Positions 1 to 64,000 of a stretch of 64,000 bases of DNA are shown here, piece by piece. The notes under the pieces are model-generated. The model was not told the origin of the DNA and did no database searches. It saw only the letters and a list, made by a program, of their open reading frames with translations. The position numbers and the translations under genes were made by a program. The DNA comes from Acidimicrobiaceae bacterium. GTDB taxonomy: Bacteria; Actinomycetota; Acidimicrobiia; Acidimicrobiales; RAAP-2. Position 1 is the stretch's first letter, and each line of letters begins with the position of its first letter. The DNA is taken from contig PLZF01000015.1 in assembly GCA_003152015.1 (NCBI GenBank), positions 1 through 64,000 of the forward strand. Reading direction: 5' to 3'.

Positions 1-2
1 CG

Positions 3-383
3 CTGGCCTGTGCGCCAGGCCAACCGTGCCCTGCTCTGGCGCGCCAGTGGAGCCTCCACCTCACCATCACCCATCGCCCCATTCCGTCCCAGACCATTAC
101 CGTGACAGAGGCAGATAGTGGTCGCAGCTACACGATGCACACAGGTGACCAGTTCGATGTGGGACTGTCGGGGCCATCGAGCTACACCTGGACCAAGCCA
201 ACATCCTCCGACCAGGGGGCACTCCAGCCAATGGCCACATCATCGGGCAGCACAGCGAGTGCCAGCTTTGTTGCCGTCGGGCCCGGCAAGGCAACAGTGA
301 CAGCAACGGACAACCCGAACTGCTATCCCGAATGCCTCGCACCGAGTCGCCTCTTCGAAGTGAGCGTATCCGTTACCGGCTGA
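3..383 (+). CDS. Partial exported protein, chagasin/Ig-like domain (5' end outside window)
   Basis: The reading frame is open from the window edge, so only the C-terminal ~126 residues are visible. The first visible codons read Leu-Ala-Cys, which could be the end of a lipobox. The following segment (ITVTEADSGRSYTMHTGD, then a Tyr-Thr-Trp) resembles the first strands of chagasin-type (I42) protease inhibitors, which begin with a TLTE-GKTVTL-GD pattern and use a GYxW loop. The rest is a Ser/Thr/Ala-rich beta-type sequence with one Cys pair (NCYPEC). A GTG at 102 is an alternative start, but the upstream frame looks coding. The inhibitor function is inference from a short similarity; it could simply be an Ig-fold surface lipoprotein. 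Confidence 0.5.
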   Translation: MACAPGQPCPALARQWSLHLTITHRPIPSQTITVTEADSGRSYTMHTGDQFDVGLSGPSSYTWTKPTSSDQGALQPMATSSGSTASASFVAVGPGKATVTATDNPNCYPECLAPSRLFEVSVSVTG

Positions 384-548
384 CAATCCGCCACAGCGTT
401 GTCAAAGGCGGTACCGAGCAACGTTGGCGGTCTACAGCCTGGCCTGGGTAGCAGCAGGGCACGCCCATCTGTGAGAACCGATCGAGGCCATCCCGGGCCC
501 GAGGCCGAAGTCCCCCTTTGTGCCCCTGTCCGGATTATCGGCCGCCAC

Positions 549-1457
549 CTACGACTGGTTGACGGACGGCCCCGGTTGATCGCCGGCCGGCGTAGCGGCC
601 CCGGTCCAGTAGCTCTGCACGACCACAGCCACCTCGTCGGCCTGACGCATTCCCGCGTCCAGGGCGGCTCCTCGGCTGGCGGGGTCAAGGAGGTTGGGCC
701 CGAATGCCGCAAGGGACTCGGCATCGGCGACGATGGTCAGGGGCCCGTCACCTGGTGCCGTGGATTCTCCCCGCGCTGCATCCGGGGCTCCCGGCCCCAT
801 GGCCACAGGGCACAGCACGATGATCCGGTGATGGCCCTCGGCCAGATCGGTGTTGGTCACCGAGTAGATGCCGCCGTCGATGTACTGCTGGCCCCCGATA
901 GTCACCGGGGGCCAGATGCCCGGAACGGCACAACTGGCGGCCACGGCGTCGACCAGCGACAGTGGCGATGACCTGTCGAAGATGACTCGCTCGCCGGTTC
1001 GGGCATCGACCGTCGTGACGACGAGTGACCGTGCCGGCCATTCTTCGCTCGGCAGTCGCGAGGCGATGATCTCGCGCCGCTCGGCCTCGGTCACCGTGGC
1101 CGCAGCCGTGGCCAGCGCCCCGATCTGCCGACGCGCTGCAGCCGGGTCCTCTTGCACCGTCGTCATGAGGCCGAAGATCTCCATCATCAGATTGAGATCG
1201 AACTCGGGCACACGCTCCCTGGTCTGACCGGCCGGGAGCCGCTGGGCTGCGATCAGCGCGTCGTACCCGGACTCACCGGCCACCAGCGCGCCGACACAGG
1301 CCCCGGCAGACGTGCCCACCACCAGGTCGGCGTCGGCAGCCACGTCGGTCCCCCGCGCCGCCAAGCGCGCCAGCAGGCCGATCTCCCAGGCGATGCCAGC
1401 CACGCCGCCGCCGCCCAACACCAGTGCCCGGGTGCCGGTGCCTGCTGCGTCACGCAT
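549..1457 (-). CDS. Patatin-like phospholipase
   Basis: About 302 residues with all patatin landmarks: the oxyanion glycine run GGGGVAG (residues 15-21), the nucleophile elbow GTSAG (48-52, Ser50) and the second dyad element DGG (194-196). The family comprises Ser/Asp lipid acyl hydrolases acting on phospholipids or other acyl esters. There is no signal peptide, so it is likely cytosolic or membrane-associated. I chose the ATG at 1457 because it lies 14 residues before the glycine loop; an in-frame ATG at 1529 would add 24 residues of low-complexity sequence. It converges on the upstream partial gene. The substrate cannot be told from the sequence. Confidence 0.85.
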   Translation of the reverse strand: MRDAAGTGTRALVLGGGGVAGIAWEIGLLARLAARGTDVAADADLVVGTSAGACVGALVAGESGYDALIAAQRLPAGQTRERVPEFDLNLMMEIFGLMTTVQEDPAAARRQIGALATAAATVTEAERREIIASRLPSEEWPARSLVVTTVDARTGERVIFDRSSPLSLVDAVAASCAVPGIWPPVTIGGQQYIDGGIYSVTNTDLAEGHHRIIVLCPVAMGPGAPDAARGESTAPGDGPLTIVADAESLAAFGPNLLDPASRGAALDAGMRQADEVAVVVQSYWTGAATPAGDQPGPSVNQS

Positions 1458-1739
1458 CGCTGCAGTGTCCCACATGCCTAATTGCCCATCCGTCCGGCGT
1501 GCCCCGGCAGGCAACGTTTCGCTCATCAAGGTCGACAGACCTATGGGCCGATCCGGAAGCCGCCGAGACGAGGCCGGTGAACGGCGTTCGCGACAACGAG
1601 AACCCAGGGGCGCGGAGCAGAAGACACGAGTTACTGAGCCGGCACTATGCGCTACACCCGCACCGGCCCAGCTCTCAACGACAACCAGCTATCCGAGAAT
1701 AGGAAGGTGGCGTTCAGCCGCGAGTCGGTCGAGTGCCGC

Positions 1740-2516
1740 CTACATTGTGTTCGTAAGTTCCTTGTAGCAATCACGGACGACGGCCTCGTCCTCAGCTGCC
1801 TCAGGTCCGTACCGAGATGACCAATCGATTGGCTCGCACAATTCCACCGTGATCTTCGCAGGAAGAGGCCACGTCGGGATCCCACCTGGAACGACACCAA
1901 AGGGCGGTCCGAGCACGAGAGGCATCACCTTGATCCGGAACATCCGGTCGAGGCCAAGACGCTTTGCGAGGCGCTCCCCTCGCGCAAGAACAATGACCGT
2001 CTCGTGGGCGCCAATTGAGACTGCCGGAACCACCGGAACCCGTGTTCGCAGAGCAAGGCGGATGACGCCTGTCCGATCGCCGAACTCGATGCGGTTCCGT
2101 TCCCTCCAGGGTCGGAAGACCTCATAGTCACCGCCGGGGTAGTCGATCAGGATACCTCCGAGACGAAGGATCGCCTCCGCCTCGGCCGGCCCAGCCTCGA
2201 CAGCGCCAGCTCGCCCCATCATCGGACCCAGACCTGGAAGCCCTAGGAAGAAGGAGTGGAACAGTGCGTACACAGGCTCGTCCTCCCCTCGTTCGCGCCA
2301 CCACGCGGTCAACAGGACGGGAAGGTCCGGCGGCATCTGGCCTCCCGAATGGTTGCCCACCACCAGGAAGGGCCCCCGCTGAGGTAGCCGCTCGAACCCC
2401 CTCACCTCTGGTCGGAAGTAGGACGCGAAACGCTCGAGGATCGGTCGAGCGGCACGAAGGAACGCCGGGTCACGGGCGGACCCGACCTGACCGACTGTGT
2501 TGTTGCCGCTTTCCAC
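1740..2516 (-). CDS. Lysophospholipid acyltransferase-like protein (LPLAT/PlsC type)
   Basis: 258 residues. The segment FLVVGNHSGGQMPPD carries the N-H-S-G-G...D form of the acyltransferase catalytic HX(n)D motif, as in actinobacterial members of the LPLAT superfamily related to diacylglycerol acyltransferases rather than classical PlsC (NHxSxxD). Later blocks fit as well: a FPEG-like position (YPGGDYEVFRP) and a VPVVPAVSIGAHE strand. Expected role: acyl transfer from acyl-CoA to a lysolipid or other alcohol at the membrane. The start is GTG, with a possible CATAGT -10 hexamer 9 nt upstream and no clear Shine-Dalgarno sequence. It is transcribed in the same direction as the patatin gene, so the pair may act together in lipid remodelling (inference). 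Confidence 0.8.
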   Translation of the reverse strand: MESGNNTVGQVGSARDPAFLRAARPILERFASYFRPEVRGFERLPQRGPFLVVGNHSGGQMPPDLPVLLTAWWRERGEDEPVYALFHSFFLGLPGLGPMMGRAGAVEAGPAEAEAILRLGGILIDYPGGDYEVFRPWRERNRIEFGDRTGVIRLALRTRVPVVPAVSIGAHETVIVLARGERLAKRLGLDRMFRIKVMPLVLGPPFGVVPGGIPTWPLPAKITVELCEPIDWSSRYGPEAAEDEAVVRDCYKELTNTM

Positions 2517-2683
2517 TACTCATCAACTATGCACCGTGTCTGGCCCGATGTCGCCGTAGGAAGATCGACGGGACGCACTACAAGTGCGGTTCCCGGTCGA
2601 TGCACCACAGGCGACCCCCCTGAGGAACCCCCTGCCCTGCTTGCGCTAATGCAGCAATACAGGGCCTACGGAAGGAGGGCGCC

Positions 2684-2950
2684 ATGGCAGCCCGGTCTGT
2701 AAGTCCGCCGCGCCCGAATCGGCCGGGATCTACATCTCGCCGGGGCTTCGCTCTTCAGAAAGAGTGCCAAGGACTCGCCCCGCCCCATGACTTGACGTGG
2801 CTCGCTTCCGCCTCCCGGCAGAGTTGGTGGCCGCGCATCGGGCCGTTCTCGGCGAGCACGCCGAGGGCGGCGAGACGCGACAGCCTCACGTGGCCGGTCT
2901 CGCGACACAGATCACGCGGGGTGAAGGTGTGTCGAGTCGTTGAGGGTTGA
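2684..2950 (+). CDS. Doubtful small open frame behind a strong Shine-Dalgarno
   Basis: An ATG at 2684 is preceded at ideal spacing by AAGGAGG (about 2672-2678), which is why it is listed. The 88-residue product is Arg/Ser/Pro-rich, resembles nothing I recognise and has the look of a shadow frame. Within the same stretch two other frames look more protein-like: a short one ending near 2791 and a GTG-started 48-codon frame at 2797-2943. The locus may therefore be a frameshifted remnant of a small gene. Low confidence that anything is made. Confidence 0.2.
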   Translation: MAARSVSPPRPNRPGSTSRRGFALQKECQGLAPPHDLTWLASASRQSWWPRIGPFSASTPRAARRDSLTWPVSRHRSRGVKVCRVVEG

Positions 2951-2976
2951 CCGAACACGAGAACATGTTCTAGCGT
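2947..2976 (+). promoter_or_regulatory. Promoter with KstR-like operator upstream of the acyl-CoA ligase
   Basis: TTGACC (2947-2952) and TAGCGT (2971-2976) are spaced 18 bp like -35/-10 elements. The spacer carries the perfect palindrome AGAACATGTTCT (2960-2971). It matches the TnnAACnnGTTnnA operator described for the TetR-family regulator KstR of mycobacterial sterol/lipid catabolism at all defined positions except the first T. It lies about 170 bp upstream of the ligase start. The operator role is inferred from symmetry and position. Confidence 0.5.
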
Positions 2977-3139
2977 GCCGAAACAGGTCGGTGCAGACTG
3001 CGCGAGTCTGTGCGGACCGAGCAAATCCAGTCGGACCACCGGCACCGGAAAGGCGTAGGCAGGTCCGCTGAATGATCGGGTCGGCCGTCGCCACTCACCC
3101 GTCCCGATCGGTGCCCTGATCGGGGTGTGAATAGGAGGA

Positions 3140-4693
3140 ATGATGGGCGATCTCGGATTTTGGGCATTGGCCCAGGAGGACCCCGATCACCTGGCCCTTG
3201 TGGCCCCGGATGGCACCGAGCTCAGCGCCGGCGAGCTCCTGGGCCGGGCCAACCAGGTGGTCCACGCCCTGCGGGGCTTCGATCTCAAACCCGGCGACGT
3301 GGTGGCCACGGTACTGCCCAACTGCGCCGAGATGTTCGAGGTTTACCTGGCCGCGCTGCAGGCCGGTTGGTACCTGGTGCCCATCAACCATCATTTGGTG
3401 GCGTCCGAGATCGCCTACATCCTTTCGGACTCTGGGGCCAAGGTCTTCATCGGCCACGAGCGGTTCGCCGACGCCTGTGTCGACGCGGCCGACGAGGCCG
3501 AGATCCCCGGGACGGCCTGCCTGGCCGTCGGCGAGATCATCGGCTTCAACTCCTATGCACGGCTGCGCAACGTCCAGCCCACCACCCTCCCCGAGGGCCG
3601 CACCATCGGCGACGTGATGAACTACACCTCGGGGACCACCGGCAACCCCAAGGGCGTCCACCGGGCCCTCTCCGGTGCCACCCCCGAGGAGGCGGCCCTC
3701 GGGCTCGGTGGCATCTTGTTCCTCTTCGGCATCAACCCTCAGGACGACAACGTCCACATCGTCGGCTCGCCTCTCTACCACACCGCCGTGCTCCGCTTCG
3801 CTGGTGCCTCCATCCACTTCGGGCACACCCTGGTGGTGATGGACAAGTGGCTCCCTGAGGAGATGCTGCGCCTCATCGAGCGCTACAAGGTGACGACGTC
3901 GCACATGGTGCCCACCCAGTTCAACCGCCTGCTGGCGCTCCCCGAGGACGTCCGCATCCGCTACGACCTGTCATCGCTCCGCCACATGATCCACGCCGCC
4001 GCTCCCTGCCCGATCGACGTCAAACACAAGATGATCGAGTGGTGGGGCCCCGTGATCGACGAGTACTACGCGGCGTCAGAGGGCGGCGGCACCGTCGTCA
4101 ACACCGAGGAGTGGCTGGCCAAGCCGGGGACAGTGGGTAAGGCCTGGCCCATCTCGGAGATCGCCATCTTCGACGACGAGGGCACTGAGGTCACCGAGCC
4201 CGGGGTGATCGGTACCGTCTACATGTCGATGAAGACCGGCGACTTCGAATACCACAAGGACGACGACAAGACCAAGGAGAACCGCATCGGGAAGTTCTTC
4301 ACCGTGGGCGACGTCGGGCTCATCGACGAGGACGGCTACCTCTTCCTGCGGGACCGCAAGATCGACATGATCATCTCCGGTGGGGCCAACATCTACCCGG
4401 CGGAGATCGAGAACGTGCTCTTCATGCACCCCGGTGTCGCCGATGTGGCCGTCTTCGGCATCCCGAACGACGACTGGGGCGAGGAGGTGAAGTCCGTGGT
4501 CGAGCCGGCCGACGGCTTCGAGGCATCGCCCGAACTGGCGGCCGACATCCTCGCCTTCTGCGCCGACAAGCTGGCCAGGTTCAAGACGCCCAAGTCGATC
4601 GACTTCACCGACGAGATGCCCCGCGATCCCAACGGGAAGCTCTACAAACGCAAGCTGCGCGACCCATACTGGGAAGGTCGCGAGAAGATCTGA
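3140..4693 (+). CDS. Acyl-CoA synthetase / AMP-dependent ligase
   Basis: 517 residues, the normal length of a FadD-type ANL enzyme. Visible motifs: the P-loop YTSGTTGNPKGVHR, the aromatic/YYAASEGGG region, the A8 hinge (LRDRKIDMIISGGANIYPAE) and the C-terminal catalytic lysine block PNGKLYKRKL. The reaction is ATP-dependent activation of a carboxylic acid to an acyl-adenylate, then thioester formation with CoA. The start is well supported by AGGAGG 5-8 nt upstream (ATGATG). The gene is monocistronic and sits behind a promoter holding a KstR-like palindrome, which would fit lipid or steroid side-chain catabolism (inference). Chain-length specificity is unknown. Confidence 0.92.
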   Translation: MMGDLGFWALAQEDPDHLALVAPDGTELSAGELLGRANQVVHALRGFDLKPGDVVATVLPNCAEMFEVYLAALQAGWYLVPINHHLVASEIAYILSDSGAKVFIGHERFADACVDAADEAEIPGTACLAVGEIIGFNSYARLRNVQPTTLPEGRTIGDVMNYTSGTTGNPKGVHRALSGATPEEAALGLGGILFLFGINPQDDNVHIVGSPLYHTAVLRFAGASIHFGHTLVVMDKWLPEEMLRLIERYKVTTSHMVPTQFNRLLALPEDVRIRYDLSSLRHMIHAAAPCPIDVKHKMIEWWGPVIDEYYAASEGGGTVVNTEEWLAKPGTVGKAWPISEIAIFDDEGTEVTEPGVIGTVYMSMKTGDFEYHKDDDKTKENRIGKFFTVGDVGLIDEDGYLFLRDRKIDMIISGGANIYPAEIENVLFMHPGVADVAVFGIPNDDWGEEVKSVVEPADGFEASPELAADILAFCADKLARFKTPKSIDFTDEMPRDPNGKLYKRKLRDPYWEGREKI

Positions 4694-5031
4694 TCCGGGC
4701 GGGACCGCTTCGATCCTGGGGTCGGACGCCGGCTCCGCCGGAGCTTCGGGGTGAAGCGGGAAGCTGGTTCGGTGTGGCCGGTATGGCCGGTGTGGCGGAT
4801 GGACTGATTCACGAGTACCGACTCGTCGCATGACCTGGACGCACGGATTCTCGACACCCACAGGCATAGCCAACGTCACTTCAGGACGGGTTGACTCTCA
4901 CTCCACTGGCGATTGGGAGTCGGGACACATCTGGGACGCGCGGAACGCATGCATCCGTTTCCGCCTACCCGCGGGCCACGATCGTTCGCCTCTGGCCTGA
5001 CGATCATTCAGAACCGGCGATCAGCCCGCGG
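4694..5031. other. Gap between acyl-CoA ligase and hydrolase; possible weak terminator
   Basis: I see no credible gene. A short hairpin CCGGC-TCC-GCCGG (4729-4741) lies 35 bp after the ligase stop but lacks a T-tract, so terminator function is uncertain. A TGTGGCCGG-type sequence repeats imperfectly near 4770-4797. Confidence 0.3.
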
Positions 5032-5682
5032 TTACGACGCCGCCGGAGGGGATTTCCGTCCACGCTCGGATCGAATGGCCTGATCGAGATTATGGCGCCG
5101 TTCAGCTATCTCCTCTGTCAGAGCATCGGCCCACTCCATGATGGTCTCGGCTGTGCTCTGATCGAAGATCACGCGCAGGTGCCCGACGTTCGGCACCCCG
5201 AGGAATGTATGTGGCCTGTTCGGTCGAGCAGCACTCTTCGGTACCAACCTGTCTTTCGCCGCTGTGACCACCAGGATTGGTGGGCGCTCGCCAGGGATAG
5301 CTGCCACACCTCTCAGATAGGTGCTGTTCGTCCCCATATCCCTCATGACCGGCAGTGGGCCGAACCGTGACAGATAGTGGCCCTGGTGCGGTGTGCCGAT
5401 GGTTACGAGCCCATCGATCGGTGCTCCCAGCGCTGCGGCGTGCTCTGCGACCAGACCTCCCATCGAATGCCCGATCACCACGATGGTGTCGTGGGTCTGA
5501 TCCAGTCGGTCGATGAGCTCGACCAGGCGCTCCGCTGAGGTGGCGAGCGGCCCGAAGACCAATCGCTCGTTGAAGTACTTGGTCCGCCAGCCCTGTTCAC
5601 GGGCGCTACGCCTGATCGGGGTCAGCGGCCATTCGTTGCCGGGAGCACCGAAGCCTCCCACGAAGACGAGAGCCCTACTCAT
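5032..5682 (-). CDS. Alpha/beta hydrolase (PGAP1/lipase-like)
   Basis: 216 residues. The nucleophile elbow is GHSMGG in the strand-helix context TIVVIGHSMGGLVAEHAA. A catalytic Asp candidate sits in AAKDRLVP and a catalytic His in PNVGHLRVIF, in the order expected for an alpha/beta hydrolase. The N-terminal VFVGGFGAPGNEW gives the oxyanion strand. No signal peptide, so cytosolic. The family covers lipases, esterases and amidases; the text VTIGTPHQGH is typical of PGAP1- or triacylglycerol-lipase-like members. Substrate unknown. It stands alone and is followed by a region of strong hairpins. Confidence 0.85.
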   Translation of the reverse strand: MSRALVFVGGFGAPGNEWPLTPIRRSAREQGWRTKYFNERLVFGPLATSAERLVELIDRLDQTHDTIVVIGHSMGGLVAEHAAALGAPIDGLVTIGTPHQGHYLSRFGPLPVMRDMGTNSTYLRGVAAIPGERPPILVVTAAKDRLVPKSAARPNRPHTFLGVPNVGHLRVIFDQSTAETIMEWADALTEEIAERRHNLDQAIRSERGRKSPPAAS

Positions 5683-6007
5683 CGTTCAGCACTCGGAACA
5701 GGAGTGCGGTGTGCTCATCGTTCGAATATTTCACTGCACTGATGTAGATATCACTGCCATGCTCCATTGTCCAGGTGTTCTATCCCGAACCTGTGGATGC
5801 ACCCCCTGATCCGTGCCCGCTGACAGAGCTGGCCGGCCCGTACGGCCCGGCAGAGGATGCGTCAATCAACAGACGCCGGACCGGAGTGCTGGTGCCCTTG
5901 GGGCAAGGCTTGAATTGGTCAGGAGTTGCAACGACCGCTGGAACCCGCCCCATCTGATCTGGTCCCGCTCGGTGGCGTGGGTCGTTTGCTTTGGAGAGGT
6001 GGAATGC

Positions 6008-6070
6008 GATCTGGCCGGCACAGGAGGTGCCGGCCAGATCATCACGTGACCGAGGAGGGGAACCTCCTCG
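6008..6070. terminator. Two adjacent perfect hairpins, probable bidirectional terminator
   Basis: GATCTGGCCGGCAC (6008-6021) pairs perfectly over 14 bp with 6027-6040 around a 5-nt loop. Ten bases on, CGAGGAGG (6051-6058) pairs perfectly over 8 bp with 6063-6070 around GGAA. Both lie just downstream of the gene ending at 6082 on the minus strand. Neither is followed by a T-run, so termination would be of the I-shaped actinobacterial type. The rest of 5683-6081 holds no gene I can support. Confidence 0.55.
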
Positions 6071-6081
6071 TGGAGTTGGCG

Positions 6082-6975
6082 CTATCGCGTCGTCGCGGCC
6101 CCGCTCCGGGATCCCGAGGGGATGCTCGCCGGAGGTCCTGCAGGGGTGCTCGCCGGAGGTCCTGCAGGGGTGCCCGCCGGAGGTCCTGCAGGGGTGCCAC
6201 TGGGAGCGCCGGAGCCGGTGGACCCGTCCGAGGAGCCCGACGTCGTGGGGACTGTCGAGGGTGGGGACACGCTGGCGCAGAACACTTGGATGGTCTCACC
6301 CTTGGCCTGAGCGTCGGCGGTGAGCTGCGGGAAGCTGTCCTGGGCGTTGCTGGAGTTGCTGTTAGTACTAGTGCCCTTGTTTGCAGCGGCCCAGGCGGTG
6401 CACTGCCCGTAGGCATTCGCGCTCGAGGCTGACCCACTGTTGCCATGCCCGCTTGCTTGGCTGTTTGCGTTGCCGGCGCCCAGGCTGGCGTGCGGCGAAG
6501 CGTGGCTGTTTGCGTTGCCGCCTCTGAGGCTGGCGTGCGGCGAAGCGTGGCTGTTCGGGTTCGGGACCGAGATCCCGACATGTGTCAGGCCGCTGGACAC
6601 CACTGATTGGACGGGCGCGGGCAGCGAGCCCGCGGCGGCTACTGCGCCACCGCCACCGAGCACGACCGCGGCGGCTACGGCGGCCACCTTGATCGAGAGT
6701 AGGTTCGTGAGCATCCGTTTTTTCCCTTCGTAGACGTTCTCCGAGGCACCTACAGGTGTCCGAACGACGGCAGCAAAGGCGGCGACCACCTGATCCTCAA
6801 CGGCTCCGCCGCCGGCCGAAGCCGGCGGCTTCGCCGCCTGGATCAGCATGGCCAAGTCCCTCAGTCCCGGAGGGGCGTCGTCTGGGACGACCCTCCCGGC
6901 GAGAAACCTGTCTGCTGTGCTTGTGTCGAATGGCAACCTGTGCATCTCGGTAGCCTCATCGTCTGCGGGGTTCAT
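6082..6975 (-). CDS. Membrane protein paired with ECF sigma factor, low-complexity exported tail
   Basis: 297 residues: an N-terminal cytosolic part (1-90), one membrane segment (about 95-117, Ala/Val/Gly), then a long Ser/Asn/Gly/Pro-rich exterior with two SHASPHASL repeats, a Cys-containing block with a Cys on either side of the SNAQDSFPQLTADAQ segment, and three TPAGPPA repeats at the C-terminus. The start codon overlaps the stop of the sigma gene (ATGA), a layout typical of a sigma factor with its membrane-anchored regulator. An anti-sigma role is therefore likely for the N-terminal part (inference; I see no zinc-binding HxxxCxxC motif). The low-complexity tail may sense or bind something at the surface. 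Confidence 0.75.
   Translation of the reverse strand: MNPADDEATEMHRLPFDTSTADRFLAGRVVPDDAPPGLRDLAMLIQAAKPPASAGGGAVEDQVVAAFAAVVRTPVGASENVYEGKKRMLTNLLSIKVAAVAAAVVLGGGGAVAAAGSLPAPVQSVVSSGLTHVGISVPNPNSHASPHASLRGGNANSHASPHASLGAGNANSQASGHGNSGSASSANAYGQCTAWAAANKGTSTNSNSSNAQDSFPQLTADAQAKGETIQVFCASVSPPSTVPTTSGSSDGSTGSGAPSGTPAGPPAGTPAGPPASTPAGPPASIPSGSRSGAATTR
6124..6195. repeat. 24-bp tandem repeat, 3 copies, in coding sequence
   Basis: Units 6124-6147, 6148-6171 and 6172-6195 differ at one base. They encode the TPAGPPA-type repeats at the C-terminal tail of the membrane protein. The unit length is a multiple of three, so copy-number change would keep the frame. Confidence 0.9.
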
Positions 6976-7589
6976 TGCGTTACAGCTCCTCGTTCCCAGA
7001 TCTTCGCCAGGTGCCGTAGCGCCCGATGTTGCAGGACCCGCACCGACCCGGGGCTGCGCCCCATGATCTTGGCCACCTGTTCGACGCTCAGGTCCGCCAC
7101 TACCCGCAACAGGACGACTTCTGCCTGGTCAGCAGACAGGTCTCGCACGAGCGCCTCGATGGCCTGGTCGGTCGACAACGCCTCGATGGCCTGGTCGTCG
7201 GCCGCAGCTGCCATCGGCGCCTGGTCGGTGAGGGCGATCAGCCGAGGGCGGCGGGCCCGATTCCGATAATGGTCGGCGATGCGCCGACGGGCGATGACGA
7301 ATAGCCACGCCCGGAGTTCGTCGACATCGCCCTCAAAAGTGGCGAACCCTTTGGCGGCAGCCAGCCACGTCTCGGCCACTAGGTCCTCGGCCACATCGGG
7401 AGCATGGCGTCGCACGTAGTGCAGCAGCTTCGGGTGCACCGCCCGGAATATGCACGTAATGGCCCACTCGTCCCCCCTGCGTGCGGCTTGTAGCGCGGCA
7501 TCCAGATCGGCGTATTCCACTGTGACACCATATCGACGCGTCCAACCTCCGACTTGAGCGGCGTACTCACAATCCGGGGGGCGGGTCAT
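6972..7589 (-). CDS. ECF (sigma-70 family) RNA polymerase sigma factor
   Basis: 205 residues. Region 2 is visible as DLVAETWLAAAKGFATFEG followed by LRAWLFVIARRRIADHYR. Region 4 is LSADQAEVVLLRVVADLSVEQVAKIMGRSPGSVRVLQHRALRHL, the DNA-binding HTH. It is cytosolic and directs RNA polymerase to a dedicated promoter set. It forms a two-gene operon with the downstream membrane protein through a 4-bp overlap. The purine-rich GTGGGGGGCG just before the ATG may act as a weak ribosome-binding site. The N-terminal ~25 residues are poorly conserved-looking, so the true start may be further in (a GTG before EYADLDAAL). Confidence 0.9.
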   Translation of the reverse strand: MTRPPDCEYAAQVGGWTRRYGVTVEYADLDAALQAARRGDEWAITCIFRAVHPKLLHYVRRHAPDVAEDLVAETWLAAAKGFATFEGDVDELRAWLFVIARRRIADHYRNRARRPRLIALTDQAPMAAAADDQAIEALSTDQAIEALVRDLSADQAEVVLLRVVADLSVEQVAKIMGRSPGSVRVLQHRALRHLAKIWERGAVTQ

Positions 7590-7609
7590 CGCCCCCCACT
7601 TCGGTTCCG

Positions 7610-8066
7610 CTATCGAAACTGAATCACCCTGGATCCACCGGAGGTGATGTGACCTGGGTTTTGCAGAGTCAGCATGCTGGAATTCATGCCACTGGTTGTT
7701 GGGAGGTGAGGGAGGTGGTTGAGGCCGAATCCGTCTGTCGCTGCGGCTCCTACAGGGCCGTCGGAAGCTTCGTGAACCCGCCTCGCCCCCTCCTCCTGCA
7801 TGAGTTCGGTATGGCAGATGCCAAATGCGGCGCCCGCCTCCTCGAGTAGATGGGCTATCCCCTTGAGGGCCAAGAGATCATCGGGAATCACGTCGTTCGG
7901 CCCATGGAACAGGAGGGCAACCGTCGCCTGGTGCAATGCGATAAGGCTGCCGTGCGCCGGCTCGGCGCCACCATGCAGAGTCGGCGATCGAGCGCACCCG
8001 CTCGGGCACAGAACGACGCGCCAGAACGAAGGCCGTCGCCATCCTGGCCGCAGCCCAGAACGGCAC
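7610..8066 (-). pseudogene. Unrecognised, probably frameshifted gene remnant
   Basis: Two minus-strand frames read like one protein split by a frameshift near 7990: MATAFVLARRSVPERV in one, then a Leu/Ala/His-rich helix-forming segment (LIALHQATVALLFHG) continuing with LLALKGIAHLLEEAGAAFG in the next. Codon use in the second frame looks coding. I do not recognise the family. The surrounding 7590-8407 interval otherwise shows no gene. Confidence 0.25.
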
Positions 8067-8407
8067 CTACGCGTGCGCCCGGCAACTCGTTTCACCGGCC
8101 ACGTCGAATCCGAGGTTCGGGCGCCGGCCGCGACACGCCCGACCCGTCTGATCTGGCGCCAGGAGGTGCTGCTGGTCTTCGTCGTCGACATCGCACCGAA
8201 GCGGTTGTTCTGTGCTCGGCGGCGGCTGATGTCGACCACGGATTCTTTGTGCCTGATTCGTTAGGGAGTATGGCAGGGAGGGACGCGATTGCGTGCCCCG
8301 AGCGTGCCGATCGCGACCGGCAGATGCTTCTACACGTGGCCGGACATTGCCGAAGCCGGTCGGCACACGAGGAGTGCAGGTGACCGGCCGGAGAGGAGGT
8401 GCCGTGG

Positions 8408-8441
8408 TTGACATATGGACGATATATGTTAATTTGTAAAT
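8408..8441 (+). promoter_or_regulatory. Leaderless promoter with palindromic operator for tetR
   Basis: TTGACA (8408-8413) and TAATTT (8430-8435), 16 bp apart, form a promoter whose start point would fall on or next to the ATG at 8442; no Shine-Dalgarno is present. The inverted repeat ACATAT-N7-ATATGT (8411-8429) fills the space between the two elements, the usual place for a TetR autorepression operator. Confidence 0.6.
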
Positions 8442-9017
8442 ATGCGAAGTGGACTTCCAGTGCGAGAACGAATCCTCGACGCCGCGGTGGAGATGGCCTC
8501 TACCCACGGCATCGCACGGCTGTCAGTGGGCGATGTGGCACGCCGGGCAGGGTTATCGCGGCAGACCGTCTACAAGCACTTCTCGTCCAAACAGGTGCTT
8601 GTGGCCGAGACGGTGCGCCGGGAGGCGACCGACATCATCCGCCAGGTGGTCGATGCGTCCGAAGAGTTCAGCGACAACGTTCGTGGATTGAGCGCCGGTA
8701 TTGCCACCGCGCTGCGCCTGACCCGAGTCCACCCGCTCCTCGACCGACTGATCCGTACCGAGCCGGAGTCCCTCCTTCCCTTGCTGACGTCGGCAGACGG
8801 ACCGGTCATCTCGGTGGCCCGCGCCGCGGTGGCCGGGGTCATCGAGGCCCGGTTCCCAGACCAGGCGAGCGACCGTCGTTGGCAGGCCGCCGACGTGATC
8901 GCCCGGTTGCTCGTGAGCTATGCAGCCGGACCACCGGACGAGCCGCCCGAAGTGCTGGCGGCGACGCTCACCGAGTTCCTGACCCAGGGGATGTTGCCAT
9001 CCCTGCTCCCGACCTGA
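8442..9017 (+). CDS. TetR/AcrR-family transcriptional regulator
   Basis: 191 residues. An N-terminal HTH (RERILDAAVEMASTHGIARLSVGDVARRAGLSRQTVYKHFSSK) is followed by a helical ligand-binding domain, the standard TetR layout and length. It is 74 bp upstream of the alkane monooxygenase gene on the same strand, and its own promoter contains a perfect inverted repeat. Autoregulation and control of alkB by an alkane, alcohol or acyl-CoA signal are the simplest reading (inference). The mRNA is probably leaderless. No effector can be predicted from the variable C-terminal domain. Confidence 0.9.
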   Translation: MRSGLPVRERILDAAVEMASTHGIARLSVGDVARRAGLSRQTVYKHFSSKQVLVAETVRREATDIIRQVVDASEEFSDNVRGLSAGIATALRLTRVHPLLDRLIRTEPESLLPLLTSADGPVISVARAAVAGVIEARFPDQASDRRWQAADVIARLLVSYAAGPPDEPPEVLAATLTEFLTQGMLPSLLPT

Positions 9018-9091
9018 CCCAGTCCGAACCGACTGTTTTGGACCAAACCCATGCACGTCGACGCGACGAACTGGCCGAATAGGAGACAACC

Positions 9092-10282
9092 ATGACGACT
9101 GACGGATCTGCGGTAGCCGAGAAACGAACGGTGCCGGTGACGGCGCCCGACGAACGCCCGTGGCGGGACCGAAAGCGCCTGCTCTGGCTCCTCGGCTTGG
9201 CCGTGCCGCTCCTTCCGCTCGGCGGCTGGGAAGGGTTCCGGGCCACCGGCGCACCGGTGTTCTTGTGGATGGGGCCGATCTGGATCCTGGTCGTGATCCC
9301 GCTGCTCGATTGGGTCGTCGGCGAGGACCGCTCCAACGCGCCCGAGTCGGCGATGGCCAAAATCGAGGCCAGCCTCTACTACCGATGGTGCACGTGGCTC
9401 TACCTGCCGCTGCAGTTCGTCGGGTTGGTGTGGGCGACCTGGATCATCTCGACGACCCGCCTGGGCTGGGCCGGTTTCCTCGGTTGGGCATTCACGGTCG
9501 GGGCCGTCGGCGGCATCGGCATAGCCAATGCCCACGAGCTCGGCCACAAGCGGGACGACCTCGAGCGCTGGCTGTCTCGGATCGTGCTGGCGCAGACCGG
9601 CTACGGGCACTTCTACGTGGAGCACAACCGGGGCCACCACTCCAGAGTGGCGACTCCCGAGGACCCGGCGAGCGCCCGCCTCGGCGAATCGTTCTGGGCA
9701 TTCCTGCCCCGAACGGTGTTCGGCGGCCTCCGGTCGGGCTGGGCCCTCGAGAAGGGCCGGCTCGATCGGCATGGTCTGTGCACATGGAGCGTCCGTAACA
9801 AGATCCTGCAGGCCTGGGCCATGTCCGTGGCGCTGTTCGGAGCGCTGATCGGCGCCTTCGGGGTATGCGTGGTGCCGTTCCTCGTGATCCAGGCCGTCTT
9901 CGGGTTCTCGTTGCTCGAGGTGGTGAACTACGTGGAGCACTACGGGCTGCTCCGCCAGAAGGCGGCCAACGGGCGTTACGAACGGTGCCAGGCGTGCCAC
10001 AGCTGGAACTCGAACCACGTCGCCTCGAACGTGTTCCTCTACAACCTGGAGCGCCACTCGGACCACCACGCCAACCCGACCCGCCGCTACCAGACACTGC
10101 GGCACTTCGATGATGCTCCCCAACTGCCCTCGGGGTATGGGCTCATGCTCGGCATGGCGTACATGCCGCCGTTGTGGCGCAAGGTCATGGACAAGCGGGT
10201 GCTCGCCCTCTACGGCGGGGATATCACGAAGGCGAACATCCACCCACCGAAGCGGGCGAAGCTCCTGGCGAAGTACCGATGA
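9092..10282 (+). CDS. alkB: Alkane 1-monooxygenase
   Basis: 396 residues with the diagnostic histidine boxes of the membrane di-iron hydroxylases: HELGHK (148-153), EHNRGHH (177-183), the NYVEHYG alkane-hydroxylase signature (279-285) and LERHSDHHANP (319-329). Multiple membrane segments precede and separate them. Reaction: terminal hydroxylation of medium- to long-chain alkanes to 1-alcohols with O2 and electrons from rubredoxin. GGAG 9-12 nt upstream supports the start. Box 3 has LERH where LQRH is usual. No rubredoxin or rubredoxin reductase is adjacent or fused, so electrons must come from a gene elsewhere. Confidence 0.95.
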   Translation: MTTDGSAVAEKRTVPVTAPDERPWRDRKRLLWLLGLAVPLLPLGGWEGFRATGAPVFLWMGPIWILVVIPLLDWVVGEDRSNAPESAMAKIEASLYYRWCTWLYLPLQFVGLVWATWIISTTRLGWAGFLGWAFTVGAVGGIGIANAHELGHKRDDLERWLSRIVLAQTGYGHFYVEHNRGHHSRVATPEDPASARLGESFWAFLPRTVFGGLRSGWALEKGRLDRHGLCTWSVRNKILQAWAMSVALFGALIGAFGVCVVPFLVIQAVFGFSLLEVVNYVEHYGLLRQKAANGRYERCQACHSWNSNHVASNVFLYNLERHSDHHANPTRRYQTLRHFDDAPQLPSGYGLMLGMAYMPPLWRKVMDKRVLALYGGDITKANIHPPKRAKLLAKYR

Positions 10283-10848
10283 ACTGGTTGGCAGCCGGGG
10301 TTTCGCCCGGAATCCCCGTGAACGTCAGCGGTCACTTGGGGGTCTCCCTGTCCGTTTGGCTCCAGATCGGCATCCTCGTCTTGGCCGGCGCCCTATTCGC
10401 TTTCGCTGGTTCCTACGTCGGGGCGATCATCACCCGCAGGAGCGCTCGGCACGAGGCCGACAGATCCGAGGCGACCACCGAGGCCCGACGGCGGGCGGAT
10501 AAGCACGACGGACAGCAGCGGGCCAGCCGGGCCCTGGCAGCGGAACTCGACCACATCGCGGGTCTCGGCGGATCGTTCCGTGTGCTGGACACATACGTCT
10601 CGCTGCCGCGCCTGGTGCATTTCGGGGTCGTCCCGGACCTGCCGCACCCGATCATGACGGTGGCGTTGGCAGCGTACAAGTCCATCGAGCGCTTCAACGC
10701 GGTCGCCGGCGTCTTCAACGCTCGGATCGACAGTCCTCCATCCGACAATGCGAAGATCGCCATGGCCCTGGACGAACTCGGGGCCGAAGCTGTTGCGTGT
10801 GCCACAGCGGCGAGGGACTCGCTCCAGCACCTGCTGGCCGACACGTGA
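10279..10848 (+). CDS. Single-pass membrane protein of unknown function
   Basis: 189 residues, start overlapping the alkB stop (ATGA), so translationally coupled to alkB. One membrane segment (about 26-51) is followed by a charged, helical, coiled-coil-like stretch rich in Arg/Glu/Ala (52-90) and a helical C-terminal domain. I do not recognise a family. Coupling suggests a role linked to alkane oxidation, for instance an accessory or scaffold at the membrane, but that rests on position only. Confidence 0.65.
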   Translation: MNWLAAGVSPGIPVNVSGHLGVSLSVWLQIGILVLAGALFAFAGSYVGAIITRRSARHEADRSEATTEARRRADKHDGQQRASRALAAELDHIAGLGGSFRVLDTYVSLPRLVHFGVVPDLPHPIMTVALAAYKSIERFNAVAGVFNARIDSPPSDNAKIAMALDELGAEAVACATAARDSLQHLLADT

Positions 10849-11304
10849 GCCGTCTGCCAGCCTGAGGATCGGCCCCCCTGGCAGGCGAGTGGTCGCCGGT
10901 GCGACCGCCATGTTCGCCCACGACGTTCGAGGCTGCACCCCGAGAGAGGGGCTCTCCTTGCCACGACTCGCCCCCCACTCGGTGCCTGCGACCTCCCTCC
11001 GAGCAGTATCGCACTGACACCACCCAGAGGGGCGGAACCCAGAACTGGGTAATCTGTGTCTCTTGAGCATCCCGTCCGGCATCGGAGCGGACCCGTATAT
11101 TTAGCGATCTGGCGCATTGCAGGGAGGACCGAACAACGCGCCAGACGACCGTCTCGTTCTCGTGGCGGCAGCGCAGCCCGCCGTCGAGGGACGCGACTGG
11201 CTAAGATTTGGTGGGTCCGGGAGTGACTTCGCCGAAGAGCCGGCCGTCAGGGTGCAGAGCCGGTCACGCAGGCTACGAGTCGTCCCCGCCTGTCCTCCCG
11301 GGCC
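10849..11304. other. Non-coding stretch containing one end of the IS110 element
   Basis: No credible gene. ACCCAG-AA-CTGGGT (11037-11050) is a perfect small hairpin that could end the alkB transcript. An AT-rich patch lies at 11095-11108. One end of the IS110-family element must fall in this interval, but members of the family lack terminal inverted repeats and I cannot place the boundary. Confidence 0.3.
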
Positions 11305-12327
11305 CTACTTCTGTGCGTCGAGGACCAGGTGGCGATATACGGTGTTGGAGATCTGGCGCTTCAACGACCGGATGGCCTCTCGCTTGGTCTTGCCCTCGGC
11401 CACCTTGCGCTCGAAGTAGGCGCGCCCCTCGGAGTGGGTTTGTCGGATCTGGGAGATGGCCGCCATGTGGATGGCGTGGTTGAGTTGGCGGTTACCCAGA
11501 CGTGACAACCGGTGGGCCACGCGACCTCCCGAGGACACCTCGATGGGTGCGGTGCCGTTGTAGGCGGCGAACTGGTCCCGGCTCGTGAAACGGGAGACGT
11601 CGCCGGTGTAGCCAATGAGCGAGCAGGCGATGACCGCGCCGATGCCGAACACCTCGGTGGCCGAAGTACCCGAGGCCTGGACAGCCAACTTGATGCGTTT
11701 GTGGGACTCGCTCAGCTGATGGTCGAGATGACGGATATCCTCCAAGAGCTCGAGCGCCAACTGGTGGCGGGTGTGCTCAGCGGGAGAGGATCCCTCGAAG
11801 CTCCCGAGCAGTCCATCGGCGTCAGAAGCGTTGAGTTCCTTGGCAATTCCCCCTGCTTCCAAGCCAGCGATCAGGGCGTGGAGCCAGCACACCTGCTTGG
11901 TTCGGAGAGCACCGATGCCCCGATTGCGTTTGGCCAACAGTCGCAACACCTCGGCGTGATCGGCCGCGTAAACGGACCGAAGTCCGGGTGACCGGAGAGC
12001 GGCGATGGCCACCGAGCGGGCATCGTTGGGGTCGTTCTTGTCTGATCGGCCCGTCCCGAGGACCCGCACCCTCGAAGCCAGGGTGGCGGGCACGTCAAGG
12101 ACGTGCTCTCCGGCATCGACGAGTTGTTGGGCCAGGAGGTAGCCGAGTCCACCGGCCGACTCGATGGCCCAGGTCCGCTCTTTGAAAGGTTCTGCCCACG
12201 AGAGCAACTTGTCGGTCTGTTGGCTCGTGGCCCGGACCGTGACGGTAGCGAGCTCGGCTTCGTCACAGCCGATGGCAACCGCAGTATGGGTTGCCTTGTG
12301 GGGATCAATACCGATGATGGTGGTCAT
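11305..12327 (-). CDS. IS110-family transposase (DEDD recombinase)
   Basis: 340 residues. The N-terminal RuvC-like domain shows the DEDD set: Asp8 in GIDPHK, Glu56 in AIESAG, Asp99 and Asp102 in DKNDPNDAR. The C-terminal Tnp20 domain has EVFGIGAVIACSLIGYTGDVSRF followed by APIEVSSGGRVAHRLSRLGNRQLN, holding the catalytic serine candidates. IS110 transposases work as RNA-guided recombinases using a bridge RNA encoded in the element's own non-coding end. AGGAGG 5 nt upstream supports the ATG. The frame is intact, so the copy may be active. It lies next to a tRNA-derived attachment-like site. Confidence 0.95.
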   Translation of the reverse strand: MTTIIGIDPHKATHTAVAIGCDEAELATVTVRATSQQTDKLLSWAEPFKERTWAIESAGGLGYLLAQQLVDAGEHVLDVPATLASRVRVLGTGRSDKNDPNDARSVAIAALRSPGLRSVYAADHAEVLRLLAKRNRGIGALRTKQVCWLHALIAGLEAGGIAKELNASDADGLLGSFEGSSPAEHTRHQLALELLEDIRHLDHQLSESHKRIKLAVQASGTSATEVFGIGAVIACSLIGYTGDVSRFTSRDQFAAYNGTAPIEVSSGGRVAHRLSRLGNRQLNHAIHMAAISQIRQTHSEGRAYFERKVAEGKTKREAIRSLKRQISNTVYRHLVLDAQK

Positions 12328-12540
12328 GAGTACCTCCTGGTTCGTTGGTTAGGAACCGCGAGGGCACTCCTGATTTGGATCCTGGTGCACGTTCCTCTTT
12401 CGAGCCACTCACGGCAAGGTCCCAACGGGGAGCTCTTCGTTCTCAAGCCAGTCGGCAGATGCCGACGGCAGGCACGTCGTGAGCAACCCCATCAGGTCCT
12501 CTAAACCCTACGAACCAACCGCAGCGTCTGCCCCAAGTCT
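12328..12540 (-). ncRNA. Candidate IS110 bridge RNA region (non-coding end upstream of tnp)
   Basis: About 200 bp between the transposase start and the next sequence hold no gene but do hold folding potential: GTCGGC-AGAT-GCCGAC (12451-12466), and complementary TGGTTCGT/ACGAACCA ends at about 12345 and 12508. In the IS110 group the bridge RNA is transcribed from exactly this side of the transposase. The limits and guide loops cannot be set without folding and comparison of element ends. Confidence 0.45.
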
Positions 12541-12821
12541 CAATCAGGAACCTCGGGGGCGCCCATCTGAAGCGGTGACCAGGACGGGCGAGCACAAAAG
12601 CGACTCTTGATAAACGTAGGAGCATCGTTCTGTGTTCCACGACGGGTAGCCCATGACGCTGCGCGGCTGGAAGAGTTCCAGTGGTCGCAACGAAGTGCTG
12701 GCAGAGGACGGATCACCCGTGTAACCGCGAATAGGGGATATTGGACGCCTGGCGACTCCTCTGGTCCCATTCGGCGGCGAGGGCCGACGCCCTTTTGGAT
12801 CGACCTTCGACAGGTCCCGCC

Positions 12822-12937
12822 GTGACTACAACGTGACTACAACTCCCGGCCAAAGCACGCGAAGCGTAGTGAACGGTGGGAACATCGATGCAGGTCAGCA
12901 TCAAATTCGGCAAACGTCCGCCAACGGTGGGAAGCAT
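12822..12937. repeat. Direct repeats next to the tRNA fragment, possible integrase arm sites
   Basis: GTGACTACAAC occurs twice in tandem with no spacer (12822-12832, 12833-12843). A second repeat, AACGGTGGGAA followed by (G)CATC, occurs at 12872-12885 and 12923-12937. Short paired direct repeats beside a tRNA 3' segment are the usual arrangement of integrase arm-type sites. Confidence 0.55.
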
Positions 12938-12943
12938 CAGTAT

Positions 12944-12991
12944 GGACTTTTAATCCCAAGGTGGCGAGATCGAGACTCGCACGGCCCACCA
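12944..12991 (+). pseudogene. 3' half of a tRNA-Lys(UUU) gene, probable attachment-site remnant
   Basis: Spacing is canonical from the anticodon stem to CCA: anticodon loop CTTTTAA (12947-12953, anticodon TTT), variable region AGGTG, T-stem GCGAG/CTCGC (12964-12968/12976-12980) with 7-nt loop ATCGAGA, acceptor strand ACGGCCC (12981-12987) and ACCA (12988-12991). The outer two anticodon-stem pairs fail and no D-arm or 5' acceptor strand lies upstream, so this cannot be a functional tRNA. Such 3' fragments are left where integrative elements insert into tRNA genes. The T-loop starts with A instead of T, a mark of decay. Confidence 0.65.
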
Positions 12992-13271
12992 GCTAAGACC
13001 AGTTCATCGGCCGCTAGTGGCAAGTGGCATTATGGCGCGATCTTAAAATCCAATTCAAAGGCCAACAACGAAGCGGAGACGCTCGGCGTGGCAAACGCCG
13101 TCGACCCGGTCAGCGGTCGACCTGTATGAACGAAGGCCCAGGGGTTGCACCAAGGCGTCGTGCCTTCCTGTTCTGGATTGACAACAAAGGGCGGTCGGTG
13201 GACACGCAATGGCAACGCCACACCTCCGACCTCGAGGGGCCCCTTTTACGCACCCGAACATTGCGTCGGGA

Positions 13272-13817
13272 TCACGCGGCTGCCGGCTTTTCCCAGAGCC
13301 GGTTGGCGAGAGGCATCCTTGCCATCACCGTGAGCCCATCCAGGGTGGTCTCCGCGCCTCCGACCCGGCGCACCAGCGTCAGCATGGGGCGGTTCTCGGC
13401 CAGAATCTCCGCTGTGAAGTCTTCGATGCCGACCGCGGCGGCGCATCCGGCCAACCGTCGCAACATCAGTGCCCCCAGCCCACGTCGCTGCCACCCGTCG
13501 GCCACCCCAAGGGCCATCTCGGCGGTGGCCGGATGGGCTCGGTCACGGACGAACCGCGCCACCGCCACGATGTCGCCCGTCTCGGGCGATACCGCAGTCA
13601 GCGCTTCGTGGTCGTAGTGGTCGACATTGATGAGGTAGTCAACGAGATCCTCGGACAAGCCGGGGGCGCCCGACATGAATCGGCGGTACCGCGATTCCGT
13701 GCTCAACCGCTCCACCGCTGTAACCAGCGCCGGTCCATCTTCGCGGCCAAGCGGGCGGATCAATACCCAGTGTCCGGTTCGCAACCTTACTCGTTCTCCC
13801 TGCGATACCTGAGTCAC
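13272..13817 (-). CDS. GNAT-family N-acetyltransferase
   Basis: About 181 residues. The acetyl-CoA pyrophosphate loop is WQRRGLGALMLRRL (R-x-x-G-x-G/A pattern), preceded by the beta-4 strand AEMALGVAD and followed by NRPMLTLVRRVGG, as in GNAT enzymes. I chose the GTG at 13817 because GGAGG stands 7 nt before it; a GTG at 13835 is also in frame. The family moves an acetyl group from acetyl-CoA to an amine; substrate not predictable. Similar stand-alone proteins accompany protein-acetylation systems, but nothing nearby supports that here. It is one of the few intact genes in a decayed region. Confidence 0.8.
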   Translation of the reverse strand: MTQVSQGERVRLRTGHWVLIRPLGREDGPALVTAVERLSTESRYRRFMSGAPGLSEDLVDYLINVDHYDHEALTAVSPETGDIVAVARFVRDRAHPATAEMALGVADGWQRRGLGALMLRRLAGCAAAVGIEDFTAEILAENRPMLTLVRRVGGAETTLDGLTVMARMPLANRLWEKPAAA

Positions 13818-14193
13818 GTCAACACCTCCGATCACCGAACAACGCCATCAGGACAAGCCCATGATAACCGTTTGCTAACTATTGCAAGCAATGGGGAGAC
13901 TTCACGGAGGAACACCCTGGTCAGAATGCCCGAGCGGGATGTCCTTCGCCTTGCCGACCGGGTGCGGTTGGGGCCGACCTCAGCCAACTTGGGAACCCGA
14001 GAACACGCTCAGGACACCGTCACCCGCTCGACGGCCGATCGGTGGACGGTGCTTCCCCGCCGCCCGTCCGGCGGCTCCGCCGGCCGTCACTCAGGCAGTC
14101 TTCTTGACTGACAGAAAGCGCTTCTGTGGCCACCGCCGGATAGAGCTCCCATGTAGCCTTCCGTCCCGACCTCCACGGTACGACCTGGTGCGG
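13818..14193. other. Non-coding stretch with a GC-rich hairpin
   Basis: No gene seen. CCGGCGG-CT-CCGCCGG (14068-14083) is a perfect 7-bp hairpin and may be a terminator or a repeat. Part of the interval (13850-13900) is unusually AT-rich for this genome, which may reflect foreign or decayed DNA. Confidence 0.3.
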
Positions 14194-14463
14194 TCACACA
14201 TCGACGTCGCCAGTCTCTTTCCGCGACCCAGCGGCTTGACTCGTCATAATCCCTACGTTTTGTCCCTGGTACGGGCCACTTCGCACCACACCACTCACCG
14301 TCGAGTCTCCCGACTCGAGCCACAGCTCCATCCAGTCACAGTCCCAGAGTCCTAGCCGAACCCGACGATCCGGCTCCTCCATATCTGGGTCAAAGGTAGG
14401 TGGGTTCGCGTCAGTCGGGAGTGAATCGAGGGTCACGGTGCAATGACAGGCGAACGAAGACAT
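14194..14463 (-). CDS. Hypothetical protein, 89 residues
   Basis: An acidic, Trp-rich short protein (DMEEPDRRVRLGLWDCDW, then WLESGDSTVSGVV). The composition looks like a real protein rather than a shadow of another frame, and no better frame exists on the other strand, but there is no Shine-Dalgarno and I recognise no family. It could be a leftover of a larger gene, given the broken genes around it. Confidence 0.3.
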   Translation of the reverse strand: MSSFACHCTVTLDSLPTDANPPTFDPDMEEPDRRVRLGLWDCDWMELWLESGDSTVSGVVRSGPYQGQNVGIMTSQAAGSRKETGDVDV

Positions 14464-14537
14464 TATGGGGTGAGGTACTGGCTATCTGGCGAGCGAGGGC
14501 GGCGTTGCCGCGCTCGAGGCGACCTGAGACCACGAGC

Positions 14538-15060
14538 TCAGATCATTGCTGTCGGCCACAACCAACACCCCCACCCAATGGCGACTGCTGAACCACGGTC
14601 CTGAGTGGCTCCCATGCCCACGATGGGTTTGTTGAGGGTCATGGCCCCGGTCGTGCCGTAGAAGGAGCGGCATCCCCCGCAGGAGAAGATCCCAACGTCG
14701 TAGGCAACCAACCAGTAACCAGCGGTCGGCATCGTTGCCGGGGTGGCCGGTGTGGCCGACATTTCGCTGCACGCCGCCGAGTCGCCCAACGCGTTAGTGG
14801 GCTTCACCGTGAAGTAGTAGGTGGGGCCGATGGTGAGACCGGTCACCGTGTAGGAGGTGGCGGTGATGGGGGTGGTGCCCGATGACGTGGTGGCCAACTC
14901 ATTCCCTGTTGAGGTGCCGTCGTAGACGATGTAGCCGGTGATCGTCGAGCCACCGGTGTTGGCCGGCACGCTCCAGGTGAAAATGACCTGGGTGTTGTGA
15001 GCGCCGGAGTAATCCCCTACCTGCACGCCGTAATTTCCTAGTCCGCCGTCGGGACGAGGG
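14538..15060 (-). pseudogene. Fragment of exported FN3 / GYWLVA-repeat protein
   Basis: A fibronectin type III domain is recognisable (VIFTWSVPANTGGSTITGY ... TSYTVTGLTIGPTYYFTV ... NALGDSAACSEMSATP). It is followed by AGYWLVAYDVGIFSCGG ... FYGTTGAMTLNKPIVGMGAT, one copy of the GYWLVASDGGIFxFG / LNxPIVGMAATPDG repeat that I know from large exported acidimicrobial proteins. The repeat should continue, but the frame breaks after GMGAT: a second copy is garbled in two frames. There is no start codon or signal peptide in place at the 5' end either. A truncated remnant of a much larger surface protein. Confidence 0.65.
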
Positions 15061-15142
15061 ATCCCCCCGCCGGGCTCCTTGCACAGATGAACGCTTTGCA
15101 TCCGACAAGGGAGCGAGATCTCATGGCAAGCAGACAATTCGA

Positions 15143-15487
15143 AGGTTCGACGTTGTTGAAGTACTCCAGCATTGGCACGCCGGCCGGCCGAAGCTGATGG
15201 TGGCATCCAGCCTCGGGGTGGACCCGAAGACCGTCCGCAAGTGCATCAAGTCGGCTGAAGAGACCGGGCTCAGCCCGGGTGGCCCGCCGCCGGCACGGGC
15301 CGAGTGAGCTGAGCTCGTCTGCGGCTGGTTCCCCGAGTTGGTCGAGGCCAGGTCTCGGAGCGCCACCTATCCGATGATCGATGTCCATCGAGCCCGCATC
15401 GAGTCAATGACTGCGTCCAACACCGTCTCGACCGTCCATCAGCGGTTGAGGGACGAATACGGTTTGGCCGTCGGCATCACGAGCTTC
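15143..15487 (+). pseudogene. Remnant of IS21-family transposase (IstA N-terminal part)
   Basis: In one frame the sequence reads RFDVVEVLQHWHAGRPKLM ... SSLGVDPKTVRKCIKSAEE ... ELVCGWFPELVEARSRSAT ... STVHQRLRDEYGLAVGITSF, the N-terminal HTH and adjoining region of IstA. A TGA at 15305-15307 interrupts it where the family has Trp (AEWAEL), so it is a nonsense mutant. The catalytic DDE core and istB are missing: after GITSF the sequence switches to an unrelated protein. The first ATG (15123) is out of frame with the rest. Confidence 0.75.
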
Positions 15488-15766
15488 CTGCCCTGGGGTG
15501 GCTCTCAAATTGGCCATGCCGGTATTGCCGCGTTCGCGACCGCACTCGTCGGAACCATCGACTCGGCCTTGACGATTGATGCCCTCTTCGAAACTGACAG
15601 ACAGGTGATTCAGACCGGCCGAATACGAGGTGCGGTACGTGCCAGCGGGGCGACCTTCGACATTCCCGAAGTCCACACTTGGACGATCAGGAACGACAAG
15701 GCCGTTGCCGCCCACTTCGCCTACGAGACTCCGACCTTGGTCGAATCGATTGGACGGACAATTTGA
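15488..15766 (+). pseudogene. C-terminal half of a SnoaL-like (NTF2-fold) protein fused to the IS21 remnant
   Basis: After the IS21 segment the same frame continues to GRIRGAVRASGATFDIPEVH and TWTIRNDKAVAAHFAYETP, the last strands of a SnoaL-like polyketide-cyclase/ketosteroid-isomerase fold. The N-terminal half of that fold is absent. The in-frame junction at about 15488-15540 gives a TTG-started chimera (15338-15766), but it lacks a complete domain from either parent and is unlikely to function. Confidence 0.6.
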
Positions 15767-16062
15767 AGAGCCTTTTCCCGGTGGTCCACAGTCCAATGAT
15801 TGTCGCAGTTGAGCCGGGCGGGCTGGCTTTACGTCGACGTAGGGGCCGTGCAAACCGGTTCTCCAACCGGATCCAGCGTTATCCATGCAGCATCAATTTC
15901 GGCTGGAGCCATTGAACAGAGCGAGTCGATCACGCCGGCATCAACCGTGATTTGCCCGATCGACTCGGCCAAGGGCTTAGAGAGGGAAACGTCTGTACGC
16001 TGCATGCTGGAGCCATCGGCACTCGCTGATGGTCAGGGTTGCTCGCCAGGAGGTCCGTTCCA

Positions 16063-16791
16063 ATGGAAACTCGAGTCGCTGAGGTTGCCGATGGTGTCCA
16101 TCAGCTCACGACCTACGTCTCAGACATGGACTTCAGCTTCAACCAATACCTGATTGCCGGCGACGAGCCGCTGTTGTTCCACACGGGTCCCCGCCATATG
16201 TTCCCGTCCGTTTCCGAGGCCGTGTCGCGGGTTGTGCCAATCGACACGATGCGATGGATCTCCTTCGGCCACGTCGAGGCAGACGAGTGCGGATCCATGA
16301 ATGACTGGCTGGCCGCCGCGCCGCTATCGATCGTCGTACAAGGAATGACCGGCTGCATGGTGTCAATCACGGATCTCGCCGACCGTCCGCCGCGCCCGCT
16401 CGCAGATGGTGACGTGCTCGATATCGGCGGGCATCGAATGCGCTGGCTCGATACGCCACACGTGCCTCATGGTTGGGAAGCCGGCCTCTTCTACGACGAG
16501 ACGACTCGGACACTGTTCTGCGGCGATCTCTTCACCCAGACCGGCGCCTACCCAGCCACCACAACCGACGACATCATGGGCCCGGCAATCGCGGGCGAGG
16601 ATCTCTTTCAAGCGTCATCGCTCGCGCCGGCCAGCGGCGCCACTGTCCGACGACTGGCAGACCTTGGCATCGACACCTTGGCACTCATGCACGGTCCCAC
16701 GTACACCGGCGACTGCCGGGGAGCACTGCTTGATCTGGCTGACGACTTCGACAAGCGAATTGCCGGTGCCCTCAACAGTTCGCCCAGCTGA
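16063..16791 (+). CDS. MBL-fold protein of the oxygen-binding di-iron (ODP) type
   Basis: 242 residues. The metal-binding set follows the flavodiiron/ODP pattern: H-x-E-x-D (His70, Glu72, Asp74 in GHVEADECG), His133/His136 in DTPHVPHGWEAG, Asp155 in CGDLFTQ and a late His in LMHGPTYTGD. This is the di-iron version of the metallo-beta-lactamase fold, used by flavodiiron oxygen/NO reductases and the oxygen sensor ODP of chemotaxis. No flavodoxin domain is attached. AGGAGG about 9 nt upstream supports the ATG. Possible role: oxygen or NO sensing or scavenging in the cytosol; no electron partner lies nearby. Confidence 0.8.
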   Translation: METRVAEVADGVHQLTTYVSDMDFSFNQYLIAGDEPLLFHTGPRHMFPSVSEAVSRVVPIDTMRWISFGHVEADECGSMNDWLAAAPLSIVVQGMTGCMVSITDLADRPPRPLADGDVLDIGGHRMRWLDTPHVPHGWEAGLFYDETTRTLFCGDLFTQTGAYPATTTDDIMGPAIAGEDLFQASSLAPASGATVRRLADLGIDTLALMHGPTYTGDCRGALLDLADDFDKRIAGALNSSPS

Positions 16792-16945
16792 TTCTTAGCG
16801 ACGGGGTTCACCTGACACGGTTCTCGAGAATCCCCATGGGCAAAGCCTGCTTAACAGGTAACCCTTGAGATAGCTCCGACCTGGACACGTTGCGTCGTCC
16901 CTGTCTTGAGCACAGCCTTCGTCGATCCCAATGACCTACCGAGGA

Positions 16946-17776
16946 TCAGAGCCCGGTTACCAGCCGCGTGATGCGATCCCTCAGTTCGGTGGGTATCAGG
17001 GGTTGGGTGGCCGCTATGGCGTGGGCATCGCGGCCGACCAGGTAGCGGGCTCGCGGCGAGCCGATGGTGAAGGCCTTTCCGATCACCTTGGCTACGCCTT
17101 CCGGCTCACCCATGAAACCGGTAAACGACTTGAGCAGAGATTGGATCCGGTGGTACCCGGCCTCGTAGTTCGACCCGGGATGGTGGGAGATGTCTTTCCC
17201 AAGCTGCTCCCAGATCCCAGTTTTAAAGCCACCTGGCTCTACCAACACCACCTTGATGCCGTCACGGGCGACTTCGAGGCGCAAGGCATCGGACGCGGCC
17301 TCGAGAGCGTGCTTGCAGGCTTGGTACCACCCACTAAACGGAGTGGTAATCAGTCCGTAGATGGACGAGACGTTCACGATTCGACCCTGGCCTGCCGCAC
17401 GCATATGGGGCAACGCCAACCGCGACAGCCGCATGGGTGCTATCACCATCGTCTCCAGTTGATGGCGCGCCTCCTCGTCGGTGACGTCTTCAATCGCGCC
17501 GACTCCCGAGAACCCGGCGTTGTTAACCACGGCCCATGGGCGTAACTCGGAGATGACGGCGGCGCAACGCACAGCATCCGTAACGTCCAGCAGCACTGTG
17601 TCAACCGTGACTCCTGCGTTCGCTGCGGCTTGAGCTACCTCCACGGCCTTGGCCTCCGAGCGGACCGAGCCAACCGAGTGGAATCCGAGCGCGGCAAGAT
17701 GCACCACGGTTGCCAGGCCGATACCGGAGTTGGCTCCCGTTGTGAGCACCGTCCGCTCGCTACGATCCATCGTCAT
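16946..17776 (-). CDS. Short-chain dehydrogenase/reductase (SDR)
   Basis: 276 residues of classical SDR: TGANSGIG cofactor loop near the N-terminus, NNAG, catalytic Ser in VNVSSIYG, and YQACK (Tyr-x3-Lys). No basic residue marks NADP specificity clearly. The C-terminal ~70 residues are longer than in minimal SDRs and resemble members that act on retinol- or steroid-like alcohols (inference). It is intact and surrounded by pseudogenes. The substrate is unknown. Confidence 0.88.
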   Translation of the reverse strand: MTMDRSERTVLTTGANSGIGLATVVHLAALGFHSVGSVRSEAKAVEVAQAAANAGVTVDTVLLDVTDAVRCAAVISELRPWAVVNNAGFSGVGAIEDVTDEEARHQLETMVIAPMRLSRLALPHMRAAGQGRIVNVSSIYGLITTPFSGWYQACKHALEAASDALRLEVARDGIKVVLVEPGGFKTGIWEQLGKDISHHPGSNYEAGYHRIQSLLKSFTGFMGEPEGVAKVIGKAFTIGSPRARYLVGRDAHAIAATQPLIPTELRDRITRLVTGL

Positions 17777-17861
17777 TTGACTCTTCTCATCGAAGGTTGG
17801 CTGATGCGGTGTACTCGGTCATGCCGTTCGATCCAAAGACCCGCACTCGGCGCCGGTCCCG

Positions 17862-18047
17862 CTATCGCCATGCCAATCGCCGGCCTTTCCCGAGCACAAA
17901 ACTCACCACCCAGGCAAGGAAGAACACGACCGCGACGATCCACAGAATGTGAAGGGCAAAGGTCGCCCCAGCAGAGATCAATACGAGCAGTAGCAAAATC
18001 AGAATTAGTCCCACACTGCGACCCTTCCCCCGCTTTGGGAGCTTCAA
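17862..18047 (-). CDS. Small hydrophobic membrane protein
   Basis: 61 residues: a basic N-terminus (MKLPKRGKGRS) then two membrane segments (VGLILILLLLVLISAGATFA and LHILWIVAVVFFLAWVVSFVL) ending in basic residues. The pattern with FALHILW matches a widespread family of short actinobacterial hydrophobic proteins of unknown function. The reading frame is clean in a GC-rich background. Role unknown; often considered stress- or envelope-linked, which I cannot verify here. Confidence 0.7.
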   Translation of the reverse strand: MKLPKRGKGRSVGLILILLLLVLISAGATFALHILWIVAVVFFLAWVVSFVLGKGRRLAWR

Positions 18048-18126
18048 ACCAGGCCAGAGGTGGCAGGACCGTGACAGGCAAACTAGGCACCAAGGCCTGT
18101 CTTACCAATGCCCGGTTGGCGTACCA

Positions 18127-18331
18127 CTAGTCCCGACCTTGCCCCACGAAGATCGGCGGTCGTCGGTCGTCGGTCGCCCCAGGGCAGCGCTCGTTCGAGC
18201 TGCGCCGCCACCCGGAAGAGGATGTCCTCGCGCCCGCAGGGAGCGACGATCTGCACTCCGATCGGGAGTCCGCTGGTGCTGTGACCGAGAGGGAGGCTGA
18301 TCGCCGGCCGGCCACCAACGCCGTGTCACCC
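18127..18331 (-). pseudogene. C-terminal remnant of an amidase-signature enzyme
   Basis: One frame reads GGRPAISLPLGHSTSGLPIG then VQIVAPCGREDILFRVAAQLE, the conserved C-terminal end of amidase-signature family hydrolases (P-A-x-S-x-P-x-G and G-L-P-x-G-x-Q). Upstream the frame is lost at once, and the catalytic Ser-cisSer-Lys region is missing. Only the last ~65 codons survive. Confidence 0.6.
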
Positions 18332-18344
18332 TGAAGACCAGGGT

Positions 18345-18605
18345 TCAGAACTTGGCGCCCCGACACCATACGAAATATCCGAGCAGCATGATCGCAGCGA
18401 GGCCACCGACATATATCTCTACTCCACGGACCAGGCCGAGGTCTCGGTACCCGGCTGCGGCAAACAGCAGGGCCGCAATGATCCCAACTAGGAAGCCGGG
18501 CCTTCGGCACGTGGACCGTAGATAGGCAAAGAAGCTTCGATTCTCGCCTTCGTATTGCCACTTCGTGCCAGAGAGCAAGGATGCGTATTTTCGCTTCACG
18601 AGCAA
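18345..18605 (-). CDS. Hypothetical two-span membrane protein
   Basis: 86 residues. A polar N-terminus (MLVKRKYASLLSGTKWQYEG) is followed by two membrane segments (GFLVGIIAALLFAAAGY and IYVGGLAAIMLLGYFVW). Codon use is less GC-biased than the neighbours. It starts 10 bp after the P450 remnant ends. No family recognised. It could be a real small membrane protein or part of the decayed neighbourhood. Confidence 0.45.
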   Translation of the reverse strand: MLVKRKYASLLSGTKWQYEGENRSFFAYLRSTCRRPGFLVGIIAALLFAAAGYRDLGLVRGVEIYVGGLAAIMLLGYFVWCRGAKF

Positions 18606-18614
18606 CCGCCTGCT

Positions 18615-19797
18615 TCAGGTCCCGAAATCCAGCGGTAGTACCCGCGGGCCGCGGACCTGTCCGACCGACCACATCACGGCTTCGGCGTCGGCCAGGGTGG
18701 AGTCGGGAATGCGATCGAGGAATCGCCGCACCGCGGTGTCAAGCTCCATCCGAGCCAGATTTGAACCGAGACACCGGTGGATGCCAACGCCAATCGCGAA
18801 GTGCCGATTGAGGGCGCGATCGAGGATGACCTCGTCAGGATGATCGAAGGCATCCGGATCCCGATTGGCGGCGGGGAACGGAAGGAGGAGCGGATCGCCG
18901 GCCTTCATGAGGCAACCGCCCAGTTCGGTGTCCTGGGTCACCTCTCGCGCCATGGTGACCGGCGAAAAGGCCCGGAGAAACTCCTTAATGGCGGTCGGCC
19001 ACAGGTCCGGCTCGTCACGCAGGCGCTTCCGCTGCTCGGGATGACTGGCGAGATGCCACAGGGTCGCCCCGATGGCGCTCCACATGGTGTCGATACCAGC
19101 CACCAACAGAAGCAGGCACCCCCCGAAGATCTCGGGATCGGTTAACGGGCGACCTTCGAACTCGGCTCCCAATAAAAAGGTCACGATGTCGTCACTGGGC
19201 TCCACCCGTCGACGCTCGACGTGCTCCTGTAAGTACCGGAGAAGTCGAGAAGGGTGGCGATGGCAACATTGACGTCGGTAGGGGCCACTTCGAGCATGTC
19301 GTGCACCCAGACCCGGAATCGATCCCCGTCGTCAGGGGGGATGCCGAGCACGGTGGCGATCACCTGCACCGGGATGTGCTGGGCATAGTCGCGTGCACCG
19401 TCGCAGCCGGCGGCGCCCGCGAATCAGTCGATGAGCCGGTCGGCGAGTTGCTCCACGAACGGTTCCAACTGCTTGATCCTGCCCGGGGAGAAGAACGGCA
19501 ACAGCATCCGGCGGAAGGCGGTGTGGTACGGCGGATCCGACGAGATAGAGGGAACTTCGAGACCGAAGTCGCTCATGGCCCCAACTCGGCCACCACCGGA
19601 CTGCGAGACGAGAATGTCCCGGTGTCACGGGCACTCGCCTCGATGTCCTCGTAACGGGTTGGGACCCACATGCCCCGGAACTTTTCGGAACGGGCGACCG
19701 GGCAGGCCGGGCGCAGATGGCGCCAGATAGAAATGGGGTCGGCGGCGTACTCGGGATCGAAGTGATTGGACTCTTGGGTCCAGTCGACAACCGTCAT
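18615..19797 (-). pseudogene. Cytochrome P450, inactivated by two frameshifts and a stop
   Basis: Read through its breaks this is a complete bacterial P450 of about 390 codons: N-terminus VDWTQESNHFDPEYAADP, I-helix AGIDT (oxygen-binding Thr), the ExxR of helix K (EFLR) and the heme loop FAIGVGIHRCLG. The frame is lost near 19576, stopped by TGA at 19424-19426, and shifted again near 19235; the last ~196 codons are open. Active-site residues are still intact, so decay is recent, or there are sequencing errors. No ferredoxin is nearby. Confidence 0.8.
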
Positions 19798-19989
19798 CCG
19801 GTTTCTGCTCCGCGGTTCGGTTCTCCGCCACAATGGCACGATCCACCGCTGCCTCACAATGCCAGTCGACGGGTTCCGGACCATCACGACACCTGAGCGA
19901 TTCCGAGTCGACCGACTCGTCTCCACAACGCGACATCTGCCGGGGCTATGCCAGACATCGCCCGTCACATCGATACAGGGGGATTCGAG

Positions 19990-20085
19990 ATGTCGCATGT
20001 TGCTCGTAGGCGGTTTTCCGTGGTGGTTACTGCCGCGCTCTGCATGGCGGCGGCCGCATGCACCGGGTGTTCGTGCACTGCGTGA
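19990..20085 (+). pseudogene. Orphan lipoprotein signal peptide
   Basis: A 31-codon frame starts MSHVARRRFSVVV and runs into a hydrophobic segment ending MAAAAC, which looks like a complete type II (lipobox) signal peptide. It then stops eight residues later instead of leading into a mature domain. The body of the lipoprotein is missing; the frame collides with the phosphatase remnant. Confidence 0.45.
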
Positions 20086-20216
20086 TGTGCGAGAGCCGCA
20101 CACCGGCGGTGGCGGTGACATGGCTGCAGCGGCACCACCGGCTCGATCTCACTGCGGCCAAGGACCAGGTGCGGGCGACCATGGCGTGGGCCCGGATGGG
20201 CCTGGTCGGTGCCTGA
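20028..20216 (+). pseudogene. C-terminal remnant of a dual-specificity (Cys) phosphatase
   Basis: The frame reads HRVFVHCVMCESRTPAVAV then WLQRHHRLDLTAAKDQVRATM. HC-x5-R-T is the phosphate-binding P-loop of dual-specificity protein phosphatases, followed by the usual AxxYLxxHxxxxLxxAxxxVR helix pair. The N-terminal half with the general-acid Asp is missing. An ATG at 20058 gives a 52-residue product that could not be active alone. The fragment starts in the middle of the orphan lipoprotein signal peptide, in another frame, which marks a recombination junction. Confidence 0.5.
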
Positions 20217-20257
20217 CGCTGCTCTGGTCCGGAGAACCCGTAGAAGAAGAGGGGCCA

Positions 20258-20305
20258 CCCGGCTGACCGGCCGCCCGGCTGACCGGTCGCCCGGCTGACC
20301 GGTCG
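20258..20305. repeat. 16-bp tandem repeat, 3 copies
   Basis: CCCGGCTGACCGG(C/T)CG is repeated at 20258-20273, 20274-20289 and 20290-20305, intergenic, just upstream of the dehydrogenase gene. It contains a TGACCGG core and may be a recombination or slippage product. Confidence 0.85.
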
Positions 20306-20374
20306 CGCCTAGCCTTGGGACTCGTGTCAGGCTTCGCGTCGCCATCCGTGTCACCGTCGCCACGCCCCGACACT

Positions 20375-21409
20375 ATGGCCGCGGCGGTCTATCAATCGCC
20401 GGGAGTCGTCACCGTAGAGCGCCGTGCCGTTCCGCCGCCGGGGCCGGGTCAGATTCTGGTCGCCGTACACAACTGCGGAATCTGCGGTTCGGATATCCAC
20501 CAGTTGCGAGATGGCTGGGGCCTCAAAGCGGGTGCGGTGGCCGGTCACGAATGGGCCGGGACCATCGTGGCCCTTGGCAAGGGTGTCGACACCTGGTCGA
20601 TCGGCGAGCAGGTGGTGGGTGGTCCCTCCCCCCGGTGCGGGATGTGCCGTCGCTGTGTCGAGGGCAAACCCTCCCAGTGCGAGAACCGCCCGGTCGACAT
20701 CACCGACTGGCCTGACGGAGCCTTTGCCGAGTACATCCTGGTGGCGGCGGCCGGTGTGCTCCGCCTCCCTGAAGGCCTCTCGGCCCGTCATGCCGCGCTG
20801 GCCGAGCCCCTGGCCGTCGCCCTCCATGGCATCACTCGATCCGGGATCGCCGCCGGTGATACCGCCATGGTCATCGGGGCGGGCCCCATCGGAGCGCTCT
20901 CGGTGGTCGCCCTGCAAGCCATGGGTGTCACCGACGTCACCGTGGTCGAGCCCAACGAGGGCCGCAAGCAACTGGCCCGGAGTCTGGGCGCCACTGCTGT
21001 CCTCGACCCATCCGACCTCGACCTCTTCCCGATGTGGGAGCCCGAACGCCTCTCGGGGCGAGCCGTGCACGTGGTGTTGGAGTGTTCGGGGCGCAAGGAA
21101 GCCATCGAGGCGGGCTTCAATCAGCTTGGCCGCGGCGGCGTGCTGGTGATGGTGGGAGCCGGCATCGAGGCACCCTCGTTCGACCCCAACCGGATGATCC
21201 TCAACGAGCTCTCCGTGTGTGGTTCGTTCGTCTACGACCAGGGAGGGTTCGAGCGGGCCATTGAGCTGCTGGCATCGGGAAACATCCCCGGCGAACTGCT
21301 CATTGATACCACCGACGTGCCGCTCAGCGGCCTGGGTGACGCGCTGGAGGCGTTGGCCACCGGACGGATCGCCGGCAAGGTCATGGTGGTCCCCGAGGTG
21401 CGGCAGTGA
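20375..21409 (+). CDS. Zinc-dependent alcohol dehydrogenase (MDR superfamily)
   Basis: About 344 residues. Catalytic zinc ligands: Cys in NCGICGSD and GHE; the structural zinc lobe is CGMCRRCVEGKPSQC; the cofactor loop is GAGPIGALS. The lobe and length are typical of sorbitol/threonine-dehydrogenase-like MDR enzymes oxidising secondary alcohols or polyols with NAD(P). I chose the ATG at 20375, since the upstream 20 in-frame residues are low complexity. The 3' end overlaps the VOC gene by 4 bp, indicating a two-gene operon. Substrate unknown. Confidence 0.88.
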   Translation: MAAAVYQSPGVVTVERRAVPPPGPGQILVAVHNCGICGSDIHQLRDGWGLKAGAVAGHEWAGTIVALGKGVDTWSIGEQVVGGPSPRCGMCRRCVEGKPSQCENRPVDITDWPDGAFAEYILVAAAGVLRLPEGLSARHAALAEPLAVALHGITRSGIAAGDTAMVIGAGPIGALSVVALQAMGVTDVTVVEPNEGRKQLARSLGATAVLDPSDLDLFPMWEPERLSGRAVHVVLECSGRKEAIEAGFNQLGRGGVLVMVGAGIEAPSFDPNRMILNELSVCGSFVYDQGGFERAIELLASGNIPGELLIDTTDVPLSGLGDALEALATGRIAGKVMVVPEVRQ

Positions 21410-21855
21410 TGCCGCACGACTTCTACCCGTCGGGGAATCCCCGGTTCAACCATGTGGCCATGTCACTGCCGGCCGATCAGTTGGACCTGGACGGCCGGCG
21501 AGACATCTGTCGGTTCTTCGGTGACGTGCTCGGTTTCGAAGAGCTCGACGTGATGACCGAGGACCGGCGCCGTCTCGTCCTCAGCTGCGTGCACTGGGAC
21601 CAGTTCATCTTTCTCGTTGCCGAGGATGACCCGATGCGGTGCCCACGGATGGACCACTTCGGCATGTCGGTCGGCACCCTCGACGAATTGGTCAACCTCG
21701 AAAAACGGATCGAAGCATTCCGGGCCGGGGACGACCGGGTCGACCTCATCAACTTGAATGTCGACGACCAAGGGATGGTCAAGATCCACTCCGTATATGT
21801 GAAGTACATCCTGCCGATGATGTGCGAGTTCCAATACTGGGAGTTCACCCGGTGA
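21406..21855 (+). CDS. VOC-family (glyoxalase/dioxygenase fold) protein
   Basis: 149 residues with a single betaalpha-beta-beta-beta module pair: FNHVAMSLP at the first strand (metal-binding His), FFGDVLGFEEL, MDHFGMSVGTLDEL, and a final strand CEFQYWEF. VOC proteins bind a metal and act as isomerases, lyases or dioxygenases. Translational coupling (GTGATG overlapping the dehydrogenase stop) suggests both act on one substrate (inference). The activity itself cannot be told. Confidence 0.75.
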   Translation: MMPHDFYPSGNPRFNHVAMSLPADQLDLDGRRDICRFFGDVLGFEELDVMTEDRRRLVLSCVHWDQFIFLVAEDDPMRCPRMDHFGMSVGTLDELVNLEKRIEAFRAGDDRVDLINLNVDDQGMVKIHSVYVKYILPMMCEFQYWEFTR

Positions 21856-21876
21856 GCGGTTCCCCCAACCGGGTTC

Positions 21877-21911
21877 CGGCCTAGCTCAGTTCGGCCTAGC
21901 TCAGTTCGGCC
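21877..21911. repeat. 15-bp tandem repeat carrying the threonine-aldolase stop codon
   Basis: CGGCCTAGCTCAGTT occurs at 21877-21891 and 21892-21906 plus 5 bp. Each unit contains the CTA (TAG on the minus strand) that ends the aldolase, so the gene has two consecutive in-frame stops with a repeated AELS coding unit. Confidence 0.85.
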
Positions 21912-22927
21912 AGACGCTTCACAAACTCGTCGACATCATCCTCGGTGGTGTCGAACGACGCCATCCACCGGGCCTGACCCGTGGTGTCATCCCACAGGTA
22001 GAACGGGAAGTCGCGCTGCAGTGCCTCAGCCACAGACGTCGGCAATGTGGCAAAGACGGCATTGGACTGCACCGGTTGGGACACGGTCACTCCGGGCACT
22101 CGAGAGACTCCGTCGGCCAGACGCCGGGCCATGGCGTTGGAGTGTTCGGCATTTCTCCGCCACAGGTCATCCGAGAGCAGGGCTACGAACTGGGCCGACA
22201 CGAACCGCATCTTGGAGGCGAGCTGCATTGACTGCTTACGGATGTAGGGAAGGGACCCCGCCGCCTCGGGGCGGAGGACGATGACGGCTTCGGCCCCCAT
22301 GGCACCGTTCTTGGTACCGCCGAAGGACAACACGTCGACGCCGCAGGCCTCGCCGACGTCGCCGAGCCCGACCCCGAGAAACGCCGCGGCGTTGGAGAGT
22401 CGGGCACCGTCGAGATGCAGCAGCATCCCGTGAGTGTGCGCCCAGCTTCCGAGCGCCGACACCTCTTCGAGGCTGTAACAGGTCCCGAGCTCGGTGGCCT
22501 GGGCGATCGACACCACCCGGGGCTGTACGTGGTGCTCGTTGCCGGCTCCCGTCGCTACCGACTCGACAAGATCGGGAGTGAGTTTGCCATCCGGGGTCGG
22601 GACCGGGACCAACTTGGAGCCCAGATGTTTTTCGGGTGCTCCGCACTCGTCGACATTGATGTGGGCGCCATCGGCGCAGATCACACACTGGAACGGGTAC
22701 AGCATCGACTGCAGCCCGACCACGTTGGCGCCGGTCCCGTTGAAGGTGAAGAACACCTCAGCGCCTTCACCGAAGTGTTGTCGGAACAACCGGACTGCCT
22801 CGGCGGTGACCGGGTCGGCCCCATAGGCGGGAGCGTGGCCGGCGTTGGCGGCAATGATGGCGGCCAGGACATCGGGATGGATGCCGGACCAGTTGTCGCT
22901 GGCAAAGGTTGGCCGACCGATCGTCAT
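21896..22927 (-). CDS. Low-specificity threonine aldolase (PLP fold type I)
   Basis: 343 residues. Landmarks: SDNWSG at the N-terminus, the PLP-contacting HLDGARL (171-177) and the Schiff-base lysine in SFGGTKNG (Lys206). Reaction: L-threonine (or L-allo-threonine) to glycine and acetaldehyde, in the cytosol; related members cleave other beta-hydroxy amino acids. AAGGAGG directly precedes the ATG at 22927. It converges on the dehydrogenase/VOC operon. Its extreme 3' end consists of a tandem repeat. Confidence 0.9.
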   Translation of the reverse strand: MTIGRPTFASDNWSGIHPDVLAAIIAANAGHAPAYGADPVTAEAVRLFRQHFGEGAEVFFTFNGTGANVVGLQSMLYPFQCVICADGAHINVDECGAPEKHLGSKLVPVPTPDGKLTPDLVESVATGAGNEHHVQPRVVSIAQATELGTCYSLEEVSALGSWAHTHGMLLHLDGARLSNAAAFLGVGLGDVGEACGVDVLSFGGTKNGAMGAEAVIVLRPEAAGSLPYIRKQSMQLASKMRFVSAQFVALLSDDLWRRNAEHSNAMARRLADGVSRVPGVTVSQPVQSNAVFATLPTSVAEALQRDFPFYLWDDTTGQARWMASFDTTEDDVDEFVKRLAELS

Positions 22928-23451
22928 GATCCTCCTTTTGATGGTGACCCCACCTCGACAGTCTTCTACGCCGGCGCCCGCTCCCGCCCGCTCCCGGACC
23001 CAGCCGATGCCAGGGCCCATCAGCCACCTGGGTTACCGGGACAGGCACTCCCCTGGGCCCACATCCTGTAGAAAGCCATGGCACCCTCTGCCCGTGAGGT
23101 GCCCACCACGCACTCTCCAACCACGGGGCCGGATGATATCTGCCGAGTCGACCGGTTGCCCCGGTATCGCCACACCGGCCGCACATGTGTTCTGGCCGTG
23201 TCGGCGTGCCTGGTTCTGCTGGCTTGCCTCCTCGAGCCCCGAACCAGCGCGGTGGTCGCCGAAGTGCTGCCCCTTTTTGGGAGTCGTGTGCGGTCTCCTC
23301 GTCATCCGGGGCGCCTGGCGCACGTGGCACACGCCCTCGGCTACGTCTCGGTGGGTAACGTGTTCCTTGGGCGCTCGCCGTTCGCTGGTGGCAGTTGGTA
23401 GGGTCCCGCAACACCAGCGGGCGCAGGATAGCCTGCCGGTCGGGGGACCGG
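22928..23451. other. Long intergenic region, no supported gene
   Basis: A divergent region between the aldolase and the exported glycosidase-like gene. A plus-strand frame (23078-23401) contains one hydrophobic stretch (CVLAVSACLVLLACLLE), but without Shine-Dalgarno or homology I cannot support it. A hydrophobic FLGVVCGLLVIRGAW segment appears in another frame near 23280, so a frameshifted small membrane protein is possible. Confidence 0.25.
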
Positions 23452-24552
23452 ATGGGGACAGACCAGCCAAGCGACACCAACACCCGACACGGACTGCACT
23501 GGGCCCTTGTGGTCCTGGCGGTCGGTGCAGTCTTCGCTGTCGGTCTGCCGATGGCTCTATCGGCACCCGGGCCCGGTGCAGCCACCACCCCGGCATTGCC
23601 CCTCGTCCCCAGTCTGGCCCAGGCCCACCCGGTCCCTGCCAACTCCGCCGCCCCGGCCACCTTCGTTGATCCCACCATCTCCCAGCCGGACCCCGCGGTG
23701 GTCTGGGACCCGGCTACCCAGCGGTACCGGATGTATACCACCAAGCAGCGGTTCGGCAACGTGCCCGAATGGGAGGCCGCCACCCCGCTCGGGCCCTGGA
23801 CCTTCGTCGGCGATGCGCTACCCAAACTGCCGGTCGGGACCCAGGCCGACGACTTCCGGGTGTGGGCACCCGAGGTGGCTGACATAAATGGCATCTGGAC
23901 GATGTGGGGGTCGGCTGCGGTCACCGGCCATCCTGCTTTGTGCCTCTACCGGGCCACCGCCAGGACCGCAGCCGGTCCCTTCGTGGTCGACCCTCGGCCG
24001 GTGTTCCCATGTGCAGTCAACCGCTACGGGGACATCGACCCACAGATGGTGGAGTCCGGCGGGGATTGGTGGCTGATCTACAAGCCGGACCTCAACGCGA
24101 TCGGCCTGCCCACCCAACTCGATGCACTGCAGCTCGGTGCCGATGGGCTCCCCACCGGGTCGGTGCATGTGCTTCTCACCTCCTCCCTCCCCTGGGAGCG
24201 GGGGCTGGTCGAGGCGCCCGGAATGGTGCTGGACCCGGTGACCAAGCAGTGGTGGGTGACCTATTCGGGCGGGCAAGCCTCCGCCGACTACGAGATCGCT
24301 GCTGCCCCGTGCGCGACGGTGGCTGGCCCGTGCGACCAGAGGAAGCTGGTCCACCTGGTCTCGACCAACGCCCAGGGAAGCGGGCCCGGGGAGCAGAAGG
24401 TCTTCGTCGACATCAAGGGTGGGGTGTGGATGGCCTACAGCACGACCGGCGCGGTAGGCGGGCCGGGGGCGCTGCGGCCCGCCGCCCTGGTCCGACTCGG
24501 GTTCACTGCGGCCGGCACGCCCTACGTGGCCAAGGCCAACCAGCCGGGATAG
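23452..24552 (+). CDS. Exported five-bladed beta-propeller protein, GH43-like
   Basis: About 366 residues. An N-terminal signal sequence (HWALVVLAVGAVFAVGLPMALS) is followed by blades characteristic of family 43 glycosidases: a first-blade acid in PDPAVVWDPATQRYRMYTT, WAPEVADINGIWTMWGSA, CLYRATARTAAGPF, IDPQMVESGGDWWLIYK and GLVEAPGMVLDPV. GH43 enzymes use Asp (general base) in blade 1 and Glu in the VEAP-type blade to cleave arabinose/xylose linkages. Both acids are present here. Likely an extracellular glycan hydrolase. The start is my choice; a TTG 57 bp upstream is also in frame. Confidence 0.75.
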   Translation: MGTDQPSDTNTRHGLHWALVVLAVGAVFAVGLPMALSAPGPGAATTPALPLVPSLAQAHPVPANSAAPATFVDPTISQPDPAVVWDPATQRYRMYTTKQRFGNVPEWEAATPLGPWTFVGDALPKLPVGTQADDFRVWAPEVADINGIWTMWGSAAVTGHPALCLYRATARTAAGPFVVDPRPVFPCAVNRYGDIDPQMVESGGDWWLIYKPDLNAIGLPTQLDALQLGADGLPTGSVHVLLTSSLPWERGLVEAPGMVLDPVTKQWWVTYSGGQASADYEIAAAPCATVAGPCDQRKLVHLVSTNAQGSGPGEQKVFVDIKGGVWMAYSTTGAVGGPGALRPAALVRLGFTAAGTPYVAKANQPG

Positions 24553-24594
24553 GCCGGCACTGCACAACGCCGGGCCGCGTCGGCCAGCTCTGAC

Positions 24595-24807
24595 CTACAT
24601 CCGCGAGTGATCCACTGACCCCCTGGGGTCCGGTGCCCGACCCGGGTTGCCCCGGTCTTGAGTGAGCGTTGACAGCCACGGCATGACCGGCGACGAGATC
24701 ACCCGGGCCGGGGACGCCCCGGCAGGGGCCACGGCAGCTGGCACCAGAGCCAGGCACACGCCCACCACCGGGGACGACAGCCACATCGTGGTCCGTCGTC
24801 TGCTCAC
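24595..24807 (-). CDS. Small exported protein divergent from pstS
   Basis: A GTG at 24807 stands 6 nt after a full AAGGAGG, one of the best ribosome-binding sites in the window. The 70-residue product starts VSRRRTTMW, has a hydrophobic core (VVGVCLALVPAAVAPAGA) and a likely cleavage at AGA-SPA, leaving a mature peptide of about 40 residues that ends in polar, Pro/Arg/Asp-rich sequence. No family recognised. Its 5' end faces the Pho-type promoter of pstS, so phosphate control is possible but not shown. Confidence 0.5.
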   Translation of the reverse strand: MSRRRTTMWLSSPVVGVCLALVPAAVAPAGASPARVISSPVMPWLSTLTQDRGNPGRAPDPRGSVDHSRM

Positions 24808-24897
24808 CCGGTTCCTCCTTACCGCCCCTCGTGCGGCCGCGGCCCACAAGGTAGCCCGCCCCTCGTGCGGCGCTGGCCTCCCACCGGGGCCGGAGTC

Positions 24898-24974
24898 GTT
24901 CAAGAAAAGTTTCACCATGGTTCACCTGACGGCCATCCACACATCACGGGCCGTTCATACAAGTTCCGTACTGT
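24898..24974 (+). promoter_or_regulatory. Pho-type promoter of pstS (11-bp-phased GTTCA boxes)
   Basis: GTTCA at 24898, GTTTCACC at 24909, GTTCACC at 24920 and GTTCA at 24953 start 11, 11 and 33 bp apart. A TACTGT -10 hexamer (24969-24974) begins 16 bp after the last box. Two more GTTCC repeats lie at 24963 and 24973. The boxes match the GTTCAC-type direct repeats bound by PhoP/RegX3-class regulators in actinobacteria. Confidence 0.7.
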
Positions 24975-25065
24975 TCCTCATGTAATGGAAATTCCAGAGA
25001 AAGCCAAAACCCACGCTACGAGTGGGCTCCCCGTCATGAACATCCACACGGAGGTCACCCCGACA

Positions 25066-26265
25066 GTGCAGCAGACACCGTCCCCCCCGGCGGCACCCAA
25101 ATCCCGAAAGCGGGCCACTCGGGCCACTCGGGTCCTGGCGCTCGCCACCGCGTCGGCCGGCATGCTGTTGGCCGCCTGTGGATCGTCGTCACCAACGGCG
25201 TCCACGTCCACGTCCACCACCACAGCCAGCGGAAGCGACCCATATCTGGCTGCCGACCTGAAAGCCGGTGCCGCCCAACTGACCGGGGCCGGCTCCACGT
25301 TCGTGCAACCAGTGTTCACCAAGGCGTTTTACACCTACTCCAGCAAGAACTCAGGTGTCACGGTGAACTACCAGGCAGTTGGCAGTGGTGCCGGGATCAC
25401 CGCTTTCGAGGGAGGGACCGTCAACTTCGGTGCCTCCGACGTACCCATGGCCGCCGCTGACGTGGCCAAAGCGCCCGCCGCCTACGGCGGGGTACTGCAG
25501 GTACCCGACACCCTCGGGGGTGTCACCCTTTCGTACAACCTGCCGGGGGTGAAGACCGGGCTCAAGCTCGACGCACCGACCATCGCCGGGATTTTCGCCG
25601 GGACCATCTCCAAGTGGAACGATCCCGCCATCACCGCGCTCAACCCCGGGGTCAGCCTCCCGAGCCAACCCATCACCACCGTGCATCGTTCGGACAGCAG
25701 CGGCACCACCTACATCTTCACCGACTACTTGAACACGGTGTCGACGACCTGGGCCGCGGGCCCGGGGAAGGGAAAGTCGGTCACCTGGCCGGCCTCCAGT
25801 GTCGGGTCAGCCGGCAACTCCGGAGTTGCCGGAAGCATCAAGTCGACCCCCTACTCCATCGGGTACGTCGAGTTGGCGTACGCCCTGCAAAACAGCTTCA
25901 CCTATGCCGCGGTGAAGAACGTGGCCGGGTCCTACGTGACGCCCTCGCTGGCTTCGGTGGGTGCTGACGCGGCGCAGAAGCCCAACGTCTCATCGACCGA
26001 CTTCTCCATTGTCAATCAGGCCGGATCGGGCAGCTACCCGATCTCGGGCTACAGCTGGGCGCTCATCGCCAAGAAGCAATCCAGCGCCGCCACCGGTAAG
26101 TCCCTGGTGGCCGTGCTCGACTGGCTGACCCACACCGGAGGCGGGCAGGACCAGTCGGCCAGCCTCGACTATGTGCCCCTGCCGACCAATATCCAGACCC
26201 TGGCTCGCCAAACCCTGCTGATGGTCACCGGGCCAGACGGGACCACCCCCCTGTTGACCAAGTAG
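25066..26265 (+). CDS. pstS: Phosphate ABC transporter substrate-binding lipoprotein
   Basis: About 399 residues. The lipobox MLLAAC gives a lipidated Cys. The mature part begins LTGAGSTFVQPVF, the PstS phosphate-binding opening, with VNYQAVGSGAGI, FGASDVPM and TVHRSDSSGTTYIFTDYL all phosphate-contacting loops of the family. It captures phosphate outside the membrane for PstCAB. Start choice: GTG at 25066 has GGAGGT upstream and gives a normal-length signal peptide; ATGs at 25036 and 24985 are in frame, the latter only ~10 nt from the -10 hexamer. First gene of pstSCAB. Confidence 0.92.
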   Translation: MQQTPSPPAAPKSRKRATRATRVLALATASAGMLLAACGSSSPTASTSTSTTTASGSDPYLAADLKAGAAQLTGAGSTFVQPVFTKAFYTYSSKNSGVTVNYQAVGSGAGITAFEGGTVNFGASDVPMAAADVAKAPAAYGGVLQVPDTLGGVTLSYNLPGVKTGLKLDAPTIAGIFAGTISKWNDPAITALNPGVSLPSQPITTVHRSDSSGTTYIFTDYLNTVSTTWAAGPGKGKSVTWPASSVGSAGNSGVAGSIKSTPYSIGYVELAYALQNSFTYAAVKNVAGSYVTPSLASVGADAAQKPNVSSTDFSIVNQAGSGSYPISGYSWALIAKKQSSAATGKSLVAVLDWLTHTGGGQDQSASLDYVPLPTNIQTLARQTLLMVTGPDGTTPLLTK

Positions 26266-26275
26266 AAGGGTCAGT

Positions 26276-27247
26276 TTGTCCATCTCAGGATCACCATCCC
26301 CGGGTACGGCGAGGCGCACATGGCGCCTCGCCGTACCCGACCGCACGTACCGCATTCTCCTCGGCGTGGCCGGGGGGATTTTTGCCGTCCTTCTCATTGC
26401 GTTCGTGGTGGCCATGGCCACCCAGGCCGTACCCGCCTTCTCCAAGCTCGGGGTGTCGTTCCTCTGGGGTTCGAACTGGGATCCCGCCCACAATCACTTC
26501 GGCGTTCTCCCCTTCGCGGTCGGCACCATCGAGACCACTGTCATCGCGGTGGCCCTGGCCGTCCCCATTGGCCTCGGCACCGCCCTCGCCCTCGCCTACC
26601 TTGCCCCCAGAAGGCTCCGCGCCCCGCTGTCGACAGCTGTTGAACTGTTGGCCGCCGTTCCCAGCGTCGTCTACGGACTGTGGGGTTTGGTAGCTGTCGC
26701 CCCACTTTTTCGCACCACCGTCGAGCCGCAGCTGACCTCTGTCCTCGGATGGACGGGTTTGCTCGGGGGACCGAATCAGGGAGTGGGCCTTCTGTTGGCC
26801 GGAGTCATCCTGTTCATCATGGTGCTCCCCACCATGGTGGCAATCTCACGTGATGTCCTGGCCGCGGTTCCCCACGACCAGGTCGAAGGGGCCATGGCCC
26901 TGGGGGCGACCCGGTGGCAGGTACTACGCAAGGTGATTGTCCCGGGAGCCCGGGTCGGTCTGCTCGGGGCCTTTACCCTGGCCACCGGCCGGGCGTTGGG
27001 CGAAACCGTGGCGGTGGCCCTGGTCATCGGCAACTCCGCCCATCTGGCCCCCTCCCTCAAGGCCAATGCCGGGACCATCCCATCCCTCATCGTGAGCAGC
27101 TTCGGGGAGGCCAGCGGCACGCAGCTCAATGTGCTGTTCGCCGCGGCCCTGGTGCTGTTGGTGGTGGGCATCGGCGTCAACGCGCTGGCCAGAGTGTTCG
27201 TCCGGTCGGTCAAGCGGAGCGGCGCGGCATCGGTGACGGTGGCATGA
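26276..27247 (+). CDS. pstC: Phosphate ABC transporter permease
   Basis: 323 residues, six-plus membrane segments with the inner-membrane permease EAA-type loop VEGAMALGATRWQVLRKVIVPGA. FSKLGVSFLWGSNWDP near the N-terminus is typical of PstC. A TTG start lies 10 bp after the pstS stop with a weak GAAGGG Shine-Dalgarno. It overlaps pstA by 4 bp. Together with PstA it forms the membrane channel for phosphate driven by PstB. Confidence 0.93.
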   Translation: MSISGSPSPGTARRTWRLAVPDRTYRILLGVAGGIFAVLLIAFVVAMATQAVPAFSKLGVSFLWGSNWDPAHNHFGVLPFAVGTIETTVIAVALAVPIGLGTALALAYLAPRRLRAPLSTAVELLAAVPSVVYGLWGLVAVAPLFRTTVEPQLTSVLGWTGLLGGPNQGVGLLLAGVILFIMVLPTMVAISRDVLAAVPHDQVEGAMALGATRWQVLRKVIVPGARVGLLGAFTLATGRALGETVAVALVIGNSAHLAPSLKANAGTIPSLIVSSFGEASGTQLNVLFAAALVLLVVGIGVNALARVFVRSVKRSGAASVTVA

Positions 27248-28158
27248 GCTCGATCTCCTTCGACTCCTCCCTCGATCCGATTCTGTCGCGGCGGGCCGCC
27301 ATCCAGAAGATCGCCGCGTCGTCCATCGCCCGCCGCAAGGTCTATTCGAAGGTCGCCATCAGCGTCTGTCTCTTGTGTCTTGTCGTGGCCCTCATCCCGT
27401 TGGTGGCGATCATCACCTATGTGGCGGCCAAAGGCATCCCGGCATGGAATGCCGACTTCTTCACCCAGGTGACCAAACCCGAAGGCATACCCAATGGTGG
27501 CGTCTGGAACGCCATCGTCGGTTCTCTGATCATCGACGGCATCGCGGTGGCCGCCAGCGTTCCCTTCGGGATCCTCGGGGGTCTCTTCCTGGCAGAATCG
27601 GACGGTCCCGCCGCCGCCGCGGTTCGCTTTTCCGCCGATATCCTCACCGGGGTTCCGTCCATAACCATCGGCATCTTCGGTTATATTGTGTGGGTCAAGA
27701 CCGTGGGCTCATACAGCGGGTTTGCCGGTGCGTTCGCCATCGCCATCATCATGTTGCCGGTGATCATGCGGGCGGCCGAGACCGCCATCCGTGGGGTGCC
27801 GGTCACGCTCCGCGAAGCCGGCCTTTCGCTCGGGGCCCGCAGGAGCACAGTGGCCCGAAGGGTGGTTTTGCCGGCAGCGCTGCCCGGGCTGCTCACCGGG
27901 GTGTTGTTGGCTGTTGCCAGAGGTGCGGGAGAGACCGCGCCTTTGCTCTTCACCATCTTCGGGAACCAGTTCTTTCAGGCAAATCCCACCAAAGCAATGG
28001 AAGCCCTCCCCCAGGCGATCTACACCTACAGCAGTCAGCCTTATAACGACCTGATCCAGATTGCCTGGGGCGCGGCTTTGTTGTTGATGGTGGTGATCCT
28101 CGTGCTGAACGTGGGAAGCCGACTGATGGCGGCCCGACTGAGAAGAGAGAGACGATGA
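27244..28158 (+). CDS. pstA: Phosphate ABC transporter permease
   Basis: 304 residues with [24 protein letters not shown] at the first span, the [13 protein letters not shown] region, and the permease loop [24 protein letters not shown]. The ATG overlaps the pstC stop (ATGA), and its own stop overlaps pstB, so the four-gene operon is translationally coupled throughout. Confidence 0.93.
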
Positions 28159-29015
28159 CCGAACCATTGACCACGCCAGCGCATATCGCCCAGTCCATCG
28201 GGCTGACTACCGAAGAGGTCTTTGTGGGACATCATGCCGGCGCGGCGAAAGCCATGCGCCTCGAGAACGTGACTGTGACATTTGGCGGCCGGGCCGCAGT
28301 GCGCGGTGTGACGTTCGACGCCTACCAGCGGGAGGTCACCGCCCTCATCGGCCCGTCGGGATCAGGGAAGACCACCCTGCTCCGCGCGCTCAATCGGATG
28401 CACGACACCGTGCGCTCCGCCGCAGTCACCGGAACGGTCATGCTCGGGGATACCGACGTGTATGGCCGGTCCACCGATCCCACCCTGCTCCGGTCGCGGG
28501 TGGGCATGGTCTTTCAGCGGCCGAATCCGTTCCCCACCATGAGCATCTATGAGAATGCAGTGGCCGGGTTGCGGTTCAACGGAGTGCGGAAGAAGTCGCT
28601 TCTCGACGAAGCGGCCGAGTCCTCTCTGGTCGCCGCCGCCCTGTGGGACAGCGTGCGCGATCGGCTGAAGGTCCACGCCAGCACGCTGTCCGGGGGGGAG
28701 CAGCAGCGCCTGTGCATCGCTCGGGCCCTCGCCGTAGAGCCCGAAGTACTGCTCATGGACGAGCCCACTTCGGCTCTGGACCCGATCGCCACCAAACGGA
28801 TCGAGGAGTTGATCGGCGAACTCAAAGACCGGGTCACCATCATCATCGTGACCCACAACATGCAACAGGCGATGCGGGTCTCCGACCGGTGTGCCTTTCT
28901 CCTGATGGGAGAAGACAGGACCGGAGAACTCATCGAGTTCAACTCGACGTCCAAACTGTTCAGCGAGCCGGACGACCCCCGGACCCTCGACTATATCAAC
29001 GGTCGCTTCGGCTGA
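28155..29015 (+). CDS. pstB: Phosphate ABC transporter ATPase
   Basis: 286 residues. Walker [10 protein letters not shown] (66-74), signature LSGGEQQR (178-185), Walker [13 protein letters not shown], switch His in [23 protein letters not shown] is the PstB-specific Q-loop block. The N-terminus carries about 35 extra residues before the first strand compared with standard PstB. No phoU follows, unlike many pst operons; the gene is followed by a tandem repeat and then the convergent response-regulator gene. Confidence 0.95.
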
Positions 29016-29044
29016 TCAGGTAGTCGGTTGGCCCGGGATTGCCC

Positions 29045-29084
29045 GGTCAGTGGGTCAGTGGGTCAGTGGGTCAGTGGGTCGGCG
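29045..29084. repeat. 8-bp tandem repeat between pstB and the response regulator
   Basis: GGTCAGTG occurs four times exactly (29045-29076), followed by a degenerate fifth copy GGTCGGCG. It occupies the convergent intergenic space. Confidence 0.85.
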
Positions 29085-29133
29085 GGTCGAGAACGGGGTC
29101 GGGCAGCCGGCGGTCGTGGACCCCGCTACCCGG

Positions 29134-29985
29134 TCAGGGTGCTGGTTCGTCACTATTGATTCGGAAACCCACGCCCCGCACGGTGAGGATGATGCGTGGG
29201 GATGACGGGTCGATCTCGAGTTTGGACCGAAGCCGATAGATATGGGTGTCGAGTGTCCGGCTGTCGGCCAACTCACTGTCCGGCCAGAGGAGATCGATCA
29301 ACTCTTCACGGGTCCGGACCGATCCAAGTGGGGAAAGCAACACAGCCAGCAGATCGTACTCCCGGCGAGACAGGTGCACCTGATTTCCGTCCACCGTTAC
29401 TTGGCGCCGGGAAAAGCTCACATGAACCCGTCCGAAGTGAAGGTCGCTCCGTTCGGCGGCAAGGGCGGTCCGGGCCTGGGCCGCGATTCCCTCATCAGCA
29501 CCTGAGCCCTGCCGAAGGCCCGGCGGCTTGGCCACGGCCGGTTCTGGAGGGGACACCCGACGCAGGATGGTGTGCATCCTGGCTACCAGTTCGCGTAGGC
29601 GGAAGGGTTTGGTCACATAGTCGGCCGCCCCGAGTTCGAGTCCGAGCACCACATCGAGCTCGGCGTCCACCGCACTGATGATCAGAATCGGGACGGGGGC
29701 GATGGCATGCATCCGGCGGAGGACGTCAGTGCCATACATGTCCGGAAGCAAGAGATCGAGGAGCACGATGTCGGGGGTCTGTTCAGCGAAGCGCCGAATC
29801 CCGTCGACTCCGTCGGTCGCCACGTCGACGTAGTAACCCTCGAGACGCAGGGCCGATTCGAGGGCGAAGCGGTAGGACTCGTCATCTTCGACGACCAGCA
29901 CTCGCACCTGGTCCTTCAAGACGGGTGGGGGCGTACCGGTATCGTCTCGATCCATGTCGCCGTGGCAGTGAGATGTGGTCGGCAT
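29134..29985 (-). CDS. OmpR/PhoB-family response regulator
   Basis: About 283 residues. Receiver domain: acidic pocket VVEDDE, phospho-acceptor Asp77 in VLLDLLLPD, Ser104, Lys126 in YVTKPF. A Pro/Ala-rich linker leads to a winged-helix DNA-binding domain (LSRREYDLLAVLL ... LDTHIYRLRSKLE ... VRGVGFRI). GGAGG 13 nt upstream favours the ATG at 29985; a second ATG at 29955 is possible. It converges on pstSCAB and its promoter has the same box geometry as pstS, so it is very likely the phosphate regulator (PhoP/RegX3 role) and autoregulated. No histidine kinase gene is adjacent. Confidence 0.9.
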   Translation of the reverse strand: MPTTSHCHGDMDRDDTGTPPPVLKDQVRVLVVEDDESYRFALESALRLEGYYVDVATDGVDGIRRFAEQTPDIVLLDLLLPDMYGTDVLRRMHAIAPVPILIISAVDAELDVVLGLELGAADYVTKPFRLRELVARMHTILRRVSPPEPAVAKPPGLRQGSGADEGIAAQARTALAAERSDLHFGRVHVSFSRRQVTVDGNQVHLSRREYDLLAVLLSPLGSVRTREELIDLLWPDSELADSRTLDTHIYRLRSKLEIDPSSPRIILTVRGVGFRINSDEPAP

Positions 29986-30010
29986 AGCGCCGGAGCAACC
30001 TCCTTCCCGA

Positions 30011-30076
30011 ATGGTACGAAGGGCAGGTGAACGGAGATCGACAGTCCAGCGATCGCAAGGTGAACGTTGAGTGAAC
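30011..30076 (-). promoter_or_regulatory. Pho-type promoter of the response regulator
   Basis: On the minus strand GTTCACT (from 30076), GTTCACC (from 30065) and GTTCACC (from 30032) start 11 and 33 bp apart, and a TACCAT -10 hexamer (30016-30011) begins 16 bp after the last box. This is the same geometry as at pstS and predicts autoregulation. Confidence 0.7.
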
Positions 30077-30164
30077 GTTTCGCGACGGAGGGACAGGCGA
30101 AAAGGGTTGCGGTCACACTCGGGGCATGCGGCTGCGGAACATCCGCCCGAAGAGCTGGCCTCGT

Positions 30165-30608
30165 TCACACGATCCTGTAGGTCTGGATCCCGTGGGCCAC
30201 CACCACCCCATCGGGGTCTGTGGCCGTGAGGTCGGTGAAGATCAGCTCCTTGCCCCGGCGGACCACCCGGGCGTGGCACACCAGGTCTGCCTGCTTGCAC
30301 GCCGCCACATACTGAATGGACATGCCCACCGTGGAAGCCCGCATCCCTTTGTCGAAGTCGTGATTGGACCACGCCGCCGCCGCTCCGGCAGTGTCCAAAC
30401 CGGCGGCGATGACTCCCCCGTGGTAGTAGGTGCCGTCGTTGGTGAGGTCCGGTCGGAAGGGAATACGAAGGGTCACATCATCGGGTTCGTATCGCTCGAC
30501 AAGGATACCGAGCCCTGCCAGAAACGGCGTGGTGGGCATGAGCTCGGCAATGGCTGCCCGCCGCCGTTGCTGCTCTTGCTCGCTCAGTTTTCCCTCGGTC
30601 GGCGCCAT
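30165..30608 (-). CDS. PaaI-type hotdog-fold thioesterase
   Basis: 147 residues. The hotdog core is visible: NDGTYYHGGVIAAGLDTAGAAAAW (HGG-x2-A-x2-D/E active-site helix) and the strand block ASTVGMSIQYVAAC, as in PaaI/YiiD-like acyl-CoA thioesterases. It hydrolyses an acyl-CoA thioester in the cytosol; the preferred acyl group is unknown. A run of Gs just before the ATG may serve as a weak ribosome-binding site. It is divergent from the OYE-type reductase. Confidence 0.82.
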   Translation of the reverse strand: MAPTEGKLSEQEQQRRRAAIAELMPTTPFLAGLGILVERYEPDDVTLRIPFRPDLTNDGTYYHGGVIAAGLDTAGAAAAWSNHDFDKGMRASTVGMSIQYVAACKQADLVCHARVVRRGKELIFTDLTATDPDGVVVAHGIQTYRIV

Positions 30609-30728
30609 TGTCTTCCCCCCGGGTCGGTGATTGGGATCACCCTAGGCGTGCGGTGGCTGCAGAGGACCGGACCGTTGCCGGCTCCATCTCCAATCAGCGG
30701 TTTGCGGCTCTGCACTACGGTGATGTGG

Positions 30729-31904
30729 GTGAGTTCACACGTCTTTGAATCGGCAAGACTCGGTCCGGTCACGCTCCGCAATCGGATCATCAAGGCGGCC
30801 ACCTTCGAAGGTGTGATGCCTGACGGCCTGGTCAGCGATGCACTGATCGATTTCCATCGGCGGGTTGCCTCCGGTGGAGTCGGGATGACCACGGTGGCCT
30901 ATCTCGCCGTCTCTCCCGAAGGCCGCACCGACCGGCACTGCATCTTCCTCCGCCCTGAAGCACTCCCGGGTCTCCGACAGCTCACCGAAGCGGTCCACGA
31001 AGACGGAGCCGCGGTGGCGGCACAGATCGGCCACGCCGGCCCGGTGGCCAACTCGAGGTCCAACAAGACACCGTCCTTGGCACCGTCCAATGGCTTCAGT
31101 CCGATGGGTACCCGTCTACGGGGCGTCACCGAACATGACATCGCCCGGATCACCGAGGACTACCGGAACGCCGCCACCATGGTGCTCGACGCCGGCTTCG
31201 ACAGTATCGAGATACATCTCGGTCACAACTACCTCCTCAGTGCCTTCCTGAGCCCGAAGCTCAACAAGAGGGCCGACCAGTGGGGAGGGAGTCTCGAGAA
31301 CCGGGCCCGTTTCCCCCGGCGGGTGGCCGAGGTGGTCCGGGAAGCTGTGGGTGATCGCATTGCCGTCACCGCCAAACTGAACATGGCCGACGGTGTCCCG
31401 GGGGGGTTCTGGCTCGATGAGAGCGTCGAGGTCGCCCGCATGCTCCAAGCCGATGGCAATCTCGATGCCCTCGAGCTCACCGGAGGCAGCTCGCTCGCCA
31501 ACCCGATGTACCTCTTCCGCGGCGAGGTGCCTCTTCGGGAGTTCGCCGCCACCCTGCCGCCGGCCATCCGGGTGGGGTTTCGCCTGCTGGGCAAGCGCTT
31601 CATGCCGTACTATCCCTTCGAGGAAGCGTTCTTTCTGCCCTATGCCCGACAGTTCAGGGATGCGCTTGACATGCCGCTCATCCTTCTCGGCGGCGTCAAC
31701 CGCCTCGATACCATCGAGCAGGCCGTAGACAACGGGTTCGATTTTGTGGCCATGGCCAGAGCCCTCCTGCGCGAGCCCGACCTCGTCAACAAGATGCGCA
31801 AGGGAGTCGCCAGCGAGTCCTTGTGCATCCACTGCAACAAGTGCATGCCCACCATCTACCGGGGTACCCGCTGTGTCCTGGTAGGTCCCAAACTGACCCA
31901 CTGA
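30729..31904 (+). CDS. OYE-family NADH:flavin oxidoreductase with C-terminal Cys cluster
   Basis: About 391 residues: FMN-binding TIM barrel with LGPVTLRNRII at the first strand, AQIGHAGP, the substrate-binding HLGHNYLLSAFLSPKLNKR and WGGSLENRARF, and the late phosphate-binding LLGGVNR / GFDFVAMARALL. The end carries CIHCNKC plus a Cys 10 residues on, like the 4Fe-4S site of 2,4-dienoyl-CoA reductases and trimethylamine dehydrogenases, yet the flavodoxin/NADH domain of those enzymes is absent. A TACGGT hexamer 7 nt before the GTG at 30729 favours a leaderless start there; ATG 30723 is the alternative. Reduces an activated C=C bond (substrate unknown). Confidence 0.85.
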   Translation: MSSHVFESARLGPVTLRNRIIKAATFEGVMPDGLVSDALIDFHRRVASGGVGMTTVAYLAVSPEGRTDRHCIFLRPEALPGLRQLTEAVHEDGAAVAAQIGHAGPVANSRSNKTPSLAPSNGFSPMGTRLRGVTEHDIARITEDYRNAATMVLDAGFDSIEIHLGHNYLLSAFLSPKLNKRADQWGGSLENRARFPRRVAEVVREAVGDRIAVTAKLNMADGVPGGFWLDESVEVARMLQADGNLDALELTGGSSLANPMYLFRGEVPLREFAATLPPAIRVGFRLLGKRFMPYYPFEEAFFLPYARQFRDALDMPLILLGGVNRLDTIEQAVDNGFDFVAMARALLREPDLVNKMRKGVASESLCIHCNKCMPTIYRGTRCVLVGPKLTH

Positions 31905-31945
31905 GCACCCCCATGTGGGCGGCCCAACCCGTCAGCGTGGGCGGA

Positions 31946-33586
31946 TCAATGGACCGGATCGAGCAGGACCCCGGGATTGAGGACACCGGCCGGGTCGAGT
32001 GACGCCTTGGCCGCCCGGAGCGCACTGGCAAACGGGTCGGGTCGTTGGCGGTCGTACCAGGGACGGTGGTCCCGACCCACCGAATGGTGATGGGTGATGG
32101 TACCTCCGGCCGCATGCAGGGCGTCGGAGACCGCGGCTTTTATCTCGTCCCACTGCGATACCTGTGAACCCCACCGCCCCGGGGCGAACACGCTGTAATA
32201 CGGCGCGGGACCATCCGGATAGACGTGGGTGAACCGGCAGGTCACCCAACCGGTTCCGCACACCCGATGCAGCGCCTCATTGGCGGCCTGGGTGACGGTG
32301 GCGTGAAACTCGCCGAACCGGTCCCACGTGCAGGAGGTCTCGAACGTCTCCACGATCACTCCCATCCGGACCAGGGCGTCGCGGGTATAGGGAGCCCGCA
32401 GAAACGCGTTGCGCCAGGCCCCGGAGGCGCCCTCCCGGCTGGCCGGCCCGGTCTCCTGACCCGAGAGGGTGACCGCCCCGTCGTCGGAGAAGCGGGGTCC
32501 TTCGGGCAGCGTGCCGCCGTGATCTCGGCACAACTCCAGGGTCCGATCCATCCACGCTTCCACCGGATGGTCGGCTGATTCGAAGCCGAGTACCAACAGG
32601 CCCCCAGCCACCTGGGTACCGGCCGAAAGGAGCGCTTCTCCGGAATCCAGTAGACGGCAATTGGTCGGGTACAGCGCGGCTTGGGCGATGGCGCGGGTGG
32701 CGGCCACCGCCGCCTCGAAGGTGGCGAACTGGACCGAGGCGGAACCCCGCCAACGGGGTCGGTCCTGGAGTCGCATCCATGCTTCGGTGATGATGCCGAG
32801 GGTGCCCTCGGAACCGAGCAACATCCGGTCGGGCGACGGACCGGCGCCCGACCCAGGAAGTCGTCGTGATTCGAACATCCCTGCGGGGGTGACGGCCCGG
32901 ATCGACTCGACCAGGTCATCGATGTGGGTGTAGACGGTGGCAAAATGGCCGCCCGCCCGGGTGGCCAGCCAACCACCCAACGTTGAGAACTCGAAGGACT
33001 GCGGGTAGTGCCTCAAGGTAAGACCATGAGGCCGAAGTTGGTCTTCCAACACCGGTCCGAGGGCACCGGCTTGGATGCGCGCCGCCCGGCTGGTGCGATC
33101 GATCTCGAGCACCCGGTCGAGCGCGGTCAGGTCGATTGACACCACACCCGGGTAACCGTCACCCACCCGCGCTTCGACTCCTCCGGTTACCGACGATCCA
33201 CCCCCGAACGGAATGGCCGCCAAGCCCTCCGAACTGCACCAGTCGAGCACCGCCACCACCTCGACCTCGTTGGTGGGATGGGCCACTACGTCCGGCGGGT
33301 TGTCGAGCTGCCCGAGCATGTTGCGGACCACATCGCGGAAGGCCTTGCCATGGGTATGGGCGGCGCGGTCCGCTTTGTCGGTGCGACAGATCTCCTGCAG
33401 GGCCGCCGGAGGAATAACCCGCGATTGCCGCAACGAGATGTGGTCGAGTTCGGGAGGCGGCCGGGTCTCCATCTCCTCAGTGCCGAACCAGGTGCTCACC
33501 ATGTCGGCCAGAGCCCGATCCTGGTCGGCAGAGGGTGCCTGGTCCTCCCACCCCCAACCCCACCACGATCTCGTCCGGTCAGTCAC
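31946..33586 (-). CDS. FAD-binding oxidase, alkyldihydroxyacetonephosphate-synthase-like (VAO family)
   Basis: 546 residues. The PCMH FAD-binding fold shows PPDVVAHPTNEVEVVAVLDW, IPFGGGSSVTGG and LLGSEGTLGIITEAW. The cap domain ends with the HHHSVGRDHRPW block, equivalent to the His-rich active site of alkylglycerone-phosphate synthase, and DPAGVLNPG is the standard C-terminus. Candidate reactions are ether-lipid precursor synthesis or oxidation of a hydroxy acid; the HHH motif favours the AGPS type (inference). A TACGGT hexamer 8 nt before the GTG start suggests a leaderless mRNA. It lies downstream of an SDR on the same strand. Confidence 0.82.
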   Translation of the reverse strand: MTDRTRSWWGWGWEDQAPSADQDRALADMVSTWFGTEEMETRPPPELDHISLRQSRVIPPAALQEICRTDKADRAAHTHGKAFRDVVRNMLGQLDNPPDVVAHPTNEVEVVAVLDWCSSEGLAAIPFGGGSSVTGGVEARVGDGYPGVVSIDLTALDRVLEIDRTSRAARIQAGALGPVLEDQLRPHGLTLRHYPQSFEFSTLGGWLATRAGGHFATVYTHIDDLVESIRAVTPAGMFESRRLPGSGAGPSPDRMLLGSEGTLGIITEAWMRLQDRPRWRGSASVQFATFEAAVAATRAIAQAALYPTNCRLLDSGEALLSAGTQVAGGLLVLGFESADHPVEAWMDRTLELCRDHGGTLPEGPRFSDDGAVTLSGQETGPASREGASGAWRNAFLRAPYTRDALVRMGVIVETFETSCTWDRFGEFHATVTQAANEALHRVCGTGWVTCRFTHVYPDGPAPYYSVFAPGRWGSQVSQWDEIKAAVSDALHAAGGTITHHHSVGRDHRPWYDRQRPDPFASALRAAKASLDPAGVLNPGVLLDPVH

Positions 33587-33600
33587 TTCGGCCCACCGTA

Positions 33601-33690
33601 GCTTCAGGGCCAGTGCTTCAGGGCCAGTGGCTCAGGGCCTCGGTACTTCAGCGCCTCAGTGCTTCAGCGCCTCAGTGCTTCAGCGCCGGG
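33601..33690. repeat. Tandem repeats of GCTTCAG(G/C)GCC type at a gene end
   Basis: GCTTCAGGGCCAGT occurs at 33601 and 33614, then a 16-bp unit (A/G)CTTCAGCGCCTCAGT at 33645 and 33661 with a partial copy at 33677. The array overlaps the last codons of the SDR gene (33672-) and the upstream region of the FAD oxidase. Confidence 0.85.
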
Positions 33691-34487
33691 TGCCGCTTGG
33701 CCAACAGCGGCAGGATCAGACGTCGCGGTGCCAACCACCCACTGGCCGCCCCCACCTTGTTGGCGATCCCGGGGATGACCACGGCGCGGTCGGCATCCAT
33801 TCCCGCGACCGCGGCAGCGGCAACCGCCTCAACCGGTACCCACATGAACTTCGGCAGTGAGTCGCTCGCCTCTTCATCGGAGAGACCCGCGGCTTGGCCG
33901 AAGCCGGTTTCGACTGGTCCCGGGCACAGCGTCGTCACGGTGACGCCGCTACCCCGCAGCTCGGCGCGGATGGCATGGCTGTAGGACAGTACGAACGCCT
34001 TGCTGGCTCCGTAACCGGCCTGTCCCGGAAGGGGCTGGAAGGCGGCGGTGGATGCCACATTGAGGATCGAGCCGCTCCGACGTTCGACCATGCCGGGGAG
34101 AAACGCCGTACAGAGGTGAACCACTGCCTCGACGTCGGTCCGGATCATGGCCAGTTCTCCGGCTATGTCGCCATTCTGTACGGCTCCCATGGTGGAGAGC
34201 CCGGCGTTGTTCACCAACACGTTGACCACCAGGTCCCGAGACGCGAGTTCGGAGACGATGTGGGAGCGTGACGCCTCGTCGGTCAAGTCGGCGGCGATCA
34301 CTTCGGCTCTGATCCCATGTTTCGACGCCAACTCCTCGGCCAGCACCCGGAGCTTCGCCTCCCGTCGAGCCACCAACGTCACCCCGAGGCATTTAGCCGC
34401 CAGCAACGCGGCGATCTCGGCCCCGATCCCCGAGGACGCTCCGGTCACAAGGCAGGTACGGGCGGGGTTCGGGGCGGGAAGTGCCAT
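33672..34487 (-). CDS. Short-chain dehydrogenase/reductase (SDR)
   Basis: 271 residues: TGASSGIG, ADLTD, NNAG, Ser in NVASTAAF and YGASK. The DltE/3-oxoacyl-reductase-like pattern with a C-terminal extension resembles actinobacterial SDRs acting on lipid intermediates. A TACGCT hexamer 6 nt before the ATG suggests leaderless expression. The C-terminal codons lie in a tandem repeat. It is upstream of the AGPS-like oxidase on the same strand; together they could form and reduce an ether-lipid precursor (inference from family and order only). Confidence 0.87.
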   Translation of the reverse strand: MALPAPNPARTCLVTGASSGIGAEIAALLAAKCLGVTLVARREAKLRVLAEELASKHGIRAEVIAADLTDEASRSHIVSELASRDLVVNVLVNNAGLSTMGAVQNGDIAGELAMIRTDVEAVVHLCTAFLPGMVERRSGSILNVASTAAFQPLPGQAGYGASKAFVLSYSHAIRAELRGSGVTVTTLCPGPVETGFGQAAGLSDEEASDSLPKFMWVPVEAVAAAAVAGMDADRAVVIPGIANKVGAASGWLAPRRLILPLLAKRHPALKH

Positions 34488-34531
34488 GGCCAGAGCGTAG
34501 GTGCCCGCCGGCTACGGGACTGCGCCGTCGG

Positions 34532-35794
34532 TCAGTGCCTCTCGTTGTCGCTTTGGGCCCGTGCGGGCGATGCATAGACGGCCCGGGCCCGGAACCGAAG
34601 CGGGCGCTCCCCCAGTTCCTCGAGGTAGTGGGCTGTCCACCCCGCCACCCGGGCCACTGTGAAGATGATCCGCCCGGCATCAGGAGCCATTCCCGCCGCC
34701 CAGGAGATGGCGGCCAGGGCCAGGTCAACGTTGGCCGGTGGGATGCCATGGGCGGTGGCCAGGTCGATGATGGACCCGACCAGATCCCGTTGTTGGGCCG
34801 TGGCCATCTCATTGAACTGCGCGAGCAGCACGCCAAAACGGGGGTCACCACTCGCATAGACAGGGTGCCCGAACCCCGGGAGTACCCGTTGCCATCGCAG
34901 GGTGTCATCCAGGGCGCGTTGGGCCCCGTGGCGTTCGGCCTCGACCAAGAGGGCGTAGGCCAACTGGCTGGCCCCGCCATGCAACGGTCCGGCGATGGTC
35001 CCGAGCCCAGCCAGGAGGGCATCGCACAGATCGGCCCGGGTTGAGGCGGCTACCCGAACCGCCACGGTGGAGGTGGCCAATTCGTGGTCTGCCATCAGCA
35101 CCAGGGCGGCATTGACGCTTCGAACCAGGCCCTCGGTAGGCGCCGGGCTCAGCTTGGCGGCCAGGCGCTCCGCCACCGATCCGGGGCGATCCGTACCGTC
35201 GGCCAGCACCAGAGGCACGCGTGTTGCCGGCGGGGATGGAAGCACGTCCACCATCGATGCCACCACCCCTCGAGCCGTGCGGGTCACGGTATCGGGGCGC
35301 AGGTCGGCGCGCAGTGGGTTATGGGCACCGGCCATCACCACCGCCCAGCGCATCATGTCCGATGCTCCCATGTCGGGTCGGTCACCCAGGGGAAGCGATT
35401 CCCACCGCCGTCCCGGTCCTTCTCTCGGCCCGGAAGGTGGACCTTCCCCGGTCCCCGACGACCCGTCATCAGAGTCGGTATTCCACAATCGCTCGGCCAC
35501 CTCTTCGAACGCCATGGAGGAGGCCAGTTCGACAGCAGCCACCCCCCGGTAGGCCAGGCCGTCGTCGCGGAGTTGGGTGATGGAGGTGGTCACCGTGGCC
35601 AGTCGGGTCTCGACAGTCTTTGCGGTGCGGGCCCGAAGGGCCAACCGCTCGATGTCGTCCACGTCGAAGAGGCTCCGGCGGCTGTGCGGAGACGGGTGGG
35701 ACGAGAGCAGCCCCCGGCTCACGTAGGCGTAGAGCGTGGTGATCTTGACCCCGAGACGACGGGCTGCCTCATCACTTTCGAGCATCCGAGCCAT
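34532..35794 (-). CDS. Citrate synthase-like enzyme with N-terminal HTH domain
   Basis: 420 residues. Residues 1-55 form a MerR/excisionase-type winged HTH (ESDEAARRLGVKITTLYAYVSRG ... SRRSLFDVDDIERL). The rest is citrate synthase: VAASTRADLCDALLAGLGT, GPLHGGAS (catalytic His), GFGHPVY (second His) and a late NVDLALAA that supplies the catalytic Asp position. Reaction expected: oxaloacetate or a 2-oxo acid plus acyl-CoA. The HTH suggests DNA binding coupled to metabolite state (inference). TAAGGT 6 nt before the ATG points to a leaderless transcript. Divergent from a second citrate synthase. Confidence 0.9.
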   Translation of the reverse strand: MARMLESDEAARRLGVKITTLYAYVSRGLLSSHPSPHSRRSLFDVDDIERLALRARTAKTVETRLATVTTSITQLRDDGLAYRGVAAVELASSMAFEEVAERLWNTDSDDGSSGTGEGPPSGPREGPGRRWESLPLGDRPDMGASDMMRWAVVMAGAHNPLRADLRPDTVTRTARGVVASMVDVLPSPPATRVPLVLADGTDRPGSVAERLAAKLSPAPTEGLVRSVNAALVLMADHELATSTVAVRVAASTRADLCDALLAGLGTIAGPLHGGASQLAYALLVEAERHGAQRALDDTLRWQRVLPGFGHPVYASGDPRFGVLLAQFNEMATAQQRDLVGSIIDLATAHGIPPANVDLALAAISWAAGMAPDAGRIIFTVARVAGWTAHYLEELGERPLRFRARAVYASPARAQSDNERH

Positions 35795-35946
35795 GGCTTC
35801 ACCTTAGGCAGCAATATTGACTTGATCAACGTTTACACAAGGACGATTCCGGTACACACTGGACAGGAGTAAACAGAACCAGAACAAGCCGACCCGCAAG
35901 CGGCACATCGACCGCCAGCTTGCGCATCCAGCCCCAGGAGCATGCA
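35795..35946. promoter_or_regulatory. Divergent promoter region of two citrate synthase genes
   Basis: On the minus strand TAAGGT (35806-35801) ends 6 nt before the ATG of the HTH-citrate synthase. On the plus strand TTGACT (35817-35822) is a -35 candidate. The palindrome TTGATCAA (35823-35830) sits between them and could be the operator of the HTH domain encoded next door. AGGAG precedes the plus-strand ATG at 35947. Confidence 0.45.
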
Positions 35947-37464
35947 ATGGCAACCGCCGTACGAGATCTGATGTCAACCCCACCCGTGACCTGTGACACT
36001 GACGCGTCCTTAGCTGAGGCTGCAGGCCTGATGAATAGCCACGATATGGGCTCGGTAATCGTCACCGACGGTCCGAAGGTGACAGGCATCGTGACCGAAC
36101 GCGACCTGCTGCGGGCGGCGGCCGGTCACGCCGATCCGCTGGCGGAGCCGGTCCATCTGTGGATGACCGCCAACCCCGACGTGTTGGCCCCTGACGAAGA
36201 CGCCGCGGCGGCATGGACCAGCCTGACCCACCACCACTACCGCCACCTGCCCGTCGTCGAAGACGGAACTCTGGTCGGCGTGGTCTCCATCCGCGATCTC
36301 CTCTCGGTGGCCCAGATCCGTCCGGCCGACGAGGCCCGGACCGACCTACCCAGGGGCCTCGAAGGCGTGGTGGTGGCCGAGACCACCGTGGGTGACGTAC
36401 GCGGCCACCAAGGCTTCTACCACTACCGGCAGTACTCGGCCGTGGAGTTGGCGGCCAACCGTTCCCTCGAGGACGTGTGGCAATTGCTCTTCGACGGTGA
36501 GCTTCCCGACCAGCGGGGCGCCGACGCATTCGCCGCCCAAGTGGCGGCGTTGCGAACCCTCCCCGACGGCGTGGCCTCGCTGTTGCCCTCTCTGGCGTCG
36601 GCCGGATCCCCCCTCGACGTATTGCGCACCATTGTCTCGCTTTTGGGTGCAGAGCTCGAGTGGCGGCCCACCCATGACATCGGCGAAGCCGAGTTGCGGC
36701 ATCAGGCCCTCCACCTCTGTTCGGTCGTCCCCACCCTGTTGACCGCCGCCCATCGGCTCCGCAGCGGTCTCGAGCCCGTGCCTCCCCGCCAGGACCTGTC
36801 CTACGCCGCCAACTACCTGTGGATGCTGTTGGGCGAAGAAGCCCCGGCCGACCACGCCCGAGCCATCGAGCAGTACCTGATCCTCACCATCGACCACGGG
36901 TTCAATGCCTCAACCTTCGCGGCCCGCGTCATCACCTCCACCGGAGCCGACCTGGCCGCCGCCATCACCGGTGCCATCGGGGCGTTGTCGGGCCCACTCC
37001 ACGGAGGTGCCCCCAGCCGGGCCCTCGACATGCTCGACGACATCGCCACGCCGGATCGTGCCGACACCTGGTTGCGGACCGCCGTCGAACGCGGTGAACG
37101 CATCATGGGCTTCGGCCACCGTGTCTACAAGACCGACGACCCTCGCTCACTATTTCTGCGGGGCGTTGCCCAGCAGTTGGATGGACCTCTCGTCGACTTC
37201 GCCGAACAGGTGGAGCGGACGGCTGTCGTTGTGCTCGCCGAGTTGAAGCCCGGGCGCCAGCTCTATACCAACGTGGAGTTCTTCGCCGGAGTGGTGATGC
37301 ACACGTGCGGAATCCCGCGGGACATGTTCACCCCGACCTTCGCCTCGAGCCGGACCATCGGGTGGGCCACCCACGTGATGGAACAGGCGGCCGACAACCG
37401 GCTGATCCGGCCGGCAGCCCGGTACGTCGGGCCTCCCCCACCCCAGCTGGTCCCGGCACGCTAA
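35947..37464 (+). CDS. Citrate synthase with N-terminal tandem CBS domains
   Basis: 505 residues. Two CBS motifs come first (RDLMSTPPVTCDTDASLAEA ... VTERDLL; then VHLWMTANPDVLAPDEDAA ... VVSIRDLL), covering about residues 1-130. They are followed by citrate synthase with GPLHGGAPS, GFGHRVYKTDDPR and TNVEFFAGVVMHTCGIP ... FTPTFASSRTIGWATHVMEQ. The catalytic Asp position reads Glu (NVEF), which I recall from other actinobacterial CitA-type members. CBS pairs bind adenine nucleotides, so the enzyme is probably allosterically controlled by energy charge (inference). AGGAG supports the ATG. Confidence 0.9.
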   Translation: MATAVRDLMSTPPVTCDTDASLAEAAGLMNSHDMGSVIVTDGPKVTGIVTERDLLRAAAGHADPLAEPVHLWMTANPDVLAPDEDAAAAWTSLTHHHYRHLPVVEDGTLVGVVSIRDLLSVAQIRPADEARTDLPRGLEGVVVAETTVGDVRGHQGFYHYRQYSAVELAANRSLEDVWQLLFDGELPDQRGADAFAAQVAALRTLPDGVASLLPSLASAGSPLDVLRTIVSLLGAELEWRPTHDIGEAELRHQALHLCSVVPTLLTAAHRLRSGLEPVPPRQDLSYAANYLWMLLGEEAPADHARAIEQYLILTIDHGFNASTFAARVITSTGADLAAAITGAIGALSGPLHGGAPSRALDMLDDIATPDRADTWLRTAVERGERIMGFGHRVYKTDDPRSLFLRGVAQQLDGPLVDFAEQVERTAVVVLAELKPGRQLYTNVEFFAGVVMHTCGIPRDMFTPTFASSRTIGWATHVMEQAADNRLIRPAARYVGPPPPQLVPAR

Positions 37465-37468
37465 TCCG

Positions 37469-38017
37469 TCAGGACCGGCCCGGTGCCACCTTGGAAACGG
37501 GACGCTCCTCCACCCACTCGAGATGGAGTGTCCGACGGGTGAATTTCCAATCGTCCCCGACCCGTCGGTAGTCATCGCCGTAGCGGATGTACCAGACCAC
37601 CACGGTGCCCTCCGATGCCACCGTGCCCTCCGATGCCACGGTGCCCTCCGATGCCACCGTGCCGGTAACCGGCGAGCCGGCCTCGGCCGCCATCACATGA
37701 TGGGCAACGCACCGCACGCTGCCACTGGCGGTGTCGGCTTCGATGACGAACTCGTGATTCGACATCTGATGGAACGTCCGGCGGTAGTGGCGGAGCGCTT
37801 CGGGGATCCGACGCAACTCGTCGTGGCCCGCCCGGGTGATGACCGGCCGGAAGTCTTCGGGATAGTTCGGCACCACCAACTCACCGTGTTCGACAAACAG
37901 CGAAGCGAAGCGGTCGCCGTCTTGGAAGTCGACAGCCGCCGCATACGAGGCGGACAGCGATCGGAGCGCCAATTCATCAACCAGTCGTCGGTCCGCATTT
38001 TGATGGTGACCGATCAT
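37469..38017 (-). CDS. SnoaL-like (NTF2-fold) protein with expandable internal repeat
   Basis: 182 residues: ALRSLSASYAAAVDFQDGDRFASLF opening helices, FHQMSNHEFVIEADTASGSVRC and the final YIRYGDDYRRVGDDWKFTRRTLHLEW strands, the SnoaL_4-type fold of small-molecule isomerases/dehydratases. A loop between the strands carries three copies of GTVASE. The start overlaps the stop of the LLM oxidoreductase (ATGA), so the two are co-translated. Likely acts on the same substrate as that oxidoreductase; the reaction is unknown. Confidence 0.8.
   Translation of the reverse strand: MIGHHQNADRRLVDELALRSLSASYAAAVDFQDGDRFASLFVEHGELVVPNYPEDFRPVITRAGHDELRRIPEALRHYRRTFHQMSNHEFVIEADTASGSVRCVAHHVMAAEAGSPVTGTVASEGTVASEGTVASEGTVVVWYIRYGDDYRRVGDDWKFTRRTLHLEWVEERPVSKVAPGRS
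37602..37655. repeat. 18-bp tandem repeat, 3 copies, in SnoaL-like gene
   Basis: AC(G/C)GTGCCCTCCGATGCC at 37602-37619, 37620-37637 and 37638-37655, with a partial fourth. It encodes the TVASEG repeat of a surface loop; unit length preserves the frame. Confidence 0.92.
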
Positions 38018-38928
38018 TCGGCTCCGTCCCGAGCCGTCGTTGCCGTTCCATTCAGTCCCATCCGTTCGGCGAATACCGACATTTCGTCGTTGATCTTGTC
38101 GAGGTCATCGATGATCGACGTCGACACAATCAATCGATCAGCCCCCAACGACACGGCTTCGGCCACCGTGTCCTCGGACGTGGTGGGTAGATATCCACTC
38201 AACGAGATCTCGATGTCGTCCGGTTGCCGTCCTTCCTGTTCGGCCGCGTCTCGCATCTGGACGACACGGGTACGCACCTCGTCGGGGGTCAGACCCAATG
38301 GCTGGAAGCCGGCTCCTACCCGCCCTGCCCGCCGCGCCGCGGCTTCACTGTGGCCGCCGATATGGATCGGGACCCCGCCCGCCCGAAACGGCTTGGGGAA
38401 GCAGTGCGCATGGTGGAATGAGACAAACTGACCATCAAAGGATGCGCCGTCCGGCCCGGATTCCGCCCACAACAAGCGCATGGCCGCAATCGACTCGTCA
38501 GTGCGCTTCCCCCGGGTGCGGGGGTCGGCGCCGGTGGCACGGAGCTCCTCGTCCATCCACCCCACACCCACGCACATCCGCACCCTGCCTTTCGACAACG
38601 CATCAACGGTGGCGATGCGCTTGGCCAGCACGACGGCTTGATGATTGGGAAGCACCAACACCCCGGTGGCCAGGGTGATCCTTTCGGTCACAGCAGCCAA
38701 GTAGGCCATCAGATCGAGCGGGTCCGGTATCGGGCAGTCGTCGGGTAACGGCATCTTCCCTGAGGACGAGTAGGGGTAGGTGCTCTCATAGGCCGACACC
38801 ACCACCGCGTGTTCCACCAGCACCACCGATTCGAACCCACACGCCTCGGCGTGACGGGCAAACGACGTCATCCACACGGGATCAGCGGTGACCCCGGCCC
38901 GAACGGGGGGAATGATGCCGAACCGCAT
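38014..38928 (-). CDS. LLM-class (F420-dependent type) oxidoreductase
   Basis: 304 residues of the luciferase-like TIM barrel: MRFGIIPPVRAGV, FESVVLVEHAVV, ITLATGVLVLPNHQAVVLAKRIATVDALSKGRV, VGVGWMDEELRATG, PIHIGGHSEAAARRAGRVG. The TLDALSxGR/VGxGW layout is that of actinobacterial F420-dependent members. They transfer hydride between F420 and a small organic substrate. AAGGA precedes the ATG. It is coupled to the downstream SnoaL-like gene and divergent from the dimethylformamidase-like gene. Confidence 0.87.
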   Translation of the reverse strand: MRFGIIPPVRAGVTADPVWMTSFARHAEACGFESVVLVEHAVVVSAYESTYPYSSSGKMPLPDDCPIPDPLDLMAYLAAVTERITLATGVLVLPNHQAVVLAKRIATVDALSKGRVRMCVGVGWMDEELRATGADPRTRGKRTDESIAAMRLLWAESGPDGASFDGQFVSFHHAHCFPKPFRAGGVPIHIGGHSEAAARRAGRVGAGFQPLGLTPDEVRTRVVQMRDAAEQEGRQPDDIEISLSGYLPTTSEDTVAEAVSLGADRLIVSTSIIDDLDKINDEMSVFAERMGLNGTATTARDGAE

Positions 38929-39038
38929 GGGAGTCCGTCCTTTCGCGCTCTATCGGAGGCCGCTCGGCTTCCGATATCTCAACCGCGATGTAGCAGCTGG
39001 AAACCTGAGGTTACGCGTAAGCACGGTTCGAGGCCCGG

Positions 39039-39044
39039 TACAAT
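39039..39044 (+). promoter_or_regulatory. -10 element placing transcription start on the GTG at 39051
   Basis: TACAAT ends 6 nt before the GTG start codon and there is no Shine-Dalgarno, so the message is predicted to be leaderless. Confidence 0.6.
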
Positions 39045-39050
39045 GGACTG

Positions 39051-40868
39051 GTGGACCCCGACGCCGAATTTGAGCGTGGTGTCGCGCCCCACAATGCGGG
39101 CGCCCCGGGTGGGCCGGCCGCCCCCGTTGACCAAGCTCGTTACGAAGCGAGACGGGCGGGGACGGCGCGGGTGCACAGGCGCCAGTTCATCGCCTTGGCC
39201 GCCACCGGCGGCATAGCGGCGGCGGGAGGCGTGGCTCTGGCGTTGTCCGAGCACAATAAGGGCCCGGGCCATCCGGCCACCGCTCGAACCACCACGCCGG
39301 CCAAGGCCAAGAAGTCCGCCACCGCCACGGGGCAGGTCACCAATACCAAGCTCGCCGACGGGGTCACCATCCCGGTCAATCCGGCCATCGTGGCCGAGAA
39401 CGCCAAGATCGGACATGCCTGGTGGGTGACCACCCCCCAACGGGTCGGTGACATTCAGGGCTACGCCAATCAATGCAGTGCGGCAGTGGGTGACACCATC
39501 ACACTCTTCGTGAGCACAAAGGCCCCCCACTTTCACGTCGAGGCCTACCGCATGGGTTATTACCAGGGGATCGGGGCCCGCCTGGTGTGGCAGTCGGACG
39601 AGGTGGCCGGAGTTCGTCAGGCGCAGCCCACGGTGGTTGCCCCCACCAACACCATTGCGTGCAACTGGAATCCCTCGCTCACTGTCCCGGTGACTGCGAC
39701 CTGGCCTCCCGGTGCCTACCTGCTGAAGCTGGTCGGACCCGGCAATGAACAGCAGTACATCCCACTCTGCGTCAGGGACGACTCGTCCAAAGCCGCCATC
39801 GTCATCCAATCGAGCGTGACCACCTGGCAGGCCTACAACCGTTGGGGTGGCTACAGCCTCTACTACGGAAACCGGGGCGGAACCCTTTCGTTCACCCATG
39901 ATCCCGGAGGCGGCGACTATGACCACCGCGCCCGCATCGTCTCCTTTGACCGCCCCTACGATCCCGACTGGGCATCAGGGGCGGCGGACTTTGTGGGAAA
40001 CGAGTTTCCGGTCATTTATCAAGCCGAGCAGATGGGCCTCGACGTGACCTACTGGACCGATGTCGACTTCCATGCCCGACCCCAGCTCCTGAACAACCAC
40101 AAGGCGCTGATCAGCCTGGGGCACGACGAGTACTGGTCGCTCGAGATGCGTACCGGCGGAATCCAGTCGGTGGCTTCCGGGGTGAACATGGCCTTTCTCG
40201 GCGCCAATGCGTGCTACCGGCAGATCCGGTTCGAGCCCTCGCCCCTCGGGCCGAACCGCCATCAGGTCTGCTACAAATCTGCCTCCGAGGATCCACTCAC
40301 CGGGACCGACAACACCCGGGTCACCGTCAACTGGTCGCAAGCACCGGTATCCAAACCCGAGAGCGAGCTGATCGGCAGTACCTACCAGGACATCGGCGCC
40401 AACGCTGCCATGGTGATCACCGAACCGAACTCTTGGGTATTTTCCGGAACCGGATTCACCCAGAACCAGCGTCTGGCCAAAGTGGTCCAGGGGGAGTTCG
40501 ACCGCTACGTACCGGGCGGGTCGGGACCCACCAATCTCGACGTACTTGCTCATTCGATAGTTCCCAACCGGGGAGGCAACTACTCGGACGTCACCTGGTA
40601 CACGGTGCCCAAGGGCGGCGGGGTCTTCGCCAGCGGGAACTCGACGTGGATCGGTGCGCTGGTCAACAGCACCCTGATCCCACCCAACGTGGTGCCCGAT
40701 GCGATCCCCGGGGTGACGGCACCCCTGCTGCGGGTGATGGAGAACCTCTACTCTGTCATCGGTCTGGGGCCGGCCAACCTCACCCAGCCCTCGCAGGGGA
40801 ATTGGCAAACCGTCTATTCCGCCGGATCGACGCCGGTCAAACCACCCACCGTGAACAACGCCGCCTGA
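39051..40868 (+). CDS. Exported N,N-dimethylformamidase beta-subunit-like protein (Tat signal)
   Basis: 605 residues. A polar N-terminus leads to RRQFIALAATGGIAAAGGVALAL (about residues 43-65), a twin-arginine signal. After a Thr/Lys linker the body shows AYRMGYYQGIGARLVW, TWQAYNRWGGYSLYYGNRG, FDRPYDPDW, LDVTYWTDVDFHARP and ISLGHDEYWSLEMR, the hallmarks of the DMF-amidase beta-subunit C-terminal domain family. In the studied enzyme this large subunit carries a mononuclear Fe site. The small alpha subunit is not seen here. Many actinobacteria have such stand-alone exported versions of unknown substrate. It opens the surface-glycan cluster. Confidence 0.8.
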   Translation: MDPDAEFERGVAPHNAGAPGGPAAPVDQARYEARRAGTARVHRRQFIALAATGGIAAAGGVALALSEHNKGPGHPATARTTTPAKAKKSATATGQVTNTKLADGVTIPVNPAIVAENAKIGHAWWVTTPQRVGDIQGYANQCSAAVGDTITLFVSTKAPHFHVEAYRMGYYQGIGARLVWQSDEVAGVRQAQPTVVAPTNTIACNWNPSLTVPVTATWPPGAYLLKLVGPGNEQQYIPLCVRDDSSKAAIVIQSSVTTWQAYNRWGGYSLYYGNRGGTLSFTHDPGGGDYDHRARIVSFDRPYDPDWASGAADFVGNEFPVIYQAEQMGLDVTYWTDVDFHARPQLLNNHKALISLGHDEYWSLEMRTGGIQSVASGVNMAFLGANACYRQIRFEPSPLGPNRHQVCYKSASEDPLTGTDNTRVTVNWSQAPVSKPESELIGSTYQDIGANAAMVITEPNSWVFSGTGFTQNQRLAKVVQGEFDRYVPGGSGPTNLDVLAHSIVPNRGGNYSDVTWYTVPKGGGVFASGNSTWIGALVNSTLIPPNVVPDAIPGVTAPLLRVMENLYSVIGLGPANLTQPSQGNWQTVYSAGSTPVKPPTVNNAA

Positions 40869-41324
40869 CCTACTCGCTTGCGGCGGTGGCCCTTGGCCCG
40901 ATGGGCCGCACCGGCGGCCAGGCCGAGGATGCGCCCCTATGCGGCAGGGTGCTTCTCCACTGATGCTACGTCGGCGACCAGTCCGAGAGCGTCACCACGG
41001 CAAAGGCGCGGACACCGTCGAGGGGCGACAGGCGCTGCTGTCGCCTGCCTCCGTCTGGCCCCCCCTTCGCATGAGCGCGTCCGTGCGCGCTGCCGCTCAC
41101 AAGAGTTGGCTTCTCTCTCGATGAGGCCAGATCGCGGCGAGCAGACTACCTGTGATCGGCTCGAAGTCGAAGGCGTTCGATCGAGGCACCACACGGAGAA
41201 GGTGACAGTCGAAGGAAGAGGACCCGGTCGAGAACGATGCTGGTCCGCCGCCGGAAGGCGCTCGCCCAGGGATCGTCGGCTCGACTACAGACGAAACCGC
41301 TCCCGGGTTGTTACCATCACCGTC
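40869..41324. other. Upstream region of the acyltransferase, no supported gene
   Basis: An open frame runs through it into the acyltransferase, but its translation is Arg/Ser/Pro-rich without any recognisable domain, so I treat it as non-coding. TACCAT (41312-41317) ends 7 nt before the GTG at 41325 and is the likely -10 element. Confidence 0.4.
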
Positions 41325-43313
41325 GTGCCTGCAAAGGGCGGCGCCCACCTCCCCTACCTCCCCGGGCTCGACGGTCTTCGAGGCATTGCCGTCGGGGGAG
41401 TCCTCCTCTTCCATGGGGGCTACCTGAGAGGCGGCTATCTGGGCGTCGACCTTTTCTTCGTGCTTTCCGGCTACCTGATCACGACGCTTCTATTGACCGA
41501 GACCAACTCCACCGGCCGGGTGGCCTTGAAGAACTTCTGGGCGAGGCGAGCGCGCCGGCTTCTCCCGGCACTGGCGCTGATGCTCCTGGGCGTGGCCATC
41601 TATGCCTCGCTTGTCGCCCAACCCTCCGACCTCCATGAGATCCGTATCGACGCTCTGGCCACCATCGGCTATGTCGCCAATTGGCAATTCGTGGCCGAGC
41701 ACTTCTCGTACTGGTCACTATTCAGCGCACCTTCGCCCCTCCAACATACGTGGAGCCTGGCCATCGAGGAGCAGTTCTACCTGGTGTGGCCGATCGTCGT
41801 GGCCTTCGTGGCCAGAAGGGTACGACACCGTCCTGAGCGGAACACGGCGCGCCACCGGCGTGAGCGGAACGCAGCGCGCCGAATCCTGATCATCTCCGTC
41901 GTGCTGGCGGTCGCCTCAGGAGTATGGGCTGTCATCTTGTACCGGATCGCCGGGGGGAACCGTGACTACTACGGGACCGACACGCGCGCCGCAGCAATCT
42001 TGCTCGGAGCGGCGTTGGCCGCCTTCATCGCCGTACGTGGGCCGGCCGCAACCCGCCGGGGCAGAGTCGGCGTCGAGGTGGCCGGTGTGGCGGGCGTCGT
42101 GTTCCTGGCCGTGGCTTGGTCGAGCCTGGCGGGGACCTCACCGGTGCTCTACCAGGGAGGCCTGTTCGCCTGTTCGCTCGCCGCGGTCGCCGTCATCGCC
42201 GCGGCCACGCATCCCACCAAGGGACCCATTGTCAAGGTGCTGCAAGTCCGCCCGCTGGTGCTGCTCGGAATGATCAGTTATGGCGTCTATCTCTACCACT
42301 GGCCGATATTCGTCTGGCTGGACCGAACCACCAAGCTGGCCGGCTGGCGATTGTTCGTTATCCAGTTCGCCATCACGTTGGCCGTGTCGGTCGTGTCGTT
42401 CGTTGTCGTCGAAAGGCCAATCCGGCGGGGTGTCATTCGATGGCCCAGGCCGCTGGTCATCGTGCCGACAATGGCGGCTGTTGTCGTCGCATCGTTGGTC
42501 GCGGTGACCGCCGCCTACGTACCGGTATCGGCAACCGTCAATAAAGCTGATTCTCTGCGTGCGCTGGCGAGTTCGCTGAAGTCACCCTCGCATGCGCAGG
42601 CCCGGATCCTGTTGGTCGGAAACTCGGTTCCCTTCTTCCTTGCCCGTGAAGGATTCGAGCAGCTGAAGACCCAACCCTCGCTCCTCGTCCTCAACGGTGC
42701 GTTCCCGATCTGCGCGTTTCCGCCCGACGCGACGGCATACCGGCTGAACCAGTCCGACGGGAACCAATACCTGCCCCTGACCCAGCCGTGCACACAGGGC
42801 TGGTCCGCCGATATCGAAACGTTTCGTCCCGATGTCGTCATCTTCACCATGGGAGATCTCCTGGGCGAGCTGCGCGACGCCAACAACGGCCAGTGGCTCC
42901 GGCCCTGCAGCGCCGGGTTTGACAACTGGTTCGAGTCGGCTCTTCTCGAGGCGGCCCAGGTACTCACCCGCGGCGGTGCCCATCTAGTCATCGCCACCAG
43001 TGCATACTCCCAGTACTACGGGGCCCCTACCAACCGGTGGTCTCAGACCGACTGCATGAACCGCGTCGAGCACGAGGTGGGCGCGAAGGATGCCAAGGTT
43101 GTCTCGGTGATCGACCTCGGCCATTTTGTCTGTCCGAAGCTCGGGGTTTGCCGCCAGACCATCGACGGTGCGCCCATGCGGCCCGACGGCATCCACTTTC
43201 GGGATACGTCCGCCCGCGCCATCGCCGCATGGATGTTGCCCCAACTCCGGGCCGGTCCGACCGGCCGCCCGTTGGCCACCGTCACATCACGCAGCGCCGG
43301 GGCGGTCCGTTAG
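41325..43313 (+). CDS. Acyltransferase-3 with C-terminal SGNH domain (OafA type)
   Basis: About 662 residues. The N-terminal half is the polytopic acyltransferase-3 domain: LPGLDGLRGIAVGGVLLFH (catalytic His follows), GGYLGVDLFFVLSGYLIT, FWARRARRLLPAL, LQHTWSLAIEEQFYLVWP. The C-terminal ~200 residues are an SGNH hydrolase-like domain (LVGNSVPFFL as block I; DGIHFRDTSA as block V with the Asp-x2-His pair). Such proteins O-acetylate surface polysaccharides or peptidoglycan, moving acetyl groups across the membrane. Leaderless start predicted at GTG 41325. The stop codon sits in a 38-bp tandem repeat. Confidence 0.88.
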   Translation: MPAKGGAHLPYLPGLDGLRGIAVGGVLLFHGGYLRGGYLGVDLFFVLSGYLITTLLLTETNSTGRVALKNFWARRARRLLPALALMLLGVAIYASLVAQPSDLHEIRIDALATIGYVANWQFVAEHFSYWSLFSAPSPLQHTWSLAIEEQFYLVWPIVVAFVARRVRHRPERNTARHRRERNAARRILIISVVLAVASGVWAVILYRIAGGNRDYYGTDTRAAAILLGAALAAFIAVRGPAATRRGRVGVEVAGVAGVVFLAVAWSSLAGTSPVLYQGGLFACSLAAVAVIAAATHPTKGPIVKVLQVRPLVLLGMISYGVYLYHWPIFVWLDRTTKLAGWRLFVIQFAITLAVSVVSFVVVERPIRRGVIRWPRPLVIVPTMAAVVVASLVAVTAAYVPVSATVNKADSLRALASSLKSPSHAQARILLVGNSVPFFLAREGFEQLKTQPSLLVLNGAFPICAFPPDATAYRLNQSDGNQYLPLTQPCTQGWSADIETFRPDVVIFTMGDLLGELRDANNGQWLRPCSAGFDNWFESALLEAAQVLTRGGAHLVIATSAYSQYYGAPTNRWSQTDCMNRVEHEVGAKDAKVVSVIDLGHFVCPKLGVCRQTIDGAPMRPDGIHFRDTSARAIAAWMLPQLRAGPTGRPLATVTSRSAGAVR

Positions 43314-43344
43314 CCACCGCGACATCACGCAGCGCAGCGGCGGT
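43269..43344. repeat. 38-bp tandem repeat across the acyltransferase stop codon
   Basis: Units 43269-43306 and 43307-43344 match at most positions (CCGTTGGCCACC versus CCGTTAGCCACC at their starts). The TAG that ends the gene lies in the second copy where the first has TGG in that register, so the duplication or a point change set the present C-terminus. Confidence 0.75.
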
Positions 43345-43384
43345 CCGCTGACGATGTCCGGGCAAGCCGTCGGGGTCAGCGGGG

Positions 43385-45091
43385 TCAGCGGGGATGCCCG
43401 AGTGTCGCCCGGCGGGATAGTGCGACCTTGGCCGGCCCACCGTTGTACGTGATTGTCGCCGTTACCAGAGGTGCCGGCGTGGTCGGAGCAACTTCGGGAC
43501 CGATGAGCGTGGGGTAACCGGGAAAGGACACCGGTCGCCACCCATCTGAGTACAGCAGCCGATCCACACCGGCGATCACCGAGTAGGCCTCGGTAAAGCC
43601 GGGCGAGGGTAGAACGGCGAGGCGACCGCGGGGTACGGCTCGTTCGATCTGCTTGGTCGCCAGTTTTACCTGCCGCATGGCCGGCCAACCCTCGGTCGGA
43701 AGGTTGTTGATGGCAGATGCATGTACGACCAAGGCGCTGCTGGTGACAATGAGAGGGGCAACGACCGAGACGGGAAGGGCAGCGGCCCAGCGCGGAGCTC
43801 GGACACTCGGGCGCGCGTTCCTTTCGGGCCTCGTTCGACCCCGATGGCGTCGAGCGGTGGCGATCGTCAACTCGCCCAGAGACCACGGTCCGATCAGTAG
43901 CACGGCCATGCCTACTGGCCACGAACTGGGGTCAATGTAGGGAAAGGTGATCAATTGCGAAGTTGCCAACGACGCCAGGGTCCACACCGACGCCAGCGAC
44001 AGCACAAGAGTGATAAGTACCAAGCCAGCCAGATGGCGCCTCTTTGACAACCATGCCAGACCCACGCAAAGGCCCAATCCAACAAGTATGACAACCCCCA
44101 TCCACGCGGGATGAGCGTGGGCCCCTCCAAACAACTTGAACAGGTCGCCGGTGGGAACCTCCCCTCTCCCCCACCAGATTGGGTTCGGGCCGACGGACGC
44201 GGCAAGGACCTGGAGGCCGAACGTGATTCCGGTCGTGGGCCCCGGGTTTTGCTCAGAGTGCAACAACAGGGACAGGTTGCCCGGATGCGACGTGAATTGT
44301 TGCACGACTGGCACAATCCAACAGGCGACTCCGGCCAGGATGCCGGCGGGCAACCACCAACTGATTCGGCGGCTGAGGGCAAACCCGACGATGGGGGCCA
44401 CAACCACACACGACAGCGACCCTATGGCAAACATCAGATGGCACTGGGTGGCGAAGGACGCGGCGACCACCAGTACCGGCCACCATTGAAGGTGCCCGAC
44501 GGCGACGGCCCAGGCAATCGCGGCCGTGGATACGAACCACACCAATCCGATGTGCGCGTTCCACGTCGGGTCCAATGCCACTGCCGGGAACTCGGCGACC
44601 ATAGTCAGGATGACGGCCGCTACCCCGACGGCGGCGGGCCAGCCCATCGTCGACCACGCGGCCTCCACCGCCAGGGAAACGCCCACGACGCAGAGAAGAG
44701 CCGCTCCCCAAAGCCCACCCTGGAGGTGATCCAGGTGAACAGGGATGCTCAGAGACCAGAACAACATCGGCCCTGGGTCAAAGACGGCGTGACTCGAGGT
44801 CGCGTGAGTGAGCTGACCGACCAATGGCGAATGAGACGACAGGACTGCCCAGGAGCGGAAGACGATCGCGCCGTCATCGCCCTGTGGTGCCCAGCCGTGC
44901 GCCATCTCGATGGCGCACGCCACCACGAAAGGGGTCGCGGCCACGACATGACACGCCACTCGCACGCCCTGGCGAGAAAAGAGCCGATTCAGCGGCAACC
45001 TAAAGACCCAATCAGTTCCGACGAATCCATCGCCATCCTGCGTTGAAGCCCACGGCGGCCAGTACCACCAGTGACACCTCGAAATCGGCAC
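43385..45091 (-). CDS. Polytopic membrane protein of the glycan cluster, GT-C-like
   Basis: Up to 568 residues with about 11 membrane segments and a soluble C-terminal part. After the first span there is GWAPQGDDGAIVFRSWAVLS, an acidic first extracytoplasmic loop as in GT-C glycosyltransferases. I recognise no closer family. The start is uncertain: the ATG at 45091 would overlap the upstream gene by 80 bp; GTGs at 44965 or 44959 place the first membrane span nearer the N-terminus. It is third in a minus-strand run after a GT2 and a GT-C protein, and probably modifies the same glycan (inference). Confidence 0.75.
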   Translation of the reverse strand: MPISRCHWWYWPPWASTQDGDGFVGTDWVFRLPLNRLFSRQGVRVACHVVAATPFVVACAIEMAHGWAPQGDDGAIVFRSWAVLSSHSPLVGQLTHATSSHAVFDPGPMLFWSLSIPVHLDHLQGGLWGAALLCVVGVSLAVEAAWSTMGWPAAVGVAAVILTMVAEFPAVALDPTWNAHIGLVWFVSTAAIAWAVAVGHLQWWPVLVVAASFATQCHLMFAIGSLSCVVVAPIVGFALSRRISWWLPAGILAGVACWIVPVVQQFTSHPGNLSLLLHSEQNPGPTTGITFGLQVLAASVGPNPIWWGRGEVPTGDLFKLFGGAHAHPAWMGVVILVGLGLCVGLAWLSKRRHLAGLVLITLVLSLASVWTLASLATSQLITFPYIDPSSWPVGMAVLLIGPWSLGELTIATARRHRGRTRPERNARPSVRAPRWAAALPVSVVAPLIVTSSALVVHASAINNLPTEGWPAMRQVKLATKQIERAVPRGRLAVLPSPGFTEAYSVIAGVDRLLYSDGWRPVSFPGYPTLIGPEVAPTTPAPLVTATITYNGGPAKVALSRRATLGHPR

Positions 45092-46319
45092 GGAACCGGA
45101 CCAGCCCGTAGCCGGTCGCGGCGACTATGGTCACCGCTACCGCGATCACCACCATCGGCCATACCGGGACCCCCCGGCGGCGCAAGGCGACGATCCCGAC
45201 CGCGGCCGCCGGCAACAACAGGTAGTAGGCCATCAGGCCGGCGAACGAGGCCGGGACCGGCCGCCCCTCGTTCACATCGCCGTCCACCATCTGCAGAGGT
45301 TCGTAGAAGTCCCACACCCGCCCCACTCGGGCGAGGACCACCACGGGGAGCCGACCCGGATTGCTCTCTATATTGCGCTCGGCGGCAGCCGTCTGACGCG
45401 CCGACTCCACAGACTGATCAGCGGCGTGGGGCACGGCAATCGAGCAGGCAAGGCTCCAGCTCCCGAGCTCCGGTCCGTAATAGGTCGCCGGGCAATTCGC
45501 CCCGAGCAGCACCGGCCCTTCGCCGGTCGACAGGAAGGTCGGGTCTTTGAACGAGGCCAGGTTGCGACCCACCCACGGGCCCACGATGAGACCCGCTACC
45601 ACAACGCCGACGGTGAGGAGCTTGAGGCGGCCCTTCCAGGACACGCTTCTGACCACGAGCGCCGCCGGAACGAGGAGACACAGCACAAGCAGTGCGAGCT
45701 CGGCCCTCACCAACATCTCCATCCCGCATGCCAATCCCATGAGTGCGGCGTTGCCCCATGTCGGCGAGCGGAACAGGCGATATGTCGCCAGCAGGATAAG
45801 GGCGACCATCACCATGCTCACCGTCTCGGACATGACGATGCCGTTCGGCATCCACATGTTCGGGTACGCCGCCGCCACCAACGCGGCCAGCAGCCCAACG
45901 CCTGGCCCGACCAGGGTTCGCCCCAGGATCCCGACGAGCAGGACGACCACGGCGCCGAGGACGGCCATGGTCAGCCGTTGGGGCGCGGCGCCGGGAGGGA
46001 GGCCAAAGAAGTACGTGACTGGCGTGATGACCAGCGAAGTGAGCGGCGGGTGAGCGGCATCCGGTCGGAATCCGAGAACGACGGGAAAGAAACGCCCGGA
46101 GGCCAGGGTCAGTGCCTGTAACTCGTACCACCACGAGTCATAGAGCTTGGCGTTCTGGTGCCGGGTGACGATCATCACGTAGAGGATCCGCCCCACCAGG
46201 CCGCCGGCCACGATCAGTCCCAGCCCGGTCCAGAACCGTCGGCACTCTCGGCGAGGCCCGGGGTGCGCTCTACGTGGCTGCTGGGACGCGGTGGGTTGTT
46301 CTGTTCCGAGCTCTAGCAT
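45012..46319 (-). CDS. GT-C (ArnT/PMT-like) glycosyltransferase
   Basis: 435 residues, about 10 membrane spans. The first periplasmic loop has KLYDSWWYELQALTLASG then FRPDAAHPPLTSLVI, the pattern of GT39/ArnT-like enzymes (acidic catalytic residue, HPP). These transfer sugars from polyprenyl-phosphate donors to lipids, proteins or glycans on the outer face of the membrane. CATAAT 8 nt before the ATG predicts a leaderless mRNA. The neighbouring GT2 gene, of the polyprenyl-phosphate glycosyltransferase type, could supply the donor. Confidence 0.85.
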   Translation of the reverse strand: MLELGTEQPTASQQPRRAHPGPRRECRRFWTGLGLIVAGGLVGRILYVMIVTRHQNAKLYDSWWYELQALTLASGRFFPVVLGFRPDAAHPPLTSLVITPVTYFFGLPPGAAPQRLTMAVLGAVVVLLVGILGRTLVGPGVGLLAALVAAAYPNMWMPNGIVMSETVSMVMVALILLATYRLFRSPTWGNAALMGLACGMEMLVRAELALLVLCLLVPAALVVRSVSWKGRLKLLTVGVVVAGLIVGPWVGRNLASFKDPTFLSTGEGPVLLGANCPATYYGPELGSWSLACSIAVPHAADQSVESARQTAAAERNIESNPGRLPVVVLARVGRVWDFYEPLQMVDGDVNEGRPVPASFAGLMAYYLLLPAAAVGIVALRRRGVPVWPMVVIAVAVTIVAATGYGLVRFRADFEVSLVVLAAVGFNAGWRWIRRN

Positions 46320-46327
46320 TGGCGACC

Positions 46328-46333
46328 ATTATG
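46328..46333 (-). promoter_or_regulatory. -10 element of the GT-C gene
   Basis: CATAAT on the minus strand, five of six matches to TATAAT, ends 8 nt before the ATG at 46319; no Shine-Dalgarno intervenes. Confidence 0.55.
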
Positions 46334-46450
46334 TTCGGCGTGGACGGGCTGTGACCGGCCACCGTAGCCACGGAGAAGATGGGATGCAGTGGCGTACCAG
46401 CATTCGGCGTCCGGGTGCAGCACCCACGGATGCACGGCCCGGTGGAGGAG

Positions 46451-47227
46451 CTACAACGCGGTCTCCGGTTGGGCGGTAGCCGATTGCCCCGATCCGACCT
46501 GGTGCGCCACCGGTACTCGGCGTACACTGCGGCGGGCGGCGAGCAGCTCACGGACCAACGGGAGCAGCACGTTGCCAATGGAGAGGCGCGAATCGGGCCG
46601 GTTGCTCCATTCGATGCCTGTCTCTCGTACGGTGTAGCCCATGCGGCGGGCCAGGGCGAGCGCTTCCGCGTCGAAGGCCCAGCCGTCCAGGTGCACCCGC
46701 TCGAACACCGCGTGGGCAGCTTCCCCCCGCCAGAGCTTGAACCCGCAGTAGATGTCCCGCGGAAGTCGCCCCATGACGACGCGGGTCAGGGCGAGAAAGC
46801 CCACCCCCACAAAACGCCGACGGAGTGGCTGTTGACGTGAGACTCGTGCTCCTGGGCTCAGGCGCGAACCCACCACCACGTCGACCTCTCTGGCGACGTC
46901 CTCCATGTGGGGGAGCGAGCGCAGCGACACGACACAATCGGCATCGCACATGAGGCGCAGATCACCGCGCGCCTCGAGCATCCCGCGCCGGACGGAGTAA
47001 CCCTTGCCCCGATTGACCTCGTTGCGCAGAAACCGCACGTGCGTACCATCGACAAACGGCTCTGCACGTAAAGAGGTCTCGTCTGAGCTCGCGTTGTCGA
47101 CGATGATGATCTCCCACTCGCCGCCCCGCTTTTCGAGAAGAGTCTTTGTCGCCGTCAGGATGCGGCCGATCTCCTCTTCCTCGTTGAGAACCGGGATGAC
47201 AACCGACAGCGAAGGTAGTCTTGGCAT
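46451..47227 (-). CDS. GT2-family glycosyltransferase (polyprenyl-phosphate sugar synthase type)
   Basis: 258 residues: SVVIPVLNEEEEIGRIL, the donor Asp IIIVDNASSDET, RNEVNRGKGYSVRRGML, the DxD-type CDADCVV and later DIYCGFKLWRGEAA with a catalytic-helix region. The closest type is dolichyl-phosphate beta-glucosyltransferase (Alg5-like). It loads a sugar from a nucleotide donor onto polyprenyl phosphate at the cytosolic face, feeding GT-C enzymes. TAGGGT (47239-47234) ends 6 nt before the ATG, so the mRNA is probably leaderless. Confidence 0.87.
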   Translation of the reverse strand: MPRLPSLSVVIPVLNEEEEIGRILTATKTLLEKRGGEWEIIIVDNASSDETSLRAEPFVDGTHVRFLRNEVNRGKGYSVRRGMLEARGDLRLMCDADCVVSLRSLPHMEDVAREVDVVVGSRLSPGARVSRQQPLRRRFVGVGFLALTRVVMGRLPRDIYCGFKLWRGEAAHAVFERVHLDGWAFDAEALALARRMGYTVRETGIEWSNRPDSRLSIGNVLLPLVRELLAARRSVRRVPVAHQVGSGQSATAQPETAL

Positions 47228-47327
47228 TGCGCTACCCTAGACTACTGGGATGCGCAGAGTCTCGGGCAGCGTGCCGAGCCTGGCAGCAACCGGCGGCCGA
47301 GGTCATAGCTGCCCCGGAAGAGCACTT

Positions 47328-48581
47328 TCAGTCCCCTTCATTTGATCGATGGATCCTCAGGGATTTGATCGATGGATCCTCAGGGACGCGCCGTCCAAGC
47401 ATCATCGGGACGAACCAGTTGAGAGATTTCAACCGCAATGCGTGTTTCTCGATCGCCCACCAACTAGCCGTAGCAAACGGGACCACCGCAACCACGCTCA
47501 AAAGCGCGTAGGGCCAGTACCCCCACCTGCTGGCGCCCCAAATGACCAGCAGTTGCTGGACAGGATACGCGTAGATGTAGACCCCGTAGGAATAGTCGTT
47601 GCGCGCTCCAACCATATGGAATGGCAGGTGGATGCCGAGCCACAGCAGTGGATAAACAAGGAACACTGATGTCAAGTCCATGCTGGTGAAGGTAAAAGTG
47701 GGAACACTGTTTCCCACCGGGAGGACCAGCCCGAAGAGGAACGCGAGGCTGCAGCCCAACGCCAGCAATCCCGAGTCCGGGATCTTCTCGCGATACAGGT
47801 ACAGGAGCGACCCTCCGAGGAAGATGGGCACAAAGGTGAGCATCTTCATGACATACCAGTGGTGAGACGGAGAGAAGCTCTGGTTCAAGGTCGGGACCGA
47901 GGTAATGGTGATCTCGGTCAACCACACCGCGCCTGCCAACGCGGCTACGGCCAAGCGGTGCCTCAGCAGGCCGATCCAGGCCAAGAATGCCAGCATGAGG
48001 TAACAGAGAAATTCAAAGAAGAGCGTCCAAAACGAACCGTTCCAAACGGGCCGAAAGTAACCCAACGGAAGCGTATGGGCAATGGTCGATTGAGGGACCC
48101 GGAGCCACAGGTTATGAAAGACGTAACCCAGGGGGCCTCCCGGTTCCTTTACGTAGCAGGAGATGCCGCAGCGATGGGCCAGGACCGGATTGGCGCGGTA
48201 CCAGACGATGACGCCGAACAAGAAGGCGGTCGCGATCAGGCAGACCCAGAATGCCGGAAAGATCCGTAGGAAGCGTTGCCAGAGAAAGCGTCCCACGTGG
48301 TTTCGTGATGCGCTTCCGGCGATCAAATATCCGCTGAGGCCGAAGAAGCCGTACACGGCCACTGTACCCAGTGTCGTCTTGTTGAGGATCGTCTCGCTGC
48401 CAAAGCTGCCGATAGTGATGGCGTGCGAGAAGACCACCGCGAACGCCAGTACGAGCCGAAGGAAGTTGAGGCTGTTGTGCCGGGGCCGGAACGAGCTTTC
48501 GACCGTCGCTCGATCGGCAGGCGTTCGGGCATGGGCACCGGCTTTTCTCGCCTTCCCCACCTCGCGGTGTCCCATCGCCAT
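47328..48581 (-). CDS. Acyltransferase-3 family membrane protein
   Basis: About 417 residues: NSLNFLRLVLAFAVVFSHAITIG (active-site His), AVYGFFGLSGYLIAGSASRN, FLWQRFLRIFPAFWVCLI, NGSFWTLFFEFLCYLML. This is a complete 10-span acyltransferase-3 without a periplasmic domain, the type that acetylates exopolysaccharide. I chose the ATG at 48581; the longer frame upstream lacks any conserved sequence. A TTGACA (minus strand, 48619-48614) can serve as -35. The C-terminal residues derive from a duplicated 23-bp sequence. Confidence 0.87.
   Translation of the reverse strand: MAMGHREVGKARKAGAHARTPADRATVESSFRPRHNSLNFLRLVLAFAVVFSHAITIGSFGSETILNKTTLGTVAVYGFFGLSGYLIAGSASRNHVGRFLWQRFLRIFPAFWVCLIATAFLFGVIVWYRANPVLAHRCGISCYVKEPGGPLGYVFHNLWLRVPQSTIAHTLPLGYFRPVWNGSFWTLFFEFLCYLMLAFLAWIGLLRHRLAVAALAGAVWLTEITITSVPTLNQSFSPSHHWYVMKMLTFVPIFLGGSLLYLYREKIPDSGLLALGCSLAFLFGLVLPVGNSVPTFTFTSMDLTSVFLVYPLLWLGIHLPFHMVGARNDYSYGVYIYAYPVQQLLVIWGASRWGYWPYALLSVVAVVPFATASWWAIEKHALRLKSLNWFVPMMLGRRVPEDPSIKSLRIHRSNEGD
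47341..47386. repeat. 23-bp tandem duplication in the 3' end of the acyltransferase
   Basis: TTTGATCGATGGATCCTCAG plus GGA is present at 47341-47363 and exactly again at 47364-47386. The unit is not a multiple of three, so the duplication changes the reading frame of the last codons. Confidence 0.92.
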
Positions 48582-48643
48582 GAAGATGGTAGTTTCATGC
48601 TCCGGTTCTCGACTGTCAACGGTCCAGGGCATCGACATTTCTT

Positions 48644-48659
48644 GGGACACTAGTGTCCC
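48644..48659. promoter_or_regulatory. 16-bp perfect palindrome over the -10 of the divergent membrane-protein gene
   Basis: GGGACACTAGTGTCCC is fully symmetric. It contains TAGTGT (48651-48656), a -10 hexamer 7 nt before the ATG at 48664. It lies in an 82-bp divergent intergenic region, so a dimeric regulator bound here could silence one or both genes. Confidence 0.6.
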
Positions 48660-48663
48660 TGCA

Positions 48664-50940
48664 ATGCGAGACGGTCCAGGTGTTCCACCGCCCGCAACAC
48701 ATCGAAGGGATTCTGAGACCTCGGCCCGTCGATTCCTGTACGGCTCCACGGTTGGCATCACCATCGCCGGCGCCGCCTTCGCCTGGATGGTGACCGGAGG
48801 CACGTTCCAGTTCTTTCGGTCCGTTCCTTTTTCTACCTTCTACGACGTCCAGGCGCGGTCGTTCTTGCACGGCACATGGAGCATGCCGGCCAGTGTTCTG
48901 TCGATCGAGGGCATCCGCACCGGCGGCCGAACCGACATGTACTTCGGACCGGTCCCCGCGCTCTTTCGCCTCCCGGTCCTCATCTTCACGCACCGCCTCG
49001 ACGGCCGCCTCACCGAACCGTCGTTGTTGATCGGCTTCGTCGTCGCCCTCGTCTTCGCCAGCCTCCTCAGCTGGAGGGTCCGAGGCATGATCCGTGGGGC
49101 AGCCCCCGTCAGTCGGTTCGAGGCCGCCCTGACCGCGGCCATCATCGTGGTCATCGGCCTGGGGTCCGTCCTCTTCTTCCTGGGCGCCACCGCCCAGGTC
49201 TACGAGGAAGCCGAGATGTGGGGTGCCGCGCTGGCGTTGGGCTCGTTCTACGCGCTGGTCGGATTCCTGGATCGACCCAGCGCCGGCCGTCTGGTAGCCA
49301 CCGGGGTACTCACGACGCTGGCGCTGTTGACTCGAGGGTCGGTGGGTGCCGGTCCCGTGGTGGCGCTCGGCTTGGCCGCCGCGGTCTACCTGCTCGCCTG
49401 GATGGCGACGCGAGTCCCCCGTTGGCAGCCGACGATCCAACGGCTCCCCCGGGCCTTTGGCATCCAGGTAGCCGACCCGCCGGGCCGGTTTGGTGTCGGC
49501 TTGGTGGCGGCCATGGCCATCCCCGTGGTCCTGTACGTGGCGATCAACGAGATCAAATTCGGCACACTGTTCAGCATCCCGTTGAACCGCCAGGTGGCCA
49601 CGTTGACCAACGCCCATCAGCAGGCCGTGCTGGCGGCAAACGGCGGCAGCCTGTTCGGCCTGAAGTTCCTCCCCACCAACCTGTTGCAGTTCGCTCGCCC
49701 CGACGCGCTGACCCTGACCCGGCTGTTTCCCTGGGTCTTCTTTCCCGGGAAGGCTCTGGTCCTCGGCCACCTTCTCTACGACTTACGAGACTGGACGTCG
49801 AGCGTCCCGGCGAGCATGCCCGTCCTGTTCCTCCTCGCCGTGCTGGGCGTCGTTTCGGTGTTCAGGCCCGCCCGGCTTCGGGGCCGCTTTGCCCGGCTTC
49901 GGGGCCGCTTTGCCCGGCTTCGGGGCCGCTTTGCCGCCCCCGGCTCTGGCATTGCACCAGCCGGGCCCGAGCCGGCCACCATCGAGGGGGCACTCGCCGC
50001 ACCAGGGATTGCTGGGCTGCGGCTCCCGCTGGTGGGGAGTGTCGCGGGCACGGCCGGCATGTTGGTCATTGCCTTCATCGCCGAACGCTATTTGTCCGAC
50101 GCCATGCCGATGCTGTTGCTTGCCGCGCTCCCCGGCTGGCACGTTGTGATGCGACGGTGGGCCGGACTGGGTACGACCCCGACCCCCAAGGTGGTGCGAA
50201 CGGTGGGCGCAGCAGTGCTGGTGGTGCTGGCCCTGTTCGAACTTTGGACGACCTTCTCCCTGAGCCTCTTCTACCAACGAGAACTGGGCTCGGCCATCAC
50301 CATCCCGCAGCGGGCGGGCATGGTGTCCTTCCAAGAGCAGGTCGACCGGACGCTGGTAGGCGGCCCGGCGCCCGGCGTGCGCTTTGCCCCCACGCTGCCT
50401 ACCCATGCAGAAGCACTCGACTTGGCGGTGATCGGGAACTGTGCCGGCGTCTATCAATTCGACGGGAAAAGTTGGCAGCCCGTCGAGCTGGGGGCCCACG
50501 GCGGCGCCCTGCTGCTCGACGTGGGCTTCCCGAGCACCAACCTGGGCCAACGTCAGCCCCTACTCGTTACCGGTGGGGCGACCCCCCAGGACGTGGTCGC
50601 GGTCACCTGGGAGGGCGGGGATCTCTATCGCTTCTCGTACCTGTTCGACGGGTCGGCGTTCGGCGGGACGCGACAGGATTGGTACACCGAGCCTGCCGTC
50701 GCGGTGGCCCCCGGAGGACCGCACCGGGTCCAGGTAGACCTGGTCACCGGGCTGGGCCAGATCTACATCACCGTGGATGGATCCCCGGTCTTCTCGCTGC
50801 TGTACCCGGTGGCACCCCCGAACGGCGTCAGGCTGGGCTCGGCGCCGCCGTCGATCTCGACCACCCCGGTGTTCGCCGGCCGGGTTCGCTCGCTCCCGGT
50901 GCCAACACCGATCTGCAACGACCTCGAACGCCGCCGGTAG
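48664..50940 (+). CDS. Large polytopic membrane protein with exported C-terminal lectin-like domain
   Basis: 758 residues. The first ~560 hold about 10 membrane spans with GT-C character (first loop TFYDVQARSFLHGTWSMP, then RTDMYFGPVPALFRLP; VYEEAEMWGAALALGSFY). The last ~200 residues are soluble beta-structure (YQFDGKSWQPVELGAHGG ... QIYITVDGSPVFSL) resembling a concanavalin/laminin-G-like carbohydrate-binding fold. A cytosolic or periplasmic loop contains three RLRGRFA repeats. No named family beyond GT-C-like. Probably builds or transfers a surface glycan. Leaderless start predicted. Confidence 0.75.
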   Translation: MRDGPGVPPPATHRRDSETSARRFLYGSTVGITIAGAAFAWMVTGGTFQFFRSVPFSTFYDVQARSFLHGTWSMPASVLSIEGIRTGGRTDMYFGPVPALFRLPVLIFTHRLDGRLTEPSLLIGFVVALVFASLLSWRVRGMIRGAAPVSRFEAALTAAIIVVIGLGSVLFFLGATAQVYEEAEMWGAALALGSFYALVGFLDRPSAGRLVATGVLTTLALLTRGSVGAGPVVALGLAAAVYLLAWMATRVPRWQPTIQRLPRAFGIQVADPPGRFGVGLVAAMAIPVVLYVAINEIKFGTLFSIPLNRQVATLTNAHQQAVLAANGGSLFGLKFLPTNLLQFARPDALTLTRLFPWVFFPGKALVLGHLLYDLRDWTSSVPASMPVLFLLAVLGVVSVFRPARLRGRFARLRGRFARLRGRFAAPGSGIAPAGPEPATIEGALAAPGIAGLRLPLVGSVAGTAGMLVIAFIAERYLSDAMPMLLLAALPGWHVVMRRWAGLGTTPTPKVVRTVGAAVLVVLALFELWTTFSLSLFYQRELGSAITIPQRAGMVSFQEQVDRTLVGGPAPGVRFAPTLPTHAEALDLAVIGNCAGVYQFDGKSWQPVELGAHGGALLLDVGFPSTNLGQRQPLLVTGGATPQDVVAVTWEGGDLYRFSYLFDGSAFGGTRQDWYTEPAVAVAPGGPHRVQVDLVTGLGQIYITVDGSPVFSLLYPVAPPNGVRLGSAPPSISTTPVFAGRVRSLPVPTPICNDLERRR
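49873..49935. repeat. 21-bp tandem repeat, 3 exact copies, in coding sequence
   Basis: CGGCTTCGGGGCCGCTTTGC plus C at 49873-49893, 49894-49914 and 49915-49935. It encodes RLRGRFA three times: a basic, repeated loop between two membrane spans. Frame is preserved for any copy number. Confidence 0.95.
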
Positions 50941-51025
50941 AAGCCGGGAACCCACGTCTTGGCGCCCTATCGAGGGTTCGATGTCGCGGACGGGCCCAGG
51001 ATGGTCCGACCGCCCATCTCCGGTG

Positions 51026-51757
51026 TCATCCCGGGTTCCGGCAGAGCATCCCGAGCGACACGCCGGCCGGCAGGCGGGCCCCGTGTCCGATCATTATCGC
51101 CTCGAGTTTCATGGGGAGCTCGAGCACGCCGTTGAGGATTGCCGGGGTGCGGTCCAGGTCCGTGTGCCCCCGCCGTGACGACGGTCGCTCCGCCAGCCGC
51201 GCCGCGGCAACGAGCGGCAACGCCAGCGAGTTGAAGTACGTGGCGCGAACCAGGTCCCATCCTGCATCTCGCACACGGAAGCGCAGGTTCCGCAATGTAT
51301 AGCGGCGGAAGTGGTGGAGTTGGACATCGTGCTCCGTCCACATCCACTGATAGGCGGGCACGGTGATGAGCAGCATCCCGCCGGCCGAGGCGACCCGGCG
51401 GAGCTCTGTCAGCGCTCCGCCGTCGTCCTCGACGTGCTCGAGCACGTCGCAGGCCAACAGCAGGTCGAACTCGCCCGGACCGAACGGAAGGGTCTCGAGA
51501 CCGGCCTGGCGTACGTCGTGCAACCCGCGCTCTTGGCAGAAGGCGACGGCATCGGCCGACGGGTCCACGCCGGCCGCCGACCCCAGGGAACCGAACTCGA
51601 CGAGGTTTCGACCCGTGCCGCAACCGGCGTCTAGCAGGCGGACCTTCGGGGGAAGCTTGGCGTGATCGAGGAGCGCCCGGATCACGGCCCGCCGGCCTCG
51701 GAACCACCAATGGGCGTCCTCTAGACCGTACATCTCCGCGTAGGCGCCTTCTTCCAT
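51026..51757 (-). CDS. Class I SAM-dependent methyltransferase
   Basis: 243 residues. Motif I LLDAGCGTG (41-49), acidic loop AAGVDPSADAVAFC, motif II/III LLLACDVLEHVEDD, then LLITVPAYQWMWTEHDVQLHHFRRYT, a pattern common in methyltransferases of polysaccharide and lipid-linked sugar clusters. It methylates an O or C of a small or glycan substrate with S-adenosylmethionine. TAAAGT (minus strand, 51772-51767) ends 9 nt before the ATG. Divergent from the YfhO-like gene. Confidence 0.87.
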   Translation of the reverse strand: MEEGAYAEMYGLEDAHWWFRGRRAVIRALLDHAKLPPKVRLLDAGCGTGRNLVEFGSLGSAAGVDPSADAVAFCQERGLHDVRQAGLETLPFGPGEFDLLLACDVLEHVEDDGGALTELRRVASAGGMLLITVPAYQWMWTEHDVQLHHFRRYTLRNLRFRVRDAGWDLVRATYFNSLALPLVAAARLAERPSSRRGHTDLDRTPAILNGVLELPMKLEAIMIGHGARLPAGVSLGMLCRNPG

Positions 51758-51807
51758 ATCCCGGCGACTTTACTTCAGCCGACCCGCGCCGGTATCCTCG
51801 CCTGCTT
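51758..51807. promoter_or_regulatory. Compact divergent leaderless promoter pair
   Basis: Within 50 bp the minus-strand TAAAGT (51772-51767) serves the methyltransferase and the plus-strand TATCCT (51793-51798) serves the YfhO-like gene. Each ends 9 nt before its ATG, with no Shine-Dalgarno on either side. Confidence 0.55.
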
Positions 51808-54438
51808 ATGCGCGAGGACGACGCTCGCCCGGCGCCGATCGCGTGGGCGCTGGCCCGACCCACATTTCTCGTGCTGTGTGCGTACGTTCTGCTGGCGGTG
51901 ATCTTCTTTTGGCCCGGGTTCCTTCCGGGTCACACCGTGTCGGCCGCCGATTATCTGTGGAACGCCGCACCGTGGGACACGGCGAGGCCAAGCGGAGTGC
52001 CTACACAGAGCCTGCATCCGCTCGTTTTCGGGTCCAACCCGCAACTTGTCGACAGCATTACCGTGTTCGAGCCGTTCTTGCAGTACTCGGCATCCCAACT
52101 GCCCCATATACCACTATGGAACCCCTACATCATGGGCGGTGCGCCCTATCTCGCCGACATGCAATCGGCGCTACTCTCGCCATTCAGCCTTCCCGCGTAT
52201 ATTTTGCCTTTTTGGTTGTCATTGAGCGTTATCGCGTTGCTCAAGGTCGTTGTCGCTGCGATGGGCGCCTACTTGCTCGGGCGCACCCTGAAGATGGGTA
52301 CTGCGGGGGCATTTCTCTGCGGCCTGGTCTTCGGATTCGGGCTGTTCATGGTGGCCTGGATCCCGTGGCCGCTGACCAGCGTGTTCGCCCTGATCCCCTG
52401 GATGTTGGTGGCCACCGAACGGCTCATACGGCGCCCCGGAGTACTCTCGGCCAGCGCCGTGGCCGCACTGGTGGCCCTGCAGTTCTTCGGTGGTCACCCC
52501 GAGACGAGCGTGTACGCGCTGTTCGCCACTGTCGGCTATTTCATCCTGCGCGTTCTCCAAGAGCCCGGTGGTGGCGCCTCGGCCATGGAGGGGGCCTCTC
52601 GGCGGGGCCGTTCCCGGCTCGGGGCTTTGTTCAAGGCGGCACGACGGCCGGTCATCGCCATCGTCATCGCCATCGTCGTCGGGACCGCTATCGCCGCAGT
52701 GGCCATCCTCCCGTTCCTCGAGCTCCTCAAGAACTCTGCGGACTTGACCACCAGACCCCGTAGCCAGGTCCACGTCCAAGCCAAGTACTTCTTCTCCGCG
52801 TTTCTACCCCAATACTTCCCCTCCGGCTTCGTGATCGAGACGGGCTTCTACGCCGGTGCGCTCCCGCTCATGCTTGCCGTCATCGCCCTGTTCCGTCGGC
52901 GAGTGGAGCGCGTGGTCATCGCCGTGGTCGGCGCACTGACCATTGCCGTGGTGCTCGGCATCCAGCCGTTCTTTTACATCGCCGGCCACATCCCCGGTCT
53001 CGACCAGACGTACCTGAGTCGGCTGACGATCGTCTATCTCCTCTGCGTTGCCCTCTTGGTCGGATGGGGAATCGACGACGTGATCCGCGGCCGCGTGCGC
53101 GGTCGTCGTGCCCGGGCCGGCCTGGTCGTCGCCATCGGCATTCTTGTCCTACCGCCTTTCGTCGTGGCCGCCACGGGGGGTACGTCGACCCGATTTCTCG
53201 GACGGGCCGTGCACATCGCCTGGTTGTTCGCTTCGGCCCCCCTGCTCAACACCCCCAACGTCGATCCCATCTACCGCTTGACCGCGCTCTTTGCCTGGAT
53301 CACCGTTGCCGCCGTGGCCGTGGTGCTGCTCTCTCTCGTGCTCAGACGAAGGATAGGGCCAACGGTCTTCGCTGCCCTCGCCATCGCCCTGGTTGTCGGC
53401 GACCTCTTCCAGGCGGGTATGGGCTACAACCCCGCGATTCCCGAGTCCCACGCCGTGCAGCCCGTCACCCCAGCCATCCGATACCTACAACGACAGCGGC
53501 CGGCCCGCTACGTGGGGGTGACTCCGTACGCCGGGATCAACCCGCTGCCCCCCGACGTCAACATGCGGTACGGGCTGTACGACTTGCGCGGATACGACCT
53601 TCCGGTGGTCAGCCGGTTCGGCAACCTCTGGCAGCGGTACGTGGCTCCGCCCACACCCTTGCTCCCGCTGGACACGCCATCGGTCCCGCTCACCCTCGAC
53701 AATGGGCTCAAGCCGGACACCATGAGAGTGCTGTCGCTCTTCGGCGTGCGCGACGTCCTCGAGGACATCCACGGGCCGCTTCTCCAGGTGCCCGGCCTGC
53801 GCCTGGTCTATAACGGACCTGATGCCATGATCTACGCCAACGACGACTCCCTGCCTCGGACGTGGCTCGTCGCCGGGCAGGACGTCGTCAAAGGCGACAG
53901 CCAAGCGTTGGCCAAGATCGTCTCGTCCGACTTCGACCCCCGCCGAGCCGTGGTCACCGAAAGTCCGCTACCGGCGCTCTCCGACCATAACGCCAGTGGC
54001 GCCGCTCCCGGCGATGCCCGTATCACCCACTACGGAGCGGAACGGGTGGAGATCTCGGCACGAGCAAACCGTGCAGCTGAGCTCGTGCTGTCCGACACTG
54101 CCTATCCAGGGTGGCAGGTGACCGTCAACGGGCGCCCCGCCCAGATCACCCGGGTCGACTATCTGCTGCGAGGGGTGGCCGTCCCCGCAGGAGACGACCG
54201 CATCGTCTTCACCTACGACCCCACCAGCTTCCGCAACGGCTGGTTGGTGAGCCTGGTCGCGGTGGTGGTCACGGTGACGGCGATCGTGATCACCGTCCGA
54301 CAAAGGCGATGGCGCAGTCGGGGGCGCCACGCCCGGTCCGCGACTCCGGCCGGGAAACCGCTTCGTACGAACCCGCCGGTGCCGAACGAGCCAACACGGT
54401 CATCGGCGCTTTCGTCACGGTCACCGCCGAAGGGCTGA
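51808..54438 (+). CDS. YfhO-family polytopic membrane protein
   Basis: 876 residues with about 13 spans and a large C-terminal exterior domain. AADYLWNAAPWD and DSITVFEPFLQYSASQLPHIPLWNPYIMGGAPYLADMQSALLSPF are the conserved first-loop sequences of YfhO-like proteins, which are related to GT-C transferases and implicated in glycosylating cell-wall or lipid-linked polymers. The exterior part ends with LVLSDTAYPGWQVTVNGRPAQI, typical of the family. A C-terminal span plus a basic tail finishes it. It ends 4 bp from the end of the convergent gene. Donor and acceptor are unknown. Confidence 0.87.
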   Translation: MREDDARPAPIAWALARPTFLVLCAYVLLAVIFFWPGFLPGHTVSAADYLWNAAPWDTARPSGVPTQSLHPLVFGSNPQLVDSITVFEPFLQYSASQLPHIPLWNPYIMGGAPYLADMQSALLSPFSLPAYILPFWLSLSVIALLKVVVAAMGAYLLGRTLKMGTAGAFLCGLVFGFGLFMVAWIPWPLTSVFALIPWMLVATERLIRRPGVLSASAVAALVALQFFGGHPETSVYALFATVGYFILRVLQEPGGGASAMEGASRRGRSRLGALFKAARRPVIAIVIAIVVGTAIAAVAILPFLELLKNSADLTTRPRSQVHVQAKYFFSAFLPQYFPSGFVIETGFYAGALPLMLAVIALFRRRVERVVIAVVGALTIAVVLGIQPFFYIAGHIPGLDQTYLSRLTIVYLLCVALLVGWGIDDVIRGRVRGRRARAGLVVAIGILVLPPFVVAATGGTSTRFLGRAVHIAWLFASAPLLNTPNVDPIYRLTALFAWITVAAVAVVLLSLVLRRRIGPTVFAALAIALVVGDLFQAGMGYNPAIPESHAVQPVTPAIRYLQRQRPARYVGVTPYAGINPLPPDVNMRYGLYDLRGYDLPVVSRFGNLWQRYVAPPTPLLPLDTPSVPLTLDNGLKPDTMRVLSLFGVRDVLEDIHGPLLQVPGLRLVYNGPDAMIYANDDSLPRTWLVAGQDVVKGDSQALAKIVSSDFDPRRAVVTESPLPALSDHNASGAAPGDARITHYGAERVEISARANRAAELVLSDTAYPGWQVTVNGRPAQITRVDYLLRGVAVPAGDDRIVFTYDPTSFRNGWLVSLVAVVVTVTAIVITVRQRRWRSRGRHARSATPAGKPLRTNPPVPNEPTRSSALSSRSPPKG

Positions 54439-54442
54439 AGGC

Positions 54443-56467
54443 TCATATAGGACGCGAGGCTGCCAACACACAATTTGGCACGGCCAGACGGTCCGGGCTT
54501 TTGTACACTGCCTCTGTCGTACACCCTGCGAACGCCTGGGCCGAGATCGAGAGGCGCGTCGCGACAGGGCGCGCTTCGGTCCAGACCCAGGCATCGTGGC
54601 GGAATTGCGGCTTCTGGCCGATGGCGAGGGTGAAGAACCCGAGTGCCCACGCGGTGCTGCTGGTTCGGTCGTAGCGGGGCACAAACGCAGTGGGGTCGGG
54701 AACCACGAGCAGCGTCACCCCCCAACCGGCGACCGCTTGGCGTACGGCATCGACGTTCGTCCTCGTTGCCGGGGCCAACTTGGAGAATAGCGACGAAGCC
54801 GCGGTGATGACCTCGAGACCGGCGCGCTCCTTGCCCGCGCGCTCGGGGATGCTCGAGGGTCCGGCACCAGTGGCCATGGCAAAGTGGAGGGAGTCGACCG
54901 CCTGCCACGTCATGGCCGATCCACCCGTAACCGCTGGCGGAAAGGTCAGAATCACCTGGCCAGGCGGAAGATAAGGGGCTACCTCGGCGAACCAGCGAGG
55001 GATCGACACCGGCTGCGCAGTGAGCGGGACGTTGCCGGCGAGCGCCGTACCCATCGGAACGACGGCGACGGCGGCGACGGCAAGGGCCACCCCGGCCCCC
55101 AGCACTCCGGTCCAGGGCCGAGCTGAACGGTGCCGAGACCGCCTACTCGCCCCGAGGCTCCGAGCCCACGTCTTGACCCAGTCGTGGGCACGGCCGACGA
55201 TAATGGCCAGCAGTATGGATACGCACACGGACGTAATCGCAACAAAGCGCCCGGAGACGACGTTTTGGACCAAAGGGACGTGAGCCAGGACGCGCCAGGG
55301 AGTCCAGAAGCTCTGCCGGCCGAGGGATAAGACGACGGAGATGACCCCTAGGACCGCGAAGAACCACAGCCGGCGATCGCGCCGCCAAGCGATCACGCCG
55401 CAGCCGAGGACGATGATCATCCCGAGGCCCAAGTATTCGGCTTGGGGTAGCCGCGGCCCCTGGTAGCCGGCGAAGACGTTGACAGCCTGCTTGCTTAGAA
55501 AGCGCAGGTGCCAGAGGTTGTCGATCGAGATCCCCCCTGCACCGGGTGCAATATCCGGCCAGACGAGACCCGAAAGGTGCGCCGGGCCTTCGAGAGCGAA
55601 CCAAACTGGGTAGGCGAGGAGTACCGCTGTCACGGCGGCGGCGGCGGCGAGGCCGCGCCCGGCGTGCGGTGCTCGCGCAGCGAGCTCGGCTCGGTGGCGG
55701 AGGGCGGCGTACGCGACGAGGACGACCACGGCGGCGGCGGCGCACACGGCGACCATGGCCAGGACCTCGGAGCTCACGAAGAACTGCACTGTCACCAGCA
55801 GGCCCAGGGCAGCGCCGGTCACCCAGGGCCGTCGTCGCTGGCGCACCAATAGTTCATCGAGGCAAGCGACCATGAGTGGCAGCAGAGCGAGCGCCACCAG
55901 GTTTAGGTGGGCCACTGCCATGTTCACAAACACGAACGGTGAGAAGCCAAAGACGAGGCCTCCGACGAACGCCGCCGGGGTCCAGGGCACCCAGCGCCGC
56001 AGCAACCAGAACATCGTCACGGCCGATAAGGGCGGCTCTAGCGACAAAGCCACATTGAGGCTGGCGACTGGTCCAAAGAGCCAGGTAACCGGAGCCAAGG
56101 GAATACCGATGGCGAGCATGCCGGTGTTCGACACCAGATTGATACCAGTGGGGTGGAACAACGCCGCGGAGTAGAAGGGGTTGTGACCATGCGCGAGTGC
56201 ATAGGCGGGCCACTCGAGGAACCACGCGGACAGCGAAGGGTCGTCGCATCCGCAGATGGTCACGGTAGTCGGATGAGCCGACCACACATGCCACCACAGC
56301 ACGAGCGATACCCCCAGGTAAGCGGCGAAAGCCAGCCCGATCGTTGTCGCCGATCGTCGCCGCCAGAGGCGGCGGGGGCGGTCATCGAAGGGAGCGTCGC
56401 CCGCTCGGAGGCTTACTGGCTCCACGACCGGAGTAGTGGCGTGACCGGTCATCCCGCTCGCCACCAC
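54443..56467 (-). CDS. Polytopic GT-C-like membrane protein, copy 1 of a tandem pair
   Basis: 674 residues, about 12 spans, then an exported C-terminal domain with late Cys residues (FAGCTTEA ... PNCVLAASRP). The first loop has CGCDDPSLSAWFLEWPAYALAHGHNPFYSAALFHPTGINL, acidic and His-rich as in lipid-linked-sugar-dependent enzymes. It is closely similar over its entire length to the next gene upstream, clearly a tandem duplicate. I know this kind of protein from actinobacterial envelopes but not its reaction. Probably co-transcribed with its twin (7-bp gap). Confidence 0.8.
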   Translation of the reverse strand: MVASGMTGHATTPVVEPVSLRAGDAPFDDRPRRLWRRRSATTIGLAFAAYLGVSLVLWWHVWSAHPTTVTICGCDDPSLSAWFLEWPAYALAHGHNPFYSAALFHPTGINLVSNTGMLAIGIPLAPVTWLFGPVASLNVALSLEPPLSAVTMFWLLRRWVPWTPAAFVGGLVFGFSPFVFVNMAVAHLNLVALALLPLMVACLDELLVRQRRRPWVTGAALGLLVTVQFFVSSEVLAMVAVCAAAAVVVLVAYAALRHRAELAARAPHAGRGLAAAAAVTAVLLAYPVWFALEGPAHLSGLVWPDIAPGAGGISIDNLWHLRFLSKQAVNVFAGYQGPRLPQAEYLGLGMIIVLGCGVIAWRRDRRLWFFAVLGVISVVLSLGRQSFWTPWRVLAHVPLVQNVVSGRFVAITSVCVSILLAIIVGRAHDWVKTWARSLGASRRSRHRSARPWTGVLGAGVALAVAAVAVVPMGTALAGNVPLTAQPVSIPRWFAEVAPYLPPGQVILTFPPAVTGGSAMTWQAVDSLHFAMATGAGPSSIPERAGKERAGLEVITAASSLFSKLAPATRTNVDAVRQAVAGWGVTLLVVPDPTAFVPRYDRTSSTAWALGFFTLAIGQKPQFRHDAWVWTEARPVATRLSISAQAFAGCTTEAVYKSPDRLAVPNCVLAASRPI

Positions 56468-56474
56468 GGACCGT

Positions 56475-58571
56475 TCACGAGGTTCGGCGGGAGGCCGCCA
56501 TCACGCAGTCCGGTACTGCCGACGAGGAGCTCGCCAACGACTGCGTCGTGGTGCAGCCGGCAAAGTCGTCCGCTGATATCGAGCGACGGGGGCTGAGGGC
56601 GCCGACATCGGTCCAGACCCAGGCTCCCGCCTGGTACTGCGGTCTGCGGCCGAGGACCATGGTGAACAGACCGAGCGCCGACGCCGGGTTCGTCCCTCTC
56701 TCGTAGCGGGGTAGGGATGAGGGATTGGGGACGACGAGCAGCGTCACACCCCAACCGGTGAGGGCCTGCCGTACCGCGTCGATGTTGGCCGCCGTTGCCT
56801 TCGGTGGCCCGACGAGCGAGAAGGAGGCGGCGGCGATCACTTCCTGGCCGGCCCGCTCCTCGCCGGCGCGCTGAGCAATGCTCCCGGGCCCCGAACCACC
56901 GACCATGGCGAAGCGGAGCGAGTCGACGGCCTGCCACCCCTCCGCCGACTGCTGAAGAGCGAAGGGCGCCGGGTAGGCCAGCACCACCTGGCCAGGCGGA
57001 AGGTGCGGAGCAACCGCGGTGAACCAGCGGGGAAGCGACACGGTCCGAGTGGTGAGCGGGACGTTGCCTGCAAGCGCCCCGGCCATCGGGACGACGGCGA
57101 CGGCTGCGACGGCAAGCGCCAATCCGGTCCCCAGTGTCCCGGCCCAGGTCCGGGCCCCGAATCGGGCCGGGGCGTGCCTGCCCGGCCTCAACCGCGACGA
57201 CGGACCCGACCTCGCGGCCGCCATGCGCCGGGCCCGGGTCCTGACCCAGTCGTGCGTGTGGCCGACGATGATGGCCACCATGACGGCCACGCAGAGCGAG
57301 GTGATGACGGCAAAGCGTCCGGAGATGATGTTCTGGATGAGCGGGACGTGAGCGAGGATGCGCCAGGGGGTCCAGTAGCCCTGGGAGCCGAGGGACAACA
57401 CGACGGCGACCAGTCCGAGGGCGCCGAAGAACCACAGCCGCCGATCGCGCCGCCAGGCCACCACGCCGGCGACGAGGACGGCGATCATCCCCGCCCCGAG
57501 GTACTCGGGGTCGGGCAGCGCCGGGCCTTCATAGCCGCCCGTAGCTTGCATCTCACCGCGCAACGCGGTCATGAAGCGAAGGTGCCAGAGGTTGCCGAGC
57601 GTGATGCCACCGTGCCCGGGCTCGATGGTGGGCCACACGAGTCCCGACAGGTGCGCCGGTCCTTCGAGGGCGAACCACACCGGGTAGGCCAAAAAGACGG
57701 CGGCGACAGCCAAGGCGGCGAGAAGGCCGCGTCCGGCATGCGGTGCTCGAGCGGCGAGGTGGCCCGGGTGGCGAAGGGCAGAGGCGATGAGCAGCACCAG
57801 GGCGGCGACGGCACACAGCACGACCAAGGCGAGGACCTCGGTACTCAAGAAGAACTGCACCGTCACCAGAAGGCCCAGGAAGGCTCCGGTCAAAAGGGGC
57901 CGTCGTCGCTGGCGTACCAGCAGCTCGTCCAGGCAGGCGACCATGAGGGGCAGCAGAACCAGGATCCCGGTCATCAGATGGGCTCCGGCCAGGTTCACGA
58001 AGACAAAGGGTGAGAAACCGAAGACGAGGCCGCCGATGAACGCCGCCGGGGTCCAGGCCACCCAGCGCCGCAGCAACCAGAACATGGACAGGGCCGACAG
58101 GGCGGGGCCCAGGGTGGACGCCACGTTCAACGTGGCCACCGGTCCGAACAGCCATGTCACCGGGGCCAGGGGGATGCCGATGGCCAGCACGCTCGTGTTC
58201 GCCAGCAGGTTGATGCCGCCGGGGTGGAACAGCGCTGTCGAGTAGAACGGGTTGTGGCCGTGGGCCAGCGCGTAGGCGGGCCACTCGAGGAACCACAAGA
58301 AGAGCGAGGTGTCTCCGCACCCACAGGTGGTGACGGTGGTCGGGTGGGTCGACCAGGCATGCCACCACAACACAACCGCCACCGCCAGGTAGCCGGCGAA
58401 GACCAGCCCGAACAGGGCGGCCGACCGCATGCCGCGGCGTGGTTGCCGCCGAACCTGTTCGGACACGGGGTCGGTCCGAGCATCGGGCGGTGCCTCGCCA
58501 TCGCCAGGCAGCGGCGCCACCAACGCGGTGGTCCGACCGGACTTGCTTGCCCCTACCCCCAAGACACCCAC
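56475..58571 (-). CDS. Polytopic GT-C-like membrane protein, copy 2 of a tandem pair
   Basis: Up to 698 residues. It shares with copy 1 long identical runs, for example WFLEWPAYALAHGHNPFYS, LAIGIPLAPVTWLFGPVA, GGLVFGFSPFVFVN and LPLMVACLDELLVRQRRRP. The exported C-terminal domain has diverged more than the membrane part, suggesting different acceptor specificity (inference). The N-terminus is uncertain: from the GTG at 58571 there are about 45 polar residues before the first span; an internal ATG near MRSAALFGLV is possible. Confidence 0.8.
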   Translation of the reverse strand: MGVLGVGASKSGRTTALVAPLPGDGEAPPDARTDPVSEQVRRQPRRGMRSAALFGLVFAGYLAVAVVLWWHAWSTHPTTVTTCGCGDTSLFLWFLEWPAYALAHGHNPFYSTALFHPGGINLLANTSVLAIGIPLAPVTWLFGPVATLNVASTLGPALSALSMFWLLRRWVAWTPAAFIGGLVFGFSPFVFVNLAGAHLMTGILVLLPLMVACLDELLVRQRRRPLLTGAFLGLLVTVQFFLSTEVLALVVLCAVAALVLLIASALRHPGHLAARAPHAGRGLLAALAVAAVFLAYPVWFALEGPAHLSGLVWPTIEPGHGGITLGNLWHLRFMTALRGEMQATGGYEGPALPDPEYLGAGMIAVLVAGVVAWRRDRRLWFFGALGLVAVVLSLGSQGYWTPWRILAHVPLIQNIISGRFAVITSLCVAVMVAIIVGHTHDWVRTRARRMAAARSGPSSRLRPGRHAPARFGARTWAGTLGTGLALAVAAVAVVPMAGALAGNVPLTTRTVSLPRWFTAVAPHLPPGQVVLAYPAPFALQQSAEGWQAVDSLRFAMVGGSGPGSIAQRAGEERAGQEVIAAASFSLVGPPKATAANIDAVRQALTGWGVTLLVVPNPSSLPRYERGTNPASALGLFTMVLGRRPQYQAGAWVWTDVGALSPRRSISADDFAGCTTTQSLASSSSAVPDCVMAASRRTS

Positions 58572-58589
58572 GTTACGGCGTTTCCGGCC

Positions 58590-59564
58590 TCAAGCCGAGA
58601 ACACCGAGCCCGACTGCTTCAGCTCCCGGCGGTACCAGCTGATGGTCTCTTCCAACCCTTCGCGCAATGGTCGGAAGGGGAGAAGACCCAGTCGACTGCG
58701 AGCCTTGGTGACGTCACTGCGCATGGACCAGATCTCCGTAGGACGGTCGGGAAGGGCACCGAACTCGGGACTGATGGGATCACCCATGAGCTCGAGAATG
58801 GTTTGGGCCAGGTCGCGCATCGACACCTCCTCGCCGCCCCCGATGTTGAACACCTCACCCTCGATGCCGGCTACGGTGGCCGCCCGGATGAAGCCGTCAA
58901 CAAGGTCCTCGACGTAGTTGAACTCGCGGGTCTGGCGACCCTGAGTCATGGCCAGGCGCTCCTTCCGTAACGCCTTGACGATGATTTCGGGGATAATCCG
59001 ATCAGGGCTCTGAGCCGGCCCGTAGGCATTAAACGGACGCACGACTACGATCGGCCACGATTTTCCCTTGTGGAGCATGGAGCAGAACAGCTCTCCGGAG
59101 TACTTACTAACCGAGTACGGGGAGCTCGGGTCCACCGCGGCGTCTTCCCGGAAGGGAACCGCGATACCGCCGTAGACCTCGCTGGTGCTCGTGTAGACGA
59201 AGCGCTCGTAGTTGGACCGGGCCAAGGCCTGGAGAAGGTTCACGCTCCCATGGACGTTGGTCTGGATACACTCGTCCACCCGCTCCCAGGACTTGCCGAC
59301 GTGGGTGTACGCACCGAGGTGGAACACGACCTTCGGGTCGGCGTGCTCGACCAGCGACGCCATGGCCCCGCTGTCGTTGAGGTTCCCACCGTGGAGGGTG
59401 ATCCGGTCGCGTACGTCGACGAGCCGGACCGGATAGACGGACGAGACCGTGCTGGTCAATGCATGGACTTGCGCTCCATGCTCAACGAGTCGCCGGGTGA
59501 GATGCGATCCGATAAAGCCAGTTGCTCCGGTTATGAGGACTCGGGCTCCGACAAGATCGTCCAC
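58590..59564 (-). CDS. NAD-dependent sugar-nucleotide epimerase/dehydratase (extended SDR)
   Basis: 324 residues from the GTG at 59564, chosen because AAGGAG lies about 10 nt upstream; the longer frame is not conserved. Motifs: ITGATGFIGSHLTRRLVEHG, HLGAYTHVGKSW, VYTSTSEVYGG, catalytic SPYSVSKYSGE, VVRPFNAYGP, RQTREFNYVEDLVDGF. This is the GDP-mannose 4,6-dehydratase / CDP-glucose 4,6-dehydratase group. Its start overlaps the end of the nucleotidylyltransferase by 34 bp, so the two act in one pathway that makes a modified nucleotide sugar for the glycan cluster. Confidence 0.9.
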   Translation of the reverse strand: MDDLVGARVLITGATGFIGSHLTRRLVEHGAQVHALTSTVSSVYPVRLVDVRDRITLHGGNLNDSGAMASLVEHADPKVVFHLGAYTHVGKSWERVDECIQTNVHGSVNLLQALARSNYERFVYTSTSEVYGGIAVPFREDAAVDPSSPYSVSKYSGELFCSMLHKGKSWPIVVVRPFNAYGPAQSPDRIIPEIIVKALRKERLAMTQGRQTREFNYVEDLVDGFIRAATVAGIEGEVFNIGGGEEVSMRDLAQTILELMGDPISPEFGALPDRPTEIWSMRSDVTKARSRLGLLPFRPLREGLEETISWYRRELKQSGSVFSA

Positions 59565-60244
59565 GGTCCGTCTCCTTTCCGACAGAGGGCGCTCAGCTCC
59601 AACGCGTCCTTGTACGTGTCCATCGAACGCCAGAAGCCGAGGTGCCGGTATGCGTACAGTTCTCCGGCGGCGGCCAGCGCGGGGAGAACTTCCCCTTCCA
59701 GATCGTCGCCGTCCCAGTGGTCGAACGCCCGCTCGTCGATCACGAAGAAGCCGGCATTGATCCAGTGGTCGGTGAGCGTCGGCTTCTCGATGAAACGCCG
59801 CACTCGACCGGTCTCGTCCCACTCCAAGGTGCCATAGGGGGAAGGCAGTGGAACCGCGGTGACGGTCACGGCGCCCGGATGGGCTTCGTGGAAATCAACG
59901 AGTCCTTGCACGTCGACGGAGCCGAGACCGTCGCCGTAGGTTGCCAGAAAAGTCTGGCCCAATGTCGATGCGCACCCGATGATTCGGCCCGCGGTCCCCG
60001 TGTCCCCCCCGGTGTCGATCACCTCGACGTTCCATCGTCGTGGCAGTTCGGCGGCGAAGCTGGCGATGAGGTCGGCGCGGTATCCGGCAGAGAGGACGAA
60101 CTGCTCAAATCCCTGTCGGGCGTAGATGTCCATCACGTGGAGGAGGACCGGCGAATCGCCCACCTCCATCAGCGGCTTGGGCAGCTCGAGGGTATGGGGG
60201 TAAGCCCGAGTCCCCTTGCCCCCGCAGAGAATCAGGGTCTTCAT
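59531..60244 (-). CDS. Nucleotidylyltransferase, glucose-1-phosphate cytidylyltransferase-like
   Basis: 237 residues: LILCGGKGTRAYPHTLELPKPLMEVG (nucleotide loop and PKP), HVMDIYARQGFEQFVLSAGY, LATYGDGLGSVD (metal-binding Asp), FIEKPTLTDHWINAGFFV. RfbF-like length and pattern, with HVMDIY and TGTAGRI, favour CTP:glucose-1-phosphate cytidylyltransferase, though a UDP/GDP/dTDP-sugar role cannot be excluded. It is coupled to the downstream epimerase/dehydratase; CDP-glucose 4,6-dehydratase would be the matching partner. Confidence 0.85.
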   Translation of the reverse strand: MKTLILCGGKGTRAYPHTLELPKPLMEVGDSPVLLHVMDIYARQGFEQFVLSAGYRADLIASFAAELPRRWNVEVIDTGGDTGTAGRIIGCASTLGQTFLATYGDGLGSVDVQGLVDFHEAHPGAVTVTAVPLPSPYGTLEWDETGRVRRFIEKPTLTDHWINAGFFVIDERAFDHWDGDDLEGEVLPALAAAGELYAYRHLGFWRSMDTYKDALELSALCRKGDGPWTILSEPESS

Positions 60245-60643
60245 CCGAGGTCGACCGTCACGACTCTGGGTTCAGCCCGGCGCGCGGTGACTGCCGTTTC
60301 TCGTGCCCGACCGGCTCGGTTTTCTTCAACACCGGGCCCGCACCGGCAGTCCAACACAGCTAAGCATAACCTTGCCTTTATAGTCAGTGCCCAAGTCTGC
60401 TGGGCACACGAACCACTCACCTTAGTCGTGGTCATCTCGACTTCGAGAGCACGAGAGTGATTGTGGTCACCCGTGAGAGGTAAACAGCGTTAGACCTTCA
60501 CCAAGACCGGGTTCGCCGGTGCGGGTGGGTCGAGCTCCTCGTCGGAGGTCGCAGCTTGGGACTTCTTGCCCGACGAGTTGGCCGCAACGACGATCACCGG
60601 GGCCGGCGGTCGAACTGTGTGCGGAAATGCGGTGAGCGTTTTG
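60245..60643. other. Intergenic region with hairpin and promoter candidate
   Basis: GTGCCCA-N7-TGGGCAC (60387-60407) is a perfect hairpin. On the minus strand TATAAA (60382-60377) just after it is a -10 candidate for the nucleotidylyltransferase. A frame ending at 60490 (VIVVAANSSGKKSQAATSDE ... VLVKV) has protein-like composition but no start outside the MFS gene, so I do not call a gene. Confidence 0.35.
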
Positions 60644-62107
60644 TCATCCTTCGGTAATGGTCCCACCTGCCAGCAGGGCCAGCTCAGCATTTTGCAGATG
60701 GGGCTCGTGATCGGCGTCGGCTTTGGCCGCGGTTGCCGTGGGAATGAAGAAGGCCGCAAGGATTGCCACCACGGTCATCGCAGCCAGGAACGCGAACCCC
60801 GTGGTGTACCCCGATGCCGCCGGCAGTCCGTTGGCAAGCAACTGGGACGTCACGATGCTCGACATCACCGCAGCGCCGATGGCCCCACCGATAGTGCGGA
60901 TATTGGCATTCATCCCACTGGCGACACCGGTCTGCGCGGGGGGAACTGCTTGGACGATGAGGTTGGACATGGCCGAGAAGGCAAGACCCAGACCTACCCC
61001 GAGCAGAGTGCTCGCTGCATAGATCTCCCACGGCTGTTCGTGGGCAAAGGCAAGAATGAGATACGCGCCACATGAAGCAATGGATCCCATGATGACGGCC
61101 GACTTCGAACCGACAGCAGCGGCGATGCGGCCTGATAACAGCCCGAAGAAGAACATTGTCACGGTGAGAGGCAACAGGAACAGACCCGACTGAATGATGC
61201 TGGCCCCGAACCCGTAGCCGGCAGATTTTGGCGTCTGCAGGAACTCGGGCAGGAATGCCATGACCGAGTACATACCGATCCCGAACAGGAAGGCGACCAG
61301 ATTGTTGGTCCACACCGCAGGCACTCGCATCATTTCCATGTCGATGAGAGGCTGCTTGGAGCGCAGCTCCGCGATGACCCACGCCACACCGATGACCACA
61401 GCAAGCACGATCAACCCGATGACCTTGCTTGAGGCCCATCCCCAAGTGGGAGCCTGACTGACGCCGAGGAGCAACGCGACCAACCACCCCGAGAGCAAAA
61501 CAGCTGCCAACCAACTGATCCGACCCGGGGTTCGCACCGGCGACTCGGGTACGAACAACTGGGCGCACACCGCGGCGATCACGGTGACGATCAATGGGAT
61601 CCAGAACAGCCAGTGGTAGTTGAGATGGCTGACGATCGGTCCGGCGAGGACAATCCCCGCACCGCCTCCCACCGCTGCCATGGCGGCCACGATGCCCACC
61701 CCGGTGGCTACCTTGGTTGCCGGGAACTCGTCACGGATGATGCCGAACGACAGTGGGAGGACCGCACCGCCGATGCCTTGGATGGCACGGGCGACGATCA
61801 GCAGCCCGACCGAATGGGCCAAACCCGCCATCACCGATCCGAGGGCCAGCGCGCCGAGGGTGACAACCAGCATCCGCTCCTTGCCCACCATGTCCCCCAC
61901 TCGCCCAAGGATCGGCGTGAAAATGGATGCGGACAGCAGATAGGCGGTCAATACCCAGGTCACGGTGCTCTGGGATGTGTGCAGGTCGTGTTGGATCGTC
62001 GGGAGAATCGGCGTCACAAGCGACTGCAAGAGGGCATAGGCCGACACTCCGAGCAAGAGGACTGCGAATGTGGCCTTGTAGTTGGCTCGTTCGAGCGATC
62101 TGGTCAT
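60644..62107 (-). CDS. MFS drug/solute exporter, DHA2 type (14 spans)
   Basis: 487 residues with 14 membrane segments. Motif A GRVGDMVGKERML follows the second span; AIQGIGGAVLPLSFGIIRDEFP is the conserved DHA2 region; GIVLAGPIVSHLNYHWLFWIPL is motif C-like. These exchange protons for drugs, antiseptics or metabolites. GGAG 7-10 nt upstream supports the ATG. The upstream region holds repeated ATAAGCGGA sites typical of an operator, so expression is probably repressed until an inducer appears. No regulator gene is adjacent. Confidence 0.9.
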   Translation of the reverse strand: MTRSLERANYKATFAVLLLGVSAYALLQSLVTPILPTIQHDLHTSQSTVTWVLTAYLLSASIFTPILGRVGDMVGKERMLVVTLGALALGSVMAGLAHSVGLLIVARAIQGIGGAVLPLSFGIIRDEFPATKVATGVGIVAAMAAVGGGAGIVLAGPIVSHLNYHWLFWIPLIVTVIAAVCAQLFVPESPVRTPGRISWLAAVLLSGWLVALLLGVSQAPTWGWASSKVIGLIVLAVVIGVAWVIAELRSKQPLIDMEMMRVPAVWTNNLVAFLFGIGMYSVMAFLPEFLQTPKSAGYGFGASIIQSGLFLLPLTVTMFFFGLLSGRIAAAVGSKSAVIMGSIASCGAYLILAFAHEQPWEIYAASTLLGVGLGLAFSAMSNLIVQAVPPAQTGVASGMNANIRTIGGAIGAAVMSSIVTSQLLANGLPAASGYTTGFAFLAAMTVVAILAAFFIPTATAAKADADHEPHLQNAELALLAGGTITEG

Positions 62108-62136
62108 CCGGTCTCCTTCAAGCGATCGTCCCGTTA

Positions 62137-62180
62137 ATAAGCGGAGTCAGAATTTGGCTTATCGAATTACCATAAGCGGA
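62137..62180. promoter_or_regulatory. Operator-like repeats upstream of the MFS gene
   Basis: ATAAGCGGA occurs at 62137-62145 and 62172-62180 in direct orientation, and GCTTAT at 62157-62162 pairs with either as an inverted repeat (spacer 9 bp to the second). The AT-rich sequence between them is the only plausible promoter for the minus-strand MFS gene. Confidence 0.5.
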
Positions 62181-62530
62181 ACTGATGCTCCGCATTCGAA
62201 GAGAGCGAGAGTGGCGGTTCGCTGGTCGGGAAGTGCCGATTGGTTCCGCTCGGCGACACTCTTCGGAGCGTCATCGACCCGGCGTTCTACGTGCAATCGC
62301 ATCCAGTTCTTCGACATGGAAGGCGATGACGATCGGATCATGCATGGCAAGTGGTTCGTCAACGCATGCTTCTAGCCCAGAGCGAAATGCACTGAGATAC
62401 CAAATGGCGTTCTGCGTGCATCCTGGTGCAGGGCGCGGTTCCCGCACCCCGCTCATATCCGAAGTGCCGGGTAGCCGGCCCGAGTTGTTGATCCGTAACG
62501 TCCGGCCCGGCCTGTCCCGGATACGCAGCA

Positions 62531-62558
62531 GCCCGGGATGCATTCCTGCATCCCGGGC
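62531..62558 (-). terminator. recA terminator hairpin
   Basis: GCCCGGGATGCA (62531-62542) pairs perfectly over 12 bp with 62547-62558 around a TTCC loop, about 87 bp after the recA stop. There is no T-run, so it would be an I-shaped terminator. The remaining 62181-62530 interval contains no supported gene. Confidence 0.7.
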
Positions 62559-62644
62559 CGGCGATCTCACCTCCTCTACCCAGGAACCAGCACAGGAAAA
62601 CCAGCGTTGGCCAAGCAGATGTCGGAGATACGCAGCGTGTTACC

Positions 62645-63718
62645 TCACTCGCTGAGCGTGATGGGTTGATCGTCGGACGCCAGAGCGCCGATGTCATCAG
62701 GCACGGTCGGCGACGCCTCTTCGGCCTTGACGGCGTTCAACGCGGCAATGTGCTCGCGAATGCGTTCGTCGATCTCCGCCATCAGCTGCGGGTTTTCGAT
62801 GAGGAACGTTTTGACGTTCTCTCGTCCCTGGCCAAGTTGCTCACCTTCGTAGGTGAACCATGCTCCCGATTTCTTCACGAAGCCCAGCTCCACACCCACG
62901 TCGAGCAGCGAGCCCTCGCGGCTGATGCCCTTTCCGAAGGTGATGTCGAACTCCGCCTGCTTGAACGGCGGCGAGCATTTGTTCTTCACTACCTTGACCC
63001 GAGTGCGGTTCCCGACCATGTCAGCCCCGTCCTTGATGGTCTCGATCCGACGGATATCGAGACGAATCGACGAATAGAACTTGAGCGCCCGGCCACCGGG
63101 GGTGACCTCGGGTGAGCCGTACATCACGCCGATCTTTTCGCGGAGTTGGTTGATGAAGATGGCGATGGTGCGGGACTTGGACAACGTGCCCGTCAACTTG
63201 CGCAACGCCTGGGACATCAGGCGGGCCTGGAGGCCGACATGGGTGTCCCCCATCTCTCCCTCGATCTCCGCTCGGGGAGTGAGGGCGGCCACCGAGTCGA
63301 TGACCAGCACATCGAGCGCACCCGAACGGATCAGCATGTCGGAGATCTCCAACGCCTGCTCACCTGTATCGGGCTGCGAAATCAACAGATCATCGATGTT
63401 GACGCCGATTGCCTTGGCGTACACCGGATCCATGGCGTGCTCGGCGTCGATGTAGGCGCAGATACCACCGTTGCGCTGCGCTTCGGCCACTGCGTGCATG
63501 GCCAGCGTCGACTTACCCGACGACTCCGGTCCGAAGATCTCAACGATGCGGCCACGAGGCAGGCCGCCGATGCCGAGCGCAAGGTCGAGTGCCAGCGCCC
63601 CGGTGGGGATTGATTCGATGTTCATGTGGAGGTTTTCCCCCATCCGCATGACAGACCCCTTGCCAAACTGCTTCTCGATCTGGCCCAGGGCCATGTCGAG
63701 CGCCTTGTCACGTTCCAT
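62645..63718 (-). CDS. recA: DNA recombinase
   Basis: 357 residues, complete and without intein. Walker [18 protein letters not shown], Walker [13 protein letters not shown], loop L1 [21 protein letters not shown], loop L2 around [30 protein letters not shown]. It carries out strand exchange in homologous recombination and activates LexA self-cleavage. I chose the ATG at 63718 because GGAG stands 9-10 nt before it; a GTG at 63727 is 9 bp upstream. A LexA-type box upstream indicates SOS control. No recX follows in the window. Confidence 0.98.
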
Positions 63719-63840
63719 TTCCTTCACTCTCCTTTAATGCCTGTATTCACTTGACCGGGCTGACCCTACGGAGAGGGTGTGACACCCGACTGGGGGGTCC
63801 GGATCGGGTCCGGTACCGATGGATACTGCTCGACGAGGTC

Positions 63841-63864
63841 ACTGTAGACCCGAACGCATGTTCG
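63841..63864 (-). promoter_or_regulatory. SOS (LexA) box and -10 element of recA
   Basis: CGAAC-GCAT-GTTCG (63851-63864) is a perfect palindrome matching the CGAAC-N4-GTTCG LexA box of actinobacteria and firmicutes. TACAGT on the minus strand (63846-63841) just downstream is a -10 candidate, so LexA would cover the promoter. It lies about 130 bp before the recA start. Confidence 0.8.
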
Positions 63865-63980
63865 ATGTTGGACCCTGGCGCCACTGATTGTCAAAGGCCC
63901 TGCCAAGGGACCGGCCGGCACGGTTCCCCGGCCTGGGATCACCCGGGAGGGAGCTGGGTTCGGGGTAGTCTCTCGGCGCG

Positions 63981-64000
63981 ATGACTGACGATCAGCCCTC
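63981..64000 (+). CDS. Possible gene start at the window edge (partial)
   Basis: ATG at 63981 opens a frame reading MTDDQP before the window ends. TAGTCT (63966-63971) ends 9 nt before it, the same spacing seen at other likely leaderless genes here. Only six codons are visible, so the product cannot be named. Confidence 0.3.

Follow-up and report, generated by a model that had tools for sequence, protein, structure and literature searches.

A displaced tRNA-Lys(UUU) 3' part joined to a conserved arm: the probable far end of a decayed integrative element

Results

The tRNA remnant

The window (the whole stretch of DNA analysed, 64,000 nucleotides, positions 1-64000 of contig C37 in a draft genome of 114 contigs) holds half of a tRNA-Lys(UUU) gene joined to a conserved arm. 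With a probability of about 0.93, positions 12821-12991 are the attR, i.e., the P arm plus the core, of a decayed integrative element which entered tRNA-Lys(UUU) by site-specific recombination at the anticodon stem-loop. The remnant is a well-preserved far-end scar, and the sister sites in relatives point to the integrase family. The features are collected in Table 1.

Table 1. Features of the attachment site, its surroundings and the related arm loci
Feature	Location	Strand	Remarks
Candidate attR core: tRNA-Lys(UUU) 3' part, tRNA positions 29-76, anticodon stem-loop to CCA	12944..12991	+	48/48 identity to the intact gene at C8:15448-15523
P arm (predicted element end) adjoining the tRNA core	12821..12943	+	kept in 9 loci, 6 of which have a tRNA 3' half behind it
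11-bp tandem repeat GTGACTACAAC x2, putative arm-type integrase-binding site	12822..12843	+	exact repeat
AACGGTGGGAA, first copy of the second pair within the arm	12872..12882	+	
AACGGTGGGAA, second copy	12923..12933	+	core 10 bases further on
Right flank (B' side) of attR	12992..19842	.	collinear sequence absent from G002 and from the tRNA-Lys contig of G001
Segment on the left side of attR, missing from the corresponding place in G002	5868..12943	.	flanks match G002:C129, nothing between
IS110-family insertion sequence	11165..12562	-	transposase ORF 11305-12327; Pfam PF01548/PF02371, NCBIfam NF033542
alkB-like fatty-acid-desaturase-family gene, possible cargo	9092..10282	+	PF00487, E 6.6e-34
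Arm + tRNA-Lys(UUU) 3' half	L160		isolate palsa_749
Arm + tRNA-Leu(CAA) 3' half	L113; also G002:C96		Chersky.15_91 (L113)
Arm + tRNA-Arg(UCU) 3' half	G005:C81 = L115		palsa_457
Arm + tRNA-Thr(CGU) 3' half	L132		Chersky.15_37
Arm copies without tRNA core	C8:12610-12494; C8 from 11605 downward; G005:C8		

The intact tRNA-Lys(UUU) gene, which the original prediction had proposed to locate, was found on contig C8 and typed by ARAGORN, and the remnant agrees with it without a single mismatch. The match within the genome has an E-value of 9.6e-19 and is therefore not due to chance; an exact 13-mer around the anticodon occurs at only two places in the genome, the remnant and the intact gene. To the left of 12944, the agreement with the tRNA falls to chance level (5/28 bases), i.e., the remnant has no 5' half. 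Thus, the predicted tRNA-Lys(UUU) 3' part reaching CCA and missing its 5' half was correct, with one adjustment: the identity begins not in the anticodon loop but at GGA, the final three bases on the 5' side of the anticodon stem. ARAGORN and Rfam called no tRNA on the remnant, as expected for only half of a tRNA gene, and for the same reason the tRNAscan/Infernal-type covariance-model search suggested earlier could not speak against the tRNA-Lys reading. Similar flanks also surround a shorter tRNA-Lys relic (positions 47-76) at L043 (C35) 8199-8228, L081 4904-4933 and L082 4057-4085; its presence in three genomes of the genus marks it as an old inherited scar.

The arm and its repeats

Both the perfect 11-bp tandem and the second repeat pair predicted beside the remnant are present, the former as adjoining copies of GTGACTACAAC at 12822-12832 and 12833-12843, the latter as the two copies of AACGGTGGGAA. 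In related (Acidimicrobiales-type) metagenome genomes, the 123 bases to the left of the remnant recur at five further loci, where they run each time into a tRNA 3' half; the breakpoint lay in the anticodon stem across all the tRNA-Lys, -Leu, -Arg and -Thr halves (the isotypes of the halves were read from their anticodon loops, those of intact genes were typed by ARAGORN). A conserved P arm passing into a tRNA 3' half within the anticodon stem is what unites the GYGACTACAA-arm tyrosine integrase elements, a grouping made here, and the window feature has it. When all nine arms were aligned, the mean column identity was 62%, and the blocks that are kept were GYGACTACAACTCC, GGGAA and TGRRA. The same repeats as GTGACTACAAC lie between the tRNA and the integrase gene at the attL loci L161, L127 and G002:C96. 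Judged from its sequence, the conserved 123-base stretch with its two GTGACTACAAC copies and the AACGGTGGGAA pair would be an arm of the integrase-binding type. An ORF crosses the arm, and a reading of the arm as the 3' end of a coding gene was considered; it was dropped because the arm is kept in differing reading contexts and before several tRNAs.

Sister elements and integrases in relatives

At L161, GTGACTACAACGTGACTACAA comes immediately after an intact tRNA-Leu(CAA), and an integrase (MKGTKTEIRPG...) begins behind it; on G005:C74 (= L127), GCGACTACAAAACGACTACA and then an integrase stand behind an intact tRNA-Lys. Profile matches place integrases of this type among the tyrosine recombinases/phage integrases; the two are 62% identical over 401 residues, with differing tRNA targets. 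Both ends of a sister element were found on a single contig from the same genus, G002:C96, where 3,963 bp (~4 kb) in tRNA-Leu are bounded by 55-bp repeats: behind the intact tRNA-Leu (7887-7802) stand CTGACTACAAACTGACTAC repeats and a disrupted integrase of this type, and 4 kb further come the arm, the tRNA-Leu 3' half (3839-3785) and then fabD. The exact empty site exists in G000:C93 and G001:C114, where tRNA-Leu stands directly before fabD, with flanks 91-96% identical and overlapping exactly in the 55-bp tRNA 3' part. This element and its empty sites identify the window feature as an attR-type end. The original prediction, the distal end of an element inserted into tRNA-Lys, is thus strengthened by the arm fused to several tRNA halves and by attL sites with an integrase at tRNA-Lys and tRNA-Leu in relatives.

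Among the integrase loci retrieved from the same genome, none carried GYGACTACA pairs, the only such pair belonging to a core-less arm on C8. A related-locus search with the L161 integrase gave no hit among viral contigs, although a pattern scan of the same viral collection yielded L223, with an integrase 61-73% identical. A tyrosine integrase gene adjoining tRNA-Ser(GCT) lies just past the right edge of the window (L181 6678-8017, C37:70678-72017).

Position of the intact gene and the segments around the remnant

The contig G002:C129 is collinear with C8 from 28531 to 15874, followed by tRNA-Lys and then by window positions 1-4704 and 4863-5867 (the latter at G002:C129:47677-46674). Beyond window position 5867, it carries 27.8 kb of other sequence before window positions 19843-34506 and 37002-41253 resume from G002:C129:18903 downward. 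On G001:C176, tRNA-Lys is followed in the same order by window positions 1-4864. Given this collinearity in both relatives, the window follows C8, the two contigs being joined via synteny and not by assembly, with a gap of ~0.3 kb by G001 coordinates. The intact tRNA-Lys is placed in this way about 28.7 kb to the left of the remnant and on the same strand, or ~34 kb if the skip of 5.2 kb of G001 sequence in the last 40 bases of C8, either a deletion or an assembly fault, is the latter. The predicted order, with the element to the left of the remnant and the intact tRNA further left outside the window, agrees with this arrangement.

The original prediction also placed the alkB region and the IS110 copy inside or at the edge of an island. 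Both lie within the segment absent at the same place in G002 and therefore in a variable zone (5868-12943), but the left end of the element was not found, and their membership of it is no more than possible; this part of the prediction is only partly borne out. Homologues of both occur elsewhere in G002: the alkB-like gene has 79% DNA identity to G002:C72, and the IS110 copy is 86% identical over its span to G002:C103:617-2014. Most likely, judging by the comparison with G002, this segment is part of the element or consists of later insertions into it. Window positions 1-5867 are shared at the same locus by G001 and G002, which lack the remnant, so the element need not include them; this stretch may be older than the element, or G001 and G002 may have lost the remnant. 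The base composition of the zone (58.8-66%) is undistinctive. A ~100-bp dispersed repeat at 7978-8081 has many copies, 77-93% identical, in G001 and G002 and one on C8.

No PF00589 match and no left arm of the GYGACTACAA type were found in window positions 1-12943 or on C8. The integrase sought beside the intact tRNA-Lys was found there only as an N-terminal stub, and of another type. To the right, the sequence behind the remnant was not found directly after an intact tRNA-Lys in any of the 20-odd relatives, so these yielded no empty site for the window element; the best was a weak match in G024, whereas the empty sites were exact for the tRNA-Leu sister element and the C8 island described below. 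Both this result and the missing integrase and left arm count against the attR reading. A CCAGKTCA-like motif was considered as proof of the right flank and discarded because it also stands behind other tRNAs. Two further repeats were observed on this side of the window: a ~110-bp dispersed repeat at 14605-14720, overlapping an fn3-like ORF and present in many copies in all five relatives searched, and adjacent 1.8-kb stretches at 54566-56340 and 56596-58411, whose 73% identity represents a tandem gene duplication.

A second island at tRNA-Lys and alternative readings

Another tRNA-Lys 3' part, 42/43 identical to the gene, lies at C8:1066-1108. With C8:1109-15450 taken out, the flanks meet with a 43-base overlap and are 97% identical to the G001 site, which is uninterrupted. 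The island so delimited (C8:1066-15450, ~14.4 kb), which by synteny stands between the intact gene and the window remnant, ends with CCCAACA/CCCAACAATT repeats. On G008:C103, arms of this type bound a complete 8.2-kb element that sits in tRNA-Lys and encodes an intact 396-residue integrase, of whose type C8 retains the first 20-odd codons. Two integrases of the same genome with CCCAACAATT-kind arms (C31 at tRNA-Ile and C18 at tRNA-Ala) are 56% identical to that of G008. At least two integrase types, each with an arm repeat of its own, have thus used tRNA-Lys, and the tRNA-Lys zone is more complex than one island. The C8 island also carries an AbiEi/AbiEii toxin-antitoxin pair (L041 (C8) 9518-11121; PF09407, PF08843).

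The presence of two displaced fragments raises the question of whether the window remnant is the end of this same island, with the C8 remnant as a later duplication. Both are in tRNA-Lys, on the same side and strand, and the C8 island holds the two core-less GTGACTACAAC arms listed in Table 1. However, the ends of the C8 island carry CCCAACA/CCCAACAATT arms and the stub of a type of integrase only 32-34% identical to that of the GTGACTACAAC arms, and the island is closed exactly by its own attL/attR pair and the empty site in G001, which makes a single island very unlikely. Even slightly less credit is due to a tRNA-Lys pseudogene produced by segmental duplication or truncation with no integration involved. 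The remnant is indeed far from the intact gene, with no integrase adjoining, and older, shorter tRNA-Lys relics (47-76) exist elsewhere, e.g., at C35:46198; yet the 123-base arm meets five other 3' halves at the very same tRNA position, and since these belong to four isotypes, duplication of tRNA-Lys would not account for the arm.

Discussion

For the attR of a decayed element, the following course of events would account for the present arrangement. A tyrosine integrase of the KGTKTEIRPG type would have bound the tandem GYGACTACAA arm sites on the attP of the element, whose own tRNA-Lys 3' half would then have recombined with the chromosomal tRNA-Lys. In this way, the tRNA-Lys gene would have been restored at the left end of the element and the original 3' half displaced to its right end, now at 12944-12991. 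The 14.4-kb island on C8 may have arisen later, when a second element with CCCAACAATT-type arms and the other type of integrase inserted into this tRNA-Lys; deletions and the insertion of IS110 would then have eroded the older element, whose integrase was presumably lost.

Comparison of the relatives suggests that such integrases may change their tRNA target while keeping their arms. Probably, one integrase lineage maintains the ~120-bp arm and swaps only the tRNA half that it carries, having reached at least four tRNA genes (Lys, Leu, Arg and Thr), always at the anticodon stem-loop. If this is true, the arm repeat is a label by which orphan attachment scars, such as the present one, can be assigned to an integrase type and tied to its lineage. 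Moreover, a zone of foreign DNA beside tRNA-Lys ends at the remnant, in a genome for which no described mobile elements were found. Islands in tRNA genes, an ordinary route of gaining foreign DNA, are already textbook knowledge; the individual element is new.

The islands in tRNA genes collected by Islander are marked by a displaced 3' tDNA fragment and a restored gene, attachment class A being anticodon-centred (PMC4383910), and tRNA fragments left by such integration are common (PMC9897764). The window element resembles class A in its displaced 3' tDNA fragment, which has the same orientation as the restored tRNA and lies downstream of it, with a crossover in the anticodon stem-loop. As in Islander, the fragment is identical to the intact tDNA of the same genome up to the tRNA 3' end, and its place downstream, in the same orientation, on the same replicon and within 2-200 kb is given by synteny rather than by direct assembly. 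A tyrosine integrase, as in Islander islands, is present in the intact relatives. Unlike those islands, the window element is without integrase and left end, and its tRNA and fragment are on separate draft contigs; with the integrase gone, Islander's filter for an integrase within the island would reject it.

Tandem arm-type sites are a feature of the lambda/L5-like attP sites of tyrosine integrases. The elements described here share with them short tandem direct repeats on both arms flanking the core, next to the integrase gene at attL. Unlike in lambda and L5, the repeat, a putative binding site by its sequence, is GYGACTACAAC. Many IMG/VR proviral contigs have a similar repeat, GTGACTACAAAGTGACTACA, after a tRNA 3' half; in L212-L244, it directly follows the 3' half of a tRNA with a CAT anticodon and is the same arm repeat in unrelated proviruses.
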